DNA of 59,539 bases from Candidatus Woesearchaeota archaeon (GTDB lineage Archaea; Nanobdellota; Nanobdellia; Woesearchaeales; ARS49), in contig WJJS01000004.1 of the NCBI GenBank assembly GCA_014729505.1, positions 1 through 59,539 on the forward strand. Direction: 5' to 3'. This document shows positions 1 through 59,539 of the stretch, in pieces. The stretch's first letter is position 1; the number at the start of each line of letters is the position of its first letter. A program made the position numbers and the translations under genes. Under the pieces are notes generated by a model. It did not search any database and had not been told where the DNA came from. It saw only the letters and a program-made list of their open reading frames with translations.

Positions 1-1
1 G

Positions 2-1552
2 ATTTGCACTATACTAGAACAAACACCGAAACTTGCAGGGGACGAGTGTAGAGAAAATGCAGACTGCAAAGGAGCATTAGTGTGTCGAGCAGGAACATGC
101 GCTACACCACGTGCGCGCACAGGAGAATCACTGTTTAACGAGGATGGAACAAGACCGTCAGATCGCAGTGCCTTGCCACCACTTTCTGCGATAATATTCG
201 CAAACGAAAAACAAGTAAAAGGAGTTGCGATATCGCCAGTACTGTTTCAAACCTATACGACAACTGTCGTGGCACAGATTGAAATTGCATCAGGAACGCT
301 TGTTTACGATATGACAGTTACCCGACCATTTGCTCAGATCGAGGGCTGTCCGCCACCGATGTCAATAGAGGAAAGTGGAGTAGATTGTGGCGATGATGCT
401 ACGCGTATAGAAATCAGCCAAGGGAACTTCTGCTGGACATGTCCTGGTTATGACGCTGACGGAGATGGCATATCAGACATAGACGAAGCTGCTCTGGGCA
501 CCCATCCAAATCGGGATGACACCGACGGAGATGGGATACCGGATGATTCGGAAAGAGAATTTGGAACTGACCCTTTAAACCCTGATACGGACGGTGACGG
601 CGTATGGGATGGGTTGGAGGTCGCAGTAGGTGTAGGAGCCGGAGTCGCAACAGATCCTGACAATACTCCCACTGATAATGATGATGATGGAATACCAGAC
701 GAAGTAGAGGAGAGATTAGGAACTGACCCACACGATGCGGATAGTGATAATGATGGATATTATGATGGCTGGGAATACCATCAAAGCACACCCGGACAAT
801 ACGGCGGCATTAACGACCCATCGCAACAACCACCTTGTCATGCACTTGAAACTACATTTCCACAACAATGCTGGCCGCCAGAAGAACTCAAAGCAAGAGC
901 ATCACCCCGCTATCCGGATGTCACCTGTTATAGGTGTGAAGCGAGCAGTGAAGCAGAAAAAGAACTAATAGAAGGTCCGCCAACATCTAAGCGCATCCAG
1001 GAACTACTAAAGAATTTGCCTCCACTACCACCATGCGATAATGATGGGCTACAAGAAGAAAACGAACAATGTGATGGCAAGGATGATTTTGCCTGCGAAG
1101 CAGAAGAAAAATGCGTGAATTGTCAATGCGTACAATGCACCGAACAAGACATGATAGAATACTGTGCAGATAAACCTGGATGGACAGGCAACGTAGACGT
1201 AGACACCTGCTCATGTGAATTATTTGGACGCTTGTACACCAAGGCGCAGATAACAGCATTTCTCAATTGCGGCAATGGCAGAATAGATCCGGGCGAACAA
1301 TGCGAAGAGAACGTATTTACCCCCATATGCTCAGGGTTAGAATTTTTGGGTTGTCGTGCTTGTTCTTGTTCCACTTGCAGTCTTGAAGCATTGCAAAAGT
1401 ATTGTGATAACATATTAGGCGGTGAACAAATCAGGTACACTGTCGATGTGAACTCTTGCACCTGTCAAGTAGATCTGCCCCCTGACCATCCGGATTGGGA
1501 ATGGTTACGTGACATAACTGCAATAGTACCCGATCCACGATACACAAGCTGA
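2..1552 (+). CDS. Secreted/surface Cys-rich protein with calcium-binding TSP3-type repeats (5' end outside window)
   Basis: The frame is open from base 2, so the start lies before the window. The middle part (about bases 450-790) has four acidic repeats of the form DxDxDGxxD (for example DADGDGISD, DTDGDGIPD, DNDDDGIPD), typical of thrombospondin type 3 / EF-hand-like calcium-binding stalks of archaeal and bacterial surface proteins. The C-terminal half is rich in Cys; CGNGRIDPGEQCE near base 1270 matches the Myxococcus-type Cys-rich repeat pattern. This suggests a disulfide-stabilised extracellular protein. No membrane anchor is visible at the C-terminus, so any signal peptide would be in the missing part. 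The following SDR gene lies 28 bases downstream on the same strand. Exact role unknown. Confidence 0.75.
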   Translation: MCTILEQTPKLAGDECRENADCKGALVCRAGTCATPRARTGESLFNEDGTRPSDRSALPPLSAIIFANEKQVKGVAISPVLFQTYTTTVVAQIEIASGTLVYDMTVTRPFAQIEGCPPPMSIEESGVDCGDDATRIEISQGNFCWTCPGYDADGDGISDIDEAALGTHPNRDDTDGDGIPDDSEREFGTDPLNPDTDGDGVWDGLEVAVGVGAGVATDPDNTPTDNDDDGIPDEVEERLGTDPHDADSDNDGYYDGWEYHQSTPGQYGGINDPSQQPPCHALETTFPQQCWPPEELKARASPRYPDVTCYRCEASSEAEKELIEGPPTSKRIQELLKNLPPLPPCDNDGLQEENEQCDGKDDFACEAEEKCVNCQCVQCTEQDMIEYCADKPGWTGNVDVDTCSCELFGRLYTKAQITAFLNCGNGRIDPGEQCEENVFTPICSGLEFLGCRACSCSTCSLEALQKYCDNILGGEQIRYTVDVNSCTCQVDLPPDHPDWEWLRDITAIVPDPRYTS

Positions 1553-1580
1553 TATGATCACAAAAGACAAGTAAAACCAC

Positions 1581-2252
1581 ATGAAATCAATACTTATAAC
1601 AGGCGGAGCTCGAGGAATAGGTCTTGCCTGTGCCAAGCTCTTTGCAACAAAGGGCTGGCAAGTTTTTTCTTTTGATGTGTCTTCACCAGAAGAAAGAATA
1701 GACAGCGTCAAACATTATCTAGTTGATATTACCAAACCAGCACAGATTAGACGAGCCCTAAAACGCATACCACAAAAACTCGATGTGCTACTCAATAATG
1801 CAGGCATAATCCGTCGAGGAACACTTTATGAGACGACAGAAAAAGAGTGGGATGCACAAATGAATGTCAACCTCAAAGGATCATGGTTGATGATCAAGCA
1901 CAGCAAACCTTATCTCAAGCGTACTGCAACAGTCATGCAGATCAGTTCCAAGCACGGACTGCAGCCACAACCAGATCCTGCAGTCTATTGTTTGACAAAA
2001 GTGGCAGTCATCGCACTAGCAGACATACTTGAAGAAACCATGCCTTCGTATACGGTCAAACTTATCTGTCCAGGCCCTGTCGACACGCGTCTACATCGAC
2101 ATGGACGCACAACACAACACCTGCAACAGGAAAGAGAACAAGGAACGCTCTCAACACCTGACGATATGGCGTGGCGTATTTTTCAATTATTACACTCTTC
2201 AAAGGCGAAACTCTTATATGACGTCAAACGTAAGAAATACGTCATGAGGTAA
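1581..2252 (+). CDS. Short-chain dehydrogenase/reductase (SDR family)
   Basis: This is a 223-residue Rossmann-fold NAD(P)-dependent oxidoreductase. It has the N-terminal nucleotide-binding motif TGGARGIG (about residues 7-14), the NNAG motif (about 72-75), a catalytic Ser in the MQISSKHG strand, and the YCLTK active-site Tyr/Lys pair. Length is slightly under the usual 240-250, but all core motifs are present. The C-terminus is basic (KRKKYVMR). The substrate cannot be told. The downstream lipoprotein gene starts 2 bases after the stop, so the two are probably co-transcribed. Confidence 0.88.
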   Translation: MKSILITGGARGIGLACAKLFATKGWQVFSFDVSSPEERIDSVKHYLVDITKPAQIRRALKRIPQKLDVLLNNAGIIRRGTLYETTEKEWDAQMNVNLKGSWLMIKHSKPYLKRTATVMQISSKHGLQPQPDPAVYCLTKVAVIALADILEETMPSYTVKLICPGPVDTRLHRHGRTTQHLQQEREQGTLSTPDDMAWRIFQLLHSSKAKLLYDVKRKKYVMR

Positions 2253-2254
2253 CA

Positions 2255-2566
2255 ATGAAGAAAATATGTCTAATGCTCCTTACACTCGCAATCGTACTGA
2301 CGCTTAGTGCTTGTACGCCAGACACTGATACTGACAACTCCGCGCAGCTACAAGGTGCATGTTCTCATGGGTATTACGAGGTTTGTCCACCAAACGCGCA
2401 GTGGACAGGAGAATCCATGACGATAACAGTCAATGGAGAACCCAGAGCGTGTCTCAAATGTACAGTAGTCTGCCCGCAGGGATACGTGCCACAACTGCCA
2501 CAGTGCGGAGCAAAAACAATTGAGACTTTACCGTCTGGCACTGTTGATTGTTATCGATGTGTGTAA
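2255..2566 (+). CDS. Small Cys-rich lipoprotein
   Basis: The 103-residue product has a short basic N-terminus, a hydrophobic stretch and a lipobox-like LSAC (Cys at about residue 20), so it is probably exported and lipid-anchored. The mature part carries about nine further cysteines, including CLKC and CYRC pairs, suggesting disulfides or metal binding outside the cell. Its Cys-pair style resembles the surface protein at the window's left end, and the two could act together; that is inference. The stop abuts the convergent eL31 gene with no gap (TAA at 2564-2566, then the opposing stop at 2567-2569). Confidence 0.65.
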   Translation: MKKICLMLLTLAIVLTLSACTPDTDTDNSAQLQGACSHGYYEVCPPNAQWTGESMTITVNGEPRACLKCTVVCPQGYVPQLPQCGAKTIETLPSGTVDCYRCV

Positions 2567-3178
2567 TTATTTAGAAACAGGCTTTGGTTGATCCGGTTTT
2601 TCGGATTTTTTAGATTCCGACTGAGAACTCTCTTTTACTTTCTTTTCAGGATTATCCTTTGACGACTCTGTCTTTCTTTCCTCCGGTTTTTGAGGCTTTT
2701 TGTCAGCAATACTTTTTTTCTCTGCATCTTTTTCAGCAGACTTTTTTTCAGTTACTTCTTTTTTTGCAGTGTTCTCTTTCTTCTCATCCTTTTTGTCGTC
2801 TTTCTTAGTTGTTTTTTCTTCCTTTACCGTCTCCTTTTTTGCAGTCTTTGGGGTGTCCTTACCAACCTTGTCCTTGAGTTTTTCAACAGTGCTCTTTTTC
2901 TTAGGTTCTTCAACTTTCTTAGGAAGTTCTTTACCAAAGAGTTCGCAAATCACATGACCTTCCTTTTCCTTGCGCGCATTCACACGAACTTTAGACGGAG
3001 GATTCTTGATACCGTGCTTCCACACTTCCTCATTCAAGTGCTTACCAATACGCACATCATCGGTTTTCATATGTTTTTGCAGAAATTCACGAATAGCACG
3101 AATAGTCTTTTTCGCCCGACGGCATTTTACCGTCTTTCTCCATTCTTTTCGCAAAGGAATAATATACGTTCGTTCCAT
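2567..3178 (-). CDS. rpl31e: Ribosomal protein eL31 with long charged C-terminal tail
   Basis: The first ~85 residues match eL31 of the large ribosomal subunit (MERTYIIPLRKEW start, RAKKAIRAIREF-like helix, VRIGKHLNEEVW, PPSKVRV). The protein is 203 residues, whereas archaeal eL31 is usually about 80-100. From about residue 86 it continues as a Lys/Glu/Ser/Thr-rich, low-complexity tail to the end, with no hydrophobic core, so probably disordered. The ATG overlaps the stop of eL39 by one base (TAATG), so the eS19-eL39-eL31 genes form an operon. The tail is in frame with no sign of a frameshift. Confidence 0.93.
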   Translation of the reverse strand: MERTYIIPLRKEWRKTVKCRRAKKTIRAIREFLQKHMKTDDVRIGKHLNEEVWKHGIKNPPSKVRVNARKEKEGHVICELFGKELPKKVEEPKKKSTVEKLKDKVGKDTPKTAKKETVKEEKTTKKDDKKDEKKENTAKKEVTEKKSAEKDAEKKSIADKKPQKPEERKTESSKDNPEKKVKESSQSESKKSEKPDQPKPVSK

Positions 3179-3351
3179 TAGACCTTGAGTTTAGTCCTGC
3201 GCCAACTACGTTTGATAAAAGTATTGCGGCTTGGATGCAACACACGTCCCTTACCATACTTTCGAGGGATCGTCCAGATAGGAGCCCAACGCGTTTGACG
3301 ACCGCGCTTAATCAAGCGGCCTTTTTTTGCAGGATGTTTATTTCTTGCCAT
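3178..3351 (-). CDS. rpl39e: Ribosomal protein eL39
   Basis: This small basic large-subunit protein of 57 residues starts MARNKHPAKKGRLIKRGRQ and contains the conserved PIWTIPRKYGKG and RRTKLKV ends of eL39, which lines the ribosomal exit tunnel. I place the start at 3351 because this Met begins the family's conserved N-terminus; an upstream extension of the same frame lies inside eS19 and is not conserved-looking. The start overlaps the end of eS19 by 14 bases and the stop overlaps the eL31 start by 1 base, so translation is probably coupled. Confidence 0.95.
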   Translation of the reverse strand: MARNKHPAKKGRLIKRGRQTRWAPIWTIPRKYGKGRVLHPSRNTFIKRSWRRTKLKV

Positions 3352-3763
3352 ATTCTTTTGCTGTTTGAGCGAGCAAAGACAAACCCTTAGGCGTGATAAC
3401 ACGACCCTTATGAGTTCCTTTGATCGCCTGCTTTGCTAAACCCGCTGCTTCGAGTTGTTGTAAAATCTTTCGAACAATATTTCCAGAGCCCTGAAAGCTC
3501 TTATCAGCGGCAACACCGCGATTCTTGCGTCCACCATATTTTCGGCGAAGCTTACCAACACCGACAGGACCAAGAAGTTGAATCTTTCGAAGGATAGAAG
3601 CCGCACGTACATACCACCAGTCAGGATTGACCGGAGGACGCTCTTTATGCATGCCCGTCTTGCAGAATTTTGACCATTCAGGAGGCGTAATCTGCTCTAC
3701 TTCCTTGAGTTTGACAGCTGTCGATTCGACAAGGTCATTGATTGGAACGTTATGCATATCCAT
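3338..3763 (-). CDS. rps19e: Ribosomal protein eS19
   Basis: The small-subunit protein eS19 is recognised by PPEWSKFCKTGMHKERPP, WWYVRAASILRKI, GPVGVGKLRRKYGGRKNRG and the C-terminal winged-helix part ending in KGLSLLAQTAKEYGKK. I choose the Met at 3763 (MDMHNVPINDLVE), giving about 141 residues, close to the usual archaeal length of ~140-150; the Met at 3757 is an alternative. GGAG lies just upstream of the ATG. It is first in the eS19-eL39-eL31 operon, and its roughly 90-base upstream region can fold strongly (see leader feature). Confidence 0.95.
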   Translation of the reverse strand: MDMHNVPINDLVESTAVKLKEVEQITPPEWSKFCKTGMHKERPPVNPDWWYVRAASILRKIQLLGPVGVGKLRRKYGGRKNRGVAADKSFQGSGNIVRKILQQLEAAGLAKQAIKGTHKGRVITPKGLSLLAQTAKEYGKK

Positions 3764-3869
3764 GTGAGACTCCAGACAGAAAACACATAGTGAATTACCC
3801 AAAAGGCCTCCCTTGCGGGAGCTCGTGAGCACGACGTGCTCTGTCTATGATATCACCACGAGAAAGGCC
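3764..3869 (-). promoter_or_regulatory. Structured 5' leader region of the eS19 operon
   Basis: Between the eS19 start and the TATA-like palindrome lie nested inverted repeats. CTCCC/GGGAG forms a hairpin with a 4-base loop (3808-3821). GAGCAC/GTGCTC has a 3-base loop (3827-3841). CTCGT (3822-3826) pairs with ACGAG (3858-3862) around the second hairpin. GGCC at 3805-3808 can pair with GGCC at 3866-3869. If transcription starts about 25 bases from the TATA box, most of this would be in the mRNA leader. A role in ribosomal-protein autoregulation is inference; the outer pairs may lie just before the transcription start. Confidence 0.4.
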
Positions 3870-3886
3870 AAGCTTTTTAAAGCTTT
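3870..3886. promoter_or_regulatory. Palindromic bidirectional TATA box between eS19 operon and gene at 3904
   Basis: The sequence AAGCTTTTTAAAGCTTT reads almost the same on both strands and contains an archaeal TATA element in each direction. On the plus strand its centre is about 28 bases before the ATG at 3904, the spacing seen for leaderless genes throughout this window. On the minus strand it would drive the eS19 operon with an ~85-base leader. Confidence 0.6.
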
Positions 3887-3903
3887 CGGCCATCTTTCCT
3901 AAT

Positions 3904-4380
3904 ATGGAGCCGCACGAAGTGATCATCACACTCGAGGCAAGCGACGAGTTCAAAGAATGGTTGACACAGCACAAGGACCATTTCCTAGCACACATCTTCT
4001 TGCAGGAAGGCAATGAACAAGTCGGATTCTATAATCCGCGCACGGAGAAAATGACCACTTTTATCGTCGCAGACAAGATCAGCAGCATTGCAGACCAGGA
4101 AGTTCTTAAAGGTGACACCGAATTACAAGCACTGGAATTATCACAAGTACAGATTACATTACATGATGCACTGGAAAAAGCGCAAGAAGTCCTTGAAGAA
4201 GAGTATTCAAAAGAAATCATACTACGAAACCTTGTCGTACTCCAGCAATTAGACGATATTGCGACGTACAACATTACCTATTTTTCACAGAGTTTTAAAA
4301 CGATTAACGTACGAATACGCGCAGACACCGGAGAAATACTCAGTCACAGCGCAGCAAGCCTTGCAGATTTCGTTAAATAA
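3904..4380 (+). CDS. Unrecognised acidic protein
   Basis: The product is 158 residues, starting MEPHEVIITLEAS. I chose the ATG at 3904 because a TATA box is centred 28 bases upstream; the frame also opens 57 bases earlier, but that would place the start before the promoter. It is Glu/Asp-rich, with a helical middle (EKAQEVLEEEYSKE) and a C-terminal strand-rich part ending NVRIRADTGEILSHSAASLADFVK. The IRADTGEIL stretch recalls short PepSY-like repeats, but I do not claim that fold. No signal peptide or membrane segment. It lies just before thrS, which has its own promoter. Confidence 0.7.
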   Translation: MEPHEVIITLEASDEFKEWLTQHKDHFLAHIFLQEGNEQVGFYNPRTEKMTTFIVADKISSIADQEVLKGDTELQALELSQVQITLHDALEKAQEVLEEEYSKEIILRNLVVLQQLDDIATYNITYFSQSFKTINVRIRADTGEILSHSAASLADFVK

Positions 4381-4394
4381 GACACGCAGGAAAA

Positions 4395-4404
4395 CTATAT
4401 AAAC
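4395..4404 (+). promoter_or_regulatory. TATA box of thrS
   Basis: CTATATAAAC is centred about 27 bases before the thrS ATG, implying a leaderless transcript. Confidence 0.6.
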
Positions 4405-4425
4405 AAACCACTGTTTTTCTTCACT

Positions 4426-6354
4426 ATGTCAACGATCACACTACTTTTGCCCGATGGCACAAAAAAAGAAGTGCCGCAAGGGAGTACAGGACAAGAAATA
4501 GCACAACAGTTAGGAAAGAAAAACATCCTTGCAATAGAAGTCGACGGCACAGTTCAGGATCTTATGAAGCCGCTCGAATCGGACAAGGAACTCAACATCA
4601 AATTTCTCACGTTTGATGATGAGGGAGGCAAGCATGCGTTTTGGCACAGCAGCGCACACGTCATGGCACAAGCAATAACCACTCTATTTCCACAAGCAAA
4701 ACCCACGATCGGCCCGCCAGTTGATCAAGGATTCTACTATGACTTTGACAACCTAGAACTGTCAGAAGAAGACTTTCCAAAAATAGAAGAAGAAATCAAG
4801 AAAATCATTAAAGCAAATTACGAATTCAAGCGAAACGTTATCACGCTCGACAAAGCAAAGCGTTTGTTCAAAGACAACAAGTATAAACAAGAAATGGCAG
4901 AAGAGTACGCAAACGACGGAAAAGAACTCACGGCGTACCAGGACGGAGATTTTATCGATCTTTGTGAAGGACCGCATATTCCTCGCACAGGACTAATCGG
5001 CGCGATGAAACTGATGAAAATTTCAGGAGCATACTGGAGAGGAGATCAAAAAAACACACAATTAACAAGAGTATACGGCATTAGTTTTCCAGACAAAAAA
5101 CAACTAAAACAATACTTACACGATCTGCAAGAAGCACTCAAGCGCGATCATGTGCGTCTCGGGAAAAAACTCGATCTCTTCGTCGTCAATGAACACGTAG
5201 GACAAGGACTTCCACTGCTCACGCCGCGAGGAACAACACTGCGACGAGAATTGTACCGATTCATACAAGACGAAGAAATAAAACGAGGATACAAATACAC
5301 CAACACACCTGTACTGGCAAAAACAGAACTCTACAAGATCAGCGGACACCTCGATCATTACCGAGAACATATGTTTATTTTCAAAATGGGAGATGATGAA
5401 TTCGCACTACGACCCATGACCTGCCCACACCAATACATGATTTATACGCGTAAAAAACACAGTTATCGCGACCTGCCAGTCAGACTTGCTGAAATAGCAG
5501 ATCTTTTTCGTTATGAAGCGTCTGGCGAACTACACGGACTCATACGTATACGACAGTTCAGCCTCGCAGATGCACATATCATCTGCCGCAACGATCAGGT
5601 AAGAGAAGAATTCACAAACGTCATCGAACTCATTCAGTTCGTGATGAAGACATTAGGACTTGCCGAGTACTGGTATCGCTTTTCAAAATGGGATCCAAAA
5701 AACAAAGACAAATACGTCGATGAACCAGTACTATGGGAACAAACACAAACAGAGATGAAGCAAATCCTTGACGAACTGAAACTAGAGTATGTTGAAGCAG
5801 AAGACGAAGCAGCATTCTACGGGCCAAAACTCGACATACAAATGCGCAACGTCTACGGCAAGGAAGACACTATGTTTACCGTGCAAATGGATTTTGTCGC
5901 AGCAAAACGATTCGGACTTACTTTTATCAATGACAAAGACAAAGAAGAAGAAGCAATGGTCATCCATCGCTCAAGCATAGGCTGTCTTGAGCGAACAATG
6001 GCGTTACTCATTGAGAAATATGCAGGAAAGTTCCCGCTTTGGATGAATCCAGAACAACTACGAATACTCACTGTTGCCGATCGATTCAATGCACAAGCAC
6101 AGACCATTGCACAACGCATGCGCGATGCAGGCATACGAGTGGAAGTCGACACGCGGACACAAAGCATAAGCAAGAAAGTACGAGAAGCACAATTAGATTA
6201 CGTCAATTATATCTGCGTCTTTGGCGAGAAAGAAGCAGACAAAGACTCACTTACTGTACGGCATCGTTCCAACACCATTCTGGGAATGATACATGTGGAT
6301 ACGTTCATGGCACAAGTGCTCAAAGATATCAAAAACAAAACACTGGACGTATGA
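4426..6354 (+). CDS. thrS: Threonyl-tRNA synthetase, bacterial-type architecture
   Basis: This 642-residue class II synthetase charges tRNA-Thr. In order: TGS domain (about 1-62), second additional domain with HSSAH (about 72-76) used for editing of mischarged Ser, CEGPH, catalytic core with motif 1, MTCPH, motif 2 (FRYEASGELHGL) and motif 3 region (IHRSSIGCLERTMALL), then the anticodon-binding domain. The expected zinc ligands are present: Cys in MTCPH, His in ADAHIIC, His in VIHRSS. The bacterial-type N-terminal editing domain, rather than the archaeal DTD-like one, suggests lateral origin or the pattern common in several DPANN groups. The stop overlaps the RNase H start (ATGA). Confidence 0.96.
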   Translation: MSTITLLLPDGTKKEVPQGSTGQEIAQQLGKKNILAIEVDGTVQDLMKPLESDKELNIKFLTFDDEGGKHAFWHSSAHVMAQAITTLFPQAKPTIGPPVDQGFYYDFDNLELSEEDFPKIEEEIKKIIKANYEFKRNVITLDKAKRLFKDNKYKQEMAEEYANDGKELTAYQDGDFIDLCEGPHIPRTGLIGAMKLMKISGAYWRGDQKNTQLTRVYGISFPDKKQLKQYLHDLQEALKRDHVRLGKKLDLFVVNEHVGQGLPLLTPRGTTLRRELYRFIQDEEIKRGYKYTNTPVLAKTELYKISGHLDHYREHMFIFKMGDDEFALRPMTCPHQYMIYTRKKHSYRDLPVRLAEIADLFRYEASGELHGLIRIRQFSLADAHIICRNDQVREEFTNVIELIQFVMKTLGLAEYWYRFSKWDPKNKDKYVDEPVLWEQTQTEMKQILDELKLEYVEAEDEAAFYGPKLDIQMRNVYGKEDTMFTVQMDFVAAKRFGLTFINDKDKEEEAMVIHRSSIGCLERTMALLIEKYAGKFPLWMNPEQLRILTVADRFNAQAQTIAQRMRDAGIRVEVDTRTQSISKKVREAQLDYVNYICVFGEKEADKDSLTVRHRSNTILGMIHVDTFMAQVLKDIKNKTLDV

Positions 6355-6755
6355 AACTCATTCTCTATACCGATGGAGGAGCGCGAGGAAATCCAGGACC
6401 TGCAGCAATAGGAATAGTCCTTATGGATCCAGGAAAAGGAGTTCTTGAAGAAGTTGGAGAATACATCGGCGAGACGACAAACAATGTAGCAGAATACCGC
6501 GCGTTACTCAAAGGACTGGAGCTGGCTTTGCAACACGAATGTACAGAATTGGACGTGTATAGCGACAGTCAACTGCTTGTCCGCCAATTGTTAGGGGAGT
6601 ACAAAGTAAAAGCCGCACACCTTAAACCGCTCTTTGCCGAAATACAAAAGAAAGCAGAACAGTTTACCAGCATCGCATTCACGCATGTTCTACGAGATCA
6701 TCCCGGAGTGTCACACGCAGACCGTCTCGTTAATGACGCGCTGGACGAGCATTAA
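6351..6755 (+). CDS. rnhA: Ribonuclease HI family protein
   Basis: This 134-residue RNase H-fold enzyme hydrolyses RNA in RNA-DNA hybrids. The acidic active site is visible: Asp in LYTDGGARGNPG, Glu in NNVAEYRAL, Asp in DVYSDSQLL and Asp near the end (SHADRLVNDAL). This is the short archaeal/Bacillus YpdQ-like form without a basic protrusion. The start overlaps the thrS stop (ATGA), so it is co-transcribed with thrS. The 3' end overlaps the convergent unknown gene by 4 bases. Confidence 0.93.
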   Translation: MKLILYTDGGARGNPGPAAIGIVLMDPGKGVLEEVGEYIGETTNNVAEYRALLKGLELALQHECTELDVYSDSQLLVRQLLGEYKVKAAHLKPLFAEIQKKAEQFTSIAFTHVLRDHPGVSHADRLVNDALDEH

Positions 6756-7498
6756 TCTGCACAATGCCCGAACGTCGGATTGCCCCGGTCATCAAAGAGA
6801 GAACCCTGCACATAATTTTGGGAACTCGCAGCACGAACAGATCTGGGGCGCGGCATGACAAACAGACGCCCGTCACGAGGACGACTAAACGCAATAGCTC
6901 CTGTAATCTGTTCGCGCTCATCAGACAAAGCCCACTCTTCAGCATTACCGTCACGAGCAAAACCATAACCGGGATCGCCAGGACTTAAATGCGAGTAATC
7001 AAGATAGACCGTATTCATGTCATACGTTCTAAGACTCTCTGACAATCTGTCAGTATCCGGCTGGAAATAAGTAAGTTCATTAAACCCTCTATTGCTATGA
7101 GGAAAACTGCTTTGTAAAGTCATCACGGCTTTTTCAAGACCGCGAAAATGCAAAATCCGATCGCGCTGACTTTTATCATATCTCTTAAGACTTTTATCGC
7201 GCTTAGAATGACCGCGAATAGCCAGGCGAACATGGAATGTCTCGCCGTCCTTGTAGAACACGTTTCCTGTGTACACGCCGTTTGCACGATTGCGACGCAA
7301 GACGTTACGCCATTCCTTTAACGTCATTTTTCGACTAAGCAAACGCAAATCGACAGTCATAGGATCTTCAACAAGATCTGCCCGTTGAGCAAGCAGCACG
7401 TGATCACAGTCACGCATACTAATTGAGTATGTTCCTGCCTGATCAATGCGATCACACACGTAATCACGCATCCGTTCTCGTAACTGTTTTCTCACCAT
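6752..7498 (-). CDS. Unrecognised basic protein
   Basis: The product is 248 residues and Arg/Asp-rich (MVRKQLRERMRDYVCDR start), with no signal peptide or membrane segment. A central stretch (TGNVFYKDGETFHVRLAIRG, followed by a helix ending GLEKAVMTLQSSF) looks like two beta strands and a helix. I see the same loose pattern in three island proteins (37429, 39273 and 48547 genes). A TATA-like GTTTTATAAAG lies about 30-40 bases upstream, with a second AT-rich box closer in. No function can be assigned. It converges with rnhA with a 4-base overlap. Confidence 0.7.
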   Translation of the reverse strand: MVRKQLRERMRDYVCDRIDQAGTYSISMRDCDHVLLAQRADLVEDPMTVDLRLLSRKMTLKEWRNVLRRNRANGVYTGNVFYKDGETFHVRLAIRGHSKRDKSLKRYDKSQRDRILHFRGLEKAVMTLQSSFPHSNRGFNELTYFQPDTDRLSESLRTYDMNTVYLDYSHLSPGDPGYGFARDGNAEEWALSDEREQITGAIAFSRPRDGRLFVMPRPRSVRAASSQNYVQGSLFDDRGNPTFGHCAD

Positions 7499-7544
7499 TT
7501 TCTACACCTATATACTGCAGAATACGCTTTATAAAACTTCCGCT

Positions 7545-7557
7545 CCCCTTAGGGGAA
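7545..7557 (-). terminator. Short hairpin just after the HPF-like gene
   Basis: TCCCCTTAGGGGA is a perfect palindrome directly after the stop of the HPF-like gene on the minus strand. It is followed on that strand by GCGGAAGTTTT. It may act as a terminator or protect the mRNA 3' end; the T-run is short, so confidence is low. Confidence 0.35.
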
Positions 7558-7869
7558 CTACAAACTTAATTTCTCAAGCTTTTTGAGCACAGAATCGAGT
7601 GCGTAGAACAAATTGTGATCAGTATTTTCGACATGCTCTGAGCGACCGCCATACACGAGTTTCCCTTTTAACTCATAGGCTCCAGGACCGTCCTCACTAC
7701 TATGAATGGGTTTCATTCGTAATTCTAACCGTTCAAAGTCACTGAGACGAGTAGAGAATTTTTTGGCATAAGTGCCTACAATTTTCTTGACGACGATCAT
7801 AGAGCCGCCATCGACATCTCGAAAGCCGGCAAGGTCGATATTGCCGCCAAGTCGCTGCACATCGTCCAT
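7558..7869 (-). CDS. HPF/RaiA-like putative ribosome-associated protein
   Basis: This protein of about 103 residues has the layout of hibernation-promoting-factor-like domains seen in many DPANN archaea: an N-terminal strand (GNIDLAGFRDVD), MIVVKKIVGTYAKKFS helix, a central strand (ERLELRMKPIH), a second strand pair (AYELKGKLVYGG) and a C-terminal helix (NLFYALDSVLKKLEKL). That fold binds the ribosomal A/P region and stabilises idle ribosomes in bacteria; the role here is inferred. Either of two adjacent Met codons (7872 or 7869) could start it. A TATA box (TTTTTATAGC on the minus strand, about 7893-7902) lies the right distance upstream for a nearly leaderless message. Confidence 0.5.
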   Translation of the reverse strand: MDDVQRLGGNIDLAGFRDVDGGSMIVVKKIVGTYAKKFSTRLSDFERLELRMKPIHSSEDGPGAYELKGKLVYGGRSEHVENTDHNLFYALDSVLKKLEKLSL

Positions 7870-7940
7870 CACGTGATTTTTATGTCGTGCAGCTATAAAA
7901 ATGTATCGCGCAATAATGTAACTACTACAACGTAGAAATA

Positions 7941-7950
7941 CTTTTATATT
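7941..7950 (+). promoter_or_regulatory. TATA box of the small zinc-ribbon gene
   Basis: CTTTTATATT is centred about 30 bases before the ATG at 7975, consistent with a leaderless transcript. Confidence 0.5.
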
Positions 7951-7974
7951 ATGTGATCGTACCTATAAAAGGGG

Positions 7975-8127
7975 ATGGTCAAAACAATCACTTGCCAACG
8001 TTGTGGAGCACAAATACCGACGTACAGTGCCATGCGAAAATGGTGTGTGGAATGTCGTCACACTGTTTCATTAGAACAGGCAAAACTTCGAAAAGCACGA
8101 AAAAGAGCAATAGACCAGCTATCCTAA
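7975..8127 (+). CDS. Small zinc-ribbon protein, 50 residues
   Basis: A short frame starting MVKTITCQRCGAQIPTYSAM encodes CxxC (TCQRC) and CVEC pairs separated by 13 residues, then a basic helix (KLRKARKRAIDQLS). This is a typical treble-clef/zinc-ribbon miniprotein. A TATA box sits upstream and the next gene has its own promoter. An overlapping longer frame in this interval has no such features. Binding partner unknown; probably nucleic acid or ribosome related, by analogy only. Confidence 0.75.
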   Translation: MVKTITCQRCGAQIPTYSAMRKWCVECRHTVSLEQAKLRKARKRAIDQLS

Positions 8128-8146
8128 TTATTGCCCGCTCACAATT

Positions 8147-8156
8147 CTTTTAAAGC
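8147..8156 (+). promoter_or_regulatory. TATA box of the methylthiotransferase gene
   Basis: CTTTTAAAGC is centred about 25 bases before the ATG at 8176, supporting that start and a leaderless message. Confidence 0.55.
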
Positions 8157-8175
8157 ACACCCTCGCAGCACTCTC

Positions 8176-9441
8176 ATGAACATCTATGTGCGCACATTCG
8201 GCTGCAGCGCAAACATTGCAGAATCAGAAATGATGGCGGGACTGCTTGGCCAAGAACACACGATCGTCACTGAACTATCGTGCGCAGACCTGGTCCTTGT
8301 CAATGCATGCACCGTAAAAGGAGACTTCACGGTCCTGCGAGAAATCCGCAAAATAAAACAACAATATCCGCGACTGCGCCTCGTCATTGCAGGATGTCTC
8401 AGTCCAAGCCTGCGACAACGAGTGACTGCGATCGATCACAAGACTTCGTTTCTCAACACCCACCATGTACATAACGTCTGTCAGGTCGTCTCAGCAAAAG
8501 AACCGGTGCAAATACTTTCACTAAACAAGAAACCAAAGCTCGCTCTTCCCCGACAACGAAAAAACAATGCAATAGCCATAATCCCCATTTCAAATGGGTG
8601 TCTTGATCATTGCAGTTATTGCTCGACAAAACTCATCAAGGGACAACTCGTCTCATACCCGATACCGCTAATTTGCCAAGAAGTAAGCAACGCCATTGCT
8701 GACGGTTGTTCAATGATATGGATAACAAGTCAAGATACGAGCTGTTATGGCAAAGACAGAAATAGCACTATTATAGAACTCTTAGAACACATCCTCGACA
8801 TTCCTGGAGAATTCACTGTACGATTGGGTATGGGAAATCCAACGTACTTCAAAGAGATGATACCCGAACTCGTTGAGATCTTGCACCATCCAAAGATGTT
8901 CAAATTTCTACACGTTCCAGTCCAGTCAGGAAGTAATCGTGTACTGCAAATGATGAACAGGGCGTACAGTGTAGAAGATTGTCAACGACTCATCAACACT
9001 TTACGAGTCAGCGTACCACGGATCAGCCTTGCAACAGACATCATCACCGGATTTCCCGGCGAAACCGAAAACGATTTTGAACATACGTTGCGATTGCTCC
9101 AAGAGACTCCCTTTGACACAGTCAATATTTCACGATTCGTTCCAAGAAAAGGAACGCAGGCGTACACCATGAAAAAACAGATCACAGGAAGTGAAAAAAA
9201 GCAACGAAGCAGAGCAGTCACCACGATAGTACATACTAACAGCAAACAATTGCATGATCTGTGGCTAGACTGGAAAGGGGAGGTCATAGTCGAAGAACAA
9301 GGGAAGGAAGAGACAAGTATCGCTCGCAACATGTCGTACAAACAACTCATCATACCAGGACATCATACGCCAGGAAGCAGACTGTGCGTACGAGTAACAG
9401 AGAGCACCGTGCATCATTTAAAAGCAGAACTGGTACCTTAA
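8176..9441 (+). CDS. tRNA (N6-threonylcarbamoyladenosine-37) methylthiotransferase
   Basis: This 421-residue MiaB/MtaB-family radical-SAM enzyme adds a methylthio group to t6A37 of tRNA. It has the N-terminal MTTase domain with three cluster-binding Cys (FGCSAN, NACTVKG, AGCLSP), the radical-SAM motif CLDHCSYC (about residue 140), PVQSGSNRVLQMMNR and TGFPGETE motifs, and a C-terminal TRAM-like RNA-binding region. I start it at 8176 (MNIYVRTFGC), where family similarity begins and the promoter spacing fits; the frame extends 45 bases further upstream. The archaeal/eukaryotic CDKAL1-type subgroup is most likely. Confidence 0.92.
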   Translation: MNIYVRTFGCSANIAESEMMAGLLGQEHTIVTELSCADLVLVNACTVKGDFTVLREIRKIKQQYPRLRLVIAGCLSPSLRQRVTAIDHKTSFLNTHHVHNVCQVVSAKEPVQILSLNKKPKLALPRQRKNNAIAIIPISNGCLDHCSYCSTKLIKGQLVSYPIPLICQEVSNAIADGCSMIWITSQDTSCYGKDRNSTIIELLEHILDIPGEFTVRLGMGNPTYFKEMIPELVEILHHPKMFKFLHVPVQSGSNRVLQMMNRAYSVEDCQRLINTLRVSVPRISLATDIITGFPGETENDFEHTLRLLQETPFDTVNISRFVPRKGTQAYTMKKQITGSEKKQRSRAVTTIVHTNSKQLHDLWLDWKGEVIVEEQGKEETSIARNMSYKQLIIPGHHTPGSRLCVRVTESTVHHLKAELVP

Positions 9442-9473
9442 CCACCCGTCTTCCGTCATAAAAAGTCCCAAAA

Positions 9474-9484
9474 CCTTTAAAAAG
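9474..9484 (+). promoter_or_regulatory. TATA box of polB
   Basis: CCTTTAAAAAG is centred about 28 bases before the polB ATG at 9507, implying a leaderless message. Confidence 0.55.
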
Positions 9485-9506
9485 ACAATTTTCGTATGAT
9501 CGCTCT

Positions 9507-11921
9507 ATGCACGAATTTTTCCCAACAGATATCACTTATAAAGTCGAAGATGGACGCGCAGTCATTTATCTATTTGGCAGGTTCTCAAACGGCACACAGG
9601 CAATAGTCACAAGTAATGATCTGCAACCATATTTCTATGTTGAACCAAAAGAGGAAAGCATGTCAGCAATTGCGGCAATGCGCGTGGAAGAAAAAGGAGA
9701 AGACTACTTTGTAACGCGCACAGAATCTGTCACTCGCACACTCTTAGGAGAATCAAAAAAACTCCTCAAAATCGTTGTCAATGTACCAAAAGCAGTACCA
9801 ATTATCAAATCTGCACTAAAAGAACATATACACGACGCATACGAATATGATCTCTTGTTTACGCGGCGTTTTCTTCTCGACAATGACATCACCATCATGA
9901 CAAAAGTCAAATTTGAAGGAACACGCAAGACAGACGTGAACAAAGTACCCTTGTACGAAGCAACACGTTTTGAAAATGTGGAAGACACGTACACCGCGCC
10001 GCGCATTCTGGCAATCGACATTGAAACCTATCTCCCGCAAGGACAACGACTCAACATGGATGAACAACCAATCATTATGATAGGTTTTGCAGGAAAAACA
10101 TTTCGAAAAGTCATCACCTGGAAACAGATCAAAAGCGAACATTCATGGCTTGAATGCGTCACCAGCGAAGCGGAACTACTCGCGCGATGCAAAGACATCA
10201 TCGAAGAATACGCGCCAGACATTATTACCGGATACAACAGCGACAGTTTTGATCTTCCCTTCATCGTCAAACGCGCAAAAAAATACAAAATAGCCCTGGA
10301 TCTGGGACTCGATTATTCGCCGGTAAGCATTCGCGGCCGACAACACAAAATCGCAAGCATTGCAGGAATAGTACATCTCGATCTTTTCCAGTTTGTAAGA
10401 CGAGTTATGCGCACCAGTCTTGAAACAGACGTTCTCAGTCTTGATCGTGTAGCACAAGAACTGATCGGTAAAGGAAAAACAGGAGCAGACGTAACAAAAC
10501 TCGCAGCATGCTGGGATGCAGAAGAACAGTTAGAAGAATACGCAGAATACAATCTCGCAGATGCAGAAATCACGCACGAACTCTGCATGCACATACTGCC
10601 GAATATGATAGAACTGGTTAAAATTGTGAAACTGCCATTATTTGATGTAAGTCGATCATCCTTCTCACAGCTCGTCGAATGGTACCTCATCTATCGTGCG
10701 CATGGTGAGAACGCCATAGCACCAAACAAGCCAGGCTATCGAGAACAACAACGACGGGCACGAGAACACGTCAAAGGAGCATTTGTCTACGAACCAAAAC
10801 CAGGATTGTACGAAGAAGTCGTTGTCTTTGACTACCGCAGTTTGTACCCCTCAATAATTGCATCACACAATATCTGTCCAAGCACGATACGCTGCACGTG
10901 TTGTGCAAGCGCACCAATAGACACCGTAGCAGGAAAAGTATGGTTTTGTCAAAAACGAAAAGGATTCATCAGTAAAGTCATTGAAGACCTCATCACGCGA
11001 CGAGCACGTATCAAAGAACTCTTGCGCACTAACAAAAAAGACAGTCTGCTCTACGCGCGCAGCATTGCACTCAAACTCCTTGCAAATTCCATGTACGGGT
11101 ACCTCGGATTTGAATTTGCACGATGGTACTCCATAGGCAGTGCAGGAGCAACAACAGGACTCGGACGACAATACGTTCAGGATGTAATTAGCAAGGCAGA
11201 ACAGGAAGGATACGGCATTCTCTACGGAGACACCGATTCTGCAATGCTCATACTTGGTGACAAAACACGGGACGAAGCACTACAGTTTGCAGAACGCATC
11301 AATGAACGATTACCGGGACTTATGGAACTCGAACTCGAAGGATTCTATCCACGGGCACTCTTTGTAGCAACAAAAGGCTCAGAGACAGGAGCAAAAAAGA
11401 AATACGCCATGATCGATGACGCAGGAGAGGTCAAGATCCGAGGATTTGAAACCGTACGACGTAATTGGAGTCCAATAGCAAAAAACGTGCAAAAAGCAGT
11501 GCTTGCCATTATTCTCAAAGAAGGCGACGTGCACAAAGCAATACTACATGCAAAGCACACTATCGACGGTATCCGACAGCACACCACGCCAGTACAAGAA
11601 CTCCTCATCACCACCCAACTACAAAAACCACTTGGAGAGTACGCATCAGTCGGACCTCACGTTGCAGCAGCGCAACGACTTGAAGAACAGGGAGGAACAG
11701 TTGAGCCAGGAGTGTTTATCCGCTACGTGGTCATCGAAGGCAAGGGTCTCATACGCGACAAAGTGCGATTGGAACACGAAGTCAATAAAGGCGATTACGA
11801 CGCAGAATACTACGTCAATAATCAAGTAGTGCCAAGTGTGGAACGCATCTTTTTGGCTCTCGGCTATGAGACAAAAGATCTGCTCATGAAAGGTACACAA
11901 AGCACGCTAGGAGAGTACTGA
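9507..11921 (+). CDS. polB: DNA polymerase family B (replicative-type PolB)
   Basis: The enzyme has 804 residues, the normal length for archaeal PolB. The 3'-5' exonuclease motifs are intact: Exo I DIE (171-173), Exo II NSDSFD (244-249, Asp246) and Exo III YNLAD (348-352). Polymerase motif A is DYRSLYPS (442-449), motif B KLLANSMYG (523-531) and motif C YGDTDS (573-578, catalytic Asp575/Asp577). An N-terminal domain precedes the exonuclease, which in relatives senses template uracil; I cannot judge that here. A CTCC-type Cys cluster (about 463-466) and Cys481 sit in the palm insert. It is the only DNA polymerase in the window. Confidence 0.97.
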   Translation: MHEFFPTDITYKVEDGRAVIYLFGRFSNGTQAIVTSNDLQPYFYVEPKEESMSAIAAMRVEEKGEDYFVTRTESVTRTLLGESKKLLKIVVNVPKAVPIIKSALKEHIHDAYEYDLLFTRRFLLDNDITIMTKVKFEGTRKTDVNKVPLYEATRFENVEDTYTAPRILAIDIETYLPQGQRLNMDEQPIIMIGFAGKTFRKVITWKQIKSEHSWLECVTSEAELLARCKDIIEEYAPDIITGYNSDSFDLPFIVKRAKKYKIALDLGLDYSPVSIRGRQHKIASIAGIVHLDLFQFVRRVMRTSLETDVLSLDRVAQELIGKGKTGADVTKLAACWDAEEQLEEYAEYNLADAEITHELCMHILPNMIELVKIVKLPLFDVSRSSFSQLVEWYLIYRAHGENAIAPNKPGYREQQRRAREHVKGAFVYEPKPGLYEEVVVFDYRSLYPSIIASHNICPSTIRCTCCASAPIDTVAGKVWFCQKRKGFISKVIEDLITRRARIKELLRTNKKDSLLYARSIALKLLANSMYGYLGFEFARWYSIGSAGATTGLGRQYVQDVISKAEQEGYGILYGDTDSAMLILGDKTRDEALQFAERINERLPGLMELELEGFYPRALFVATKGSETGAKKKYAMIDDAGEVKIRGFETVRRNWSPIAKNVQKAVLAIILKEGDVHKAILHAKHTIDGIRQHTTPVQELLITTQLQKPLGEYASVGPHVAAAQRLEEQGGTVEPGVFIRYVVIEGKGLIRDKVRLEHEVNKGDYDAEYYVNNQVVPSVERIFLALGYETKDLLMKGTQSTLGEY

Positions 11922-11992
11922 AATTATATAATATATAGAGCGAGAAATTATATACTCTAAACGCTTTACGTCTCCCGTATTCTGAGGTGAGT

Positions 11993-12139
11993 ATGGAACC
12001 CATAAAACATTTTGAATCAGTTGAGCATCTAGAGCCCAAATGCCCGCATTGCGGCAATAAGATAGACTATGGAGTCACTACCATGTGGGATGACGAAGTC
12101 CAAAGTCTAGTCTGCAGCGTATGCGGCAACGCGGTATAA
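11993..12139 (+). CDS. Small zinc-ribbon protein, 48 residues
   Basis: A short frame starting MEPIKHFESVEHLEPKCPHC carries CPHCGNK (about residues 17-23) and CSVCGNAV (about 41-48), a two-CxxC zinc ribbon ending almost at its last Cys pair. GAGGTGA lies 3 bases before the ATG, a clear Shine-Dalgarno site, and TATA-like AATTATATACTC lies further upstream. So it is translated from a leadered message, unlike its neighbours. Function unknown; the form resembles small archaeal RNA- or ribosome-associated zinc proteins. Confidence 0.75.
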   Translation: MEPIKHFESVEHLEPKCPHCGNKIDYGVTTMWDDEVQSLVCSVCGNAV

Positions 12140-12148
12140 GGCCCAAAT

Positions 12149-12158
12149 CTTTTTAAAG
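12149..12158 (+). promoter_or_regulatory. TATA box of ileS
   Basis: CTTTTTAAAGC is centred about 28 bases before the ATG at 12182, supporting that start over the TTG three bases upstream. Confidence 0.55.
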
Positions 12159-12181
12159 CGCTCCTGGTTTTTTCGCGCTTG

Positions 12182-15100
12182 ATGGCGTCAAACCGATACG
12201 ATTTTCACCATATCGAGTCAACAATTGAAGAACACTGGAAGCATATCGCGCCGCTTATCAAGCACACCACACAGTACGATGAGAAAAAACCAGTATTCTC
12301 TTTTCTAGAAGGACCGCCAACAGCAAACGCGCCGCCAGGACTGCACCATGTAGAGGTACGTGTGTATAAAGACGTGTACTGCCGCTACAAGTATATGCAA
12401 GGCTACAGTGTTCCGCGAAAGGGTGGTTGGGACTGTCATGGACTACCCGTTGAAGTACAGGTTGAAAAAAAACTCAACCTAGAATCCAAAAAAGATGTCA
12501 TCAATTACGGCATCAAAGAATTCTGCGATCAATGCAAGACAGACATCTTCACCTACATCAAAGACTGGGAAGCAATGACGAGAAAACTCGCGTACTGGAT
12601 TGACCTAGACGATCCTTATCGCACACTTGACAATTCCTACATTGAAAGCGTCTGGTGGTCAATCAAACAATTGCACGAGAAAGGACTGCTCTACGAAGGC
12701 CATAAAGTGGTGCCGTATTGTCCGCGCTGTGAAACGCCGCTTTCAAGCCACGAAGTTGCTTTGGGCTATAAAGACGTGACAGAAGATACAGTTGTTGTGA
12801 AGCTGCAAGACAAAGACAATGATAACCGCTATTATTTGGCATGGACAACGACGCCGTGGACACTACCAGCAAACGTTTGTTTAGCCGTCAATCCGGATGT
12901 AGACTATGCTGTTGTCAAAAGTGGAGACAAAGAATACGTTTTAGCAAAAGAACTAGCCAAAGAGTATTTCGAAGAAGGCGAGTTTACAGTAGTTAAGACG
13001 ATAAAAGGAAAAGAACTACTGAACAAAAAGTATGTACCGCTCTTCCCTTACTACGATGACAAAGACGCTTTTGTCATAGTTGGCGAGGATTACGTTACAA
13101 CAGAAGAAGGAACTGGAATAGTGCATCAAGCACCAGCATTTGGAGAAGTAGATTATGAAAGCATCAAACGACACGAACTCCCCTTTATACAAAACGTCAC
13201 CGCAGACGGCACGTTTGACAATACCGTGCCAGACTTTCAAGGACAATTCGTCAAAGAAGCAGATCCACACATTATAGAATGGCTCGACGCTCACGGAAAA
13301 CTTTTTAGCACAAAACGATTCACACATTCTTATCCTCACTGCTGGCGCTGCAGTACGCCGCTCTTATACTACGCACTTGTCTCATGGTTTGTGGAAGTCA
13401 GCAAGATACGGGACAAACTCGTCGAACTCAACAACAACATACACTGGGCGCCGGAACACATCAAGGACGGACGCTTTGGCAAATGGCTTGAAGGAGCCAA
13501 GGACTGGGCACTGTCGCGCTTCAAATTTTGGGGAACGCCACTCCCTGTGTGGCGTTGTGAGTGTGGCAAGATCGATGTCATAGGAAGTGTCAAGGAACTC
13601 AGCGACAAACGAGCAGGCGCAGAACTCGAGGACGAGCTTACTCTTGACAATACCGACCTTCACAAACCTGTTGTGGACAAGATCAAGCTCAAATGCACTT
13701 GTGGAAAAGAAATGACGCGCATCAGTCACGTGATCGATTGCTGGTACGACAGTGGCGCTGCACCATTTGCACAATACCATTATCCTTTTGAAAACAAAGA
13801 ACTGTTTGAAGAAAGCTTTCCTTATGATTTCATAAGCGAAGCAATAGACCAAACAAGAGGATGGTTCTACACTCTCCACGTACTCGGCACGATACTCTTT
13901 GAAGACGTCGCGTACAAACGATGTTTTGTCGGCGGACTCCTTTGTGATGAGAACGGAGAAAAGATGTCCAAATCACGCGGAAACATCCTACAACCAAATG
14001 AACTCTTCGAAGAATACGGAGTTGACGCTGTACGACTCGTTATGTGCATGTACGCACTAGGCGAGAATGTGAAGTTTGGACGAACCGTATTTAACGATGT
14101 CATCAATCCGTTTTTGCGCATTTTATGGAACTCGCACTATTACGTTCATACCTATTTGAAGCGTTTTGAGTACACAGAACCCGTCTCACAACCAGACCTC
14201 AACATTGAAGATCAATGGATACTCTCGCGATTGAACAGTACCATAAAGGAAGTTGGACAATCCTTAGATGATGGCAGATACCATGCTGCTTTTAGTGCGA
14301 TACAAACACTCGTTGAAGATAATTTTTCACGCACATACATCAAACTCGTCCGTGCACGGGCACAAAGCAAAGATGCACCACTCGCCTATACCTTTTTTAC
14401 TGTTATGCAACAGGTTGTGAAATTGCTTGGTCCCTTTGTACCATACGTGAGCGATTATCTCTATCGTCAACTCTGGCCAGCACAAGAAAGCGTGCACTTT
14501 GATACGTGGCCAAAAACAGGAAGAATCGACGAACACCTTGAGCAACAGATGGATGTAGTACAGGATCTGCTCTCTGCAATAGCATATGCACGAGAACAAG
14601 CAAAACTGGGAACACGATGGCCTGTTAAAGAAGTCACTGTCGAAGTCAAGGATGCTGTTGTCAGTCAGGCAGTACACACCTTCAAGGATCTTCTGTTATC
14701 ACAAGCAAACGTAAAATCCATTGAGACCGTTGAACAACTGCCTGAAGTAACACAAACGATTGTCTTTAACACAGGAACGCTGCAAAAAGAATTCAAAAAA
14801 GACGCGCCTACCATCATCAAGCACTTGGAAACAGTAGGTCCTGAACAGGTATATCAGACGATAAAAAAAGACGGGTTGTATGAACACGAAGGCAGAAGAA
14901 TCACCATGGACTTTTTGACAGTGACCAGAACATATCCAAAACATCTTGTAGAAGCACAAAGCAAGTACGGATACGTGTATCTCGACACGACGAGGACGCA
15001 GGAACTCGATGCGGAAGGATACTTACGCGAAGTGATCAGACGAATACAGGACGTGCGCAAAAAATTGGGACTGCAAAAAGAACAAGACATCTCGCTTGGC

Positions 15101-15301
15101 ATAGCACTCGAGCATGACTTTCTTGATATGCTTCAACCATTCAAAAAAGATATCAAAGAACAAGTAGGTGCAAAAGAATTATCGCTTGATACGTCGCTAC
15201 CTATGGGTAAATGGCATCACCGCGACACCTTGTCCATCAAGAAATTGAAAGGCGAACTTGCCGTGCTCATCCTCGGCGTTGAAAAAGACTTTATCGAATA
15301 G
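12182..15301 (+). CDS. ileS: Isoleucyl-tRNA synthetase with swapped HIGH motif (GLHH)
   Basis: This 1039-residue class I synthetase charges tRNA-Ile. It has the EGPPTAN strand, GWDCHGLPVEVQVEK, the YCPRCETPLSSHEVALGYK zinc region, the CP1 editing domain (AWTTTPWTLPAN; EEGTGIVHQAPAFGEVDY), DCWYDSGAAPFAQ, KMSKSRGN (about 595-602) and C-terminal anticodon/zinc-related regions. The signature HxGH is replaced by G-L-H-H at residues 53-56: aligned with typical IleRS2 sequences the first and third positions are exchanged. This GXHH variant has been reported in some IleRS2 enzymes and linked to very high mupirocin resistance. The rest of the active site looks normal. Confidence 0.96.
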   Translation: MASNRYDFHHIESTIEEHWKHIAPLIKHTTQYDEKKPVFSFLEGPPTANAPPGLHHVEVRVYKDVYCRYKYMQGYSVPRKGGWDCHGLPVEVQVEKKLNLESKKDVINYGIKEFCDQCKTDIFTYIKDWEAMTRKLAYWIDLDDPYRTLDNSYIESVWWSIKQLHEKGLLYEGHKVVPYCPRCETPLSSHEVALGYKDVTEDTVVVKLQDKDNDNRYYLAWTTTPWTLPANVCLAVNPDVDYAVVKSGDKEYVLAKELAKEYFEEGEFTVVKTIKGKELLNKKYVPLFPYYDDKDAFVIVGEDYVTTEEGTGIVHQAPAFGEVDYESIKRHELPFIQNVTADGTFDNTVPDFQGQFVKEADPHIIEWLDAHGKLFSTKRFTHSYPHCWRCSTPLLYYALVSWFVEVSKIRDKLVELNNNIHWAPEHIKDGRFGKWLEGAKDWALSRFKFWGTPLPVWRCECGKIDVIGSVKELSDKRAGAELEDELTLDNTDLHKPVVDKIKLKCTCGKEMTRISHVIDCWYDSGAAPFAQYHYPFENKELFEESFPYDFISEAIDQTRGWFYTLHVLGTILFEDVAYKRCFVGGLLCDENGEKMSKSRGNILQPNELFEEYGVDAVRLVMCMYALGENVKFGRTVFNDVINPFLRILWNSHYYVHTYLKRFEYTEPVSQPDLNIEDQWILSRLNSTIKEVGQSLDDGRYHAAFSAIQTLVEDNFSRTYIKLVRARAQSKDAPLAYTFFTVMQQVVKLLGPFVPYVSDYLYRQLWPAQESVHFDTWPKTGRIDEHLEQQMDVVQDLLSAIAYAREQAKLGTRWPVKEVTVEVKDAVVSQAVHTFKDLLLSQANVKSIETVEQLPEVTQTIVFNTGTLQKEFKKDAPTIIKHLETVGPEQVYQTIKKDGLYEHEGRRITMDFLTVTRTYPKHLVEAQSKYGYVYLDTTRTQELDAEGYLREVIRRIQDVRKKLGLQKEQDISLGIALEHDFLDMLQPFKKDIKEQVGAKELSLDTSLPMGKWHHRDTLSIKKLKGELAVLILGVEKDFIE

Positions 15302-15337
15302 ATAGATTTATATTATTTTGTTACTTCTCAGGAGTAT

Positions 15338-17302
15338 ATGGGTCGAAGACGGAAACAGCGCAGTCCGCGGCGTTTTTCTCAGCAGCAAAACCTGCGCATG
15401 GCGTACCGATGGTTAGAATGGAGCCTCCAAGACCTCGGCGTATCACGAAAAACAGCAGAACACACCAGAAAAGAAGTCCATGCGATAGCACACACCTACT
15501 GGAAACTCAGCACACACTTTAACCACCTGCTTCTGCCCTGTCCGCAGCCGCAAAAATGCACGGATCCGCGAACAAGAGTTGCAAACGGACGATCACTCCT
15601 GCGATTATCACAACAACTTGATGAACGTTTTGAAAAACTCACACCCGCAGTTCTTGACGTACTTGAAATGCTCAGCACGCATGAAGACGATGTTGTACAA
15701 GCAGCCATCGACAACCCAAACATCGGACACAACACATCGATACTCATGCCGGGACAAACCATGAGAGGTATCATACAGGACTCTGTGCGATTACTTGACG
15801 AATACACCAGCGGCTTTCCGCTTTCAGAAGCACAACTTCTAGCAAAAGGTGTTGAAGGACTGCCAGAAGATATGGCCGTACATTTTGGCGATACGATTTG
15901 CACATGGATGCGCGAGGACGATGAAGATCTAAGTGCGCGCATCGATACCGCACTCAAGACAAAAGAGATGCCGCTATTATTTGACTGGCTGCGAAAAGGA
16001 CAACTTATGATGCCCGAGAGAGCACGCGTCGAACGATTCGCACGAGAACTAAAAACCATTAATAACGGAGGCGGAGGACTTGCAGAATACCAGTTTGCAC
16101 AACGACTCGGATCAGGACTGCAAGAAGCACTAACGCCATTGGCAGACGAAAAAGACAGTTGGCCGGCAATCAGAAAACTCATACGACTACAACATGGAAA
16201 AAAACAACAATTACAAGATCTCGATGAACAACAAGCAAACAAACTAGGACAGGACCTTCGCACTTTAGGAACTGATATCATCGCATTACCAATGCTCCTT
16301 GAAGCAGGAATACAGTACGAAACAGCAAAAAACGCCCTATTACAAAGCGCAGGAGCAAAACTTCCTCACGGCGAAAGGATAGGAAAATACTTCCTACGCC
16401 TTCGAAATCGTCCCGCACAAGTACAATTGCTCGTCAACAACATAGAAACGGTCATACAAGCTCATGTAGATGTTGATCTTATCATGCACATAAAAAAATC
16501 AGGAGCACTACTACGAGATCGTATACGACTTAGCAAAAGAGGACAACTCTGGAAACCCATAGCACTTGAACGTTACGCAAGAGAACGGGGCGCAAAAGGA
16601 TATGACCGCTTTTTGCAACAACTCGACGCGTACAGTGATGCACAAGTCGGCGATGGACTGCTATCAACGGAAAGCGTCGATGAACTCATAAAGACACTGC
16701 AATATGAAGCAGTGCAAGCACGAGTACGATCACACCCTCGCTATGGAGAACTCGCACAACTAGGAGCAATAGCACTCTTTGAACGCTCACCATTACGAGA
16801 TCATCTCTTTGACGAACTAAGCGCAGTCCCTGAACCAGCACGAAAAGTACTCTATCAACAACCACTTCTACTGGCGCGATGGATAGAAAGAACCGAACAA
16901 GGACGCACTGTCGCAATCACACTAGACGATCACACAGACATTAGAGAGACAGTCTATCAAGCTCTCACAGAGAAAAAAGTAAAAGAACCAACACCCTGCA
17001 TTCGCAGAATACTTCTTCACGGCGAGCACTTGACACCTGCAACAGTCTCAACACTCTCAGATCGTTTCGGATTGCCAGTCGTTAGCGTCGACAGAACCGC
17101 ACCATTACGACAACTCAAACAAGTAGTGAGTGCAGGGGATCTTGTCGTGTATCACCTGCCAAAAGGTGTGCGCAGTCAGCGAGCAAACTATGTTAAAGCG
17201 ATTACTGAAAACGCACAGGGCAGTTATGTCAGGATTGCAGTTACGAATGCAGAGCGCATCACAGACGAGATCGAACCACGAATTTATCGCGAAGCAAGCT
17301 AG
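15338..17302 (+). CDS. Unrecognised large helical protein
   Basis: The product is 654 residues. A very basic N-terminus (MGRRRKQRSPRRF) is followed by long Gln/Leu/Arg/Glu-rich, mostly helical sequence. There is a glycine stretch (INNGGGGLAEY, about 240) and a C-terminal strand-helix part (about 545-650: CIRRILLHGEHLTPATVS, GDLVVYHLPKGVRSQRANYVKAI) that looks like a small alpha/beta domain. There is no Walker motif, nuclease signature, signal peptide or membrane helix. AGGAG precedes the ATG and TTTATATTAT lies about 25 bases further up, so it has its own promoter with a short leader. The MGRRR start recalls the GHKL ATPase gene at 42427, but similarity beyond that was not seen. Confidence 0.7.
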   Translation: MGRRRKQRSPRRFSQQQNLRMAYRWLEWSLQDLGVSRKTAEHTRKEVHAIAHTYWKLSTHFNHLLLPCPQPQKCTDPRTRVANGRSLLRLSQQLDERFEKLTPAVLDVLEMLSTHEDDVVQAAIDNPNIGHNTSILMPGQTMRGIIQDSVRLLDEYTSGFPLSEAQLLAKGVEGLPEDMAVHFGDTICTWMREDDEDLSARIDTALKTKEMPLLFDWLRKGQLMMPERARVERFARELKTINNGGGGLAEYQFAQRLGSGLQEALTPLADEKDSWPAIRKLIRLQHGKKQQLQDLDEQQANKLGQDLRTLGTDIIALPMLLEAGIQYETAKNALLQSAGAKLPHGERIGKYFLRLRNRPAQVQLLVNNIETVIQAHVDVDLIMHIKKSGALLRDRIRLSKRGQLWKPIALERYARERGAKGYDRFLQQLDAYSDAQVGDGLLSTESVDELIKTLQYEAVQARVRSHPRYGELAQLGAIALFERSPLRDHLFDELSAVPEPARKVLYQQPLLLARWIERTEQGRTVAITLDDHTDIRETVYQALTEKKVKEPTPCIRRILLHGEHLTPATVSTLSDRFGLPVVSVDRTAPLRQLKQVVSAGDLVVYHLPKGVRSQRANYVKAITENAQGSYVRIAVTNAERITDEIEPRIYREAS

Positions 17303-17330
17303 CACTGACCACTGGACATGCTCAAATAGC

Positions 17331-17340
17331 GTATATAAAT
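17331..17340 (+). promoter_or_regulatory. TATA box of the wHTH-like gene
   Basis: GTATATAAAT is centred about 30 bases before the ATG at 17365. Confidence 0.55.
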
Positions 17341-17364
17341 AATCAATGCTTAAAGAATTCTATC

Positions 17365-17811
17365 ATGGCGACCGTCAGTCGTGACCTGCCCATCGCAGAA
17401 ATCACGCTACGAAAGTACGAGAAACCGTACAACCTCAAAGGCCGCGATTTGATGCGCAAACTCTGCTTAAGCATGGGACTGCTCAACCCCGGGGACAGTC
17501 GCGACGTAGTCGTAGATGTGTTCTCCGTGGTCTTTAACTCCTCAACACCCCTCAGTAGCAAGGATATCGAGGACAAAGTCGTCTTTCAACGCAAATCGCT
17601 TGGTCTGCCGATGCGAGGCATCACTCCACCTAATATTCGGCGACAGATCAAGCGATTACGCGACATTTTTCTTGTGGAACGAACAGGAAACGAATACAAA
17701 ATAACAGAAGGACAAAAACTAGAAGAAATCTTTGTTGAAAAGATAGAACAATACTACTTGCATTCAATCATTACAAGAGTAAAAGAATATTGCCGGGCAT
17801 TACAAGAATAA
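17365..17811 (+). CDS. Conserved-looking archaeal protein with winged-helix character
   Basis: The product has 148 residues, rich in alternating helices: RGRDLMRKLCLSMGLL-like, VVVDVFSVVF, then PPNIRRQIKRLRDIFLVERTGNEYKITEGQKLEEIF, which reads as a recognition helix followed by a two-strand wing. I recall similar sequences in DPANN genomes without an assigned role. It may be a DNA-binding transcription factor; no effector domain is seen. The ATG is leaderless relative to its TATA box. Confidence 0.65.
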   Translation: MATVSRDLPIAEITLRKYEKPYNLKGRDLMRKLCLSMGLLNPGDSRDVVVDVFSVVFNSSTPLSSKDIEDKVVFQRKSLGLPMRGITPPNIRRQIKRLRDIFLVERTGNEYKITEGQKLEEIFVEKIEQYYLHSIITRVKEYCRALQE

Positions 17812-17864
17812 TTTCTTTAACATCGATGAACACCAATTATAGAAAGAAAAAAAGAAGTGACGAA

Positions 17865-18083
17865 TCACTTCTTGAATAGTTTGACAAGAGCCCATACTGC
17901 ACTAAGACCTACAAGTAGGTACACAATAGCTTCAAGCGTAGGGATACTGCCAAAAATCAAATTTACCAGATTCAGGTTTGTCGTTGCAAGCATACCGACG
18001 CCGACAAGGCCCCAGTTAAGACCACCAACAACAACAAGAACGGTGGCAACCCAATCCAGTGCGGTCATTTCTTCTTTAGCCAT
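17865..18083 (-). CDS. DUF378-type small membrane protein
   Basis: The 72-residue protein starts MAKEEMTALDWVATVLVVVGGLNWGLVG. It has two hydrophobic segments (about 10-30 and 45-68) and the GGLNWGLVG signature of DUF378 proteins, integral membrane proteins of unknown role. The start is fixed by GGAGGTGA 5 bases upstream of the ATG. A TATA-like AACTATTATAAGG lies at about 18118-18130 on the minus strand. Confidence 0.82.
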   Translation of the reverse strand: MAKEEMTALDWVATVLVVVGGLNWGLVGVGMLATTNLNLVNLIFGSIPTLEAIVYLLVGLSAVWALVKLFKK

Positions 18084-18225
18084 AAGATTCACCTCCACGC
18101 GTAAAAAATCACTTTCACCTTATAATAGTTTGCCTCATTTTACTAGTTTTTGAGCGCGGTTTGTACGCTGCGATTTGCAGGTATCCCGGGATGTGGTCAC
18201 GACCTTTTTGTCCGAACTCTTCTAA

Positions 18226-18765
18226 AATTTCGGGCGTGATGTAGTAGAACACAAACGATTGATTTGTGATTCCATACAACGATTATCAAAGGCAGGAGCA
18301 CATGTCATCGCGATTCCATGCAACACAGTTCATGTCTTTCTAGACGAGCTAAGACCGCATTCACCAATACCTGTGATGAGTATACTTGAAGAAACATCAC
18401 AACACTGTGTCAAACTCGGATTTCAAAAGGTAGGACTGTTAGGCAGCGGTTTAACGATACAACAAGGGTTACATGCTCGAGAATTAACCAAACACTCTAT
18501 TAGTGTAGTGGTTCCTGAAAAAGAAGATCAGGCTTTTATCAACGGATTAATACGCCGGATCATAACAGGCATCGTTAAATCTGACGATAAGGCACGATTA
18601 CAAAAAATAACAATGACACTTGTACAACAAGGAGCCCAAGCAGTGATTCTGGGATGCACGGATCTTCCCTTGCTCCTGGCTCAAGAAGATGTAGAGGTCC
18701 CACTTGTTGATACGAGAAAAGTTCTTGAGCATGCATGCGCGACACGACTCATGAGTAAGCTTTAA
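18226..18765 (+). pseudogene. Aspartate/glutamate racemase remnant lacking its N-terminal lobe
   Basis: The C-terminal two thirds of an Asp/Glu racemase are clear: GAHVIAIPCNTVHVF with the first catalytic Cys, VGLLGSG, and VILGCTDLPLLL with the second. Family members are about 230 residues and begin with a GGMGP-type strand and ~60 residues that are absent here. In this frame a TAA stands at 18223-18225. The first usable start after it is a TTG at 18259, yet the codons between (GRDVVEHKR) still read like the family. Other frames just upstream show GIPGCGHDLFVRTLLKF-like text, hinting at frameshifts. I regard it as degraded, though a truncated expressed form is possible. Confidence 0.6.
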
Positions 18766-18789
18766 GTGTTCTGCAGTATTTTCACAACC

Positions 18790-19965
18790 ATGTCGAACGT
18801 CTACGAACCGCATGACGACAGTTTTCTCTTAGCGCAAGTCGTCAAGGACTATGCAAAAGGACGCGTACTCGATATGGGAACCGGATCGGGCTACCAGGCA
18901 GCAACTGCAGCATCACTCAAACGCATAAAAGAAGTGGTAGCAGTTGATGTGAATCCGGCAGCTGTCAAAGCGTGCAGCGCATTAAAAAACAAAAAAATCA
19001 CGTGTAAAAAATCAGATCTGTTCAGCGCACTAAAAAAAGAACAATTTGACACGATCATCTTCAATCCACCTTATTTGCCGCAAGAAGGAAAGTCGCCCAT
19101 ACTTGCACTAGAAGGAGGAAAGCATGGTTATGAAGTTATCGAACGATTCTTAGATCAAGTGGGAGAACATTTGACATCAAACGGGCAAGTACTGCTCCTG
19201 TTTTCAAGTCACAGCAAACCAGAAATCATACTCTCCATTTGTGAACGTAACCTGTTGTCGCACGAACGAATAACTTTACAACAACATTTTTTTGAAGAAC
19301 TTTTTGTCTACCGCATCACAAAAAGCATGCTACGACAACGACTAGAACGCAAAGGCGTGCAAGACTTGCACTACTTTGCACAAGGAAAACGAGGCTTGGT
19401 ACTCAAAGGAAACTATAAAGAACACTCCGTGGCGATCAAAGTAAAACGACCATCTAGTGAAGCAGAAGGGCGCATAGCAAACGAAGCGCGATTCCTACAA
19501 ATAGTGAACAAGCATGGCATAGGACCACAGTTTATTGCTTCTGGAAAAGGATACGTAATCTATCGCTTTGTCAAAGGACAATACGTCAAGGACTGGTTAC
19601 GACTGGCAAGTCCGCAAGAGACAAGTACCGTTTTACAAGACATACTGCGGCAGTGTTACGAACTCGACAAACTAGGCATTACAAAAGAGGAAATGCACCG
19701 GCCGCTTACCAACGCGATAGTGAAGGATTCGCGAGCCACACTCCTAGATTTTGAACGCAGTCATTACAGCAAAGATCCAAAAAATGTCAGCCAATTCTGC
19801 CAGTTCCTGCGCAACCGCCATGACATTCTGCTAGAAAAAAGAATCGACATTCCGCCAACAGTACTCCTGCGACTAGTACGCTCGTATCAACAACGACGAG
19901 ATCAAGAACATTTTACCGCTCTACAGCGTTTAATACAAGAAAAAAAGAAAGAGAAAAAAATTTAG
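18790..19965 (+). CDS. Fusion of a PrmC/Mtq2-like methyltransferase with a COG2112-like protein kinase
   Basis: The product has 391 residues. Residues 1-180 form a class I methyltransferase with DMGTGSG (28-34) and the NPPY motif (92-95) typical of Gln/Asn methylation of release factor aRF1. Residues about 190-391 match archaeal COG2112 predicted Ser/Thr kinases: AIKVKRPSSEAEGRI with the ATP Lys (217), NEARFLQIVNKHGIGP, YRFVKGQYVKDWL, DKLGITKEEMHRPL and LLDFERSHYSKDPKNVSQF. The join is in frame with no stop. A start at 18790 fits family and promoter (GCTTTAAG about 28 bases upstream). The fusion suggests that modification of the termination factor and phosphorylation act together; that is inference. 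Confidence 0.85.
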   Translation: MSNVYEPHDDSFLLAQVVKDYAKGRVLDMGTGSGYQAATAASLKRIKEVVAVDVNPAAVKACSALKNKKITCKKSDLFSALKKEQFDTIIFNPPYLPQEGKSPILALEGGKHGYEVIERFLDQVGEHLTSNGQVLLLFSSHSKPEIILSICERNLLSHERITLQQHFFEELFVYRITKSMLRQRLERKGVQDLHYFAQGKRGLVLKGNYKEHSVAIKVKRPSSEAEGRIANEARFLQIVNKHGIGPQFIASGKGYVIYRFVKGQYVKDWLRLASPQETSTVLQDILRQCYELDKLGITKEEMHRPLTNAIVKDSRATLLDFERSHYSKDPKNVSQFCQFLRNRHDILLEKRIDIPPTVLLRLVRSYQQRRDQEHFTALQRLIQEKKKEKKI

Positions 19966-19975
19966 AGTTCCCTAT

Positions 19976-20431
19976 TTAGAGTTCTTTACCGGTAAGCGTT
20001 CTTTCAAGACTCCAGATTCCTGCACCATGAAAGAACAAACCCACGTTTACAAGAAACAAGACAAGTACGAACTCGAAACCGCCATTACCGACGAAAAAAC
20101 CATTACTCACATGAACAAATACAAATGCAATAATCATATCGACAGCAAGAACCAGTGCAGCCCATCTCGTAAACAAACCAAGTAAAATGCACAAGCCACC
20201 AACAAATTCAATAGCCGTCACGAGCACAGCAAGCACTTGAGAAGACGGCAAACCTGCAGAGACAAAAAAGCCTGACACCTCCGCCATGCCCATCATCATC
20301 TTTTGAATACCATGCATTACAAACACAATACCAATAGCGAGACGCATGGGAAGAACACCCCATTCATGAAAAAATGTATGAGGAAGATGCTTTTTATCCT
20401 TTCTGTGCGTCTTTTTGACTTTCTTAGCCAT
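19976..20431 (-). CDS. DoxX-family membrane protein
   Basis: This 151-residue protein has a basic His/Lys-rich N-terminus and four hydrophobic segments. PMRLAIGIVFVMHGIQKM and the FVGGLCILLGLFTRWAAL stretch are typical of DoxX/SURF4-like proteins, small quinol- or redox-associated membrane proteins. GAGGTGATC lies 5 bases before the ATG and CTTTTATATTCC further upstream, giving a short leadered message. The role in this organism is unknown. Confidence 0.82.
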   Translation of the reverse strand: MAKKVKKTHRKDKKHLPHTFFHEWGVLPMRLAIGIVFVMHGIQKMMMGMAEVSGFFVSAGLPSSQVLAVLVTAIEFVGGLCILLGLFTRWAALVLAVDMIIAFVFVHVSNGFFVGNGGFEFVLVLFLVNVGLFFHGAGIWSLERTLTGKEL

Positions 20432-20476
20432 AGAAGATCACCTCACAACACCAAAGCATACAGGAATATAAAAGGC

Positions 20477-22240
20477 TTACTTTTTGCGAGCAATATGACG
20501 ATAATGCATAATCACAAGAAGAACCAGCGCAAAAAAAGTATATACTCCCAAAACGATAAGAGCCAATTCACTTAAAGGAATCTGGTAAGCAAAAAGTGTG
20601 CGAAACAATTCCCCGGTGATGACCACCGGATTAAAAGCCGCGACCTGCGCAACTCCCTTAGGCATTAATTCCAAAGGAGTAAGAAGATCACTAAACAAAT
20701 AGGATCCGAGAGCAAAAAACGTTGTGGCCAGCACAGCAGTTTGTTCACTGCGCACATACAACGCAATAGACATGCCCAAAGCGCTAAAAAGTATAATAAG
20801 AAGAGTGGCAAGACCATAGACTTCGCCAGCATGAGAAAAAACAGGAATGCCCAACTGGAACTCTGCAATCACCAAAAGCACAGTCAATTGAAACAAAACA
20901 AGAACAATATTGGTAAGCAAAATACCGAGAGGATACCACAGGCTAGAAACAGGAGCGATAAGATTTCGAAAATACGCAGCAGCATTGACTTCAGACAGTG
21001 TAAGGATCGTTGCAAAGAGCAGGGTAATAAACACCAACACCATAACAACAAGACCTGGAAACACAATCTGCACATTACGAAAAGGCTTTACCACATCAAA
21101 CTCCTCCAAAATAGGTTTGACAAGCAATTCCGCCAATGAAGGATCATAAATAATCAATTCATTAATACCCTCCTGCAGTTCATCCTTTACCTGTTCAAGA
21201 CGAGCAACACTCGAGTCAATACGACGAATGGCTTCGTTATTGAAAGCCAGTTCCTCGTCGAGTAACACCTTCGCCTGGTCAAGGACTGCTACCGCATCAT
21301 CAATCTGCTTTTTTGCACCAAGCAGTTCGTCATAAGTAGCGTTTGTCGTGTTTGCAAGCACATCCAGTTCACCGTCCAGTGTGGCAGCACTGTGCGCTAC
21401 AATAGCTGACGCAATCAAAGAGGAATTTGTAGACCTATTCAGCAGAGCAGTACCATTTTGAAAAAACAATTGTGCAGAAGAGTTAGTAAGATTATACGAT
21501 ACGAGAGGCAATGAAAAACCAGTGAGTTGAAGCGAATCATTAACTACCGCCATTAAATCATGCAAGGACTGTCTTGTCTGCCTGATCTCGTCAAGAACGG
21601 ATTGCACAGACTGATTACTATTATCAGTTGCATTATTCAAACGCTGCTGTATAGTCTTAATCTCATTATACTTAGGTACGAATTCTGCATGCAGTGTTGC
21701 TAGACGTTCGCCGCGCTCAACGAGCTGCTCGCGCGTTAACTTTGCTTCATCAACAAACGCGTCAATATCAGTCTGTTTATCGGAGAGAAACACGACAAGC
21801 TCCTGAATCTGATCAAGAATTGTAGTGGTCGCAGCGATGCTAATATCTTCAGCACTCTTTCCAAGCACTTCACGAATCTCAGCCACCAAAAGATTGCTTA
21901 ATTTTTTTCGAGACTCATCATAGAGAAAACGTACCTTCCCCTGAGCCAGCAAATCCTTACCTTTTGTTTCAGCTTCAATACACAAATGCACTCTGGCATG
22001 CTGCATGTCCTGTACGCAACGATCAGTATCGTCATATGCAACAATAGTAGCAAAAGACGTCAACTGTTTGGAAAACTCACCCTTATCATTAACACCAATA
22101 ACGATACTGTGAGGATCACCGCCGCTAAATGTTAGACCAATGATCAAAATAATCGCCAGAGGTCCAAGAATTAATAAGAGCAAAGAACTCCAATTACGAA
22201 AAATCAATTTAAAATTTTTAATGAGTTCGTTGATAATCAT
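20477..22240 (-). CDS. ABC-2 type transporter permease with long extracytoplasmic coiled-coil domain
   Basis: The product is 587 residues. One membrane helix lies near the N-terminus (about 15-38). It is followed by a ~350-residue extracytoplasmic region rich in Gln/Asp/Asn/Ser and heptad-like helices (DQIQELVVFLSDKQ, LDQAKVLLDEELAFNNEAIRRID). Five or so helices lie from about 395 to 585, the YhgE/Pip- or ABC-2-like layout used for export. Its start overlaps the ATPase stop (ATGA), so the two form one transporter. Substrate unknown. Confidence 0.85.
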   Translation of the reverse strand: MIINELIKNFKLIFRNWSSLLLLILGPLAIILIIGLTFSGGDPHSIVIGVNDKGEFSKQLTSFATIVAYDDTDRCVQDMQHARVHLCIEAETKGKDLLAQGKVRFLYDESRKKLSNLLVAEIREVLGKSAEDISIAATTTILDQIQELVVFLSDKQTDIDAFVDEAKLTREQLVERGERLATLHAEFVPKYNEIKTIQQRLNNATDNSNQSVQSVLDEIRQTRQSLHDLMAVVNDSLQLTGFSLPLVSYNLTNSSAQLFFQNGTALLNRSTNSSLIASAIVAHSAATLDGELDVLANTTNATYDELLGAKKQIDDAVAVLDQAKVLLDEELAFNNEAIRRIDSSVARLEQVKDELQEGINELIIYDPSLAELLVKPILEEFDVVKPFRNVQIVFPGLVVMVLVFITLLFATILTLSEVNAAAYFRNLIAPVSSLWYPLGILLTNIVLVLFQLTVLLVIAEFQLGIPVFSHAGEVYGLATLLIILFSALGMSIALYVRSEQTAVLATTFFALGSYLFSDLLTPLELMPKGVAQVAAFNPVVITGELFRTLFAYQIPLSELALIVLGVYTFFALVLLVIMHYRHIARKK

Positions 22241-22920
22241 AGTTTCCTAAATTGTGCAAGCACATTATGCGGTTTGATGATTTTTTGAATGCGACCATTT
22301 GCCATGAGCGCGACACGATCACAATTCTGTTCGATCTCGTCAAGAATATGGGAAGATACAAGAACGGTCTTACCCTTCTTTTTGACCTTATTGACAACGC
22401 TCCAGAACTGTTCGACCAACAAAGGATCAAGACCGGTCGTAGGCTCGTCCATAATCAAGAGTTCAGGGTCATGCACAAGAGAGATAGCGAAATTCAAACG
22501 CCGACGCATACCGCCAGACAAATTACTCACAAACTGATCCTTAGCGTGCGCCAACTGCACATCCTTGAGCAACTCAATAACATGCTTTTTGAGATTCTTT
22601 TGACGCACACTATACAAACGAGCATAATACATCATGTTCTCCATAACAGTTAATTTCGCGTAAAATGAATCGTCTTGAGTGGTGTAGCCCACGATGCGCC
22701 GCAATTTCTTAATATTCAGTTTCTTGCCCCTAAAAGAGATGGAACCCTCATCCGGAGCATAATACCCGAGAATAATGCGAAACACCGTAGACTTACCACA
22801 ACCACTGGGGCCAATCAATCCAATCGTTTCGCCCTCCTTCATCTTCAATGAGAGATTTTTGAGCACAGATACTTTTCCAAAACTCTTGGCAACATGCGAT
22901 AATGCAAGAATCGTAGACAT
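22237..22920 (-). CDS. ABC transporter ATP-binding protein
   Basis: The product is 227 residues. Walker A GPSGCGKST (about 38-46), Q-loop (TQDDS), signature NLSGGMRRRLNF, Walker B LLIMDEPTTGLDP and the switch His (SSHILDEIE) are all present, the pattern of CcmA/NatA-type exporters. I start it at 22920 (MSTILALSHVAKSFG) because a TATA box (GGTTTTTATACC on the minus strand, about 22940-22952) lies about 26 bases upstream and the family begins here; the frame extends 42 bases further. It pairs with the overlapping permease. Confidence 0.93.
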   Translation of the reverse strand: MSTILALSHVAKSFGKVSVLKNLSLKMKEGETIGLIGPSGCGKSTVFRIILGYYAPDEGSISFRGKKLNIKKLRRIVGYTTQDDSFYAKLTVMENMMYYARLYSVRQKNLKKHVIELLKDVQLAHAKDQFVSNLSGGMRRRLNFAISLVHDPELLIMDEPTTGLDPLLVEQFWSVVNKVKKKGKTVLVSSHILDEIEQNCDRVALMANGRIQKIIKPHNVLAQFRKL

Positions 22921-23039
22921 GCAGACTTGCAGGCAGAAGAGGTATAAAAACCTGTGCGTCAAAAAAACAGGACAGTTCTTTCGTTAGCACTGTGAAATAG
23001 TAAGATAAGTATTTATACGTACTGCGAGTAAAAAATGGT

Positions 23040-23591
23040 ATGGCAGCGAAACGAAAAAAGAAAAGTACCGCAAAGAAAAAAACTACAACAAAGAAATCGC
23101 CAAAAAAAACAAGGAAATCACCAAAGAATTCACCAAAAAAATCACCAAGAAAAACAAAACCGCGAAACAAAAATCGAAGAGCTGCAAGACAACTCGTAGA
23201 CCGCTCAGAACAAACACTTGTAGTGGTCACTGCCTTTTTCTGGCTCGTCCTCATTGATGGACTAGTATCACTCTTTCACACCTTATCAGCAACCGTATTC
23301 TATCCCAACCAGGACGTTGGTGCAATGGGAATACTAGCAGGCATTGTAGGACTAAGCACCCTCCTGCTCAGCGTTATCTTCCTCATCTATATAATGGTGA
23401 AACGATTACCGGCATGGATGCAAATCCTGCCCGTATATGTCATACTCGCACCGCTCGTACTGGAACTCTTACGATGGCTGGCAGAAGAACAAGGAGTGCC
23501 CAGCATGATACCCGTACTTGCACCTGCACTGTGGATAGCTATCATTGCAGAAATTCTCCTGGGTGCCTGGGCGATATACCGCTACCGATAA
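23040..23591 (+). CDS. Membrane protein with histone-H1-like Lys/Pro/Ser-rich N-terminal tail
   Basis: The product is 183 residues. The first ~50 are almost entirely Lys, Thr, Ser, Pro and Arg with repeated SPKK/SPKN motifs, as in linker-histone tails. Four hydrophobic segments follow (about 60-80, 93-120, 125-145, 155-180). The tail should be cytoplasmic and could bind nucleic acid or acidic lipid near the membrane; function unknown. TATA-like GTATTTATACG is centred about 26 bases before the ATG. No close family recognised. Confidence 0.7.
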   Translation: MAAKRKKKSTAKKKTTTKKSPKKTRKSPKNSPKKSPRKTKPRNKNRRAARQLVDRSEQTLVVVTAFFWLVLIDGLVSLFHTLSATVFYPNQDVGAMGILAGIVGLSTLLLSVIFLIYIMVKRLPAWMQILPVYVILAPLVLELLRWLAEEQGVPSMIPVLAPALWIAIIAEILLGAWAIYRYR

Positions 23592-23646
23592 ACCATACCG
23601 GTAAGTTTTTAATATTTCTCTTTTCTGCAAGGCTCGGGTGATATTC

Positions 23647-23856
23647 ATGCACGAACATGACGAGAATTGCGGACCAGAATGCGAAGAACCAAGTATGGAA
23701 GAAGTTTTGAGCATCACAGAAGACAAAGTTGATGCACTTATTCAAGTGTTGATTGACAAAAAAATCATCACAGAAGAAGAGATAACCAACGCTGTTGACG
23801 CATTGTATCCAGAAGAAGAGGATGACGAGGACAGCGACGAGGATAACGAGGAATAA
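23647..23856 (+). CDS. Small acidic protein with N-terminal His/Cys cluster
   Basis: The product has 69 residues. The N-terminus MHEHDENCGPECEE offers two His and two Cys as a possible metal site. A helical middle (MEEVLSITEDKVDALIQVLIDKKIITEEEI) resembles the helical hairpins of small archaeal/bacterial zinc-dependent nitrile hydratase or ribosome-associated factors, but I make no assignment. The tail is a run of Glu/Asp. GGGTGA precedes the ATG at 23647 by 5 bases; I prefer this over an in-frame GTG 9 bases earlier. The stop directly abuts the convergent flavoprotein gene. Confidence 0.65.
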   Translation: MHEHDENCGPECEEPSMEEVLSITEDKVDALIQVLIDKKIITEEEITNAVDALYPEEEDDEDSDEDNEE

Positions 23857-25212
23857 CTACCACTTAATATTTGCACATGCACGCTGTACTACTTCAGGTA
23901 GTGCAGGGTGCACGTGAATTGTTTCTACAACATCATCTGCAGTTGCGTTAAGTTTCATTGCAAGAATACTCTCATGAATCAGCGTGGACGCTTCAGGACC
24001 GATAATGTGACATCCAATAATACGACGAGAAGACCTGTCAGCGAGCACTTTAACAACATACTCCTTACGCACCCTCATTGCCTCACCCATACCAGTATGC
24101 GAAAAGGAATACGTGCCAACAGCAGCATCTGGTGAATCAGATTCTGTAGCTCCCACCGCTGCGATTTGCGGATGAGAAAACACTGCGTGAGGAGCAACAG
24201 AATAATCAACTTTGTGACGATGACCACGTATAGCACCATACACATATTGTGCTTCGTGATTTGCCATGTGCTTGAACATATACCTGCCGATAATGTCGCC
24301 GAATGCCCACACGTTTTTTGCAGATGTTTCAAGAAAGTCATTGACAGCAATAAAACCGTCATCTCTGAGTTTTACACCGGTCTTATCAAGATCAAGACGG
24401 TCAGCATTTGGACGCACACCCGTTGCAACAAGAAGAGCGTCGCTTGTAATACGTTTTTTGCGACCAGAATTATTATCCTTAGCAGTCACAGTGATTGACG
24501 AGCCATTTTTTTCAACAGCTGTTGCTGTATGATTGGTGAGAACCTTAAACCTCTTATTATATTCCATGGTCAACACTTCAGACATAGTGGGATCCTCAGC
24601 AGGAACAAGAACATCATTTCGCTGAATAATCGTCACCTTTGTGCCAAGAGAACCATAAAAATGAGCCAACTCACAACCAATATATCCGCCACCAATAATT
24701 GTGAGAGATTTTGGTTGTTTTTTAAGACGTAATGCTTCTTTACTCGTCATAAAAGAAACCTTATCGAGACCAGGGATTGGAGGAATCGCAGGACGAGCGC
24801 CAGCTGCAATCACGACTTTTTTGGCGCGCACCTTCTGCTTGCCAACCTGTATAGTGCGCTCGCCAACAAACTTGCCCTCGCCTTGCAATAAAGAAATGTT
24901 TGAAGCACGCTTTACACTCTTCAATATATTCGCAGCGTCCTCGTCAACACTCTTTGAGACCCGCTCGATAATAGATTTCCACTTGACTTGGTACCCTTTG
25001 TGCACAAGACCAAACTCTTTAGAACGATCAAGAGTGCGAGCGACATCCGCACAATAAATAAGCATCTTTGAAGGGATGCAGCCACGATTAAGACAGGTAC
25101 CGCCCAAAGGTCCCTTTTCGACAATAGCTACGCGCAAACCACTTTCTGCAGCTGCAGCTGCCACATCAAGACCTGAACCTGCACCAATCACCAGCAGATC
25201 AACCTCTTTCAT
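23857..25212 (-). CDS. Dihydrolipoamide dehydrogenase-like flavoprotein disulfide reductase
   Basis: This 451-residue class I pyridine nucleotide-disulfide oxidoreductase has an FAD motif VIGAGSG (about 8-14), the redox pair GGTCLNRGCIPSK (Cys about 42 and 47), an NAD(P) motif IIGGGYIGCE (about 173-182), the second FAD motif WAFGDI, and the C-terminal dimer-interface base HVHPALPEVV. This could be E3 of a 2-oxoacid complex, or a mercuric- or thiol-reductase relative. No E1/E2 genes or lipoyl domain lie nearby, so the partner disulfide is unclear. CTTATATAG on the minus strand about 25 bases upstream makes it leaderless. Confidence 0.9.
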   Translation of the reverse strand: MKEVDLLVIGAGSGLDVAAAAAESGLRVAIVEKGPLGGTCLNRGCIPSKMLIYCADVARTLDRSKEFGLVHKGYQVKWKSIIERVSKSVDEDAANILKSVKRASNISLLQGEGKFVGERTIQVGKQKVRAKKVVIAAGARPAIPPIPGLDKVSFMTSKEALRLKKQPKSLTIIGGGYIGCELAHFYGSLGTKVTIIQRNDVLVPAEDPTMSEVLTMEYNKRFKVLTNHTATAVEKNGSSITVTAKDNNSGRKKRITSDALLVATGVRPNADRLDLDKTGVKLRDDGFIAVNDFLETSAKNVWAFGDIIGRYMFKHMANHEAQYVYGAIRGHRHKVDYSVAPHAVFSHPQIAAVGATESDSPDAAVGTYSFSHTGMGEAMRVRKEYVVKVLADRSSRRIIGCHIIGPEASTLIHESILAMKLNATADDVVETIHVHPALPEVVQRACANIKW

Positions 25213-25271
25213 AACAATTCCAAAACGTTCGTACTATATAAGAGTTCGCCGCCAAAAAACGAGCCGAAGAT

Positions 25272-26030
25272 TCAGACCTCGATTTTCGAAAACAAATAAC
25301 TGCCCAACAGAACAATAACAATAGTAACACTACACATCACTGCAAGACTCGTCACTACGCTAAACTCTGCACTTGATGTCAGTGCTGCTCGAAGACCATC
25401 AATACCGTACGCCAAAGGATTGAAACTAATAATTACGGACAAGGCCTGAGGAAGATCCCTCAAAGGAAACAAGGCACCAGACAAGAAAAAAATAGGCATA
25501 ATCAAAAAATTGATAATAAGAGGAAACGCATGCATATCAGTCAACTTCGACGCAATAGCAGTACCAAACGCGGTAAAAAGCACTGCAATAAGAGCCATAA
25601 ACAACAATGCAAGCGGAAGCAACGCCCAATTTTCAACATGAAAACCAATAGCCAAAGAAATCAGGAGGACAAGAATACCCTGACCAACAGCAATAGTGGC
25701 GCCTCCAAGAGTCCTGCCAATCATAATCTGCACACGAGATACCGGAGCGACAAGCGTCTCCTTCAAAAAACCAAACTGCCGATCCCAAATTACTTCAATA
25801 CCCGTAAACATACCAGTAAACAAAATGCTCATGCCAATTATTCCAGGAGCAAGAAACGTGACATAATCGCCCTCCCCAGCCCTTTGAAACACAGGACCAA
25901 GACCAAAACCCAAGGCGACCAAAAACAACACGGGCTGGCCCAAAGCGCCAATCATTCTGGGCTTGCTACGCCAATACCTCTTCAACTGACGAAGCCACAT
26001 GATATACATTTGAGCAATCATTTCTTCCAA
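25272..26030 (-). CDS. ABC-2 type transporter permease
   Basis: The product is 252 residues with six hydrophobic segments. The FNPLAYGIDGLRAAL stretch and the GALFPLRDLPQAL region are typical of DrrB/NodJ-type ABC-2 permeases for drug, lipid or polysaccharide export. Its start overlaps the end of the ATPase gene by 13 bases, so it is translated with it. Confidence 0.92.
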   Translation of the reverse strand: MEEMIAQMYIMWLRQLKRYWRSKPRMIGALGQPVLFLVALGFGLGPVFQRAGEGDYVTFLAPGIIGMSILFTGMFTGIEVIWDRQFGFLKETLVAPVSRVQIMIGRTLGGATIAVGQGILVLLISLAIGFHVENWALLPLALLFMALIAVLFTAFGTAIASKLTDMHAFPLIINFLIMPIFFLSGALFPLRDLPQALSVIISFNPLAYGIDGLRAALTSSAEFSVVTSLAVMCSVTIVIVLLGSYLFSKIEV

Positions 26031-26812
26031 ACCCTCATACGCGTTCGCAAATGTTCAAGAGAAGAAGCCTGATCATTACGAATGCTCGTTCCAGTCAATT
26101 TCAAATATGCTGCTTCAAGAGTTTTCTTTTCCGTTTTCTTAAGCAGTGACGACAAAGAACCCTTAGCCACAAGGACTCCGTGATCAATAATCGCAATCGT
26201 ATCAGCAATCTTTTCTGCCTCATCCAAATAATGCGTTGTCAAAAACACTGTCATACCCTCTTTTTTGTTAATCTCACGCACATGATTCAAAACCAAATTT
26301 CTTGTTTGCGCATCAAGACCAAGGGTAGGTTCGTCAAGAAAAAGAATTTTGGGATGATGAATAAGTCCTCTTGCGATCTCCAGTCGTCGCTTCATACCGC
26401 CGGAAAAAGTTTTTACACGAGAATCCTTACGATCCCACAATTCGACAAATTTCAATAATTCCTCAATACGTTTCGCATACACTTTTTTTGGAACCGCATA
26501 AAAAATGGCATGAAACACCATGTTCTCATACGCAGTGAGTTCATCATCAAGACTGGGATCTTGAAACACAATACCAAACGACTGACGAATACGATCCTTA
26601 TCCTTCAAGGAATACCCATTGACGTGCACTGAACCACCACTGGGACGCAAAAGAGTGGTAAGAATCTTGATAGTCGTTGTCTTACCAGCACCATTAGGTC
26701 CAAGAAAGGCAAAAATCTCGCCCTTCTTCACAGAAAAAGAAATGCGATTAACAGCAGTAAATCCATTAAAATTCTTCGTCAAATCCCGTACACTAATACT
26801 GTAGACCATCAT
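26018..26812 (-). CDS. ABC transporter ATP-binding protein, DrrA-like
   Basis: The product is 264 residues. Walker A LGPNGAGKTT (about 36-45), Q-loop FQDPSLDDELTAYEN, signature FSGGMKRRLE, Walker B ILFLDEPTLGLD and switch His TTHYLDEAE are present, followed by a C-terminal tail as in daunorubicin-resistance-type ATPases. Two Met codons (26812, 26809) are possible. TATTTATT on the opposite strand (26842-26849) is about 30-35 bases upstream. It forms an exporter with the overlapping permease and is distinct from the other ABC system at 20.5-22.9 kb. Confidence 0.93.
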   Translation of the reverse strand: MMVYSISVRDLTKNFNGFTAVNRISFSVKKGEIFAFLGPNGAGKTTTIKILTTLLRPSGGSVHVNGYSLKDKDRIRQSFGIVFQDPSLDDELTAYENMVFHAIFYAVPKKVYAKRIEELLKFVELWDRKDSRVKTFSGGMKRRLEIARGLIHHPKILFLDEPTLGLDAQTRNLVLNHVREINKKEGMTVFLTTHYLDEAEKIADTIAIIDHGVLVAKGSLSSLLKKTEKKTLEAAYLKLTGTSIRNDQASSLEHLRTRMRVWKK

Positions 26813-26866
26813 CCATCACTACCAACAACACAAAAACGTACTATTTATTCCTTTTGATTGACAACG

Positions 26867-28786
26867 CTACACTACATCGATACCTTCAAGACAATTATCA
26901 ATAACGTGCGCACAGTTTTGCATTATTTGAGCAAGAGCCGGTTCCTGTGTTGCCTTTTTTATCTGATTAAGACGGTCAATGATCTGTCGAAGAAAACGCA
27001 ACAAATCACCCTCCAACCAATTCGTATATTTCAGTATTTGAGTGAATTTTTCCCCCTGAAAAATAGGAAGCATAATACCTGTAAGCGTAACAATGTTTTT
27101 CAGCTTTGTTTGACGTTTAAGAAACGGATCCTGTTTAATGCGGGAAAGTACTTCCTTAGCAGGCTTTGTCAATTGAGGTGGTGCAAACTGAAGACTCGAA
27201 CGAGGTTCAAAGACCAAGGCAGCTATGAGCAACAGCACTTGATACTCTGTTAAGCCTTGCCAAAAAGAAGTACCAAACACTTCGCCAATCAATAATTCAT
27301 CAACAAAAATGTTAAGCAGGAACTCACCCTTCTCAGTGATGCTTCCCTTCTTAAGATACTGCATTTTTTCCAGACGCTTAGACAAGTTGTCAAAACGACG
27401 ACTCACCACTTCCTTTTGACCTCTTTGAAATGTGTAAAAACTCGACGCAAGAATGCGATCGATCGTGGATTTATCATGACGAGCAATAAGATTTAAGACC
27501 GTATTATATGATAATTTGAACTGACTCTTAATTGCAGCAGTGTCACGACTGGTAAAAGCACGGACACGCTTAATGTCATCAAACTGACGATTAATCATCG
27601 CCACTGCCAAACCCTTCTTATCAATGCCTCTGCGCCCTGCACGACCTGCAAGCTGAAAATATTCCTTGCTTGTCAAATAACGAAATTCACGACCATCGAA
27701 TTTACGAAGACTGGCAAAGCACACTGTCTTAGCAGGCATGTTAATGCCAACAGCAAAAGTCTCAGTAGCGTACAAAACCTTAATCAACCTCTTGCCAAAT
27801 AATTTCTCAACCAAATGCTTAAGAGCGGGTAACAAACCTGCATGATGAAAACCAATACCCTTAGGGAGCAATTGTCGCAAAAGCCGAGTGGAATGCAAAC
27901 GCTGCAACTGAGGATCGAGCGTGCCAAAATACTGTTGAATAAAATGAATAGACTCCCGAGATTCCTTAACAGACAAAAAGTTCTGAGATTTTGCTAACTC
28001 TTCAGCCTTATTTTGCGTATCACGCCTTGAAAACGCAAAAAAAATCGAGGGAAGCAAATCCTTTTGGTTAAGAATCATAACAAGATCACGATGCTTTGGA
28101 GGTGTTACCCGAACTTTTTTTGGCTTTTTGTAAAACGATTTATACTGAGGAAAACGATCAAGTTCGACGCGATCATGAATCTCAGCAAGCGTCGTAATAC
28201 CAAGATCCTGATCATAAAACTTTTTTTCCAGCGGCACGGGCCTTTTTCGATGTTCCACAACCAACACTTTATGATTTTTTATACTGCGAATCCAATTCGC
28301 AAATTCCTGCGCATTAGGAATCGTTGCAGAAAGACAGAGAAAGCGAATATGCTCAGGACTAAAAATAAGTGATTCCTCCCACACGGTACCACGATCAATG
28401 TCAGAAATAAAATGAATCTCATCAAAAATAACATATGACACTTCATGAACAAGAGGATCACCAACAACAACCATATTACGATACACTTCAGTCGTCATAA
28501 TAAGAATCGGAGCAGTTGGATTGATGACTGTATCACCTGTAAGAAGACCGACATTCTCCTGACCGTAATCCTCGCCAAAATCAAAAAATTTCTGATTCGA
28601 TAATGCCTTAATAGGAGCAGTATACACGACACGCTTGTACTGTTCCAAGTCCCGCTTGACAATATAGTCCGCAATCAGTGTCTTGCCGCTTCCAGTTGGT
28701 GCAGAGACAACAACAGACTTGTTATTTTCAATAGCAGTAATGGCATCAGCTTGAAACTTGTCGAGCGTTAATCCCTTGAATTTCAT
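26867..28786 (-). CDS. DExH helicase of the Ski2/Mtr4-like superfamily
   Basis: The product is 639 residues. It has SAPTGSGKT (Walker A, about 29-37), TAPIKALSNQ, DEIHF (DEVH-box), LSATIPN, then the second RecA domain with YATETFAVGINMPAKTV and QLAGRAGRRG (motif VI), and a shortened C-terminal helical part. The Mtr4/Ski2 relatives unwind RNA for exosome degradation; archaeal members are presumed RNA helicases. The start at 28786 overlaps the stop of the upstream membrane-protein gene (ATGA), so the Met four codons earlier in frame is less likely. Confidence 0.92.
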   Translation of the reverse strand: MKFKGLTLDKFQADAITAIENNKSVVVSAPTGSGKTLIADYIVKRDLEQYKRVVYTAPIKALSNQKFFDFGEDYGQENVGLLTGDTVINPTAPILIMTTEVYRNMVVVGDPLVHEVSYVIFDEIHFISDIDRGTVWEESLIFSPEHIRFLCLSATIPNAQEFANWIRSIKNHKVLVVEHRKRPVPLEKKFYDQDLGITTLAEIHDRVELDRFPQYKSFYKKPKKVRVTPPKHRDLVMILNQKDLLPSIFFAFSRRDTQNKAEELAKSQNFLSVKESRESIHFIQQYFGTLDPQLQRLHSTRLLRQLLPKGIGFHHAGLLPALKHLVEKLFGKRLIKVLYATETFAVGINMPAKTVCFASLRKFDGREFRYLTSKEYFQLAGRAGRRGIDKKGLAVAMINRQFDDIKRVRAFTSRDTAAIKSQFKLSYNTVLNLIARHDKSTIDRILASSFYTFQRGQKEVVSRRFDNLSKRLEKMQYLKKGSITEKGEFLLNIFVDELLIGEVFGTSFWQGLTEYQVLLLIAALVFEPRSSLQFAPPQLTKPAKEVLSRIKQDPFLKRQTKLKNIVTLTGIMLPIFQGEKFTQILKYTNWLEGDLLRFLRQIIDRLNQIKKATQEPALAQIMQNCAHVIDNCLEGIDVV

Positions 28787-29106
28787 GTGCTCGACCACAC
28801 GATTAAAAAGTATAACGCGACAGCAGATACAAATTGGACAAGCAAAGAACCAAGAGAACCCTGGTGTACCACATTATCAATCAAAAAGAACACGGACAAA
28901 AGAGCCGTACATCCAACACCTACTGCGCCGCGCCAGATCTTAATAGATGTTATAGTTCTCACATAAGGAATGGCAAATATCAGCGCACCAAGAAGAGTCT
29001 CGATCAATACACGAGTATACGTTAATGAAGGCCATACCAAAGAGAATATCACTTCGAGAATACCATAGACCAGTACGAAGCTTGCAAGTTGCACATGCCA
29101 TCTCAT
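28783..29106 (-). CDS. Small multi-pass membrane protein
   Basis: The product is 107 residues with three to four hydrophobic segments spanning almost the whole length (for example FVLVYGILEVIFSLVWPSL, VGVGCTALLSVFFLI, LLVQFVSAVALYFLIVW). No known signature. CCATATAAACAC on the minus strand (about 29129-29140) is centred 28 bases upstream, giving a leaderless message. It overlaps the helicase start, so the two are co-transcribed. Confidence 0.75.
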   Translation of the reverse strand: MRWHVQLASFVLVYGILEVIFSLVWPSLTYTRVLIETLLGALIFAIPYVRTITSIKIWRGAVGVGCTALLSVFFLIDNVVHQGSLGSLLVQFVSAVALYFLIVWSST

Positions 29107-29191
29107 ACATTGGAGCGGAGAAGAGAGTGTTTATATGGTTTTTGGCCCAGAAACGAGGTGAGAAAGTAGCACCTAAGTAATAGTACCAATA

Positions 29192-29202
29192 CAATTATAT
29201 AG
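29192..29202 (+). promoter_or_regulatory. TATA box of the glucan phosphorylase gene
   Basis: AATTATATAGC is centred about 27 bases before the ATG at 29224. Confidence 0.5.
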
Positions 29203-29223
29203 CACGGAAGAATTGAAATAAGC

Positions 29224-30879
29224 ATGGACAAAAAAGGGGACAGACATATCGCGTACTTTACCATGGAGATAGGTTTTGATCCGCGGGTGCCAACATACAG
29301 CGGAGGACTTGGAGTTCTGGCAGGAGACACATTAAAGAGCTGTGCGGACCTAAAAATTCCATTAGTTGGTGTTACGCTTCTTCATCGCAATGGTTACTTC
29401 TATCAAAAAATAGATGAACAGGGTAACCAAATAGAAATCCCGGTAAAATGGAGTGTCGACGATTTCATGGTACTGCTACCAAACAAAATATCAGTATCCA
29501 TTGAAGGAAGAACGGTCTGGGTACAGGCATGGCAATACCGACTTCGAGGACAAACAGGACATGAGATACCAATGTATTTTCTCGACACTGATATACCGGA
29601 TAATTCTGAATGGGACCGAAAACTCACGAGCTCACTCTACGGCGGAGATAAGTGGTACAGACTTGCACAAGAAGTCGTGCTTGGTATAGGAGGCTTGCGC
29701 ATGCTAGAAAGCTTAGGCCACGAAACTATCCGACGATACCATATGAATGAAGGTCACAGCGCACTACTCACACTTGAACTCCTACGAAAATTTGAAGGAG
29801 AACATCAAGAAGAAAAGGTACGGGAACTCTGTGTTTTTACCACGCATACGCCAGTACCAGCAGGACATGACAAATTTCCAGCAGATTTTGTCAAACGCAT
29901 GCTAGGAGACCTACCAGGCGACGGTCATGTCATGAAAAACAACGAGCTGAACATGACACTACTCGCACTACATTTTAGCAGGTACATTAACGGAGTAGCA
30001 AAAAAACACGGCGAAGTAAGTCGAGAAATGTTCCCAGAGTATCCCATCGACAGCATTACAAATGGCGTGCACTCCGCAACATGGGTATGTGAGTGCATGG
30101 CAGGATTGTTCGAGAAGTACACGCCAGGCTGGAAACTCGATCCCTTTACGCTACGACACGCAGTAGAAATCCCCGAAGAAGAACTCTGGCAAGCACACCA
30201 AACAGCAAAACGCCAACTGCTCGATTATGTCAACAGAGAAACAAACGCAGGAATGGATAAAGACATCTTCACGATAGGATTTGCCCGACGAGCAACACCA
30301 TACAAACGAGCAGACCTGCTCTTTCACGATATAGGACGATTGCAAGACATCGCATCAAAATTCAACCGTATTCAAGTAATATACGCCGGAAAAGCCCATC
30401 GAAATGATGAATTAGGAAAACAACTCATCAAAGAAATATACCAGCTGCGCGACAAAATACCAAATGTGAGCATAGCATACCTGGAAAATTATGATATGGA
30501 TATAGCAAAACTGCTTGTCGCAGGCGTAGATGTATGGCTCAACACTCCAAAAAGACCTATGGAAGCATCAGGCACGAGCGGCATGAAGGCAGCACATAAT
30601 GGGGTTCCACATTTCAGCACCCTCGACGGATGGTGGATAGAAGGACATAACGAAGGAATAACAGGATGGAGCATAGGAAGCGAAGACAAAAACGTACCAT
30701 CAAATGATGATCGAGACAGTGCGGACATGTACAAAAAACTGGAAGAAGACATATTGCCAGCGTACCAAGACAAAGATGTCTGGGCAAAAATCATGAAGAA
30801 CGTGATCAGTTTCAATGCATCATTTTTCAACACGCACAGAATGGTACAACAATACGTACTTAAAGCGTACTTTGAATAA
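29224..30879 (+). CDS. glgP: Alpha-glucan (glycogen) phosphorylase, short archaeal type
   Basis: The product is 551 residues, GT35 family, releasing glucose-1-phosphate from storage alpha-glucan. It shows AYFTMEIGFDPRVPTYSGGLGVLAGD, HMNEGHSALLTLELLR, FTTHTPVPAGHDKF, TNGVHSATWV, FARRATPYKRADLLF and the PLP-lysine region EASGTSGMKAAHNG (about 446-459). At ~550 residues it is the short form lacking the N-terminal regulatory part of animal enzymes. It implies a stored polyglucose; the phosphohexomutase at the window end could use its product. HEAT and zinc-finger genes follow closely. Confidence 0.94.
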   Translation: MDKKGDRHIAYFTMEIGFDPRVPTYSGGLGVLAGDTLKSCADLKIPLVGVTLLHRNGYFYQKIDEQGNQIEIPVKWSVDDFMVLLPNKISVSIEGRTVWVQAWQYRLRGQTGHEIPMYFLDTDIPDNSEWDRKLTSSLYGGDKWYRLAQEVVLGIGGLRMLESLGHETIRRYHMNEGHSALLTLELLRKFEGEHQEEKVRELCVFTTHTPVPAGHDKFPADFVKRMLGDLPGDGHVMKNNELNMTLLALHFSRYINGVAKKHGEVSREMFPEYPIDSITNGVHSATWVCECMAGLFEKYTPGWKLDPFTLRHAVEIPEEELWQAHQTAKRQLLDYVNRETNAGMDKDIFTIGFARRATPYKRADLLFHDIGRLQDIASKFNRIQVIYAGKAHRNDELGKQLIKEIYQLRDKIPNVSIAYLENYDMDIAKLLVAGVDVWLNTPKRPMEASGTSGMKAAHNGVPHFSTLDGWWIEGHNEGITGWSIGSEDKNVPSNDDRDSADMYKKLEEDILPAYQDKDVWAKIMKNVISFNASFFNTHRMVQQYVLKAYFE

Positions 30880-30888
30880 ATCCGTGCC

Positions 30889-31281
30889 ATGAAAAAAACT
30901 ATTTCAAGTCTATTGAGTCAACTACGCTCAGAAGAAAGAAACGAACGATTGCTAGCCATACGGGATCTAGAAAAAATAAAAGAGATAGTCGCCAAATCAC
31001 TCATCAAATCGATTGACGACAAGAACCCAAACGTACAGGTTGAAGCAATACGGGCACTCTGGGGTTTTGCACACCCACCTGTTCTCAAAGCGTACGTTAA
31101 AGCACTACACCATCCAAATATTGACGTGCGAGAAAACGCAGCAAACGCCCTCGAATGCTTTGGAGATCCTACACACATACGAGCAGTAGAACAAGCACTC
31201 GCTCGTGCAAAGGACAAAGAAGAAGAAAGAACAATGCGAACAACAATAACTCTACTCAAAAAGAAATACGGAATGCAATGA
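30889..31281 (+). CDS. HEAT-repeat protein
   Basis: The product is 130 residues and nearly all helical. It has about three HEAT/PBS-lyase-type repeats (LLAIRDLEKIKEIVAKSLIKSIDDKNPNVQ; VEAIRALWGF; VRENAANALECFGDP). Such repeats make a curved protein-binding scaffold. It starts 10 bases after glgP and overlaps the next gene (ATGA), so it is in an operon; whether it binds the phosphorylase is unknown. Confidence 0.85.
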   Translation: MKKTISSLLSQLRSEERNERLLAIRDLEKIKEIVAKSLIKSIDDKNPNVQVEAIRALWGFAHPPVLKAYVKALHHPNIDVRENAANALECFGDPTHIRAVEQALARAKDKEEERTMRTTITLLKKKYGMQ

Positions 31282-31667
31282 GAATACCAAAACGTTACGG
31301 ACAAAGCAAGAAGAACGATTGCCCATTTTGCGGCAAAGTAGGATTACACACAAACTCTCAAGGATTACCAGTATGCACAGAACACAAAAACGCGACACTT
31401 GAAGACATGAAATGTGCATGCGGGGATTGGCTCGACGTCAAAAAAGGAAAATGGGGGCCTTATTTCCTGTGTATACGCTGTGGACCTATAAGCTTTGCAA
31501 AAGGAATGTCCGTAAACACCCCAACAGCGACATACAAGACACAAAAGCCAACAGGTAAAATCAATAGTGAGCCTCGACGACCATTTCGCAATTCAAAGAC
31601 TTCCTCCACTCCAGATGACAAGAAAGTTATCACAGTTCGCTCTGACGAATTAGATTTCTGGTTCTAA
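31278..31667 (+). CDS. Zinc-finger protein with four Cys/His pairs
   Basis: The product is 129 residues. MRIPKRYGQSKKNDCPFC begins a zinc-binding domain with CPFC, CTEH, CACG and CIRC pairs (about 15-73), comparable to topoisomerase-type or rubredoxin-like fingers. A Lys/Thr/Pro-rich, probably disordered linker follows, with a C-terminal DELDFWF patch that may be a docking motif. The start overlaps the HEAT gene stop. The 3' end overlaps the convergent gene by 18 bases. Confidence 0.78.
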   Translation: MRIPKRYGQSKKNDCPFCGKVGLHTNSQGLPVCTEHKNATLEDMKCACGDWLDVKKGKWGPYFLCIRCGPISFAKGMSVNTPTATYKTQKPTGKINSEPRRPFRNSKTSSTPDDKKVITVRSDELDFWF

Positions 31668-32339
31668 ACTGCGAACGCGCACCATTCCAGGGAACCAAGA
31701 AAGCAACCACTTCACGTAAATCTCGTGCGGAATACATTTCTCTTTATACTCGTTTAGAAACTTATCAAAAGCATTCTTGTGAAATGATAGCAAAGTCATA
31801 ATATCAGTGATCAGGCCGGGAGTAGAAGGATAATACACGCGAGTTTCGCTAATAACGAGAGGAAGATCAAGACAGACAAGCACCTCCTGCAACAAACTCT
31901 CGTGCCAGCCAAGAGGAGCTTTGACCTTTTCACCTTTTGATGAAATCCTCTCTTGATACTTCACTGCAGGACTGTCGCTGGTATCAATATGCAAGAAACC
32001 CAAACTGGCAACAAGATGTTGAAACACTTCAGTACCTCCATACAAAGAGGGAAGTATTGTAGGCCCGCATTCTCGTGGTGTAGCGCCAGGAGAATACTCC
32101 TGAACATATGCGGTATCGCCATTACCGATCATCCACTTGGCTTTACGTCCCAGATGAAAAATTATTTTCATCATCAAAAAAGGTCGCAGACGTTCATGAA
32201 CAACAAATTGCTGAAAACGATTAGCATCATTAAAGGAAAACAAAGGAAGCGACTGCAACGAATCAACATCAATATCTCTCTTTGCCGTTTTGTTAGCCAG
32301 TTTTACGATCTCGACAACGTTTTTTTCAATAACCTTCAT
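31650..32339 (-). CDS. Unrecognised protein
   Basis: The product has 229 residues starting MKVIEKNVVEIVKLANKTAKRDI. I chose this Met because AACTTTTAAGAAGC (minus strand, about 32363-32376) is centred about 29 bases upstream; an in-frame Met 7 codons earlier lies too near the TATA box. The protein is mixed alpha/beta with an FHLGRKAKWMIGNGDTAYVQEY strand pair and a helix-rich C-terminus ending WFPGMVRVRSLEPEI. No motif recognised, no signal peptide. Confidence 0.65.
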   Translation of the reverse strand: MKVIEKNVVEIVKLANKTAKRDIDVDSLQSLPLFSFNDANRFQQFVVHERLRPFLMMKIIFHLGRKAKWMIGNGDTAYVQEYSPGATPRECGPTILPSLYGGTEVFQHLVASLGFLHIDTSDSPAVKYQERISSKGEKVKAPLGWHESLLQEVLVCLDLPLVISETRVYYPSTPGLITDIMTLLSFHKNAFDKFLNEYKEKCIPHEIYVKWLLSWFPGMVRVRSLEPEI

Positions 32340-32377
32340 AAGACAAGCAATAAAAAACATGCTTCTTAAAAGTTTCC

Positions 32378-35300
32378 CTACTGTCGCCGATGAGCAAAAG
32401 TGCCGACGAGAATAACAAAGAACACCATCAACAACAAGACGGCGGAACTAATAAGTATAGAACGAAACCAGCCTGGTCTAGAACTCTCAGCGGATTGAGC
32501 GGACATATTGATACTACTATTTTCATCACTCTTACTCTCTTCAGGTTCGCTAGGAAGACTGGCTGCTGTCACTGCAAACAAACTGAAGTGCGGAGTAGTA
32601 GCAGAGTACACAAAACGGTCTTGTTCCTCGCGAAGGAATTGCGTAGGTAATGCAGACCACGAATCAGAAAAATGATGGAGTATAACACTTTCCTTCACGA
32701 TACCTTCGCGCGATACTGCAAACTCAATAGTTGCATCTGCCAGTTGAGCAATGCTAGGGGCGATTTCGAAATATTGAATCACATTCTCAAGAGGATCGGA
32801 CACTGAAGCGACAGGAATTTCAGTGACTGTTACATCAAATGGTTCGGTGCTTGAAGTTGATGCAGAAACCTTGAGAATCGATGAATCAGACAGTGTGGCC
32901 GTGACTGCACGCGCCATAGGAGCGGGTGATGCAGGTGGTGCAATTACAGGAGGAAGCACCACATTTGAAGTCATACTATTAGAACCTCCGCCTCCTCCGC
33001 CCCCACCGCTTGATGGAGTATCAACGAAGAAATCAAGTTCATAAGACGAAGACATGGTATTATTATCCTCGTCACGACAAAGAATGAACAACTCCACAAA
33101 ATCTCCATTTGACAATCCTGAGATCGTGTCTTTGTGAGACGTACTGTTAGTATTATTTAACGGAGTCATATCCTCAAATGCTTCGTCGTTTGATGAAAAA
33201 CGACATTCTGCCAGTTCATTAGTCGTCACTTCAAGAATAGTCGACGTGGTTCCAGAACTCAAAGTATCGCCATCATCAGGATCAGTATCGGTAATCGAGG
33301 GAGGGAGTGAAGTAAAAAAATACTTTGAAGGTGCAATACTTGTTTGAGAAGCATTATCAGTTGCAGCGCAGGCCCAACTAATTATTTGATGATCTTGAAA
33401 ACCTGTAAGAGAAAACGTGTGCGAAACAGAACTATCGTTAGTCGCAACAGACGCAGTTTGAACAAAAGATCCTGAGATATTTGTATGCACGCTTAGCGCG
33501 GTTATGAGATGATCGTCAGTGGCATTGCACGTGACATCAATAGAGCCGTGAGTCGTCACATTAGCAACTGGTAATGCATTGACGATTATTGGAACGTGAT
33601 CAGTTTGTGCAGTAGATTGGTTAAAGATGCCCCGGGAATTGCAATTATTGGCAGCATCACAACTCGTTACATTAAAGAAATACCTTGTCGCATTGATAAG
33701 ATCAGTAAGATTCATGGAATGAATCGTTGAATAATTAGACGACGAACTGTTGTCAGAGAAATTTGCTGAAAGACCATACGAGACGAGACTCGTAGCGTTC
33801 TCATCAGTCCTCCACTGTATCGTAATAGAGTCATTTGTAGCTGATGAAGAGACATTACTGATTGTTGGCGCAATAGTGTCTGGTAAAGTCGTAACATTAT
33901 AAGTGCCGTTTGACAAGCACGTGGTTTCAGTATTGCAATTGAATAGCGAATAAAAATACGTCGTGTTCTGCTGCAGAGAAGACAAATTAAAGATGTGTAT
34001 TGTTGACAATGAATTATTTCCTACAACTATTGACAGGTTATCTGAAGAAGTACCATACTGTATTGTTGCGTTAGTTGGCGAGGACGTAGAATAGGAAATT
34101 ACTGCAGAGGACATGGACGCGTTTGCAGAAATGTTATCAAACGAGAAAAGATTGTTTGTGACGTGAACAAGAGTCATGTCGATCGTTGTCAAATGGTACT
34201 CTGTCGTATTAGAAAACCACGTCAGCGAAAGATCTTTCACGCTGTTATTGCTCAAATTTCCATAAGAGTACGGATTTGACGCGTTGCAACGCACAGTAAG
34301 ATTGTCTGAGTTCTCCGTGACAAGCACAACACGCAAGGAATCATTTACATTTGTTGAAAGATCAAAGACGAAATCAGCCTGTTGCAGAGAAGAAAACACC
34401 GTAAAGGAATCAGAACGTTTCTGCAAGGTTCCGTTTTCATCATGAATCTCAAGGTGATACCGATCATCATCAGCTCCTCCCCACACTCTAAGAGCGTAAA
34501 GATACTCAAAAGGAGCGCGAAGAGTTTGATAAGAATTATTCACGATACTGACAGAATCATTGCCGCCAATGTAAAGCTCTTCTTTTAAGCCAAACGGGTG
34601 CGAAGATGATTCATTAACGCGCAGCAACAAAGAGTACGTACCATTAGCCAGCAAGGAAGTGTCCCATGATGCTAATGAATCATTCGAAACTGAAGACGAA
34701 CCCGTAATAAGCGTCAATACATCAGGGTACACGCCACTACCAAACCACAAGTCATACCCGTCAAAACCAGAACCATTTGCCACGCCCGAAATACTTTCAC
34801 GTCCGGTTAAGACAGCATCCTCCATTGCGGTTAAATCTGCATGAGCAATACTTGAACGTTGCAAAGCGGCATACGCATTACTAATACCCGTCCCAATAAA
34901 TTCATCTTCATCGACAGTAATGACAGAAGATCGCAAAATGGAATACACATCAGCATTGGACAATGTAGAATCCTTTGAAAGAATCAAACCAGCAATGCCT
35001 GCGACAAGAGGTGCAGACATACTCGTCCCACTAATAACACCATAGGAATCGTTATATGTGGTACTCAAAATAGCAGATCCTGGCGCTGCAAGATCAATCC
35101 ACGCACCGTAATTAGAGAATCCAGAGCGTTGATCAGAAGACGTCGTTGAAGCGATGGCGAGAACCGTTTCCTCTCCGGCAGGGTATTCTTTTGACGACGA
35201 GCCACTGTTTCCAGCAGCAGCTATAAGCACCACATCATTATCATATGCGTTTTCAAGCGCACTCTTAATCGACTCTACAGATACGGTGGCGCTAAAACTC

Positions 35301-36103
35301 ATACTAATAATATCCGCACCATTATCCACTGCATAATTTATTGCCTGAACAACATCTGCAGAAGTAAGCATGCCACTTCCGCTTACATGTTTGTATCCTG
35401 CACGAACAGGCATTACTGAACACTGCCTGCACATCCCTGCAACACCAATACTATTGTTAGTCACTGCACCAGCAATACCCGCAACATGAGTGCCATGACC
35501 TTGAAAATCCATAGGATCATTATCTTCATTATCACAATCAGCATCAACGCAATTAGGTACATCACTTACAAAATCATACCCTCTAATGTCGTCGACAAAC
35601 CCGTTGTTATCAGAATCAGTACCGTCAAGAATTTCATCAGTGTTATTCCATATGTTACCCGCAAGATCTGGATGATCCCAGTCAACACCAGTATCAATAA
35701 TAGCAATAACTACATCAGAATTTCCTGCTTCAAGATCCCAGGCCTGACGAGCATTAACAGTATTGAGATGATACTGATCCTTGTATTGAGGATCTGAAGG
35801 GTGGGCCTGCACTTCAAGAATATAATTTGGTTCGACAAATGCAACGCCAGGCGTGTGCTGCAATGAGTTCATAGCGTGCTGCACATCAGCACCCTTGTTC
35901 AAAGTCACTAATTCAGTTTTTTTCTTTTTTGAACCAATGAATTCCACTTTGTCAGTGCCAATTACCGCTTTTGTTGTCAGCGCATTCCTGGCAGTATCTT
36001 CGTAATGTACAATCAGCTGTCCAGGAACAAACTCAGGACTTGCTATGACAACAGCAGACAACATGCAAGAGAGTACAAAGACAAAGATACACCACTTTTT
36101 CAT
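32378..36103 (-). CDS. Secreted subtilisin-like serine protease with PGF-pre-PGF-like domain and C-terminal anchor
   Basis: The product is 1241 residues. A signal peptide (MKKWCIFVFVLSCMLSAVVIAS) precedes an I9-like propeptide. The S8 peptidase domain has Asp137 (IIDTGVDWDHPD), His203 (GHGTHVAG) and Ser361 (SGTSMSAP), plus a calcium-type loop (DGTDSDNNGFVDD). Fibronectin-III-like stalks rich in Ser/Thr/Asn follow, then a G8 linker, a module like the archaeal PGF-pre-PGF domain (YFEIAPSI...HFSLFAVTA), and a C-terminal membrane helix ending HRRQ. The start at 36103 fits the signal peptide and the TATA box (TTTATATATTTC on the minus strand, about 36120-36131). A likely cell-surface protease. Confidence 0.92.
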   Translation of the reverse strand: MKKWCIFVFVLSCMLSAVVIASPEFVPGQLIVHYEDTARNALTTKAVIGTDKVEFIGSKKKKTELVTLNKGADVQHAMNSLQHTPGVAFVEPNYILEVQAHPSDPQYKDQYHLNTVNARQAWDLEAGNSDVVIAIIDTGVDWDHPDLAGNIWNNTDEILDGTDSDNNGFVDDIRGYDFVSDVPNCVDADCDNEDNDPMDFQGHGTHVAGIAGAVTNNSIGVAGMCRQCSVMPVRAGYKHVSGSGMLTSADVVQAINYAVDNGADIISMSFSATVSVESIKSALENAYDNDVVLIAAAGNSGSSSKEYPAGEETVLAIASTTSSDQRSGFSNYGAWIDLAAPGSAILSTTYNDSYGVISGTSMSAPLVAGIAGLILSKDSTLSNADVYSILRSSVITVDEDEFIGTGISNAYAALQRSSIAHADLTAMEDAVLTGRESISGVANGSGFDGYDLWFGSGVYPDVLTLITGSSSVSNDSLASWDTSLLANGTYSLLLRVNESSSHPFGLKEELYIGGNDSVSIVNNSYQTLRAPFEYLYALRVWGGADDDRYHLEIHDENGTLQKRSDSFTVFSSLQQADFVFDLSTNVNDSLRVVLVTENSDNLTVRCNASNPYSYGNLSNNSVKDLSLTWFSNTTEYHLTTIDMTLVHVTNNLFSFDNISANASMSSAVISYSTSSPTNATIQYGTSSDNLSIVVGNNSLSTIHIFNLSSLQQNTTYFYSLFNCNTETTCLSNGTYNVTTLPDTIAPTISNVSSSATNDSITIQWRTDENATSLVSYGLSANFSDNSSSSNYSTIHSMNLTDLINATRYFFNVTSCDAANNCNSRGIFNQSTAQTDHVPIIVNALPVANVTTHGSIDVTCNATDDHLITALSVHTNISGSFVQTASVATNDSSVSHTFSLTGFQDHQIISWACAATDNASQTSIAPSKYFFTSLPPSITDTDPDDGDTLSSGTTSTILEVTTNELAECRFSSNDEAFEDMTPLNNTNSTSHKDTISGLSNGDFVELFILCRDEDNNTMSSSYELDFFVDTPSSGGGGGGGGSNSMTSNVVLPPVIAPPASPAPMARAVTATLSDSSILKVSASTSSTEPFDVTVTEIPVASVSDPLENVIQYFEIAPSIAQLADATIEFAVSREGIVKESVILHHFSDSWSALPTQFLREEQDRFVYSATTPHFSLFAVTAASLPSEPEESKSDENSSINMSAQSAESSRPGWFRSILISSAVLLLMVFFVILVGTFAHRRQ

Positions 36104-36241
36104 CAAAAGACTGGAAGAACAGAAATATATAAACCTTGTCGAAGGAAGCATCACTACAAAACTACAACACTCCTTCAACGAAATGTTTATAAGTTTGACA
36201 CTCTCAAAGAACGCAAAAGTATTAACTGACGAGTGAAGAAG

Positions 36242-37344
36242 ATGCAGACATATGAATCCGGCAAGCAGATAGGCGACTACCTATTGCTTTTACAATTAGG
36301 ACGTGGACGTACAAGCGAAGTGTGGACTGCACTGCGCGACCCATGTGATGAGCCTGTCGGACTCAAAATTCTCCTCGACAACGATGCCGCGAGGGCAGAA
36401 CGTGAAGTGTGCATACTGCGATCCATCGATGAGTTCTATCACTATCGCGACATCGACTATCGGGCAGGCGACGCCCATTTTGCGTTTCCTTTGCGTTTAG
36501 GAAGGGATGTTGGAACAGAATTGCGCGACAGAGGACTACTGGCGCCCACAAAAGCGCTGCGAATTATTGGTTGTGCAGCAGACTATCTTGCTCGAGCACA
36601 TGAACGGGGATATGTGCATGGAGATCTCAAGCCTTCCCACCTGATCTATGAGCCCGATTTAACAACAAGAGTCGTGGATTGGGGTGATGCTAGAGAAAAA
36701 AGAGAGCTGGATCATTCAGTCTCACTGTGATAACAAACGCTTGTAGGAACTCTGCCCTACTTAAGTCCTGAACAACGAGAAGGAGAACTTCCGACGGAAA
36801 AAACAGACGTCTGGCAACTTGGAGTGATTTTGCATGAGTGTCTGACAGGAAAAAGAGCAAAAGCACCGGACGAAGTCGGCATAGGCAACACGCGAAGAGT
36901 TGCCCCAGTCGCGCTGCGATTCATTGCACGTCGCATGTTACCCTCGGATCCTCGCCGAAGAATGACGATGGAGGGACTCTCACAAGCACTGCGGGTAAAA
37001 ATACTGCCAGATCAGCGAGAGTATACGAGAAAAAAATACGGCAGTGTTATGCTATTGCCTCTGGCGTTAGAGAAAAAACCGATGCCGTTCGCAATAAGCG
37101 CGAGCCGACGCAGAGTAACCAATCAGATGCGGCGATCACCACAAGCCGCCTTGTCGGCGGTCTGGCGGCAGGACTCCTAGCAGGATATCTTGGTTTTGCA
37201 CACACTGCAGAAAAAAGCACAGTCCTGCCTGCTGAACGTGGCATGGTTTCTCAGCGGGAGCGACGAACTCCGCTTGATGAGATATGGTTGCCGCCTCGCG
37301 TAGCGCGCGAAGAAGAAATCTGGAGAGACCATACTAGTGCCTAG
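36242..37344 (+). pseudogene. Membrane-anchored Ser/Thr protein kinase interrupted by tandem stops and a frameshift
   Basis: The first frame (GTG 36233 or ATG 36242) encodes a kinase N-lobe and catalytic loop: LGRGRTSEVW, LKILLD with the ATP Lys, HGDLKPSHLIY and VVDWG in place of DFG. It ends at TGA-TAA (36728-36733). The same frame then continues with QTLVGTLPYLSPEQ, TDVWQLGVILHECLTG and DPRRRMTMEGL, exactly the activation-loop end and C-lobe. Near 37073, at a run of six A (GAGAAAAAACCG), a -1 shift is needed to reach a membrane helix (LVGGLAAGLLAGYLGF) and a charged tail ending at 37344. Two lesions make a pseudogene likely; sequencing error or recoding are alternatives. Confidence 0.7.
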
Positions 37345-37397
37345 GCCGCTGCGCAGACGTTCCTGTTATCACTGCATAATAACACTTATTACAAAAC

Positions 37398-37409
37398 CTT
37401 TATATATTT
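37398..37409 (+). promoter_or_regulatory. TATA box of the 37429 gene
   Basis: CCTTTATATATT is centred about 26 bases before the ATG, whose first bases read ATGGGGGGAG (see the G6A motif finding). Confidence 0.6.
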
Positions 37410-37428
37410 CTGCGCCTAAGACCGCCTC

Positions 37429-38475
37429 ATGGGGGGAGAGCATACAATAACGGACAGAGTCCTGCGGGCAGCACACAGCTTACTTGAAACGCCGCCATCA
37501 CTTAGTGATCTTGCCAGTGCGCTAGAGACTGCAAGCGGATACCATCAAGAAGATGTACAGATTGTTCTTGATCGCGAAGAATGGATCGGCGATGATCAAT
37601 GGGCAAGAGAGGTCGTAGACGAGCTGCAACAAGAACGCGAAGCAGCTCTGGATCCTCTGCGGGGAATTCTCGACGGACTAGACTGCGTATATGCAACGCG
37701 GATCGGTGAAGTACGCGAACGCGCAGAACTGGCCCGATTAACACCGCTTGCACAACAACTCAGACCCTATAGAGAAGGGATAAATCTTCCCGTACTGTTC
37801 TATGCAAGCAAAGAACAAGGAGAAGACATAAGACACTACTGGGCACTTGTTCCAGTACCTCGACAAAAAACAACAACACTGCTTGAGCAAGAACTGAAGA
37901 AGTATTTCTGCGATGACTCCGCATCTTCAGTACTGGCAGGACAGGAAATACTGGCCTTTTCTTTAGGCGGTAGAGAAGGATCCTTTGAACAGGAATGCAA
38001 ACGCATACGACGGACGCTAGATGAGCAAGACAAACCGTGCTACGGACTTATCCGACCGCAATACCGGGGAAGCCTGGAAATAGAATTGCAGGGTCGGCCA
38101 CGAAGAGAAGACGCGAGGACGATACACACTGAAGAAGAGCGAGTCGCCGCTGCAATACTCTACAACGAGCGATTTGAAGAACTCAATGAACAACCGCCGC
38201 TACAACAACAGTTTGCCAACACCATACTGACTATTGCCTTTGACGGCAGAGAACCCAGTTCAGGAGTGATGAGGACAAGCGAACACTGGTGGGAAGAAGT
38301 AGAAAGAATCTCCGGACTGCGAGATCGATACACCACAGAACGATCATGGAAACAAGCAGTTCGATTTCAAGGCATACGCGTCCTTCGAGAATTAGGGATT
38401 CTAAGTGAAGGTCGACGCTATGAGGGCGGCGGATCGCACAGAGAATACGACGTGAACGTAAATGGACAAGAATGA
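37429..38475 (+). CDS. Unrecognised island protein with C-terminal winged-helix-like segment
   Basis: The product is 348 residues, starting MGGEHTITDRVLRAAHSLLE. The N-terminal ~110 residues are helical and acidic. A strand-helix-strand part follows (INLPVLFYASKEQG, YWALVPVPRQ, LLEQELKKYF, ILAFSLGG) that resembles segments of the 39273 and 48547 products. The C-terminus (SWKQAVRFQGIRVLRELGIL then GRRYEGGGSHREYDVN) reads like a winged helix. No enzymatic motif. The message is leaderless. The next gene overlaps by 14 bases, so they form a two-gene operon. Confidence 0.7.
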   Translation: MGGEHTITDRVLRAAHSLLETPPSLSDLASALETASGYHQEDVQIVLDREEWIGDDQWAREVVDELQQEREAALDPLRGILDGLDCVYATRIGEVRERAELARLTPLAQQLRPYREGINLPVLFYASKEQGEDIRHYWALVPVPRQKTTTLLEQELKKYFCDDSASSVLAGQEILAFSLGGREGSFEQECKRIRRTLDEQDKPCYGLIRPQYRGSLEIELQGRPRREDARTIHTEEERVAAAILYNERFEELNEQPPLQQQFANTILTIAFDGREPSSGVMRTSEHWWEEVERISGLRDRYTTERSWKQAVRFQGIRVLRELGILSEGRRYEGGGSHREYDVNVNGQE

Positions 38476-39292
38476 ATACCTTCGCATAGAACAGCGAGAA
38501 CTTGCGCGCAGAACACTGCTTGGACGAGACGTAAAAAGTCGCTTTGCCATAGAGCAACAAAAAGCAGAGGCTATTGGTCTTGGAGAAGAAATAGCGCAAC
38601 TCTATGGAATGTTTGGCGAAGGCAGTGCACGACTTGACGTGATTGGCCGTGCACTTCAGGTCGTCACCCGAGGACTCGTCGGCATAGCGCGATTACACGA
38701 AGGAAAGAGTCTTCTAGAACAGATGATTCCTGCAACAAAAGACGCTTTAGACCGTCGAGAACGACTTGCCGGACGAACGCTTGACACAAAAGCAGATGAA
38801 TTCTTCGCATCATTTTCTTACTGGTTACACTGCGATAAGATGTGGCTTGAAGAATCCACAGAACCCGTCGAAGAACGACCAACAAGAGCAATGCGCCGAT
38901 CACAACGACCGGGATATCAAGGACCTCGATATCCGCCAAGTTGGGAAGAAGATGAAGCGACAGGCATCTTTGCAGACACCGAAGGACCCTTGCTACAACT
39001 GGACGTTACGCGATTGCGAGACGCCACTGGTTTTTCAACTTCAAAAATTCGACAATACCTGAGCGAAAACCAGTCATCATTTGGACTAAACGGGCGACGG
39101 CAAGGAGCTCCCTACATCTTCAAAACCCGAGCCTACGGCGCACCACTAATTGACTTTTTCGTCTATATGGGTTTTCCACAAACACAAGACGGTTCTTATG
39201 ATCAAGAATGTGCTAGTGCACGAGACAAAGCGACAGAACTGTTACACGTGGCCCAGGATCGAGGATGGGTAGTCACGCCTGACGAAGATTGA
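38462..39292 (+). CDS. Unrecognised island protein with HTH-like C-terminal part
   Basis: The product is 276 residues: an Arg/Glu-rich helical N-terminal half, a proline-rich linker (about 145-165: GYQGPRYPPSWEEDE), and a C-terminal domain with LDVTRLRDATGFSTSKIRQYLSENQ, which looks like a helix-turn-helix. It overlaps the upstream gene by 14 bases and its 3' end overlaps the convergent 39273 gene by 20 bases. No function recognised. Confidence 0.68.
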   Translation: MDKNEYLRIEQRELARRTLLGRDVKSRFAIEQQKAEAIGLGEEIAQLYGMFGEGSARLDVIGRALQVVTRGLVGIARLHEGKSLLEQMIPATKDALDRRERLAGRTLDTKADEFFASFSYWLHCDKMWLEESTEPVEERPTRAMRRSQRPGYQGPRYPPSWEEDEATGIFADTEGPLLQLDVTRLRDATGFSTSKIRQYLSENQSSFGLNGRRQGAPYIFKTRAYGAPLIDFFVYMGFPQTQDGSYDQECASARDKATELLHVAQDRGWVVTPDED

Positions 39293-40898
39293 GATACGCC
39301 CGCACACTCTGTTTGGTAAGTACCGGAGAATCTTGAACAGTAATCATTGTACCGTCCTCTGTTGTGACGGCCTGAAGATTTCTTGCGCGATCAAGTCTCA
39401 TTTGTGTCGTCGGAAGCAACGATTGGAACGCAGAGGACTCAAGCACCAAAGGATCGCGAAGCGACACATACCAAAATCCCTGATCGGTCAAAAAGATATG
39501 TTCTCGACGGCGCTGATCTATAGCAGAACGTTCATAGACCCTCCAACGTTTCTTACGCACCTCATCCTCCTTCCACGTAGCATTAGTTAAGGAGAGCAAA
39601 CGAGCAACATCATCAATTGCAGGACCTGTAACACCCGCGCGTAGTTGCTCCAATGCTTGTTCTTGAGTCAAATATTCCTCGCCCAGACTGTCCATGAACG
39701 CCGCGGAGTACGGACTAACCACTTCAGCCTCCTCTTTTGTTCTGGGGGTATACGAGGGAAATTGACCGTTCTCATCTTGAACATGTTCTGCAAACAATGA
39801 AACAACCTTTTCATCAGCTGCTTCAAACCATAACGGAGCGATCTGAATATTTGCAAATGACAGATCTTCCTGTCGAGCTGCTTGATCGCGAATCCTGCTA
39901 TGCATACGTCGCAATTGCTCTTTCCAGTCTTCCTGCCACCACTCACAATCACTATTTCTGTTCGCAATATACGTAACGTTGAGAACCGGAATATCAAGAA
40001 TGCTTAAAGGAACCCGGCCCTTCTTCGTCTTGATATGTGATTTTCGCGCGTATTTTCGCAAACCCTGAAACGTAGCATCAAGTAATGATTGACTGATTTG
40101 TGGACCTCGACGATGCTCGTAATCCAGAGGTAACGGCAAAAGAACAGAACAGTGGGATCCGAATCTTGAGTATACAATCGGAATAACGCACGGTGTTTGT
40201 CTAAACTCTGCATGACCGTCGAGAACGTCATCACTTAATTCTGCCAGATCATGCATTCCCTCATATGATAATCGTCGCTTTACCCGAGTAAGATGTACCC
40301 AATCACGACGACGATAGCGCGCAAGCGAAATGGGTCTGCTGCGCCAGACCTCGGGATGAGTAAGCAATTCCTTATATTGCGACTGAAAATTACGAGATCT
40401 TGCTTCATCGCGAAAATTATACCAATTATGAGACGTTCGACCAAATTTGTCCGCAAGACCAAGAAGTTGGATCGATTCCTGTTTGTATCGCACCCATCTT
40501 TCAAAACCAATACGCTTTCTAAGAAGGGGCTCTTGACCGTCGAGCAATCGAAGAATTCCCTGTGCGGCAACAGCGCGGGCACTAAGCGATTCTTCAACAG
40601 CTCGCTGCTTTATCTCATCACATCTGCGATGAGCCTGGCGTACTGCTTCTTGACTTTTGCGAGCGAACTCTCTGTCAAGTATCTGTTCCTTTCTTTTGAG
40701 CTTTTTCTCGAGCGCATCACGTTGACGATGGGCATCGGCCTCAAAAGATTCGACGGCCTCCAAATGCTCGTCTTCAGCTTTTTGCTGCGCGTCTTCTATT
40801 CGTTTAGGGCGCTCCTTTTCAACGGCTTCAATTAGCGGCTGAGATTTTTCTGTCGCGTCCTTTGCCCGTTGCAGCGAGCGCAGTAGATCGTCACTCAT
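39273..40898 (-). CDS. Unrecognised island protein with N-terminal coiled coil
   Basis: The product is 541 residues. Residues 1 to about 120 are a highly charged coiled coil (Glu/Lys/Arg/Ala heptads). A mixed alpha/beta part follows, including CVIPIVYSRFG, HCSVLLPLPLD, a helix ending FQGLRKYA, and ILDIPVLNVTYIANR. This order of strands and helix is also seen in the 37429 and 48547 products. A C-terminal ~120 residues end LTKQSVRAYLNLRQA. A TATA-like AGTTTATAATG (minus strand, about 40919-40930) lies 25-30 bases upstream. It is transcribed divergently from the HTH/GHKL operon. No catalytic motif found. Confidence 0.68.
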   Translation of the reverse strand: MSDDLLRSLQRAKDATEKSQPLIEAVEKERPKRIEDAQQKAEDEHLEAVESFEADAHRQRDALEKKLKRKEQILDREFARKSQEAVRQAHRRCDEIKQRAVEESLSARAVAAQGILRLLDGQEPLLRKRIGFERWVRYKQESIQLLGLADKFGRTSHNWYNFRDEARSRNFQSQYKELLTHPEVWRSRPISLARYRRRDWVHLTRVKRRLSYEGMHDLAELSDDVLDGHAEFRQTPCVIPIVYSRFGSHCSVLLPLPLDYEHRRGPQISQSLLDATFQGLRKYARKSHIKTKKGRVPLSILDIPVLNVTYIANRNSDCEWWQEDWKEQLRRMHSRIRDQAARQEDLSFANIQIAPLWFEAADEKVVSLFAEHVQDENGQFPSYTPRTKEEAEVVSPYSAAFMDSLGEEYLTQEQALEQLRAGVTGPAIDDVARLLSLTNATWKEDEVRKKRWRVYERSAIDQRRREHIFLTDQGFWYVSLRDPLVLESSAFQSLLPTTQMRLDRARNLQAVTTEDGTMITVQDSPVLTKQSVRAYLNLRQA

Positions 40899-40974
40899 AG
40901 ACTTCTCATTGACAAAAACACATTATAAACTTTTCCTCAAATTAACTACTGTATAATAAGAACTATTTAGAAAG

Positions 40975-40984
40975 CTTTATATAT
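40975..40984 (+). promoter_or_regulatory. TATA box of the HTH/GHKL operon
   Basis: CTTTATATAT is centred about 26 bases before the ATG at 41006, which continues GTGGGGGGAAC. The AT-rich stretch between this and the divergent gene could host control of both. Confidence 0.6.
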
Positions 40985-41005
40985 CTCAATAGGTGAAAAG
41001 TAACT

Positions 41006-42427
41006 ATGGTGGGGGGAACAGAGACAAACGAACACAGAGCGCCACGACCACTAGTCATAGCGCCACACGCTTTTGGGGCAGAACTGGCAAAGCTACGCGG
41101 CAAACGACGATTAGATCGAGTATCGCAAAGAACAGAAATTGCCGTGGACACCTATGTAGCAATGGAATCTGGCGAGCGTAAGCCCACCAGTGAAGAATTA
41201 GAAGCGCTTATAGCAGCATACAGTCACTATGGTCATGAGGAACAAACATTAAACCATCTGCGAGAAATGCACGCATCACTCGACGACACTTCATATGCCA
41301 CTACTGAAAGTCAAAGAAAAGAAAGACATACACGGATCAAGCGCATCGTCGAAGCAATACGTTCGATTAACGATTACACCTGGGCGGATCTCGCAGAACC
41401 GCTACAGATCAACGGAAAAACAATCAACGATCGCACGGTACAAAAATTTCTACAGGCAGAAGACCCACAAGAAGTATCCTTAAAAAATCTGAAAACAGAA
41501 GATGTCGCGGTAGCATTAATGAATACCTACGGGTTTCGACCAACAGCAGAAGAAGAAAAAAGACTACTAACAGAACAAGCACAACTAGAACAAGGAAGAC
41601 GTGATGTCGCCTCAAGAATCGACAAAGCATTTCAAGATGATCCAAGTATTATCGAACGCATAGTACACGCAACTCATTGCTCTCGAAACACTGCACATGT
41701 ATGGCGCAATGGAGAACGCATACCAAACGCTAGTTCTTATCGCATCATAGATCGCGTATTATCAGAGCAAACAACAGAATCAACAGAAGAAACTGACGAG
41801 AAAGAACCATATGAACCAGAACATGATCAAACAGAAACGCCAGGATACGAACAAATAATTGCAGACGCTTTACAAGGAAAAATGAGTTGCGACCGTTTTC
41901 GAAGTGTGCTGCAGCTTGACGGCGTCAGTGGGCGGGATATGGAACGTACAGGTTGCTTTAAGAGACATGTCGTGGCAAAATACCGACGAGGAAGAGAAGA
42001 CCTTGATCCAGAAGATGCGCGAAAGGTAGGTATATACCTCTCTGCAAAAAATGAGACAACAACTCTGGCGTCCCGCATGCTAGACGCATTCGACGATCCG
42101 CCATTTAATGAACGAGGAACACTCGGCTCCCCGGATACTACTCCTCGAAGAGACTTTGAAGAGCACGCTGAGGATGACCGCTTACTTGAAGATACGAAAA
42201 AAATATATGACTCACTACATCCACTAGCAGACCATTTTCTCAGCCTCTGCAGCCGCTTAGGATATGACGGACTTTTACAAGTAAGAGCGTACGCAAAGGA
42301 ACAATTCGGATCACCAGCTATCATGAGAATTGTTGACGGACTTGACGCTGCACTGACAAAATCAGAACAAGGATGGAAAAACTACAGCGGCGTACTTGGA
42401 CGAGCACAACAACAGGAGGACGCATAA
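41006..42427 (+). CDS. Multi-HTH regulator (XRE-like N-terminus)
   Basis: The product is 473 residues. Residues about 23-75 read as an XRE/Cro helix-turn-helix (FGAELAKLRGKRRL, RTEIAVDTYVAMESGERKPTSEELEALIAAY). At least two further helix-turn-helix-like units follow (about 110-165 with WADLAEPLQINGKTINDRTVQKFL; about 215-255 with IVHATHCSRNTAHVWRNGERIPNASS), then a third near 285-350. The C-terminus is helical. The message is leaderless. Its stop overlaps the GHKL gene start (TAATG), so the two are translated together. It may sense or regulate the island; that is inference. Confidence 0.72.
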   Translation: MVGGTETNEHRAPRPLVIAPHAFGAELAKLRGKRRLDRVSQRTEIAVDTYVAMESGERKPTSEELEALIAAYSHYGHEEQTLNHLREMHASLDDTSYATTESQRKERHTRIKRIVEAIRSINDYTWADLAEPLQINGKTINDRTVQKFLQAEDPQEVSLKNLKTEDVAVALMNTYGFRPTAEEEKRLLTEQAQLEQGRRDVASRIDKAFQDDPSIIERIVHATHCSRNTAHVWRNGERIPNASSYRIIDRVLSEQTTESTEETDEKEPYEPEHDQTETPGYEQIIADALQGKMSCDRFRSVLQLDGVSGRDMERTGCFKRHVVAKYRRGREDLDPEDARKVGIYLSAKNETTTLASRMLDAFDDPPFNERGTLGSPDTTPRRDFEEHAEDDRLLEDTKKIYDSLHPLADHFLSLCSRLGYDGLLQVRAYAKEQFGSPAIMRIVDGLDAALTKSEQGWKNYSGVLGRAQQQEDA

Positions 42428-44196
42428 TGGGACGACGAAGATCAAAAAACAGAAAACAAAAAAGCATGCCACCACTCACTCCTGCCAGAGCAGAATCCCG
42501 AATAATAGAACCTCAAGATGGTTATTACCTCATCCAACCAGGAGGAACAGGTTTTCTCGATTCAATAGCGCATATGCATGCAACGCCTGCAGATGCATTA
42601 CGAGAATACGTGAGCAATTCCATGCGACACGGTCGCGCGCGACTTATACAACTCATAATCCATTATGGCAGACAAGTGAATATTGAAGACCACGTTCCGC
42701 TCCTGCCAGAAGGAGTGCTCACGCCGAGACTCACAGACGCAGACGGAACAGAAATACCTTTTTTTGACAACTTGAAAGGCCGCATGGACATCGTGATCAA
42801 AGACGACGGCATTGGCATACCATTTAGTGCAGAAACTGTTGAAGGACCCTACGGTATGGGATTGGTACAACTCGCCACTCAAGTGGCAAGCTGTCAACGA
42901 CAATTGCTCGAACACCAGCGCGACACGCCATTACAACGAGTTGCAGGTCGCGGAAACGGCATGGTAGGGTATTTGCGATTCGGCGCGTGGAGTCATGTCG
43001 TATCAAAAACAACCGATCAGGAATACTGGGGAGTCTGTGACATGGTGCGAGGAGCACGAGACTTTCACGTCTATCGATTAACAGATCCTGGAGATATTGC
43101 AAGACAAGAAAAAAAGATCGGAGGACGCGATCACGGTACAAGCATTTCAATCACGAATATCTGGGACGGGGATCGATTACGCGTCAGAGATGTCAGCGAA
43201 GTAGTAGAACGATACTTTCGACGAGCTATAATCGACAATCAAGTTCAAGTAGAAATCATAGGAAGACAAGGAAGACGAACAGTTGGTGAAGCCACACTTA
43301 CGCCGGAAACAGTAGCGTATGGTCGGGAAGGACAAACAGGAATGGAAGAACCCATTACCTTTGAAGCAAACGGTGTTCGAGAAACACTCGTTGCATGGTA
43401 CAGTGAAAGAGCGGAATCAGCAGACGATCTCACACTCTGTATGGAAGGATTTCATCCCTGTTTTCTAAGAGACATCAAAAGATTGCGAGGAACAATTTAT
43501 GCAAACCCTCACCTTTCAGGATACGTCACCTGTACAAGCCTGCCAATGAATGCAGGACGAACAGGGATCAGTCGGGAAAACCGTCGACGACTGGAAGCAT
43601 ACATGAACGCATTACTCAGTGAAAGAGTTATGGGTCGACTAGAAGCATGGCACCGCTCCGTACGACAACCTCGTTCCCGACGAGGAGTGCAGACTATTGT
43701 CCAGGATACTGGTACGAGCGTTGCTGCAAGAGCTGCAGACATTATGGAACCACAAGCAGAATCCGCATTCTCAAGAGCGATAGCAGACGCACACACTGAT
43801 GTATCGAGTGTTCCGAGTGGAATGAGTTGCGAAATCTATGTATCACAACTGGAAAAAGCACAAGAACGTTGCAGAACAATGATCTCAGGTCTGCGTCATG
43901 GACTGAGCTATGATGAAGGCAATGTAGATCTACCAGAAGCAAGCGCGGAATGGATGGAAGGACTTGACATGTGGCGTTTCACCATTAATCAAGATCATCC
44001 GCAACGACCGATGAGAAATGGCAGAGAAAATCGCGCATACAGTCTTGACCTCATGGCGTGGGACATCTCACACTTACTTAATGCAATGATAGACCGGGTA
44101 CAAGAACTAGTACCGCCCGGATCCAGCATAGAGAGAGGATTGCGACGCAATCTCACGTATCCCCTGGTCTATGAAATACTGCATCAAAACACGTAA
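42427..44196 (+). CDS. GHKL-fold ATPase (Hsp90/MutL/MORC-like)
   Basis: The product is 589 residues. After a basic N-terminus (MGRRRSKNRKQKS) it has the Bergerat ATP-binding motifs in order: N-box REYVSNSMRHG (Glu60/Asn64), G1 DDGIGI (126-131), G2 YGMGLVQLA (142-150) and a GTSISITN strand (237-244). Residues about 250-420 read as an S5-like transducer region, the rest is helical. There is no histidine-kinase dimerisation domain, TOPRIM or MutL endonuclease motif. GHKL ATPases of MutL/MORC type have been linked to restriction-modification loci. Here it is coupled to the HTH protein. Confidence 0.82.
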   Translation: MGRRRSKNRKQKSMPPLTPARAESRIIEPQDGYYLIQPGGTGFLDSIAHMHATPADALREYVSNSMRHGRARLIQLIIHYGRQVNIEDHVPLLPEGVLTPRLTDADGTEIPFFDNLKGRMDIVIKDDGIGIPFSAETVEGPYGMGLVQLATQVASCQRQLLEHQRDTPLQRVAGRGNGMVGYLRFGAWSHVVSKTTDQEYWGVCDMVRGARDFHVYRLTDPGDIARQEKKIGGRDHGTSISITNIWDGDRLRVRDVSEVVERYFRRAIIDNQVQVEIIGRQGRRTVGEATLTPETVAYGREGQTGMEEPITFEANGVRETLVAWYSERAESADDLTLCMEGFHPCFLRDIKRLRGTIYANPHLSGYVTCTSLPMNAGRTGISRENRRRLEAYMNALLSERVMGRLEAWHRSVRQPRSRRGVQTIVQDTGTSVAARAADIMEPQAESAFSRAIADAHTDVSSVPSGMSCEIYVSQLEKAQERCRTMISGLRHGLSYDEGNVDLPEASAEWMEGLDMWRFTINQDHPQRPMRNGRENRAYSLDLMAWDISHLLNAMIDRVQELVPPGSSIERGLRRNLTYPLVYEILHQNT

Positions 44197-44319
44197 TAGC
44201 CAACACTCACTCCAATTGTTGATTTTCTCGGTAATGAATAGTAGTCACTTGTTATTTTGTAACGCGTCATTGTCTAACACTATTGCTCGCGTTCTATTAC
44301 CTGACAATGCCGCCTAACT

Positions 44320-45096
44320 TTATGATTTGTGATGCGGTGTTTTAGGCTGCAAAGCCCGCAAGCGGGACTTGATACTCGTATTCAAAGCCGTACCAGTATG
44401 TATCTTTATTACCTGCTCACGCAATTGCTCGGGAGTCAAGCGAATCATACTTTGTGCAATATCGCCATCCAATAATTGAGAAAGAACGCGATATGTCCCA
44501 GTACCCTTTCTTCCCAAACATCTTCTTTTAACATGATATTTTTCGATGAATGTCTCGAGAGGAATATGTTTTCCTACGCGACCATACGCCTGACGGACAA
44601 GCATTCGAGAAGCTTCCGCAACAAGAACTCTTCCCGAACGCAGTTCGCCGATATCGTCACTAAGATCTGCAGGTAATAAGCGCAGAAACTCCTCTTCTGG
44701 CCTGGCAGGATCAACAGGACTTATGCCTGGAAGATCGCTGCGCAAACGATCATGCAACAGATAAAAAGAACCCTGCTGATTTCCATTTACAAAAGTACAA
44801 CTATCAAGAGAATAATTACGAAGCCATCCAACAAGATCATAATATTCAGAACGCAAACGATTACTCCCTTTAGGATAATGATCAACATACGATCTGCCAG
44901 CGCGATCAGACCAATAACCGAGAAGTAACGCATAAAAAGCGCCCTGCACTTCAGGATGCTCTCCAAGCACTGCATCATGGGGTAGGCGAATATCGCGATT
45001 GCCGAAATGACGAAATCTCTCACGAGTAAGACGAGCAAGCGCAGTTCTTTTGGAAGTATCTAAGCAATCAATAATCGACTGCACTGAAGAACTCAT
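44320..45096 (-). CDS. Unrecognised island protein, third gene of the helicase operon
   Basis: The product is 258 residues starting MSSSVQSIIDCLDTSKRTALARL. GTGAG lies 6 bases upstream; a Met at 45111, overlapping the SNF2 gene stop, is an alternative. It is Arg/Leu-rich and mostly helical, with a basic C-terminus ending PKTPHHKS. The segment TGTYRVLSQLLDGDIAQSMIRLTPEQLREQV suggests a helix-turn-helix. No enzymatic motif is visible. It follows the SNF2-methyltransferase gene by 7 bases and is presumably co-transcribed. Confidence 0.65.
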   Translation of the reverse strand: MSSSVQSIIDCLDTSKRTALARLTRERFRHFGNRDIRLPHDAVLGEHPEVQGAFYALLLGYWSDRAGRSYVDHYPKGSNRLRSEYYDLVGWLRNYSLDSCTFVNGNQQGSFYLLHDRLRSDLPGISPVDPARPEEEFLRLLPADLSDDIGELRSGRVLVAEASRMLVRQAYGRVGKHIPLETFIEKYHVKRRCLGRKGTGTYRVLSQLLDGDIAQSMIRLTPEQLREQVIKIHTGTALNTSIKSRLRALQPKTPHHKS

Positions 45097-45103
45097 AATA
45101 TAC

Positions 45104-48100
45104 TCACGCATTATCCTTGTAACAACGGACAAGAAGAGCATCAAGATCCCCTCTTGCAGGTGTATACCCTCCATATGTTTTCTTCACACTAAGACTGCCG
45201 CGTCCTCCCCGACTGCGCCCCGCACTGCGCTGCCTACCCAACGCAACTTTTATTTCCTCCTCGGTAAACAATGCATACTCTTCTGGTGCGCCAACATAAA
45301 CGCCTTCCTCCCAATTACAATCCCTCACCTTACGCAATGCAATCAGCTTGAAACCTGACCTGCTCGCCCGAGATATCTTTGCAGTCTTTACATCACCGCC
45401 CAAATGCTTAGTACAGACGGTAGGCGTATACGCGCCGCTAATAGGTAGAGTTTCAAAACCATATCGAGCAGGATTACCTGCATTTTGCAGCACCTTATTG
45501 AAACTATCCGTATCAACGCCCCACTGTACGGGCGCAAGCAATATACCGCCAACTTGCATGACCCGATTGGTTTCCTTAAGAAGATCCTCGATTTGGCGCA
45601 GCGTTTTCCCTTCGTTTTGTCGACGCTGTGCCTGATACTGCCAGACATACGCTTGCACAAAAAGATCAATACCTCGTTTAGAAGTGGCAGTAGGTAAGCC
45701 GGTTTTTTGCAATTCCGTTCTCAAATACTTGTTGTCCTTTAGTGTTCGATATGCGTCACCCTCTCTGACAAGGGTATCGCAAATCTCGTGTCCCATATCA
45801 AGGAATTGCTGATCCATATCTATACATAAAAAACTCTGTTTGAACGCTCTTGAAGCATAAGCGGCACCGCAACCTCCGTCAGCACGATACTCAAAGTCCT
45901 TGCCTCGCAATTCCTCCAATCGTCGAGTAATGCCTGCAAGAAACGTGTTTGTCCAATTAGACTGGGAAAACTCCCAATTATGATCATAGCACTGCATAAC
46001 ACGACGCCAGGCCCCTTTACCCTGAGCTTTACGCAAACCTTTGTAATCAATACCGTTATGTGTTTTGAAAAAATTAGTAGCAACGCGGTGCGGAGAGTCG
46101 AAGATAAGCAATCGCAACAATCCATTGTCCACATCAAGACTGCTCTGCCAATCACCATCTTCAATATTTAAAAAACTCTGATCAACAAGCTGATCGAGAT
46201 TTGCGGTACTCATAGGATCAAAGATAGCATCAAACAATCGGACCTGTCCATCGATAGCATCAAATCCTGCAGCATCAATAGGAACCAATGCTTCACGAAG
46301 TTGTTCGTCATCTCGAGGCATGCGAACATTGAATTCCTGCTCAATAGTTTCCAAGAAAGGTTTGACTGCATCGACCAACGTAGGTGCATCGCTCTTAACG
46401 CGATATACGTTAACAGGACCTGGCTTTATGGGCTTACCATTATCAACAGTACCCATCCGGTCAGCACGCCCAACCAATTGCTTATACGCTCCGCCATGAA
46501 TAGGAGTATCCATCATAATCATGCTGATAGGTTTTCCTGTATTAGAAGTAATCTTAATACCTACCTCGAGCGCTTGTTGTGTTGAGACAATAGCCTGCAC
46601 TTTATCGGTGCGAAAGTGATGCTTTATCTCCTCTTCACGCTTTTCAGGCGAGTCTTGACCATTGAGGCGAATGTAGGAGATACCTAACTTGTCAAGAAGT
46701 GTGCAAATCTGGCCAACGTGGTCGACATAACGAGCATTAATAATCAATTGATCGCGACGAGAACCGTCCTCGTTAGTTGCGCGTTCGCGAATGAGCTGTT
46801 CAATACCTCTGTTAGATCCCTGTCGAGCTCCACGCATTTTACCCCGAAACAAAGTCCTGTACATTCCATGAAGACAAGACAGTCCTCTCTTAACGCTGAC
46901 ACCTCGATCATCATCTCGCTTAGCAAGACAAGCGCCGAGATGGTTATACAACTGAGTCCACTGCAAGAAATACTCCTGTTCTATATCTTCTGGCATCGTA
47001 ATATTAACATCGTGAAAGTGCAAATCCGGAAGAGGGTACACCTTGGCAAGATCTTCACGTTTAAAGACGAGAGCAGAACGTCGAATAAGTTCGCGAACAT
47101 CCTCAAGACTGCGATTAAAATCATACCCGCGGGGATCGCCCATATGACCTTCCCTGTCGAGAAAATAAAGAATTGTTCTCGCATCATTAACGCTGTGCTC
47201 AAGAGGCGTAGCACTGGCAGCCATACGTTTAGCACCACCATGACCCGTTAGGACTTCAAGGAGACGCTGCGTTCGCTGAGACCATTTGCGAAAACGCTGC
47301 ACTTCATCCGTCACGACCAGATCAAAAGGAGGAGCATCACGAAGAGCGCGAGCCCAACGATTATCACAAGGATCTACAGGTTCTTTGCTTTCCTCAGCTA
47401 TCTCGTCCAACTTTTTCTTTCCATTACCATCGGTTACAGAAAGCTTACCGTCACTAATAACTGCAATGCCGCCGTCACGCAAGCCTCCCTGTTCACGGGA
47501 TTTGTCAAGCAATGTTGTATCGCCAAATTTTTTGAGCGGAACAACATGTACTTTAGGAGTATCAGCCCAGGAAGTATACTTGCCATTAAACTCGTCATCT
47601 GTAAACACTGAAGTGGCAGGTTGGGCAGGAGTAACGACGAGCATTCTCGCATCACGACCTTCAGTACTACGCAAGGCTTTAGACAATTCCTCATACGCCC
47701 AGTACTCGCTGCCCGTTTTACCGCTGCCAGTCTTATCAACAATCAGTAAATCATCACGTTCTGCCAATCTACGGCCACGAAGAAACTGATGAAACAAAGG
47801 AAACTTACTGCCACGAGATGTCGTTTTAGCCTGCTTATCCCACAGTCTTGCATCAGCAGTAATCTTATCAAGACACTCTTGGACAAGACCGTCGCGATCC
47901 AGAGGAAAACGTGCACGCAAACGATCAATACGTTGCAACGCATCATCCACATCCCTTGCCGTTTGCACTTGATGAGTAAAGCCAAGCATGATACGATTGC
48001 TAAGTTCACGACGAAACTGTTTGTCACCAAATACATTAGAACGCGCTTTGAGCGCAACGGCAAGCAAGGCGTTTGTTGTGGGATCAAGCGCGCCATCGTA

Positions 48101-48550
48101 ATTCTCAATACCATTTCCTGAAGGAACGGAAATAACGCCAAGACCAAGACGACGGAAACCCTCGCGAGCAATAGCAGCAATGCGGTCAACATAGGCAGGA
48201 GCGTATGCGCTAACCTCTGGCGAGATCATAGGAATGCCTGCATCACCCGTTTGGATAAGCTGAGCCATACTACCAGTTGCCTGAATATTCCCGTCGCTAT
48301 CATAGTACACTCTGCCAACACCTTCAATATTAAGCAGTTCTTCAACATCCTCCTGCGTGATCAATTCACCAAACTGACCTTTAATCTGATGATAAAGAGG
48401 TGTAAAAGAATCATCTTCACCTCGAAGCTCAGACATTTTCTGGCGCAACGCGTCGACAAAGCCCATGCCATCCTTTTTTGCACGTTCCTTGAGTTCGCGA
48501 TACAGATTAGGATCCTGTTCAAAAATGAACTCTTCTAATTCTTTACTCAC
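45104..48550 (-). CDS. SNF2-like helicase fused to a C-terminal methyltransferase-like domain
   Basis: The product is 1148 residues. After ~240 helical residues it has Walker A DKTGSGKT (272-279), VVTPAQP, Walker B/motif II TDEVQ (414-418) and motif III ASATPL (445-450). The second RecA domain has NARYVDHVGQI, VSTQQALEVGIK and motif VI QLVGRADRMG (691-700), the SF2/SNF2 pattern. Residues about 850-1090 look like a class I methyltransferase: motif I ADGGCGAAYAS (890-900), CIDMD (909-913), DLFVQAYVWQYQ, and ETNRVMQVGGILL (993-1005). NPPY/DPPY is absent, so this is not a typical DNA N6-A or N4-C methylase. The tail is Arg/Gly-rich. The start overlaps the upstream gene stop (ATGA). Confidence 0.82.
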   Translation of the reverse strand: MSKELEEFIFEQDPNLYRELKERAKKDGMGFVDALRQKMSELRGEDDSFTPLYHQIKGQFGELITQEDVEELLNIEGVGRVYYDSDGNIQATGSMAQLIQTGDAGIPMISPEVSAYAPAYVDRIAAIAREGFRRLGLGVISVPSGNGIENYDGALDPTTNALLAVALKARSNVFGDKQFRRELSNRIMLGFTHQVQTARDVDDALQRIDRLRARFPLDRDGLVQECLDKITADARLWDKQAKTTSRGSKFPLFHQFLRGRRLAERDDLLIVDKTGSGKTGSEYWAYEELSKALRSTEGRDARMLVVTPAQPATSVFTDDEFNGKYTSWADTPKVHVVPLKKFGDTTLLDKSREQGGLRDGGIAVISDGKLSVTDGNGKKKLDEIAEESKEPVDPCDNRWARALRDAPPFDLVVTDEVQRFRKWSQRTQRLLEVLTGHGGAKRMAASATPLEHSVNDARTILYFLDREGHMGDPRGYDFNRSLEDVRELIRRSALVFKREDLAKVYPLPDLHFHDVNITMPEDIEQEYFLQWTQLYNHLGACLAKRDDDRGVSVKRGLSCLHGMYRTLFRGKMRGARQGSNRGIEQLIRERATNEDGSRRDQLIINARYVDHVGQICTLLDKLGISYIRLNGQDSPEKREEEIKHHFRTDKVQAIVSTQQALEVGIKITSNTGKPISMIMMDTPIHGGAYKQLVGRADRMGTVDNGKPIKPGPVNVYRVKSDAPTLVDAVKPFLETIEQEFNVRMPRDDEQLREALVPIDAAGFDAIDGQVRLFDAIFDPMSTANLDQLVDQSFLNIEDGDWQSSLDVDNGLLRLLIFDSPHRVATNFFKTHNGIDYKGLRKAQGKGAWRRVMQCYDHNWEFSQSNWTNTFLAGITRRLEELRGKDFEYRADGGCGAAYASRAFKQSFLCIDMDQQFLDMGHEICDTLVREGDAYRTLKDNKYLRTELQKTGLPTATSKRGIDLFVQAYVWQYQAQRRQNEGKTLRQIEDLLKETNRVMQVGGILLAPVQWGVDTDSFNKVLQNAGNPARYGFETLPISGAYTPTVCTKHLGGDVKTAKISRASRSGFKLIALRKVRDCNWEEGVYVGAPEEYALFTEEEIKVALGRQRSAGRSRGGRGSLSVKKTYGGYTPARGDLDALLVRCYKDNA

Positions 48551-49740
48551 TTAAGAACCTCAATCGTATACACTGCGGGCGCAGTACCATTACTGACTCT
48601 CTCAAAACGATAGATGTCTCCTGGTTGCACTCCTCCATGCGCAGCAAGACGATCACATTCCCGAGCAGTCCAGCGATCATCCGATGGTTTACCGATTCCT
48701 ATTGAGATCTTTCCGCCGCGCAAACGAGTAGGCCATTGCACGCCACTACGATCGCGAAATTCAAATGGATGTTGTCCAAAGAATTGCCGATCTCCAGTAC
48801 GAACATTAATACACCCATAATCGATCAATGTAGGCAGTACAGGAAACTCGAGTGACGGATGAGGAGTACTCACTTGTCGAGGTTTATGCATCTGAATGTA
48901 GAAATCACGCTGATTTTCCTTGTCCGGTAAGCGCAGTATCCACATGCGATCGCCCACTGCGAGAGGTGAAGCTCCCTGCTGTGCAAAACGACCGTTTTCC
49001 CGTCGTACAAGACTAGTTACTCCTTCAGATATTTTGTAGGACGCAACGCGGGCATTCCATTGATTGCCTTGATAATCAGTGAGACCGAAGTCTTCATTTT
49101 CAGGAAGAAATGCGTCGTTGGCAAAATGTGCGCTCAGTACATTAATAGCACCCTGGTGGACTGCTGCATGACGAACAGGCAACTCTCTTGCATACTCCTC
49201 CAGATCCTTTCTGTACACTGGAATACCAGTAAGAGAAGCAGAACCCATGAGTTCAACGCGAGCACCGTTTAATCGCGGTTCGCTCCATAGAGTTGACTGC
49301 AGATCATGCATTTTTTCAAGATCCTTCAATGGAGTGAAAATAGACAGAAAACCAGCCAGTTCGCGATCTGTAATATCCGGACAGTAAGCGCGCTCCACAG
49401 CATCCCTTGTCTGGGCATAGACGCGTTCAGGTAAAGATCCTGACACTGCATCGCCTGATCGAATAGGAAGAACAACGTCAAGTCCTCGCTCTTCAGGAAC
49501 AAAAATGGCATCAACGCGCACATCGCCCGCTCTTGCAATGGATTGCGCAACTGATTCTGCCCGATGTCTTAACCTCAGTAATCGTTTAGTACTCTGAGTA
49601 GAGCCAATTTCTCGAGCTAACGTTTGCGCTTGTTCGTAAAGAGCAGCGCGCTCATGTAATTCACGCATGCCGCACAGCAGGTGATCAAATGCTACTGGCG
49701 GTAATTCTTGTGCTAATCTTCTTCTTATAGGTTCAGTCAT
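48547..49740 (-). CDS. Island protein with tandem B3/EcoRII-N-like repeats
   Basis: The product is 397 residues. An Arg/Glu-rich helical N-terminal third is followed by a strand-helix part (DAIFVPEERGLDVVLPI). Two C-terminal repeats (about residues 215-295 and 315-395) share D-x-x-G-x-Q-W-x-x-R, a central Ile-x-x-Gly and a Leu/Val-x-x-GD turn followed by strands. This layout resembles plant B3 and EcoRII N-terminal DNA-binding barrels, so I suggest DNA binding. The start at 49740 follows GGGGGAG by 4 bases; a TTG 30 bases earlier is less likely. It is first in the operon with the SNF2 gene. Confidence 0.68.
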   Translation of the reverse strand: MTEPIRRRLAQELPPVAFDHLLCGMRELHERAALYEQAQTLAREIGSTQSTKRLLRLRHRAESVAQSIARAGDVRVDAIFVPEERGLDVVLPIRSGDAVSGSLPERVYAQTRDAVERAYCPDITDRELAGFLSIFTPLKDLEKMHDLQSTLWSEPRLNGARVELMGSASLTGIPVYRKDLEEYARELPVRHAAVHQGAINVLSAHFANDAFLPENEDFGLTDYQGNQWNARVASYKISEGVTSLVRRENGRFAQQGASPLAVGDRMWILRLPDKENQRDFYIQMHKPRQVSTPHPSLEFPVLPTLIDYGCINVRTGDRQFFGQHPFEFRDRSGVQWPTRLRGGKISIGIGKPSDDRWTARECDRLAAHGGVQPGDIYRFERVSNGTAPAVYTIEVLK

Positions 49741-49783
49741 AATCTCCCCCACAGGATTATTAACTATCAAATAGTGATTATAC

Positions 49784-49793
49784 TATTTAAAGA
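49784..49793 (-). promoter_or_regulatory. TATA box of the B3-like/SNF2 operon
   Basis: CTTTAAATAG on the minus strand lies about 48 bases before the ATG, which predicts a ~22-base leader carrying GGGGGAG just before the start codon. Confidence 0.5.
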
Positions 49794-49852
49794 TTAGTAT
49801 AAAGAATTTTGTAACTATTTTAATATCGTATAATGAGAAAAAATAATAACAA

Positions 49853-50776
49853 TTATTTGCGGCCTTTCTTGCCCTTTTGAACTTTCTTGTCCAACTTGAG
49901 CTTCTCGATCAGTTCCTTGTAACGATTACGAATCGTCACTTCCGTGACGCCTGCAACGTCGGCAACTTCCCGCTGTGTACGCTTCTCGCCATGCATGAGT
50001 GCGGCTACGTAGAGTGCAGCAGCAGCGATGCCTGTAGGACCGCGACCGCTTGTGAGTTCGGCATGCTGGGCGATCTCAAGGATTTCGACCGCACGGCTTT
50101 GCGTTTCAGCAGTAAGACGAAGGCTGGACGCGAAGCGAGCGATATAATCTGCAGGATTGCTTGGCAAGATGCTGATACCGAGTTCTCGCGTGACAAAACG
50201 GTATGTCCGTCCAATTTCTTTCTTTTCGATGCCGCTAGCTTCTGAGAGTTCGTCAAGCGTACGAGGAACCTCGTGGCGTCGACAAGCAGCGTATAAGGCG
50301 CCAGCAACTACTGATTCCATGGACCGTCCACGAACAAGACCGCGCTGGACAGCCTGCGTATAAATCATGGCTGCTTCTTCTTCAACGCTCTTAGGGAGCT
50401 TGAGGTAGGACGCCACACGCTTAAGCTCTGCCAAAGCGAGCTTGAGGTTACGCTCAATAGCCGTACTAATACGGTACTGCCACTTTCGAAGGCGGAAAAA
50501 CTTGTTACGATCCTTAGAACTGAGCTGGAACAAGTCGGCCTTTTGGCCTACTTCGGTACCCAGTCCCTGGTCGTACTGCGTATACGTCATGGGTGCTCCG
50601 GTACGTCGGCGGCCCTGGCTAGAACCGTCAGCCTCGAATTCTCGCCATTCCTGGCCAAATTCAACCATCTTGTCTTCAACGACAAGACCGCAATCTTTAC
50701 AAATAACTTCGCCCTTATTGCGATTAACAAAGAGATTAATGGATGCACAATCAGGACATTTTTTTACGTAACGCAT
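49853..50776 (-). CDS. tfb: Transcription initiation factor B
   Basis: The product is 307 residues, the archaeal TFIIB homologue that bridges TBP-DNA and RNA polymerase. It has an N-terminal zinc ribbon with Cys7, Cys10, Cys26 and Cys29 (CPDC/CKDCG), the B-reader region (EWREFEADGSSQGRRRTGAP), and two cyclin folds (about 105-195 and 205-300). The second contains a helix-turn-helix that reads the BRE (TQREVADVAGVTEVTIRNRYKEL). The C-terminus is basic. Its message has a ~22-base leader with a G6A run (50786-50791), the same motif found at the starts of island genes. Confidence 0.97.
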   Translation of the reverse strand: MRYVKKCPDCASINLFVNRNKGEVICKDCGLVVEDKMVEFGQEWREFEADGSSQGRRRTGAPMTYTQYDQGLGTEVGQKADLFQLSSKDRNKFFRLRKWQYRISTAIERNLKLALAELKRVASYLKLPKSVEEEAAMIYTQAVQRGLVRGRSMESVVAGALYAACRRHEVPRTLDELSEASGIEKKEIGRTYRFVTRELGISILPSNPADYIARFASSLRLTAETQSRAVEILEIAQHAELTSGRGPTGIAAAALYVAALMHGEKRTQREVADVAGVTEVTIRNRYKELIEKLKLDKKVQKGKKGRK

Positions 50777-50820
50777 TTTTGTGTTCCCCCCTATAGTATA
50801 GATGGGCCCTGCCCAATAAC

Positions 50821-50829
50821 TTTAAATAC
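50821..50829 (-). promoter_or_regulatory. TATA box of tfb
   Basis: GTATTTAAA on the minus strand is centred about 49 bases before the ATG. Transcription should start near 50799, just before the G6A run. Confidence 0.5.
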
Positions 50830-50923
50830 AAAAAGTAAAGAGCCTATATAAACTTTTCGATATTCTTTTAAAAAGGCGAGGGATTTCGCGAGAATATGTT
50901 ACTGTCCAGTGAATAATTTTAGA

Positions 50924-50935
50924 AAAGTTTAAATA
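50924..50935 (+). promoter_or_regulatory. TATA box of the 50984 gene
   Basis: AAGTTTAAATAC lies about 55 bases before the ATG, predicting a leader of roughly 30 bases that carries GGAGGAATT. Confidence 0.5.
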
Positions 50936-50983
50936 CAGTCCTACAATGATGCATATTACAAAATAGGTAATGGAGGAATTACA

Positions 50984-51424
50984 ATGACTAGACGATTCAC
51001 AGGAACACAAGGACGACATCAGCGCAGACGAAAAATCTGGGCAGATGAGCTACGCAGTCCGAGAGGCGCTCATCTACGCGATCGCTGGGTTGGAGAACTC
51101 GATGCAGTGCCTGCAGAACTACCAGAAGCAGTAGGTGCTCTATACACTGCACTTGATGTGCCCCTGTATGGAACCGAAGTCCGGCAACTCGTTCGCGCCG
51201 TGCGAATGGGACAAGCACCGCGAGAAACCCTTGTGCTTCAAGCCTTTGGACTTGAACATGGAAGACGCATGCTCGAAAAGGTCATGCCACGTGATCTTGC
51301 AGAAGCAGTATCTCTGTACGTTGGACCTCGAACGCTTCGACAAGAACTTGTCGATCCCGTCACGCAGCGACAACGAAAAACACTTGCCTACGAGACTGAA
51401 GATACTTACCGAAGAGCAGCGTAA
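50984..51424 (+). CDS. Unrecognised small basic protein
   Basis: The product is 146 residues: an Arg-rich N-terminus (MTRRFTGTQGRHQRRRKIW), then short helices (PEAVGALYTALD, EVRQLVRAVRMGQAP, HGRRMLEKVMPRDLAEAVSLYVG) and an Arg-rich end. The amino-acid style (Arg, Glu, few Lys) matches the island proteins rather than the housekeeping genes. GGAGGAATT precedes the ATG and a strong terminator follows, so it is an independent, probably well-expressed unit. No function recognised. Confidence 0.7.
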   Translation: MTRRFTGTQGRHQRRRKIWADELRSPRGAHLRDRWVGELDAVPAELPEAVGALYTALDVPLYGTEVRQLVRAVRMGQAPRETLVLQAFGLEHGRRMLEKVMPRDLAEAVSLYVGPRTLRQELVDPVTQRQRKTLAYETEDTYRRAA

Positions 51425-51443
51425 AGCTGCTATTCTTTTTTTT
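51415..51443 (+). terminator. Hairpin-plus-T-run terminator
   Basis: AGCAGC and GCTGCT form a stem around GTAAA (51415-51431), overlapping the stop codon of the 50984 gene. They are followed by ATTC and a run of eight T. It looks like an intrinsic terminator. Confidence 0.7.
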
Positions 51444-51503
51444 CTTACGCTATTTTTATAAAGAACCTCGTTCCGTTAAGATGACGTGCTGTTCAAAAGA
51501 ATG

Positions 51504-51658
51504 GTATATAGGTCGTCGTGGCATGCTCAAAAATCGTAACGCGATTTTTGGCACGCTGAACAGTTTTGCTTTTCATCGCAATCTGGTACTGCGCAAATCG
51601 ATACAACATCGAATGTAAACTTGGAACACCAGATACTGCAAATGATCGATAACACTTT
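51504..51658 (+). ncRNA. Possible structured leader or small RNA upstream of tRNA-Ser
   Basis: GTATATAG at 51504-51511 is a strong TATA element. About 20 bases later comes a perfect hairpin (CAAAAATCG/CGATTTTTG, loop TAACG, 51528-51550). At 51579-51594 there is a 16-base copy of the tRNA-Ser D-arm sequence at 51671-51686. No frame in this interval looks coding. It may be a long tRNA leader, a separate small RNA, or a decayed tRNA copy. I cannot choose between them. Confidence 0.35.
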
Positions 51659-51742
51659 GCCAGCGTGGCACAATCTGGTACTGCGCGGGCCTGGAAAGCC
51701 CGTTTCCTCACGGATATCCCGGTTCAAATCCGGGCGCTGGCG
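51659..51742 (+). tRNA. tRNA-Ser(GGA)
   Basis: The acceptor stem GCCAGCG (51659-51665) pairs with CGCTGGC (51735-51741), and discriminator G73 is at 51742. The anticodon stem CGGGC/GCCCG encloses loop CTGGAAA with anticodon GGA (51693-51695). A long variable arm can pair TCC with GGA. The T arm is CCCGG-TTCAAAT-CCGGG. The long variable arm and G73 are serine identity elements. CCA is not encoded. There is no intron. Confidence 0.93.
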
Positions 51743-51772
51743 TTGTCGAGTGTTTTGGCGCTCTTTTTTTGT
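51743..51772 (+). terminator. T-run terminator after tRNA-Ser
   Basis: Twenty bases after the tRNA end lies CTCTTTTTTTG (T-run 51764-51770), a typical archaeal termination signal. Confidence 0.55.
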
Positions 51773-51778
51773 TGTTGT

Positions 51779-51866
51779 GATTTGAACCGGGGCCAGTCAA
51801 GCTTTGCTTGACGTTGTCCTGGTTTCAAATCCGGGCGCTGGCGTTTCTAAAGATTCGAACCGGGAT
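51779..51866. repeat. tRNA 3'-fragment copies and inverted T-arm repeats
   Basis: A 22-base copy of the tRNA-Ser 3' end (51723-51744) recurs at 51824-51845. An inverted T-arm-like copy (GATTTGAACCGG, 51779-51790) faces it and can pair with 51820-51831. Between them sits a perfect hairpin GTCAAGC-TTT-GCTTGAC (51796-51812). A second inverted T-arm-like sequence (GATTCGAACCGGGAT) lies at 51852-51866. The rest of the stretch up to 52009 shows no gene or structure that I recognise. Confidence 0.6.
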
Positions 51867-52009
51867 GGTTCGTTTCTGCTTTTCACGACAATAGAAGTCT
51901 TGCTTTTTTTCCAGGAGAAATCTCGCAACAAATGATTATTCTAGCAATGCAATATTATTAGCATTCTTTACAGTATCACGTTCGTCGCATAAAACTCCTT
52001 GGAATGTAG

Positions 52010-52273
52010 TCAGTCAGGCTTTCGTTTCTTGAACTCCTCTACATCAATCCCGAACTTATTAGCTCGACGCACAATCTTTCTATAGGTAGTCAATTTTTCA
52101 CTTTTGCTTTTGAACGTTGTCTGGTTGAACCTGGCCATAGCATTCTTGACATGACTCTTGTTGAAAATAGGGAGTTTGCTTTCGCTTGGAGGTCTTCGAG
52201 GCACAGCATAAAAATGTGTCTTGGTCATACCTAACTTTTTTCTCTTTTTTTCTAAGGCAGTTACTGTAGCCAC
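52010..52273 (-). CDS. Small basic protein, DUF6582-like
   Basis: The product is 87 residues. The segment LPIFNKSHVKNAMARFNQTTF followed by a helix and FGIDVEEF resembles DUF6582-type small proteins that recur in viral and archaeal genomes; function unknown. The GTG start overlaps the preceding stop (TAGTG), which supports coupled translation; the Met at codon 16 is an alternative. It is the last gene of the transketolase operon. Confidence 0.6.
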   Translation of the reverse strand: MATVTALEKKRKKLGMTKTHFYAVPRRPPSESKLPIFNKSHVKNAMARFNQTTFKSKSEKLTTYRKIVRRANKFGIDVEEFKKRKPD

Positions 52274-52494
52274 TACCTGTTCTTCTTCAACCGCTTCTTG
52301 TAATGATGATGGTTAACTCTCCAATGACCCTTCACTCTTGTACCATCAGCGCGAGTGTATGCCGGAATCCATACCTTGGATCTCTTGCCCGCTTTTGGAG
52401 CTTTTTGTCCAGACTTATCATACTTCTTTCTTCTCTTCATTTTCCAAGAACGCGTCTTATCCGCAGCCTTATTGGCTTTACTTCTTTTTGCCAT
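52273..52494 (-). CDS. Very basic small protein
   Basis: The product is 73 residues with more than a third Lys/Arg plus a His-rich patch (KGHWRVNHHHYKKRLKKNR). The middle, KVWIPAYTRADGTRVKGHWR, is a strand pair with the pattern PAYTRADGTRVKGHxR seen in short archaeal/phage structural or nucleic-acid-binding proteins. GGGGTGA lies 5 bases before the ATG. It starts 4 bases after the transketolase stop. Confidence 0.68.
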   Translation of the reverse strand: MAKRSKANKAADKTRSWKMKRRKKYDKSGQKAPKAGKRSKVWIPAYTRADGTRVKGHWRVNHHHYKKRLKKNR

Positions 52495-52498
52495 AGTT

Positions 52499-54370
52499 TC
52501 ACCCCTTTCTCTTGTGGAGAACTTTGTGTTTTAAGGTCATCAACACCTTATTAACGATGTCCTTAGCACTTATACCAAAGTAATCGCGTAACTCCTCAGG
52601 CGTTCCAGAACGAGGCATACCAATAATGCCTTGCTTGAGAACTTGAGCTTTGCATTCTACTTCAGCTGCTACTGCATCACCAAGACCGCCATTGATATTG
52701 TGATCCTCAAAAGTACACATGAAATCAACCTGTTTAGCAATCTTTTGCAGACCGAGCCGATCAATCGGCGAAATAGAATACAGATCAACAACAATAACAG
52801 GGATCTTTTTTTTCTTCAATTCCTTTGCTGCTGAGAGACATTCATGCACTGTTACACCAGCGCCGATAAGAGCTACTTTAGCGTTCCTATCATTGACAAG
52901 TACTTTAAGACCGCCAGGCCAGAACTTCTCGTCATTAGTGTAGATGACTGGCGTCTTTCCTCTCGTTGTACGAATATATGTCATACCCGCAGTAGATCTC
53001 GTCACTGCTAACAGTTTTTCACAAGACACGGCATCACAAGGATACAAAACAGTAGTGAGGGGAAGAGCTCTAAACATTGAAATATCTTCAAGAGCCATCT
53101 GAGAAGGACCATCCTCGCCAATACTCACACCCGCGTGAGATCCACAAAAGACAATAGATCCATCGTGAAGAGTCTGCCTATCAGAATAGTACGCCATGCG
53201 AATCTGATCAAATGCTCTTGTAAGAAACGCACCAAACGTAGCAAAATAGGGAAAATAATCCTTTCGTGCAAGACCAAGAGCCATGCCCACGCAATTCTGT
53301 TCGGCGATATATCCCTGGATAAAACGTTTTGGATACTTCTTTGCAAAGCTGTTTGCTCTTGTTGAATTAGCGACATCACCGTCAATGGCGATGACGCGTT
53401 TGTTGCTTTTGCCGATTTTTAGTAACGCAGTACCATACGCATCCCTTGTCGCGACGAGATCCCCCTTTTTGTACGAAGGAGTTGCAAATTCATCAGTGTA
53501 TTTACTATTGTACGCTTTGGCTTTGATAAACGTAGGACTCCACAGTGTCTCTTTGATTTTCTTTTTGAGCCTTCGCACTTCATCGTCGCACTTATCCTTT
53601 GGGAATGGTTTACCGTGCCACCCTTCCTTATTTTCAGCAAAAGAATCTTTTCCCTTACTCGTTTTTGCAATAATGAGAGATGGTCTAGAAGATTTTTTTG
53701 CTTTAACAAAAGCGTCAAGGAGTTGAGGAATAGAATGACCGTTAATGACAAGCGCATCCCAGCCAAACGCCTCGGCTTTTTTCTTGTACGCTTTTGCATC
53801 CCAACCAAACATTGTAGGACCGGTTTGTCCAAGCCTGTTCATGTCAAGCACTGCGATTAGGTTATTGAGTTTTCGCTCAGCAGCACTATTCATCGCTTCC
53901 CAGATCTGGCCTTCAGCCATCTCACCGTCGCCAAGAAGCACATAAGTGTTACGAAGTGGTTTGCTAAACTGCTGAGCAATAGCCATACCAACACCCACAC
54001 TAAGACCCTGGCCCAAAGAACCCGTAGCGGCCTTAATCCACTTACATCTCGGCGTAGGGTGTCCTTCAAGTACAGAATCAAAACGTCGCAGAGTTAGTAA
54101 CAAATCCTTACTAATAGCACCCGCCTCTGCAAGAGCAGCATAGAGAATCGGAGCAGCATGTCCTTTAGAGAGAATAAACTCGTCAGCATTAGTCGCTTCA
54201 GGCAAGGAAGGATCCCACTGCATAACCTTGAAAAAAAGAGCGGCCATTATTTCCGCACAACTAAGACATGTTGTCGGATGACCAGAACCTGCAATGGTCG
54301 TCATCTCAATAGAATGTATTCGCAACTTGATCGCGATATTGTTGAGTGCTTGCACCACTTTTTTGTTCAT
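52499..54370 (-). CDS. tkt: Transketolase, single-chain
   Basis: The product is 623 residues, joining both halves that are often separate genes in archaea. The TPP-binding domain has ILSKGHAAPILYA, GSLGQGLSVGVGMA and GDGEMAEGQIWEAMNSAAERKLNN (GDG-N motif). The pyrimidine and C-terminal domains follow (RFIQGYIAEQNCVGMALGLA; SIGEDGPSQMALEDISMFR). It moves two-carbon units between sugar phosphates in the non-oxidative pentose route. CCTTTTTATATC on the minus strand (about 54390-54401) is centred 26 bases upstream, so the message is leaderless. Two tiny basic-protein genes follow in the operon. Confidence 0.95.
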   Translation of the reverse strand: MNKKVVQALNNIAIKLRIHSIEMTTIAGSGHPTTCLSCAEIMAALFFKVMQWDPSLPEATNADEFILSKGHAAPILYAALAEAGAISKDLLLTLRRFDSVLEGHPTPRCKWIKAATGSLGQGLSVGVGMAIAQQFSKPLRNTYVLLGDGEMAEGQIWEAMNSAAERKLNNLIAVLDMNRLGQTGPTMFGWDAKAYKKKAEAFGWDALVINGHSIPQLLDAFVKAKKSSRPSLIIAKTSKGKDSFAENKEGWHGKPFPKDKCDDEVRRLKKKIKETLWSPTFIKAKAYNSKYTDEFATPSYKKGDLVATRDAYGTALLKIGKSNKRVIAIDGDVANSTRANSFAKKYPKRFIQGYIAEQNCVGMALGLARKDYFPYFATFGAFLTRAFDQIRMAYYSDRQTLHDGSIVFCGSHAGVSIGEDGPSQMALEDISMFRALPLTTVLYPCDAVSCEKLLAVTRSTAGMTYIRTTRGKTPVIYTNDEKFWPGGLKVLVNDRNAKVALIGAGVTVHECLSAAKELKKKKIPVIVVDLYSISPIDRLGLQKIAKQVDFMCTFEDHNINGGLGDAVAAEVECKAQVLKQGIIGMPRSGTPEELRDYFGISAKDIVNKVLMTLKHKVLHKRKG

Positions 54371-54461
54371 AGCGATCTTAGAGAAGACGAGATATAAAAA
54401 GGCATGCTTTTGTCCTGCAATTGCAGACAGAGGACAAGTTTTTTAAGAACAATATTTTTCA

Positions 54462-55013
54462 ATGGAAGAAATGACAGTGCAGACATCAAAAGAACGAGTA
54501 CAAGACTTTTTGTCATGTCTAGAAGCAGAAGCAAAACACGCCATCATGTCACTGCAAGGCATTCTCTTTTTTGGCAGTTACACGAGGGAAAAGGAATTTT
54601 CAGATATTGATATTGTGCCAGTACTTTACAGTATTGCTGAAAATAATGCGCATCTGCGCGACAAGACAGAAGCTGACCGTGCAAGACTAGAATACTTTTT
54701 GTACGAAGGACAAACGACGTGGGACCTTCCAGCACTGCACATACACGGTTACTTTGGACTGCTTGCCAGTAAAGATCAAGAAGACCAATTCGAAAGACAA
54801 GTACAACGATTCTATGACTATTTCACCAGCCTCAATAGACAATCACGATCGTACCGAGAAGAAATAGGCATTGAAAAACCTCCAAGAGATTTTCGTTTTT
54901 CACCAGAGCATACTATATGGATCGATAGGACACCATTAGATAAAGAAAGAATACAGGAATTACTGAAACGCATAAATGAAGCTTATGCACAGGAAGTAGC
55001 ACGATACTACTAA
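54462..55013 (+). CDS. Nucleotidyltransferase-domain protein (MNT/KNTase-like)
   Basis: The product is 183 residues. FGSYTREKEFSDIDIVPVL (about residues 37-55) is the GS-x-SDxD signature of the Pol-beta nucleotidyltransferase superfamily, with the metal-binding Asp pair. The remainder is helical with an Arg/Glu-rich C-terminus. Small proteins of this type act in MNT/HEPN toxin-antitoxin pairs or in nucleotidylation; no HEPN partner is adjacent. A TATA-like element AAGTTTTTTAAGAAC lies about 25 bases upstream. Confidence 0.75.
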   Translation: MEEMTVQTSKERVQDFLSCLEAEAKHAIMSLQGILFFGSYTREKEFSDIDIVPVLYSIAENNAHLRDKTEADRARLEYFLYEGQTTWDLPALHIHGYFGLLASKDQEDQFERQVQRFYDYFTSLNRQSRSYREEIGIEKPPRDFRFSPEHTIWIDRTPLDKERIQELLKRINEAYAQEVARYY

Positions 55014-55040
55014 CGCTGTGCAGACACGACACTATGCCCC

Positions 55041-55241
55041 CTATCGTTTTTTCTGAAAAAACTTCAAATACACTATCGACAGAATACCGACAGTATTGAA
55101 TATAAGAATCACCATGAACCAGGGCAGTTGTTTATTGCGAGCTGCATGCCAGAGCCCAAACCCTTTCCACACCACTTGCCACACTGCAAGTGCCAGAATC
55201 GTTGGAATAAACCATACAAGAGTTACCATATCAAATTCCAT
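55041..55241 (-). CDS. DUF5652-like small membrane protein
   Basis: The product is 66 residues with two hydrophobic segments (about 5-22 and 40-58) joined by KGFGLWHAARNKQLPWF, the pattern of DUF5652 proteins. CGAGGAGG lies 8 bases before the ATG. Role unknown; possibly a phospholipase_D-nuclease N-terminal-like membrane hairpin. Confidence 0.72.
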   Translation of the reverse strand: MEFDMVTLVWFIPTILALAVWQVVWKGFGLWHAARNKQLPWFMVILIFNTVGILSIVYLKFFQKKR

Positions 55242-55304
55242 ACCATACCTCCTCGAACCAAACCGTTGTTTACAACTCCTTTGAATTACCTTGTCTCATC
55301 GTCA

Positions 55305-55718
55305 TTATTTTCCAATCACCTTGACCAGAACGCGCTTAGTTCTTTGACCATCAAACTCTGCGTAAAAAATCTGTTCCCAGGTCCCAAAATCAATCTTTCC
55401 GTCGGTAATCGGAACAGTCACCTGATGTCCCATCAATTGGCGCCACAAATGCGCAGCGCCATTATCCTCGCCAGTCTGATGGTGATGATACTCATGCTTG
55501 TACGGCGCAAGCTTTTCAAGGAGTTCCTTATAGTCCTCAATAATACCGCTTTCAGCATCATTGACGTAAATCGCAGCAGTAATGTGCATAGGGTTAACAA
55601 GACAAAGTCCGTCAGTAACACCAGACTCTTGCACGACTCTTTCAACCTCCTTTGTGATATTGACAAACTCTATCCGTTTATCTGTATGAAACTTCAAATA
55701 TGCAGTATGCGCTTTCAT
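55305..55718 (-). CDS. YjbQ-family protein (UPF0047)
   Basis: The product is 137 residues: a strand-rich domain with NPMHITAAIYVND, EYHHHQTGEDNGAAHLWRQLMGHQVTVPITDGKIDFGTWEQIFYAEFDG. These are the conserved His/Glu/Asp and GTWQ-type motifs of the YjbQ/UPF0047 family, which has reported thiamine-phosphate-synthase activity in some members. I start it at 55718 (MKAHTAYLKF) because GGAGG precedes it and the family begins here. It begins 4 bases after the kinase stop. Confidence 0.9.
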   Translation of the reverse strand: MKAHTAYLKFHTDKRIEFVNITKEVERVVQESGVTDGLCLVNPMHITAAIYVNDAESGIIEDYKELLEKLAPYKHEYHHHQTGEDNGAAHLWRQLMGHQVTVPITDGKIDFGTWEQIFYAEFDGQRTKRVLVKVIGK

Positions 55719-55722
55719 TATC

Positions 55723-57231
55723 CTAGCCTCCTGCTCTAGAGGACAAGCGCCTACTATATGAACTTTTTCTCCCAAACGGTCGAGGAATTTGGCGAACCTT
55801 TGTATAAAACTGTTGTTCATACGGTTCGAGAAGAACATAACGATCCTGCACCTGCGGAAAAGACATTTGCATCTGTTTAAGCAGAGAACCTGCAGTTTCA
55901 CGAGTCTCTGGAGGGCCAAGCATGCCATGCAGCAAACCAATCAACTGCTCAACATACAATTGTTCACCCTTTACGACCCGCTCTTTTTTAGCAGCAGGTG
56001 AGCCAGCAACCTTACCCAGCGCACTCTTCATCACATGACCAATCTTTTGACTTAACGTTTCAGGTCTCTTTAATCTACTCGTCGGTGCCTTTACACGAAC
56101 AGTACCGTGCATAGCGCGATACACCTGTTCACGTTCGAACAAAGGCGGAAGATCAGAACTTCCAACACCACGCTGCGTAATATGCGATAACCACCATTTC
56201 ACCCGATCAAACTTTGACAATTCCCTTGGCTCGCGCAATTCACTGAGCAAGCGATTACCGGTCAACATCGTATATAAAATTGCTCCGACGCTATACACGT
56301 CCGTGCGATCACAATACGAACAAGTACCTTCCTCAAAAAGCCATGGATCACCAAAACCAAGAGTAAAAGGAACTTCAGGCAAAGGCATATCCAAACGATA
56401 CAGAGAATCATTATCTGCTATTACCGTCTCAAAATGACCATTATCAATTCTCATAACAGATTCCTCGACCTCACGGCCTATTCTGGGAGGGCTTTGACGA
56501 AGCATCAATTGACCGGGATGAAGATCTCCATGAGCGTATCCATGCTTTTGCAGCGTGACCACAAATTCCAACAGATCATACGCGATATGCACCGCAATAT
56601 TAGGATGAAGGCCTTCATCAGGACGAATAAGATGATTCTCCTGAAGAAATTGCAACGGGTGAGGATACAACCGTTCCAACATCATATACGCAGGATTCCT
56701 ATCAGCAAGCAAGGGACTTGTCAGACGACCACGACCAAAAATCTGAGGAAAACTGGCAATCTTTTCATCATCAAGCTCATCGAGAATAGCAGCGGTCTGC
56801 AAAATCTTGCTATTGTCCTGCTCTGCCAAATCACGACACACCTTCACCGCTCTTGAAGGCAAAGGACGACCATTGTGCTCTGCACGACGACCGTGAAGAT
56901 AAGGAATAATCTCGTACACATACGCATTACCACCCTTACCCAATAAGTTTTCAATCATCCACACCAAACCAGATTCTTGATGAGAAAACTTGTGTCCAAG
57001 AAGCAATTCCGGATTATAACTCTCACGTTCCTGACGAGGAGTTGTCGCCGTCCACGTCACAGTGCCAGGCTCCTGCTCCTCTGGCGCAAGCGTTATCGTC
57101 TGCAACTGAGAACGAACAAAACCCTGACTTACTCTGCCCGTATCACGACGAATTCTCCTGCTAGAACGTGTCTCTGGCCTGCGCCTTCTACGAGAATTTT
57201 TGAACGGATCATTATCTTTTATTGAAGTCAT
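55723..57231 (-). CDS. Ser/Thr protein kinase with Arg-rich N-terminal extension
   Basis: The product is 502 residues. Residues 1-40 are rich in Arg (SRRRRRPETRSSRRIRR). The kinase core has GKGGNAYVY (98-106), AVKV with ATP Lys130, catalytic HGDLHPGQ (234-241, Asp236) and DNG in place of DFG (263-265), DVYSVGAILYTMLTGNRLL, and a basic helical tail. Asn of the HRDLKPEN loop is replaced by Gln241, a tolerated but unusual change. There is no membrane helix, so it is cytoplasmic. It lies between the small 57265 gene and YjbQ on one strand, downstream of the diguanylate cyclase, suggesting a signalling operon. Confidence 0.85.
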   Translation of the reverse strand: MTSIKDNDPFKNSRRRRRPETRSSRRIRRDTGRVSQGFVRSQLQTITLAPEEQEPGTVTWTATTPRQERESYNPELLLGHKFSHQESGLVWMIENLLGKGGNAYVYEIIPYLHGRRAEHNGRPLPSRAVKVCRDLAEQDNSKILQTAAILDELDDEKIASFPQIFGRGRLTSPLLADRNPAYMMLERLYPHPLQFLQENHLIRPDEGLHPNIAVHIAYDLLEFVVTLQKHGYAHGDLHPGQLMLRQSPPRIGREVEESVMRIDNGHFETVIADNDSLYRLDMPLPEVPFTLGFGDPWLFEEGTCSYCDRTDVYSVGAILYTMLTGNRLLSELREPRELSKFDRVKWWLSHITQRGVGSSDLPPLFEREQVYRAMHGTVRVKAPTSRLKRPETLSQKIGHVMKSALGKVAGSPAAKKERVVKGEQLYVEQLIGLLHGMLGPPETRETAGSLLKQMQMSFPQVQDRYVLLEPYEQQFYTKVRQIPRPFGRKSSYSRRLSSRAGG

Positions 57232-57264
57232 TTTCGTGTTGCACTCAAAAAATAAAGACGCTGT

Positions 57265-57660
57265 CTACACAGATCCGGGGATTACGCGAAGACAACGAAG
57301 GCCGGGAAGATCAGCTTGAACACGTGCGCTCACACCAAACTGAGACAGTTTTTCACAAGCAAAACCAAGAACTGTCTGCAATATGCCACTATCGTGATGT
57401 GCAAGACCTTCAATGGACAATTCCTCATCACCAACTGTTATGCGAGAGCGTTCATAAGGTACAGGAACACAGTGTCCAGACCATATAGGAGCGTCCTGCA
57501 CACCATACTTCATACTTACATCAAGCATATATCCCGAAGAAAGCTGCCGTCCTCCTACATACAAAAGTATGCCCTCTGTTGATCCTGTATCACGAAGTGC
57601 TTCACGCAAACCTTCGCGCACGCGATCATAGACTGCGCTTTGCAGATGTCCCCCCACCAT
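57265..57660 (-). CDS. Unrecognised protein, small gene between cyclase and kinase
   Basis: The product is 131 residues starting MVGGHLQSAVYDRVREGLREAL. It is helical first, then strand-rich (GILLYVGGRQL, YMLDVSMKYG, HCVPVPYERSRITVG, CLRVIPGSV). I chose 57660 because GTTTTATAAGTG on the minus strand (57681-57692) is centred about 27 bases upstream and the ATG is followed by GTGGGGGGAC, the start motif shared with island genes. The kinase gene begins 33 bases further on. Function unknown; might be a regulator or receptor for the kinase. Confidence 0.65.
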   Translation of the reverse strand: MVGGHLQSAVYDRVREGLREALRDTGSTEGILLYVGGRQLSSGYMLDVSMKYGVQDAPIWSGHCVPVPYERSRITVGDEELSIEGLAHHDSGILQTVLGFACEKLSQFGVSARVQADLPGLRCLRVIPGSV

Positions 57661-57697
57661 ACAAAAAAATGTGTGGATAACACTTATAAAACTTTGC

Positions 57698-59320
57698 CTA
57701 AGCAGCACGACGATCGCCAGCAGACACTACGCCAACACGGGCCTGAATCTGGTTACGGCCGTTTTCCTTACACAAGTACAAATACTTGTCAGCAATTTTT
57801 ATCAGCTCTTCACGAATTTTAGGAATCATAGTCGCAGAGATACGCGCAGGAAACTCCCCATTAAGTAATCGGCTGTCAACAGGGAATTCAGCAATTCCGC
57901 CACTCATCGTAATAGTAATCCTGGCACTATTATGCATGAGCTGCAAAGATGCCGCAGCTTCCCGTATACGATGGGCGACCCTTGTTGCTTCCTTAAGAGT
58001 TGTTGCAGGAAGAACAAGGATAAACTCTTCACCACCAAAACGACCAAGAACATCATACTCTCTTTTTTCACGATCCAACATGGCAACAACAGAGAAAAGA
58101 ACCTGATCGCCAACATCATGACCATACGTGTCATTGACGCTTTTGAACAGATCAATATCCATCATCAGCAAACACAAAGGAATCTTTTCACGACCAGAAA
58201 AACTCAAAGACTTATCGATCTCGTCAAGCAAAGGACCTTTTGAAAAAATGAACAATTTCTGTTTTCGAAACATGGAATCAAAAACCCCCTTTTGTACTTC
58301 CACTTCTGTAGCTTCTGTACGACCCGTCACGGCAGCCATACGTCGGGACAAACGCACAATAGACTCATTAGTCAACAATTCAGGGTGTTCAAGCAAAGCC
58401 GCACAATAATTATACACTTCACTAGGTTTAGTAAGTTTGGCAAGATCACGATCAATATCCTGAGGAGTGATCTGTCGTTTTTTCATCTTTGCAAACACTT
58501 TACCAAGAAAATGTCGGGGCTTTGTCACACTCATCATTACCGACATTGCAGAAGGCGACTTTTTTTGCCCGATAAGTTCCTCAACATACGTTTGCCACTG
58601 CAATTTGCGAGCAAGCAAGGCATTGAGCGGATCAATAATTTCTTCCTTTTCCTTACGCAAAGACAAAATAAGATGACGACTCGTCTCCAACAACTCCTCT
58701 TCAACACGAAGGGTCTGACCATGAGCAGTATAGTCAAGAATACTTTTGGAAAGAGAGGCCAAATGCTGATCCTCAGAAGCAACAAGACTGCGCTGATCAA
58801 TAAGAATTTGCCGCAATGTATCAACAAGACCCTCAATATTTTCCAAAGTCGAACGTTCCTTACTCAACTTCGACATTGCTTCATCAAATTCAAGAACACG
58901 CAATTGAATTTTAGCCAGTGTTGACTGACTAATGCGACCAACCGCTTCTGCTGTTGAACGAAGCTCTTCAATCTCTTTTTCAAAAATCGCTTGTTCTTGA
59001 GCAATAGCACTCTCATCAGCACGCAAACGATCTTTAAGCTGCTGATCAGCAGCATCTTCATAATCAAGAATAGCCTGAAACGCAGGAATAACCTGCGCAC
59101 GAACATCTGAGGCAAGACGACGAATCTGGGGCAAAGACACTCCCCCCTTCTTATCGCGATACTCTCGAACCATGGAAGTGACCAAATGCACTTTCACCTG
59201 ATTTTCAGTTACCGCCTGGATGCGTTGTTCAAAACTCGTAATCGCAGCAAGCTCCTGTTTGCCAAACAAACGAGTCTTCTCAATAAGATTATCAATAAAT
59301 TCACGCACCTTTTTATCCAT
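57698..59320 (-). CDS. Diguanylate cyclase (GGDEF domain) with long helical sensor region
   Basis: The product is 540 residues. About 350 N-terminal residues are coiled-coil-like helices (LEELIGQK; ELRSTAEAVGRIS). The GGDEF domain has LMMDIDLFKSVNDTYGHDVGDQVL, then REYDVLGRFGGEEF: catalytic GGEEF (about 428-432) and an intact RxxD inhibitory site five residues before it. DKYLYLCKENGRNQI closes the domain. It should make c-di-GMP from GTP. No signal peptide or membrane helix, so cytoplasmic. The start at 59320 follows GGTGA. GGDEF proteins are rare in archaea. Confidence 0.88.
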   Translation of the reverse strand: MDKKVREFIDNLIEKTRLFGKQELAAITSFEQRIQAVTENQVKVHLVTSMVREYRDKKGGVSLPQIRRLASDVRAQVIPAFQAILDYEDAADQQLKDRLRADESAIAQEQAIFEKEIEELRSTAEAVGRISQSTLAKIQLRVLEFDEAMSKLSKERSTLENIEGLVDTLRQILIDQRSLVASEDQHLASLSKSILDYTAHGQTLRVEEELLETSRHLILSLRKEKEEIIDPLNALLARKLQWQTYVEELIGQKKSPSAMSVMMSVTKPRHFLGKVFAKMKKRQITPQDIDRDLAKLTKPSEVYNYCAALLEHPELLTNESIVRLSRRMAAVTGRTEATEVEVQKGVFDSMFRKQKLFIFSKGPLLDEIDKSLSFSGREKIPLCLLMMDIDLFKSVNDTYGHDVGDQVLFSVVAMLDREKREYDVLGRFGGEEFILVLPATTLKEATRVAHRIREAAASLQLMHNSARITITMSGGIAEFPVDSRLLNGEFPARISATMIPKIREELIKIADKYLYLCKENGRNQIQARVGVVSAGDRRAA

Positions 59321-59411
59321 GAAGTCACCAAGGCAGAATGAACTATATATGTTTTGCGTCCCATAAAATATATATACCGCAATAGGTTTCACTAGATAAA
59401 GAAAAGAGGCC

Positions 59412-59539
59412 ATGTCACTATTTCGCGCATATGATGTTCGCGGCATATATCCAAGCGAACTGAACGAGGAGAATGCTCGGCGCATTGGATACGCATACGC
59501 TAAATACCTTCGCGCAAAAAAAATCATTCTAGGAAGAGA
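59412..59539 (+). CDS. Phosphoglucomutase/phosphomannomutase (N-terminal fragment, runs off window)
   Basis: The visible 42 residues, MSLFRAYDVRGIYPSELNEE and following, carry the FRAYDVRGIYP N-terminus of alpha-D-phosphohexomutases, which interconvert hexose-1- and 6-phosphates. It is divergent from the cyclase gene; TATA-like AAATATATAT lies in the 91-base gap. The rest lies beyond the window. Confidence 0.85.
   Translation, partial: MSLFRAYDVRGIYPSELNEENARRIGYAYAKYLRAKKIILGR

What the first reader, a model, noticed from the sequence alone, without database searches (positions are those of the whole stretch)
36242..49740. Candidate undescribed island: GHKL ATPase, SNF2-methyltransferase fusion, multi-HTH protein and unknown partners
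Seen: about 13.5 kb of Arg/Glu-rich proteins unlike the neighbouring housekeeping genes. They include a GHKL ATPase coupled to a multi-HTH protein, and an operon of a putative DNA-binding protein, a 1148-residue SNF2-methyltransferase fusion and a small protein. There is also a divergent coiled-coil protein, a two-gene operon and a kinase. Known: SNF2 helicases with methylases (as in DISARM) and MutL/MORC-like GHKL ATPases occur in restriction-modification-type defence loci. Inference: this is a nucleic-acid-processing defence or element-control system. I cannot match its gene set to a named system, and there is no nuclease, integrase or transposase.
Basis: partly seen in the sequence, partly recalled or inferred. 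Interest (0 to 1): 0.75.

Follow-up and report, generated by a model that had tools for sequence, protein, structure and literature searches.

The report
MORC-like ATPase plus SNF2-methyltransferase archaeal cluster
A tiny archaeon carries a cluster of fast-evolving DNA-handling genes (an ATPase clamp, a DNA motor fused to a methyl-transfer enzyme, and likely DNA-binding helpers) whose core is repeated in a distantly related archaeon, so it looks like a real but untested anti-invader or gene-silencing system rather than a chance assortment.

Summary
The window, from a 1.05-Mb DPANN (Woesearchaeales-type) genome, has a GHKL ATPase gene translationally coupled to a helix-turn-helix gene, and an operon of a 407-aa protein, a 1148-aa SNF2-methyltransferase (D) and a small protein (E). 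The kinase gene is broken. Single-sequence searches find no close relatives, but profile searches show D is a family spread patchily through the class. In most loci D sits with E and a degenerate methylpurine-DNA-glycosylase-like protein. The window's D belongs to a well-supported subclade (100/100) that lacks the glycosylase gene. One member, G437, from another family outside the window's order, has in a single operon the window's GHKL (E 8e-9), D's N-terminal domain as a separate gene (E 9e-13), D (E 2e-59) and an E homologue. That supports a linked system of at least four parts; W348, W276, W541 and W407 have no detectable homologues. The HTH-GHKL pair also occurs without adjacent D in four genomes, so the system is modular. 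The closest described kind is MORC/paraMORC GHKL plus SNF2 restriction-like operons (Iyer 2008). This differs in having no recognisable nuclease, a methyltransferase not of DNA-methylase type, and extreme divergence. Function is inferred, not shown.

The parts
45104..48550 (-). D: SNF2-family SF2 helicase/translocase fused to a C-terminal class-I methyltransferase domain, plus an N-terminal domain (residues 1-205) that is a separate gene in G437
   Evidence: invariant motifs GSGKT, DE, SAT, QxxGRxxRxG and a D-x-G-C-G SAM motif
44320..45174 (-). E: small protein; likely true start at about 45096 (MSSSVQ). Member of the E family of D-linked repeat proteins
   Evidence: E profile built without window sequences hits it at full-length E 2.6e-7; hhalign P 49%, E 1.7e-4
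48547..49740 (-). 407-aa ORF (from 49770; ATG at 49740) upstream of and overlapping D (GTGA). Unknown; N-terminal helices; two possible B3-like 'GxxW...GD' repeats seen by eye only
   Evidence: no Pfam/PADLOC/NCBIfam support; single-sequence model uninformative, pLDDT 39.7
42373..44196 (+). GHKL ATPase (MORC/paraMORC-like); probable start ATG at 42427, overlapping the stop of the HTH gene
   Evidence: BLAST with G437 GHKL 8e-9 over 311 aa, whole-length family of six, pairwise 2e-6 with the GHKL of a C5-methylase locus
41006..42427 (+). HTH protein (473 aa), translationally coupled partner of the GHKL ATPase
   Evidence: HTH_31 3e-5, below cut-off; an HTH gene precedes GHKL in all six family loci, but W473 itself does not match the partner profile significantly
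39273..40898 (-). 541-aa protein with N-terminal coiled coil; membership in the system inferred from position and composition only
   Evidence: no homologues found; Arg-rich
37429..38475 (+). 348-aa protein of unknown function, first gene of a coupled pair; membership inferred only
   Evidence: no homologues
38462..39292 (+). 276-aa protein of unknown function, second gene of the pair; membership inferred only
   Evidence: no homologues
36233..37344 (+). broken Ser/Thr-kinase-like gene: kinase N-lobe and catalytic loop, two in-frame stops at about 36728-36733, C-terminal lobe in the same frame, tail in another frame

Best explanation
The locus is a highly diverged, modular DNA-handling system of the MORC/SNF2 (restriction-like) kind, probably acting against or controlling foreign or mobile DNA. 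Shown by sequence: an ATP-dependent GHKL protein with an HTH partner gene, an SNF2 translocase fused to a class-I methyltransferase, and an E-family protein form a set whose core recurs in one operon in a distant archaeon. Inferred mechanism: the HTH protein, and perhaps E and the 407-aa protein, choose DNA. The GHKL ATPase closes on DNA as a clamp, as MutL and MORC proteins do. The SNF2 motor translocates on or remodels DNA, and the fused methyltransferase puts a mark (on DNA, RNA or a bound protein) that separates self from non-self or stabilises the silenced state. Because no nuclease is recognisable, the likelier outcome is non-degradative silencing or trapping of DNA, unless one of the unknown proteins is a nuclease.
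For: G437:C15 has, in one same-strand run, a 345-aa protein, HTH (309 aa), GHKL (545 aa; W607 E 8e-9), a 202-aa protein equal to D's N-terminal domain (9e-13), D (857 aa; 2e-59) and an E homologue (E). The domain that is fused in the window and separate in G437 supports a functional link. The window's D and G437's D lie in a five-member clade with 100/100 support. In the 327-genome phylum sample the GHKL family occurs in 6 genomes and the D subclade in 5, with 3 shared. Leaving the window out, 2 of 5 against 4 of 326 gives p about 1e-3 (my hypergeometric estimate). The D tree disagrees with host kinship: same-family G018 and G019 carry the other D type. Distribution is patchy: full-length D in about a dozen of 353 genomes of the order. 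Iyer et al. report MORC GHKL genes with SNF2 helicases and DNA methylases in restriction-type operons (PMC2292703).
Against: No nuclease, toxin or other effector is recognised. The methyltransferase matches generic families (Methyltransf_11; weakly Rrp8-like Methyltransf_8, E 0.034), not DNA methylases. The GHKL-HTH pair is found without adjacent D in four genomes, and most D loci lack GHKL. Linkage of GHKL and D rests on two genomes. Apart from the broken kinase, PADLOC gives no meaningful match to the island proteins. No phage-challenge or expression data exist.
Confidence: 0.5

Rival explanations
1. Two independent modules lie side by side in a plastic region: a D-E operon (a DPANN-wide SNF2-methyltransferase system) and a separate HTH-GHKL cassette, with no joint function.
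For: HTH-GHKL occurs without adjacent D in G442:C13, G015, G398 and G444; most D loci have A-B-D-E-C and no GHKL.
Against: In G437 both modules, plus the domain fused to D in the window, are in one operon; co-occurrence of the D subclade and GHKL exceeds chance (about 1e-3).
Confidence: 0.3
2. The set is a chromatin or nucleoid remodelling and repair system of the host rather than a defence system, for example a translocase with a nucleic-acid methyltransferase and base-flipping readers.
For: Most D loci carry an AAG-fold (methylpurine-glycosylase-like) neighbour, and two lie beside the SAM synthetase gene (L048, L051). The island is Arg-rich but its GC3 is host-like, so it is not obviously recent.
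Against: Patchy distribution, D phylogeny that does not follow the hosts, extreme divergence, two D types in one genome (G485), and a window clade without the AAG-like gene.
Confidence: 0.2
3. The island is cargo or the remnant of an integrated mobile element (plasmid or virus) and the proteins serve that element.
For: ORFan-rich, atypical amino-acid composition; a 22-nt copy of the 3' end of tRNA-Ser lies 101 nt downstream of it.
Against: No integrase, replication or capsid gene was recognised; the SNF2-methyltransferase had no match in phage or plasmid records and only helicase-domain matches in viral contigs. The repeat does not flank the island, and TFB lies between the island and the tRNA.
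Confidence: 0.12

Closest known systems
Prokaryotic MORC/paraMORC GHKL operons with SWI2/SNF2 helicases (Iyer, Abhiman and Aravind 2008, PMC2292703)
   Same: GHKL ATPase gene beside an SNF2-family SF2 helicase, a methyltransferase activity and putative DNA-binding proteins; patchy distribution. W607 is distantly related to the GHKL of an archaeal C5-methylase locus.
   Different: No recognisable HNH, EcoRII or Vsr nuclease; the methyltransferase is fused to the helicase and is not of DNA-methylase type; an HTH gene is coupled to GHKL; D and E belong to families without Pfam, PADLOC or NCBIfam names of their own.
DPANN A-B-D-E-C operons found here (SNF2-methyltransferase with an AAG-like gene; e.g. 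G300, G019, G386, G368, G420)
   Same: Homologous D and E; same D-E gene order.
   Different: The window clade lacks the AAG-like gene C; no A or B homologue is detectable in the window; GHKL-HTH is present instead.
DISARM, ARMADA, BREX
   Same: An SNF2/RapA-type helicase and a methyltransferase in one locus.
   Different: No YprA/DrmA, DrmB, PglZ, BrxL or PglX-type N6-methylase; no PADLOC match to their proteins; the window's methyltransferase is class-I generic.

Membership tests
MORC/paraMORC restriction-type operons | GHKL ATPase domain with intact N, G1 and G2 motifs | tested here: met
   motifs visible; family alignment of six; G437 E 8e-9
MORC/paraMORC restriction-type operons | S5 domain C-terminal to GHKL | tested here: inconclusive
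   homology with other GHKL proteins extends well beyond the ATPase domain, but no domain-level match or usable structure
MORC/paraMORC restriction-type operons | SFII helicase gene in the neighbourhood | tested here: met
   D at 45104-48550; in G437 downstream of GHKL in the same operon
MORC/paraMORC restriction-type operons | DNA (C5 or N6) methylase | tested here: not met
   the methyltransferase domain matches only Methyltransf_11/Methyltransf_8 weakly (relatives)
MORC/paraMORC restriction-type operons | restriction or other nuclease gene | tested here: not met
   no nuclease family in Pfam, PADLOC or NCBIfam for any island protein; a very divergent one cannot be excluded
DISARM | DrmA (YprA-type helicase), DrmB, DrmC | tested here: not met
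   no PADLOC hit
A-B-D-E-C system of this report | D: SNF2-methyltransferase homologue | tested here: met
A-B-D-E-C system of this report | E protein downstream of D | tested here: met
   full-length E 2.6e-7
A-B-D-E-C system of this report | AAG-like protein C next to D | tested here: not met
   no such gene in the island; the genome's single PF02245 match is a canonical AAG on another contig
A-B-D-E-C system of this report | coiled-coil protein A with its conserved domain, and protein B | tested here: not met
   profiles find neither in the window

The most novel reading that the evidence does not exclude
It would act without a nuclease, by marking and silencing DNA.
Probability: 0.3. Interest if true: 0.82.

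Novelty: new variant of a known kind. Interest (0 to 1): 0.62.

Why it matters
Few defence or silencing systems have been described for DPANN archaea, which have tiny genomes. A nuclease-free GHKL plus SNF2 plus methyltransferase locus would be a prokaryotic parallel of eukaryotic MORC-dependent silencing and would make the proposed origin of MORC proteins from restriction-type loci testable in a second setting. The SNF2-methyltransferase operons with a degenerate methylpurine-glycosylase-like partner give a concrete, searchable gene family that no library used here names.

Tried and rejected
Single-sequence searches of the SNF2-methyltransferase in GTDB contigs, IMG/VR, phages, plasmids and PDB gave nothing useful, nor did the GHKL in IMG/VR or PDB. 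The idea that W541, W348 and W407 carry the C-terminal domain of protein A was tested by iterated HMMs and is not supported. W407 as a homologue of G437's 405-aa protein: shuffle z 2.7, not significant. W473 against the GHKL partner profile: not significant. B3-like domains in W407: by eye only, no Pfam match, structure model useless. Only window proteins and loci from the search for related loci or the DNA search may be handed to structure prediction, so G437 relatives could not be used as alignment rows. A single AAG in the genome is canonical and not in the island. Viral-contig relatives match only the helicase. DISARM and BREX: no component matches.

Full report
What is in the sequence. 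The window is contig 19 of an unnamed 1.05-Mb genome of 34 contigs, 100% complete and 0.75% contaminated by the tool's estimate. Best hits and neighbours place it in Woesearchaeales-type DPANN archaea (related records named Candidatus Woesearchaeota). The island 37.4-49.8 kb lies between a subtilase-like gene and a TFB gene. It contains two coupled small genes (348 and 276 aa), a divergent 541-aa protein, a coupled pair HTH (473 aa) and GHKL (607 aa), and an operon 407 aa - SNF2-methyltransferase 1148 aa (D) - 284 aa (E). W473 and W607 overlap at TGATG if W607 starts at 42427, and W407 and D overlap at GTGA, both readable in the coordinates. The kinase-like gene at 36.2-37.3 kb is broken by two consecutive in-frame stops in the kinase domain and a frame change before its tail. 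The island proteins are Arg-rich, with R/(R+K) 0.76 against 0.49, while GC3 is close to that of the neighbours. This points to protein-level selection or old residence rather than very recent arrival.

D is a family. One sequence finds only faint hits, but an order-wide search found distant members. A profile from five D proteins found about a dozen full-length members in 353 genomes of the order, and a larger profile found more in other orders of the class. Relatives match SNF2-rel_dom, Helicase_C and Methyltransf_11 clearly. The alignment keeps Walker A, DE, SAT and QxxGRxxRxG, plus the SAM motif and a conserved tryptophan (W859) about 30 residues before it, in proteins that are 15-25% identical.

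Two kinds of D locus. Most loci have the order A-B-D-E-C or a permutation (G300, G019, G386/L068, G368, G420 and G485:C47; G117 has A-B-C-D-E). C is a methylpurine-DNA-glycosylase-like protein: four of six tested pass the Pfam PF02245 cut-off, and three more divergent ones have no Pfam hit. The catalytic Glu of VETEAY is replaced in most, so most are probably readers rather than enzymes. A C gene lies beside or near D in 16 of 24 loci examined; two loci were cut by contig ends. The window's D, with those of G437, G442, G286 and G485:C29, forms one clade with 100/100 support, and all five lack C. G485 carries both kinds. D of the window's own family members G018 and G019 belongs to the other kind, so D does not follow host descent.

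The GHKL link. In G437:C15 one strand encodes, in order, 345 aa, 309 aa (HTH-like), GHKL 545 aa, 202 aa, D 857 aa, 288 aa and 405 aa. BLAST ties GHKL to W607 (E 8e-9, 22% over 311 aa), the 202-aa protein to residues 3-204 of the window's D (9e-13) and D to D (2e-59, 25% over 900 aa). The 288-aa protein carries the repeat unit of family E (dom E 1e-4). W284 matches an E profile built without it at 2.6e-7. The N-terminal domain is thus fused to D in the window and separate in G437. A GHKL profile found the family in six of 327 genomes, plus one restriction-type relative. In all six an HTH-type gene precedes and abuts GHKL. In G015, G398, G444 and G442:C13 no D lies nearby, so HTH-GHKL is a separable module. 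G442 has a D of the right clade on another contig.

What this means. GHKL, D, D's N-domain and E are linked by sequence evidence in two genomes from different families of the class, one of them outside the window's order. W473 is the HTH partner by position only. W407, W541, W348 and W276 have no detectable homologues, so their membership is open. The kinase is not a working part.

Mechanism. Iyer, Abhiman and Aravind (PMC2292703) showed that prokaryotic MORC GHKL genes lie with SFII helicases, one group of them SWI2/SNF2, with methylases and nucleases and sometimes a VP1/RAV (B3) DNA-binding protein, and proposed ATP-driven DNA looping. The window's GHKL is a distant relative (pairwise 2e-6 with an archaeal C5-methylase-linked GHKL). 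I infer DNA choice by the HTH and other helper proteins, ATP-driven clamping by GHKL, translocation by SNF2, and a methyl mark by the fused domain. The lack of any nuclease makes trapping or silencing the more likely outcome, with a hidden nuclease in an unknown protein as the main alternative. None of these steps has been shown.

Standing. It resembles MORC/SNF2 restriction-type operons but fails two of their features as tested (DNA methylase, nuclease), so I call it a variant and not a member. It is not DISARM or BREX. No description of a SNF2 + methyltransferase + DNA glycosylase set in DPANN was found in the open-access library; subscription papers are not covered.

Noticed in passing
36233-37344: Ser/Thr-kinase-like gene with two consecutive in-frame stops (TGA TAA) in the activation segment and an A7 run where the frame changes to a tail with a likely membrane helix; closest profiles PD-T4-6 and MAD6.
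   Followed up: partly
51723-51845: The last 22 nt of tRNA-Ser(GGA) are repeated exactly 101 nt downstream, as in an attachment-site remnant; nothing recognisable lies between.
   Followed up: no
50984-51424: 146-aa ORF beyond TFB with 15.8% Arg and no family match; may belong with the island proteins.
   Followed up: partly
15338-17302, 55723-57231, 57698-59527: Other Arg-rich long ORFs (654, 502, 609 aa) elsewhere in the window, not annotated here.
   Followed up: no
L068 and L098 (12.9-14.1 kb in L098): A canonical AAG gene with VETEAY lies next to the degenerate AAG-like C gene downstream of the D operon.
   Followed up: partly
L048 8003-9220; L051 8593-9765: S-adenosylmethionine synthetase genes directly beside D-type loci in two genomes.
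   Followed up: no
L103 2490-6548; L106 9517-15724; L107 9642-11770: Arrays of adjacent short genes made of repeated units (some HTH-like) beside D; they look like rapidly varying DNA- or protein-recognition modules.
   Followed up: no
L119 1821-8443; L056 173-2928: GHKL gene next to a C5 DNA methylase, the classical restriction-type arrangement, in two archaea of the order; in L119 a helicase and a DNA methylase of type III look follow.
   Followed up: partly
L008 2609-5629: Three tandem paralogues (329, 321, 359 aa) follow D in G286; no known family.
   Followed up: no
window 49853-50776; L009 11083-11569: TFB gene close to the D locus in both the window and G117, on different sides; perhaps coincidence, perhaps a favoured site.
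   Followed up: no
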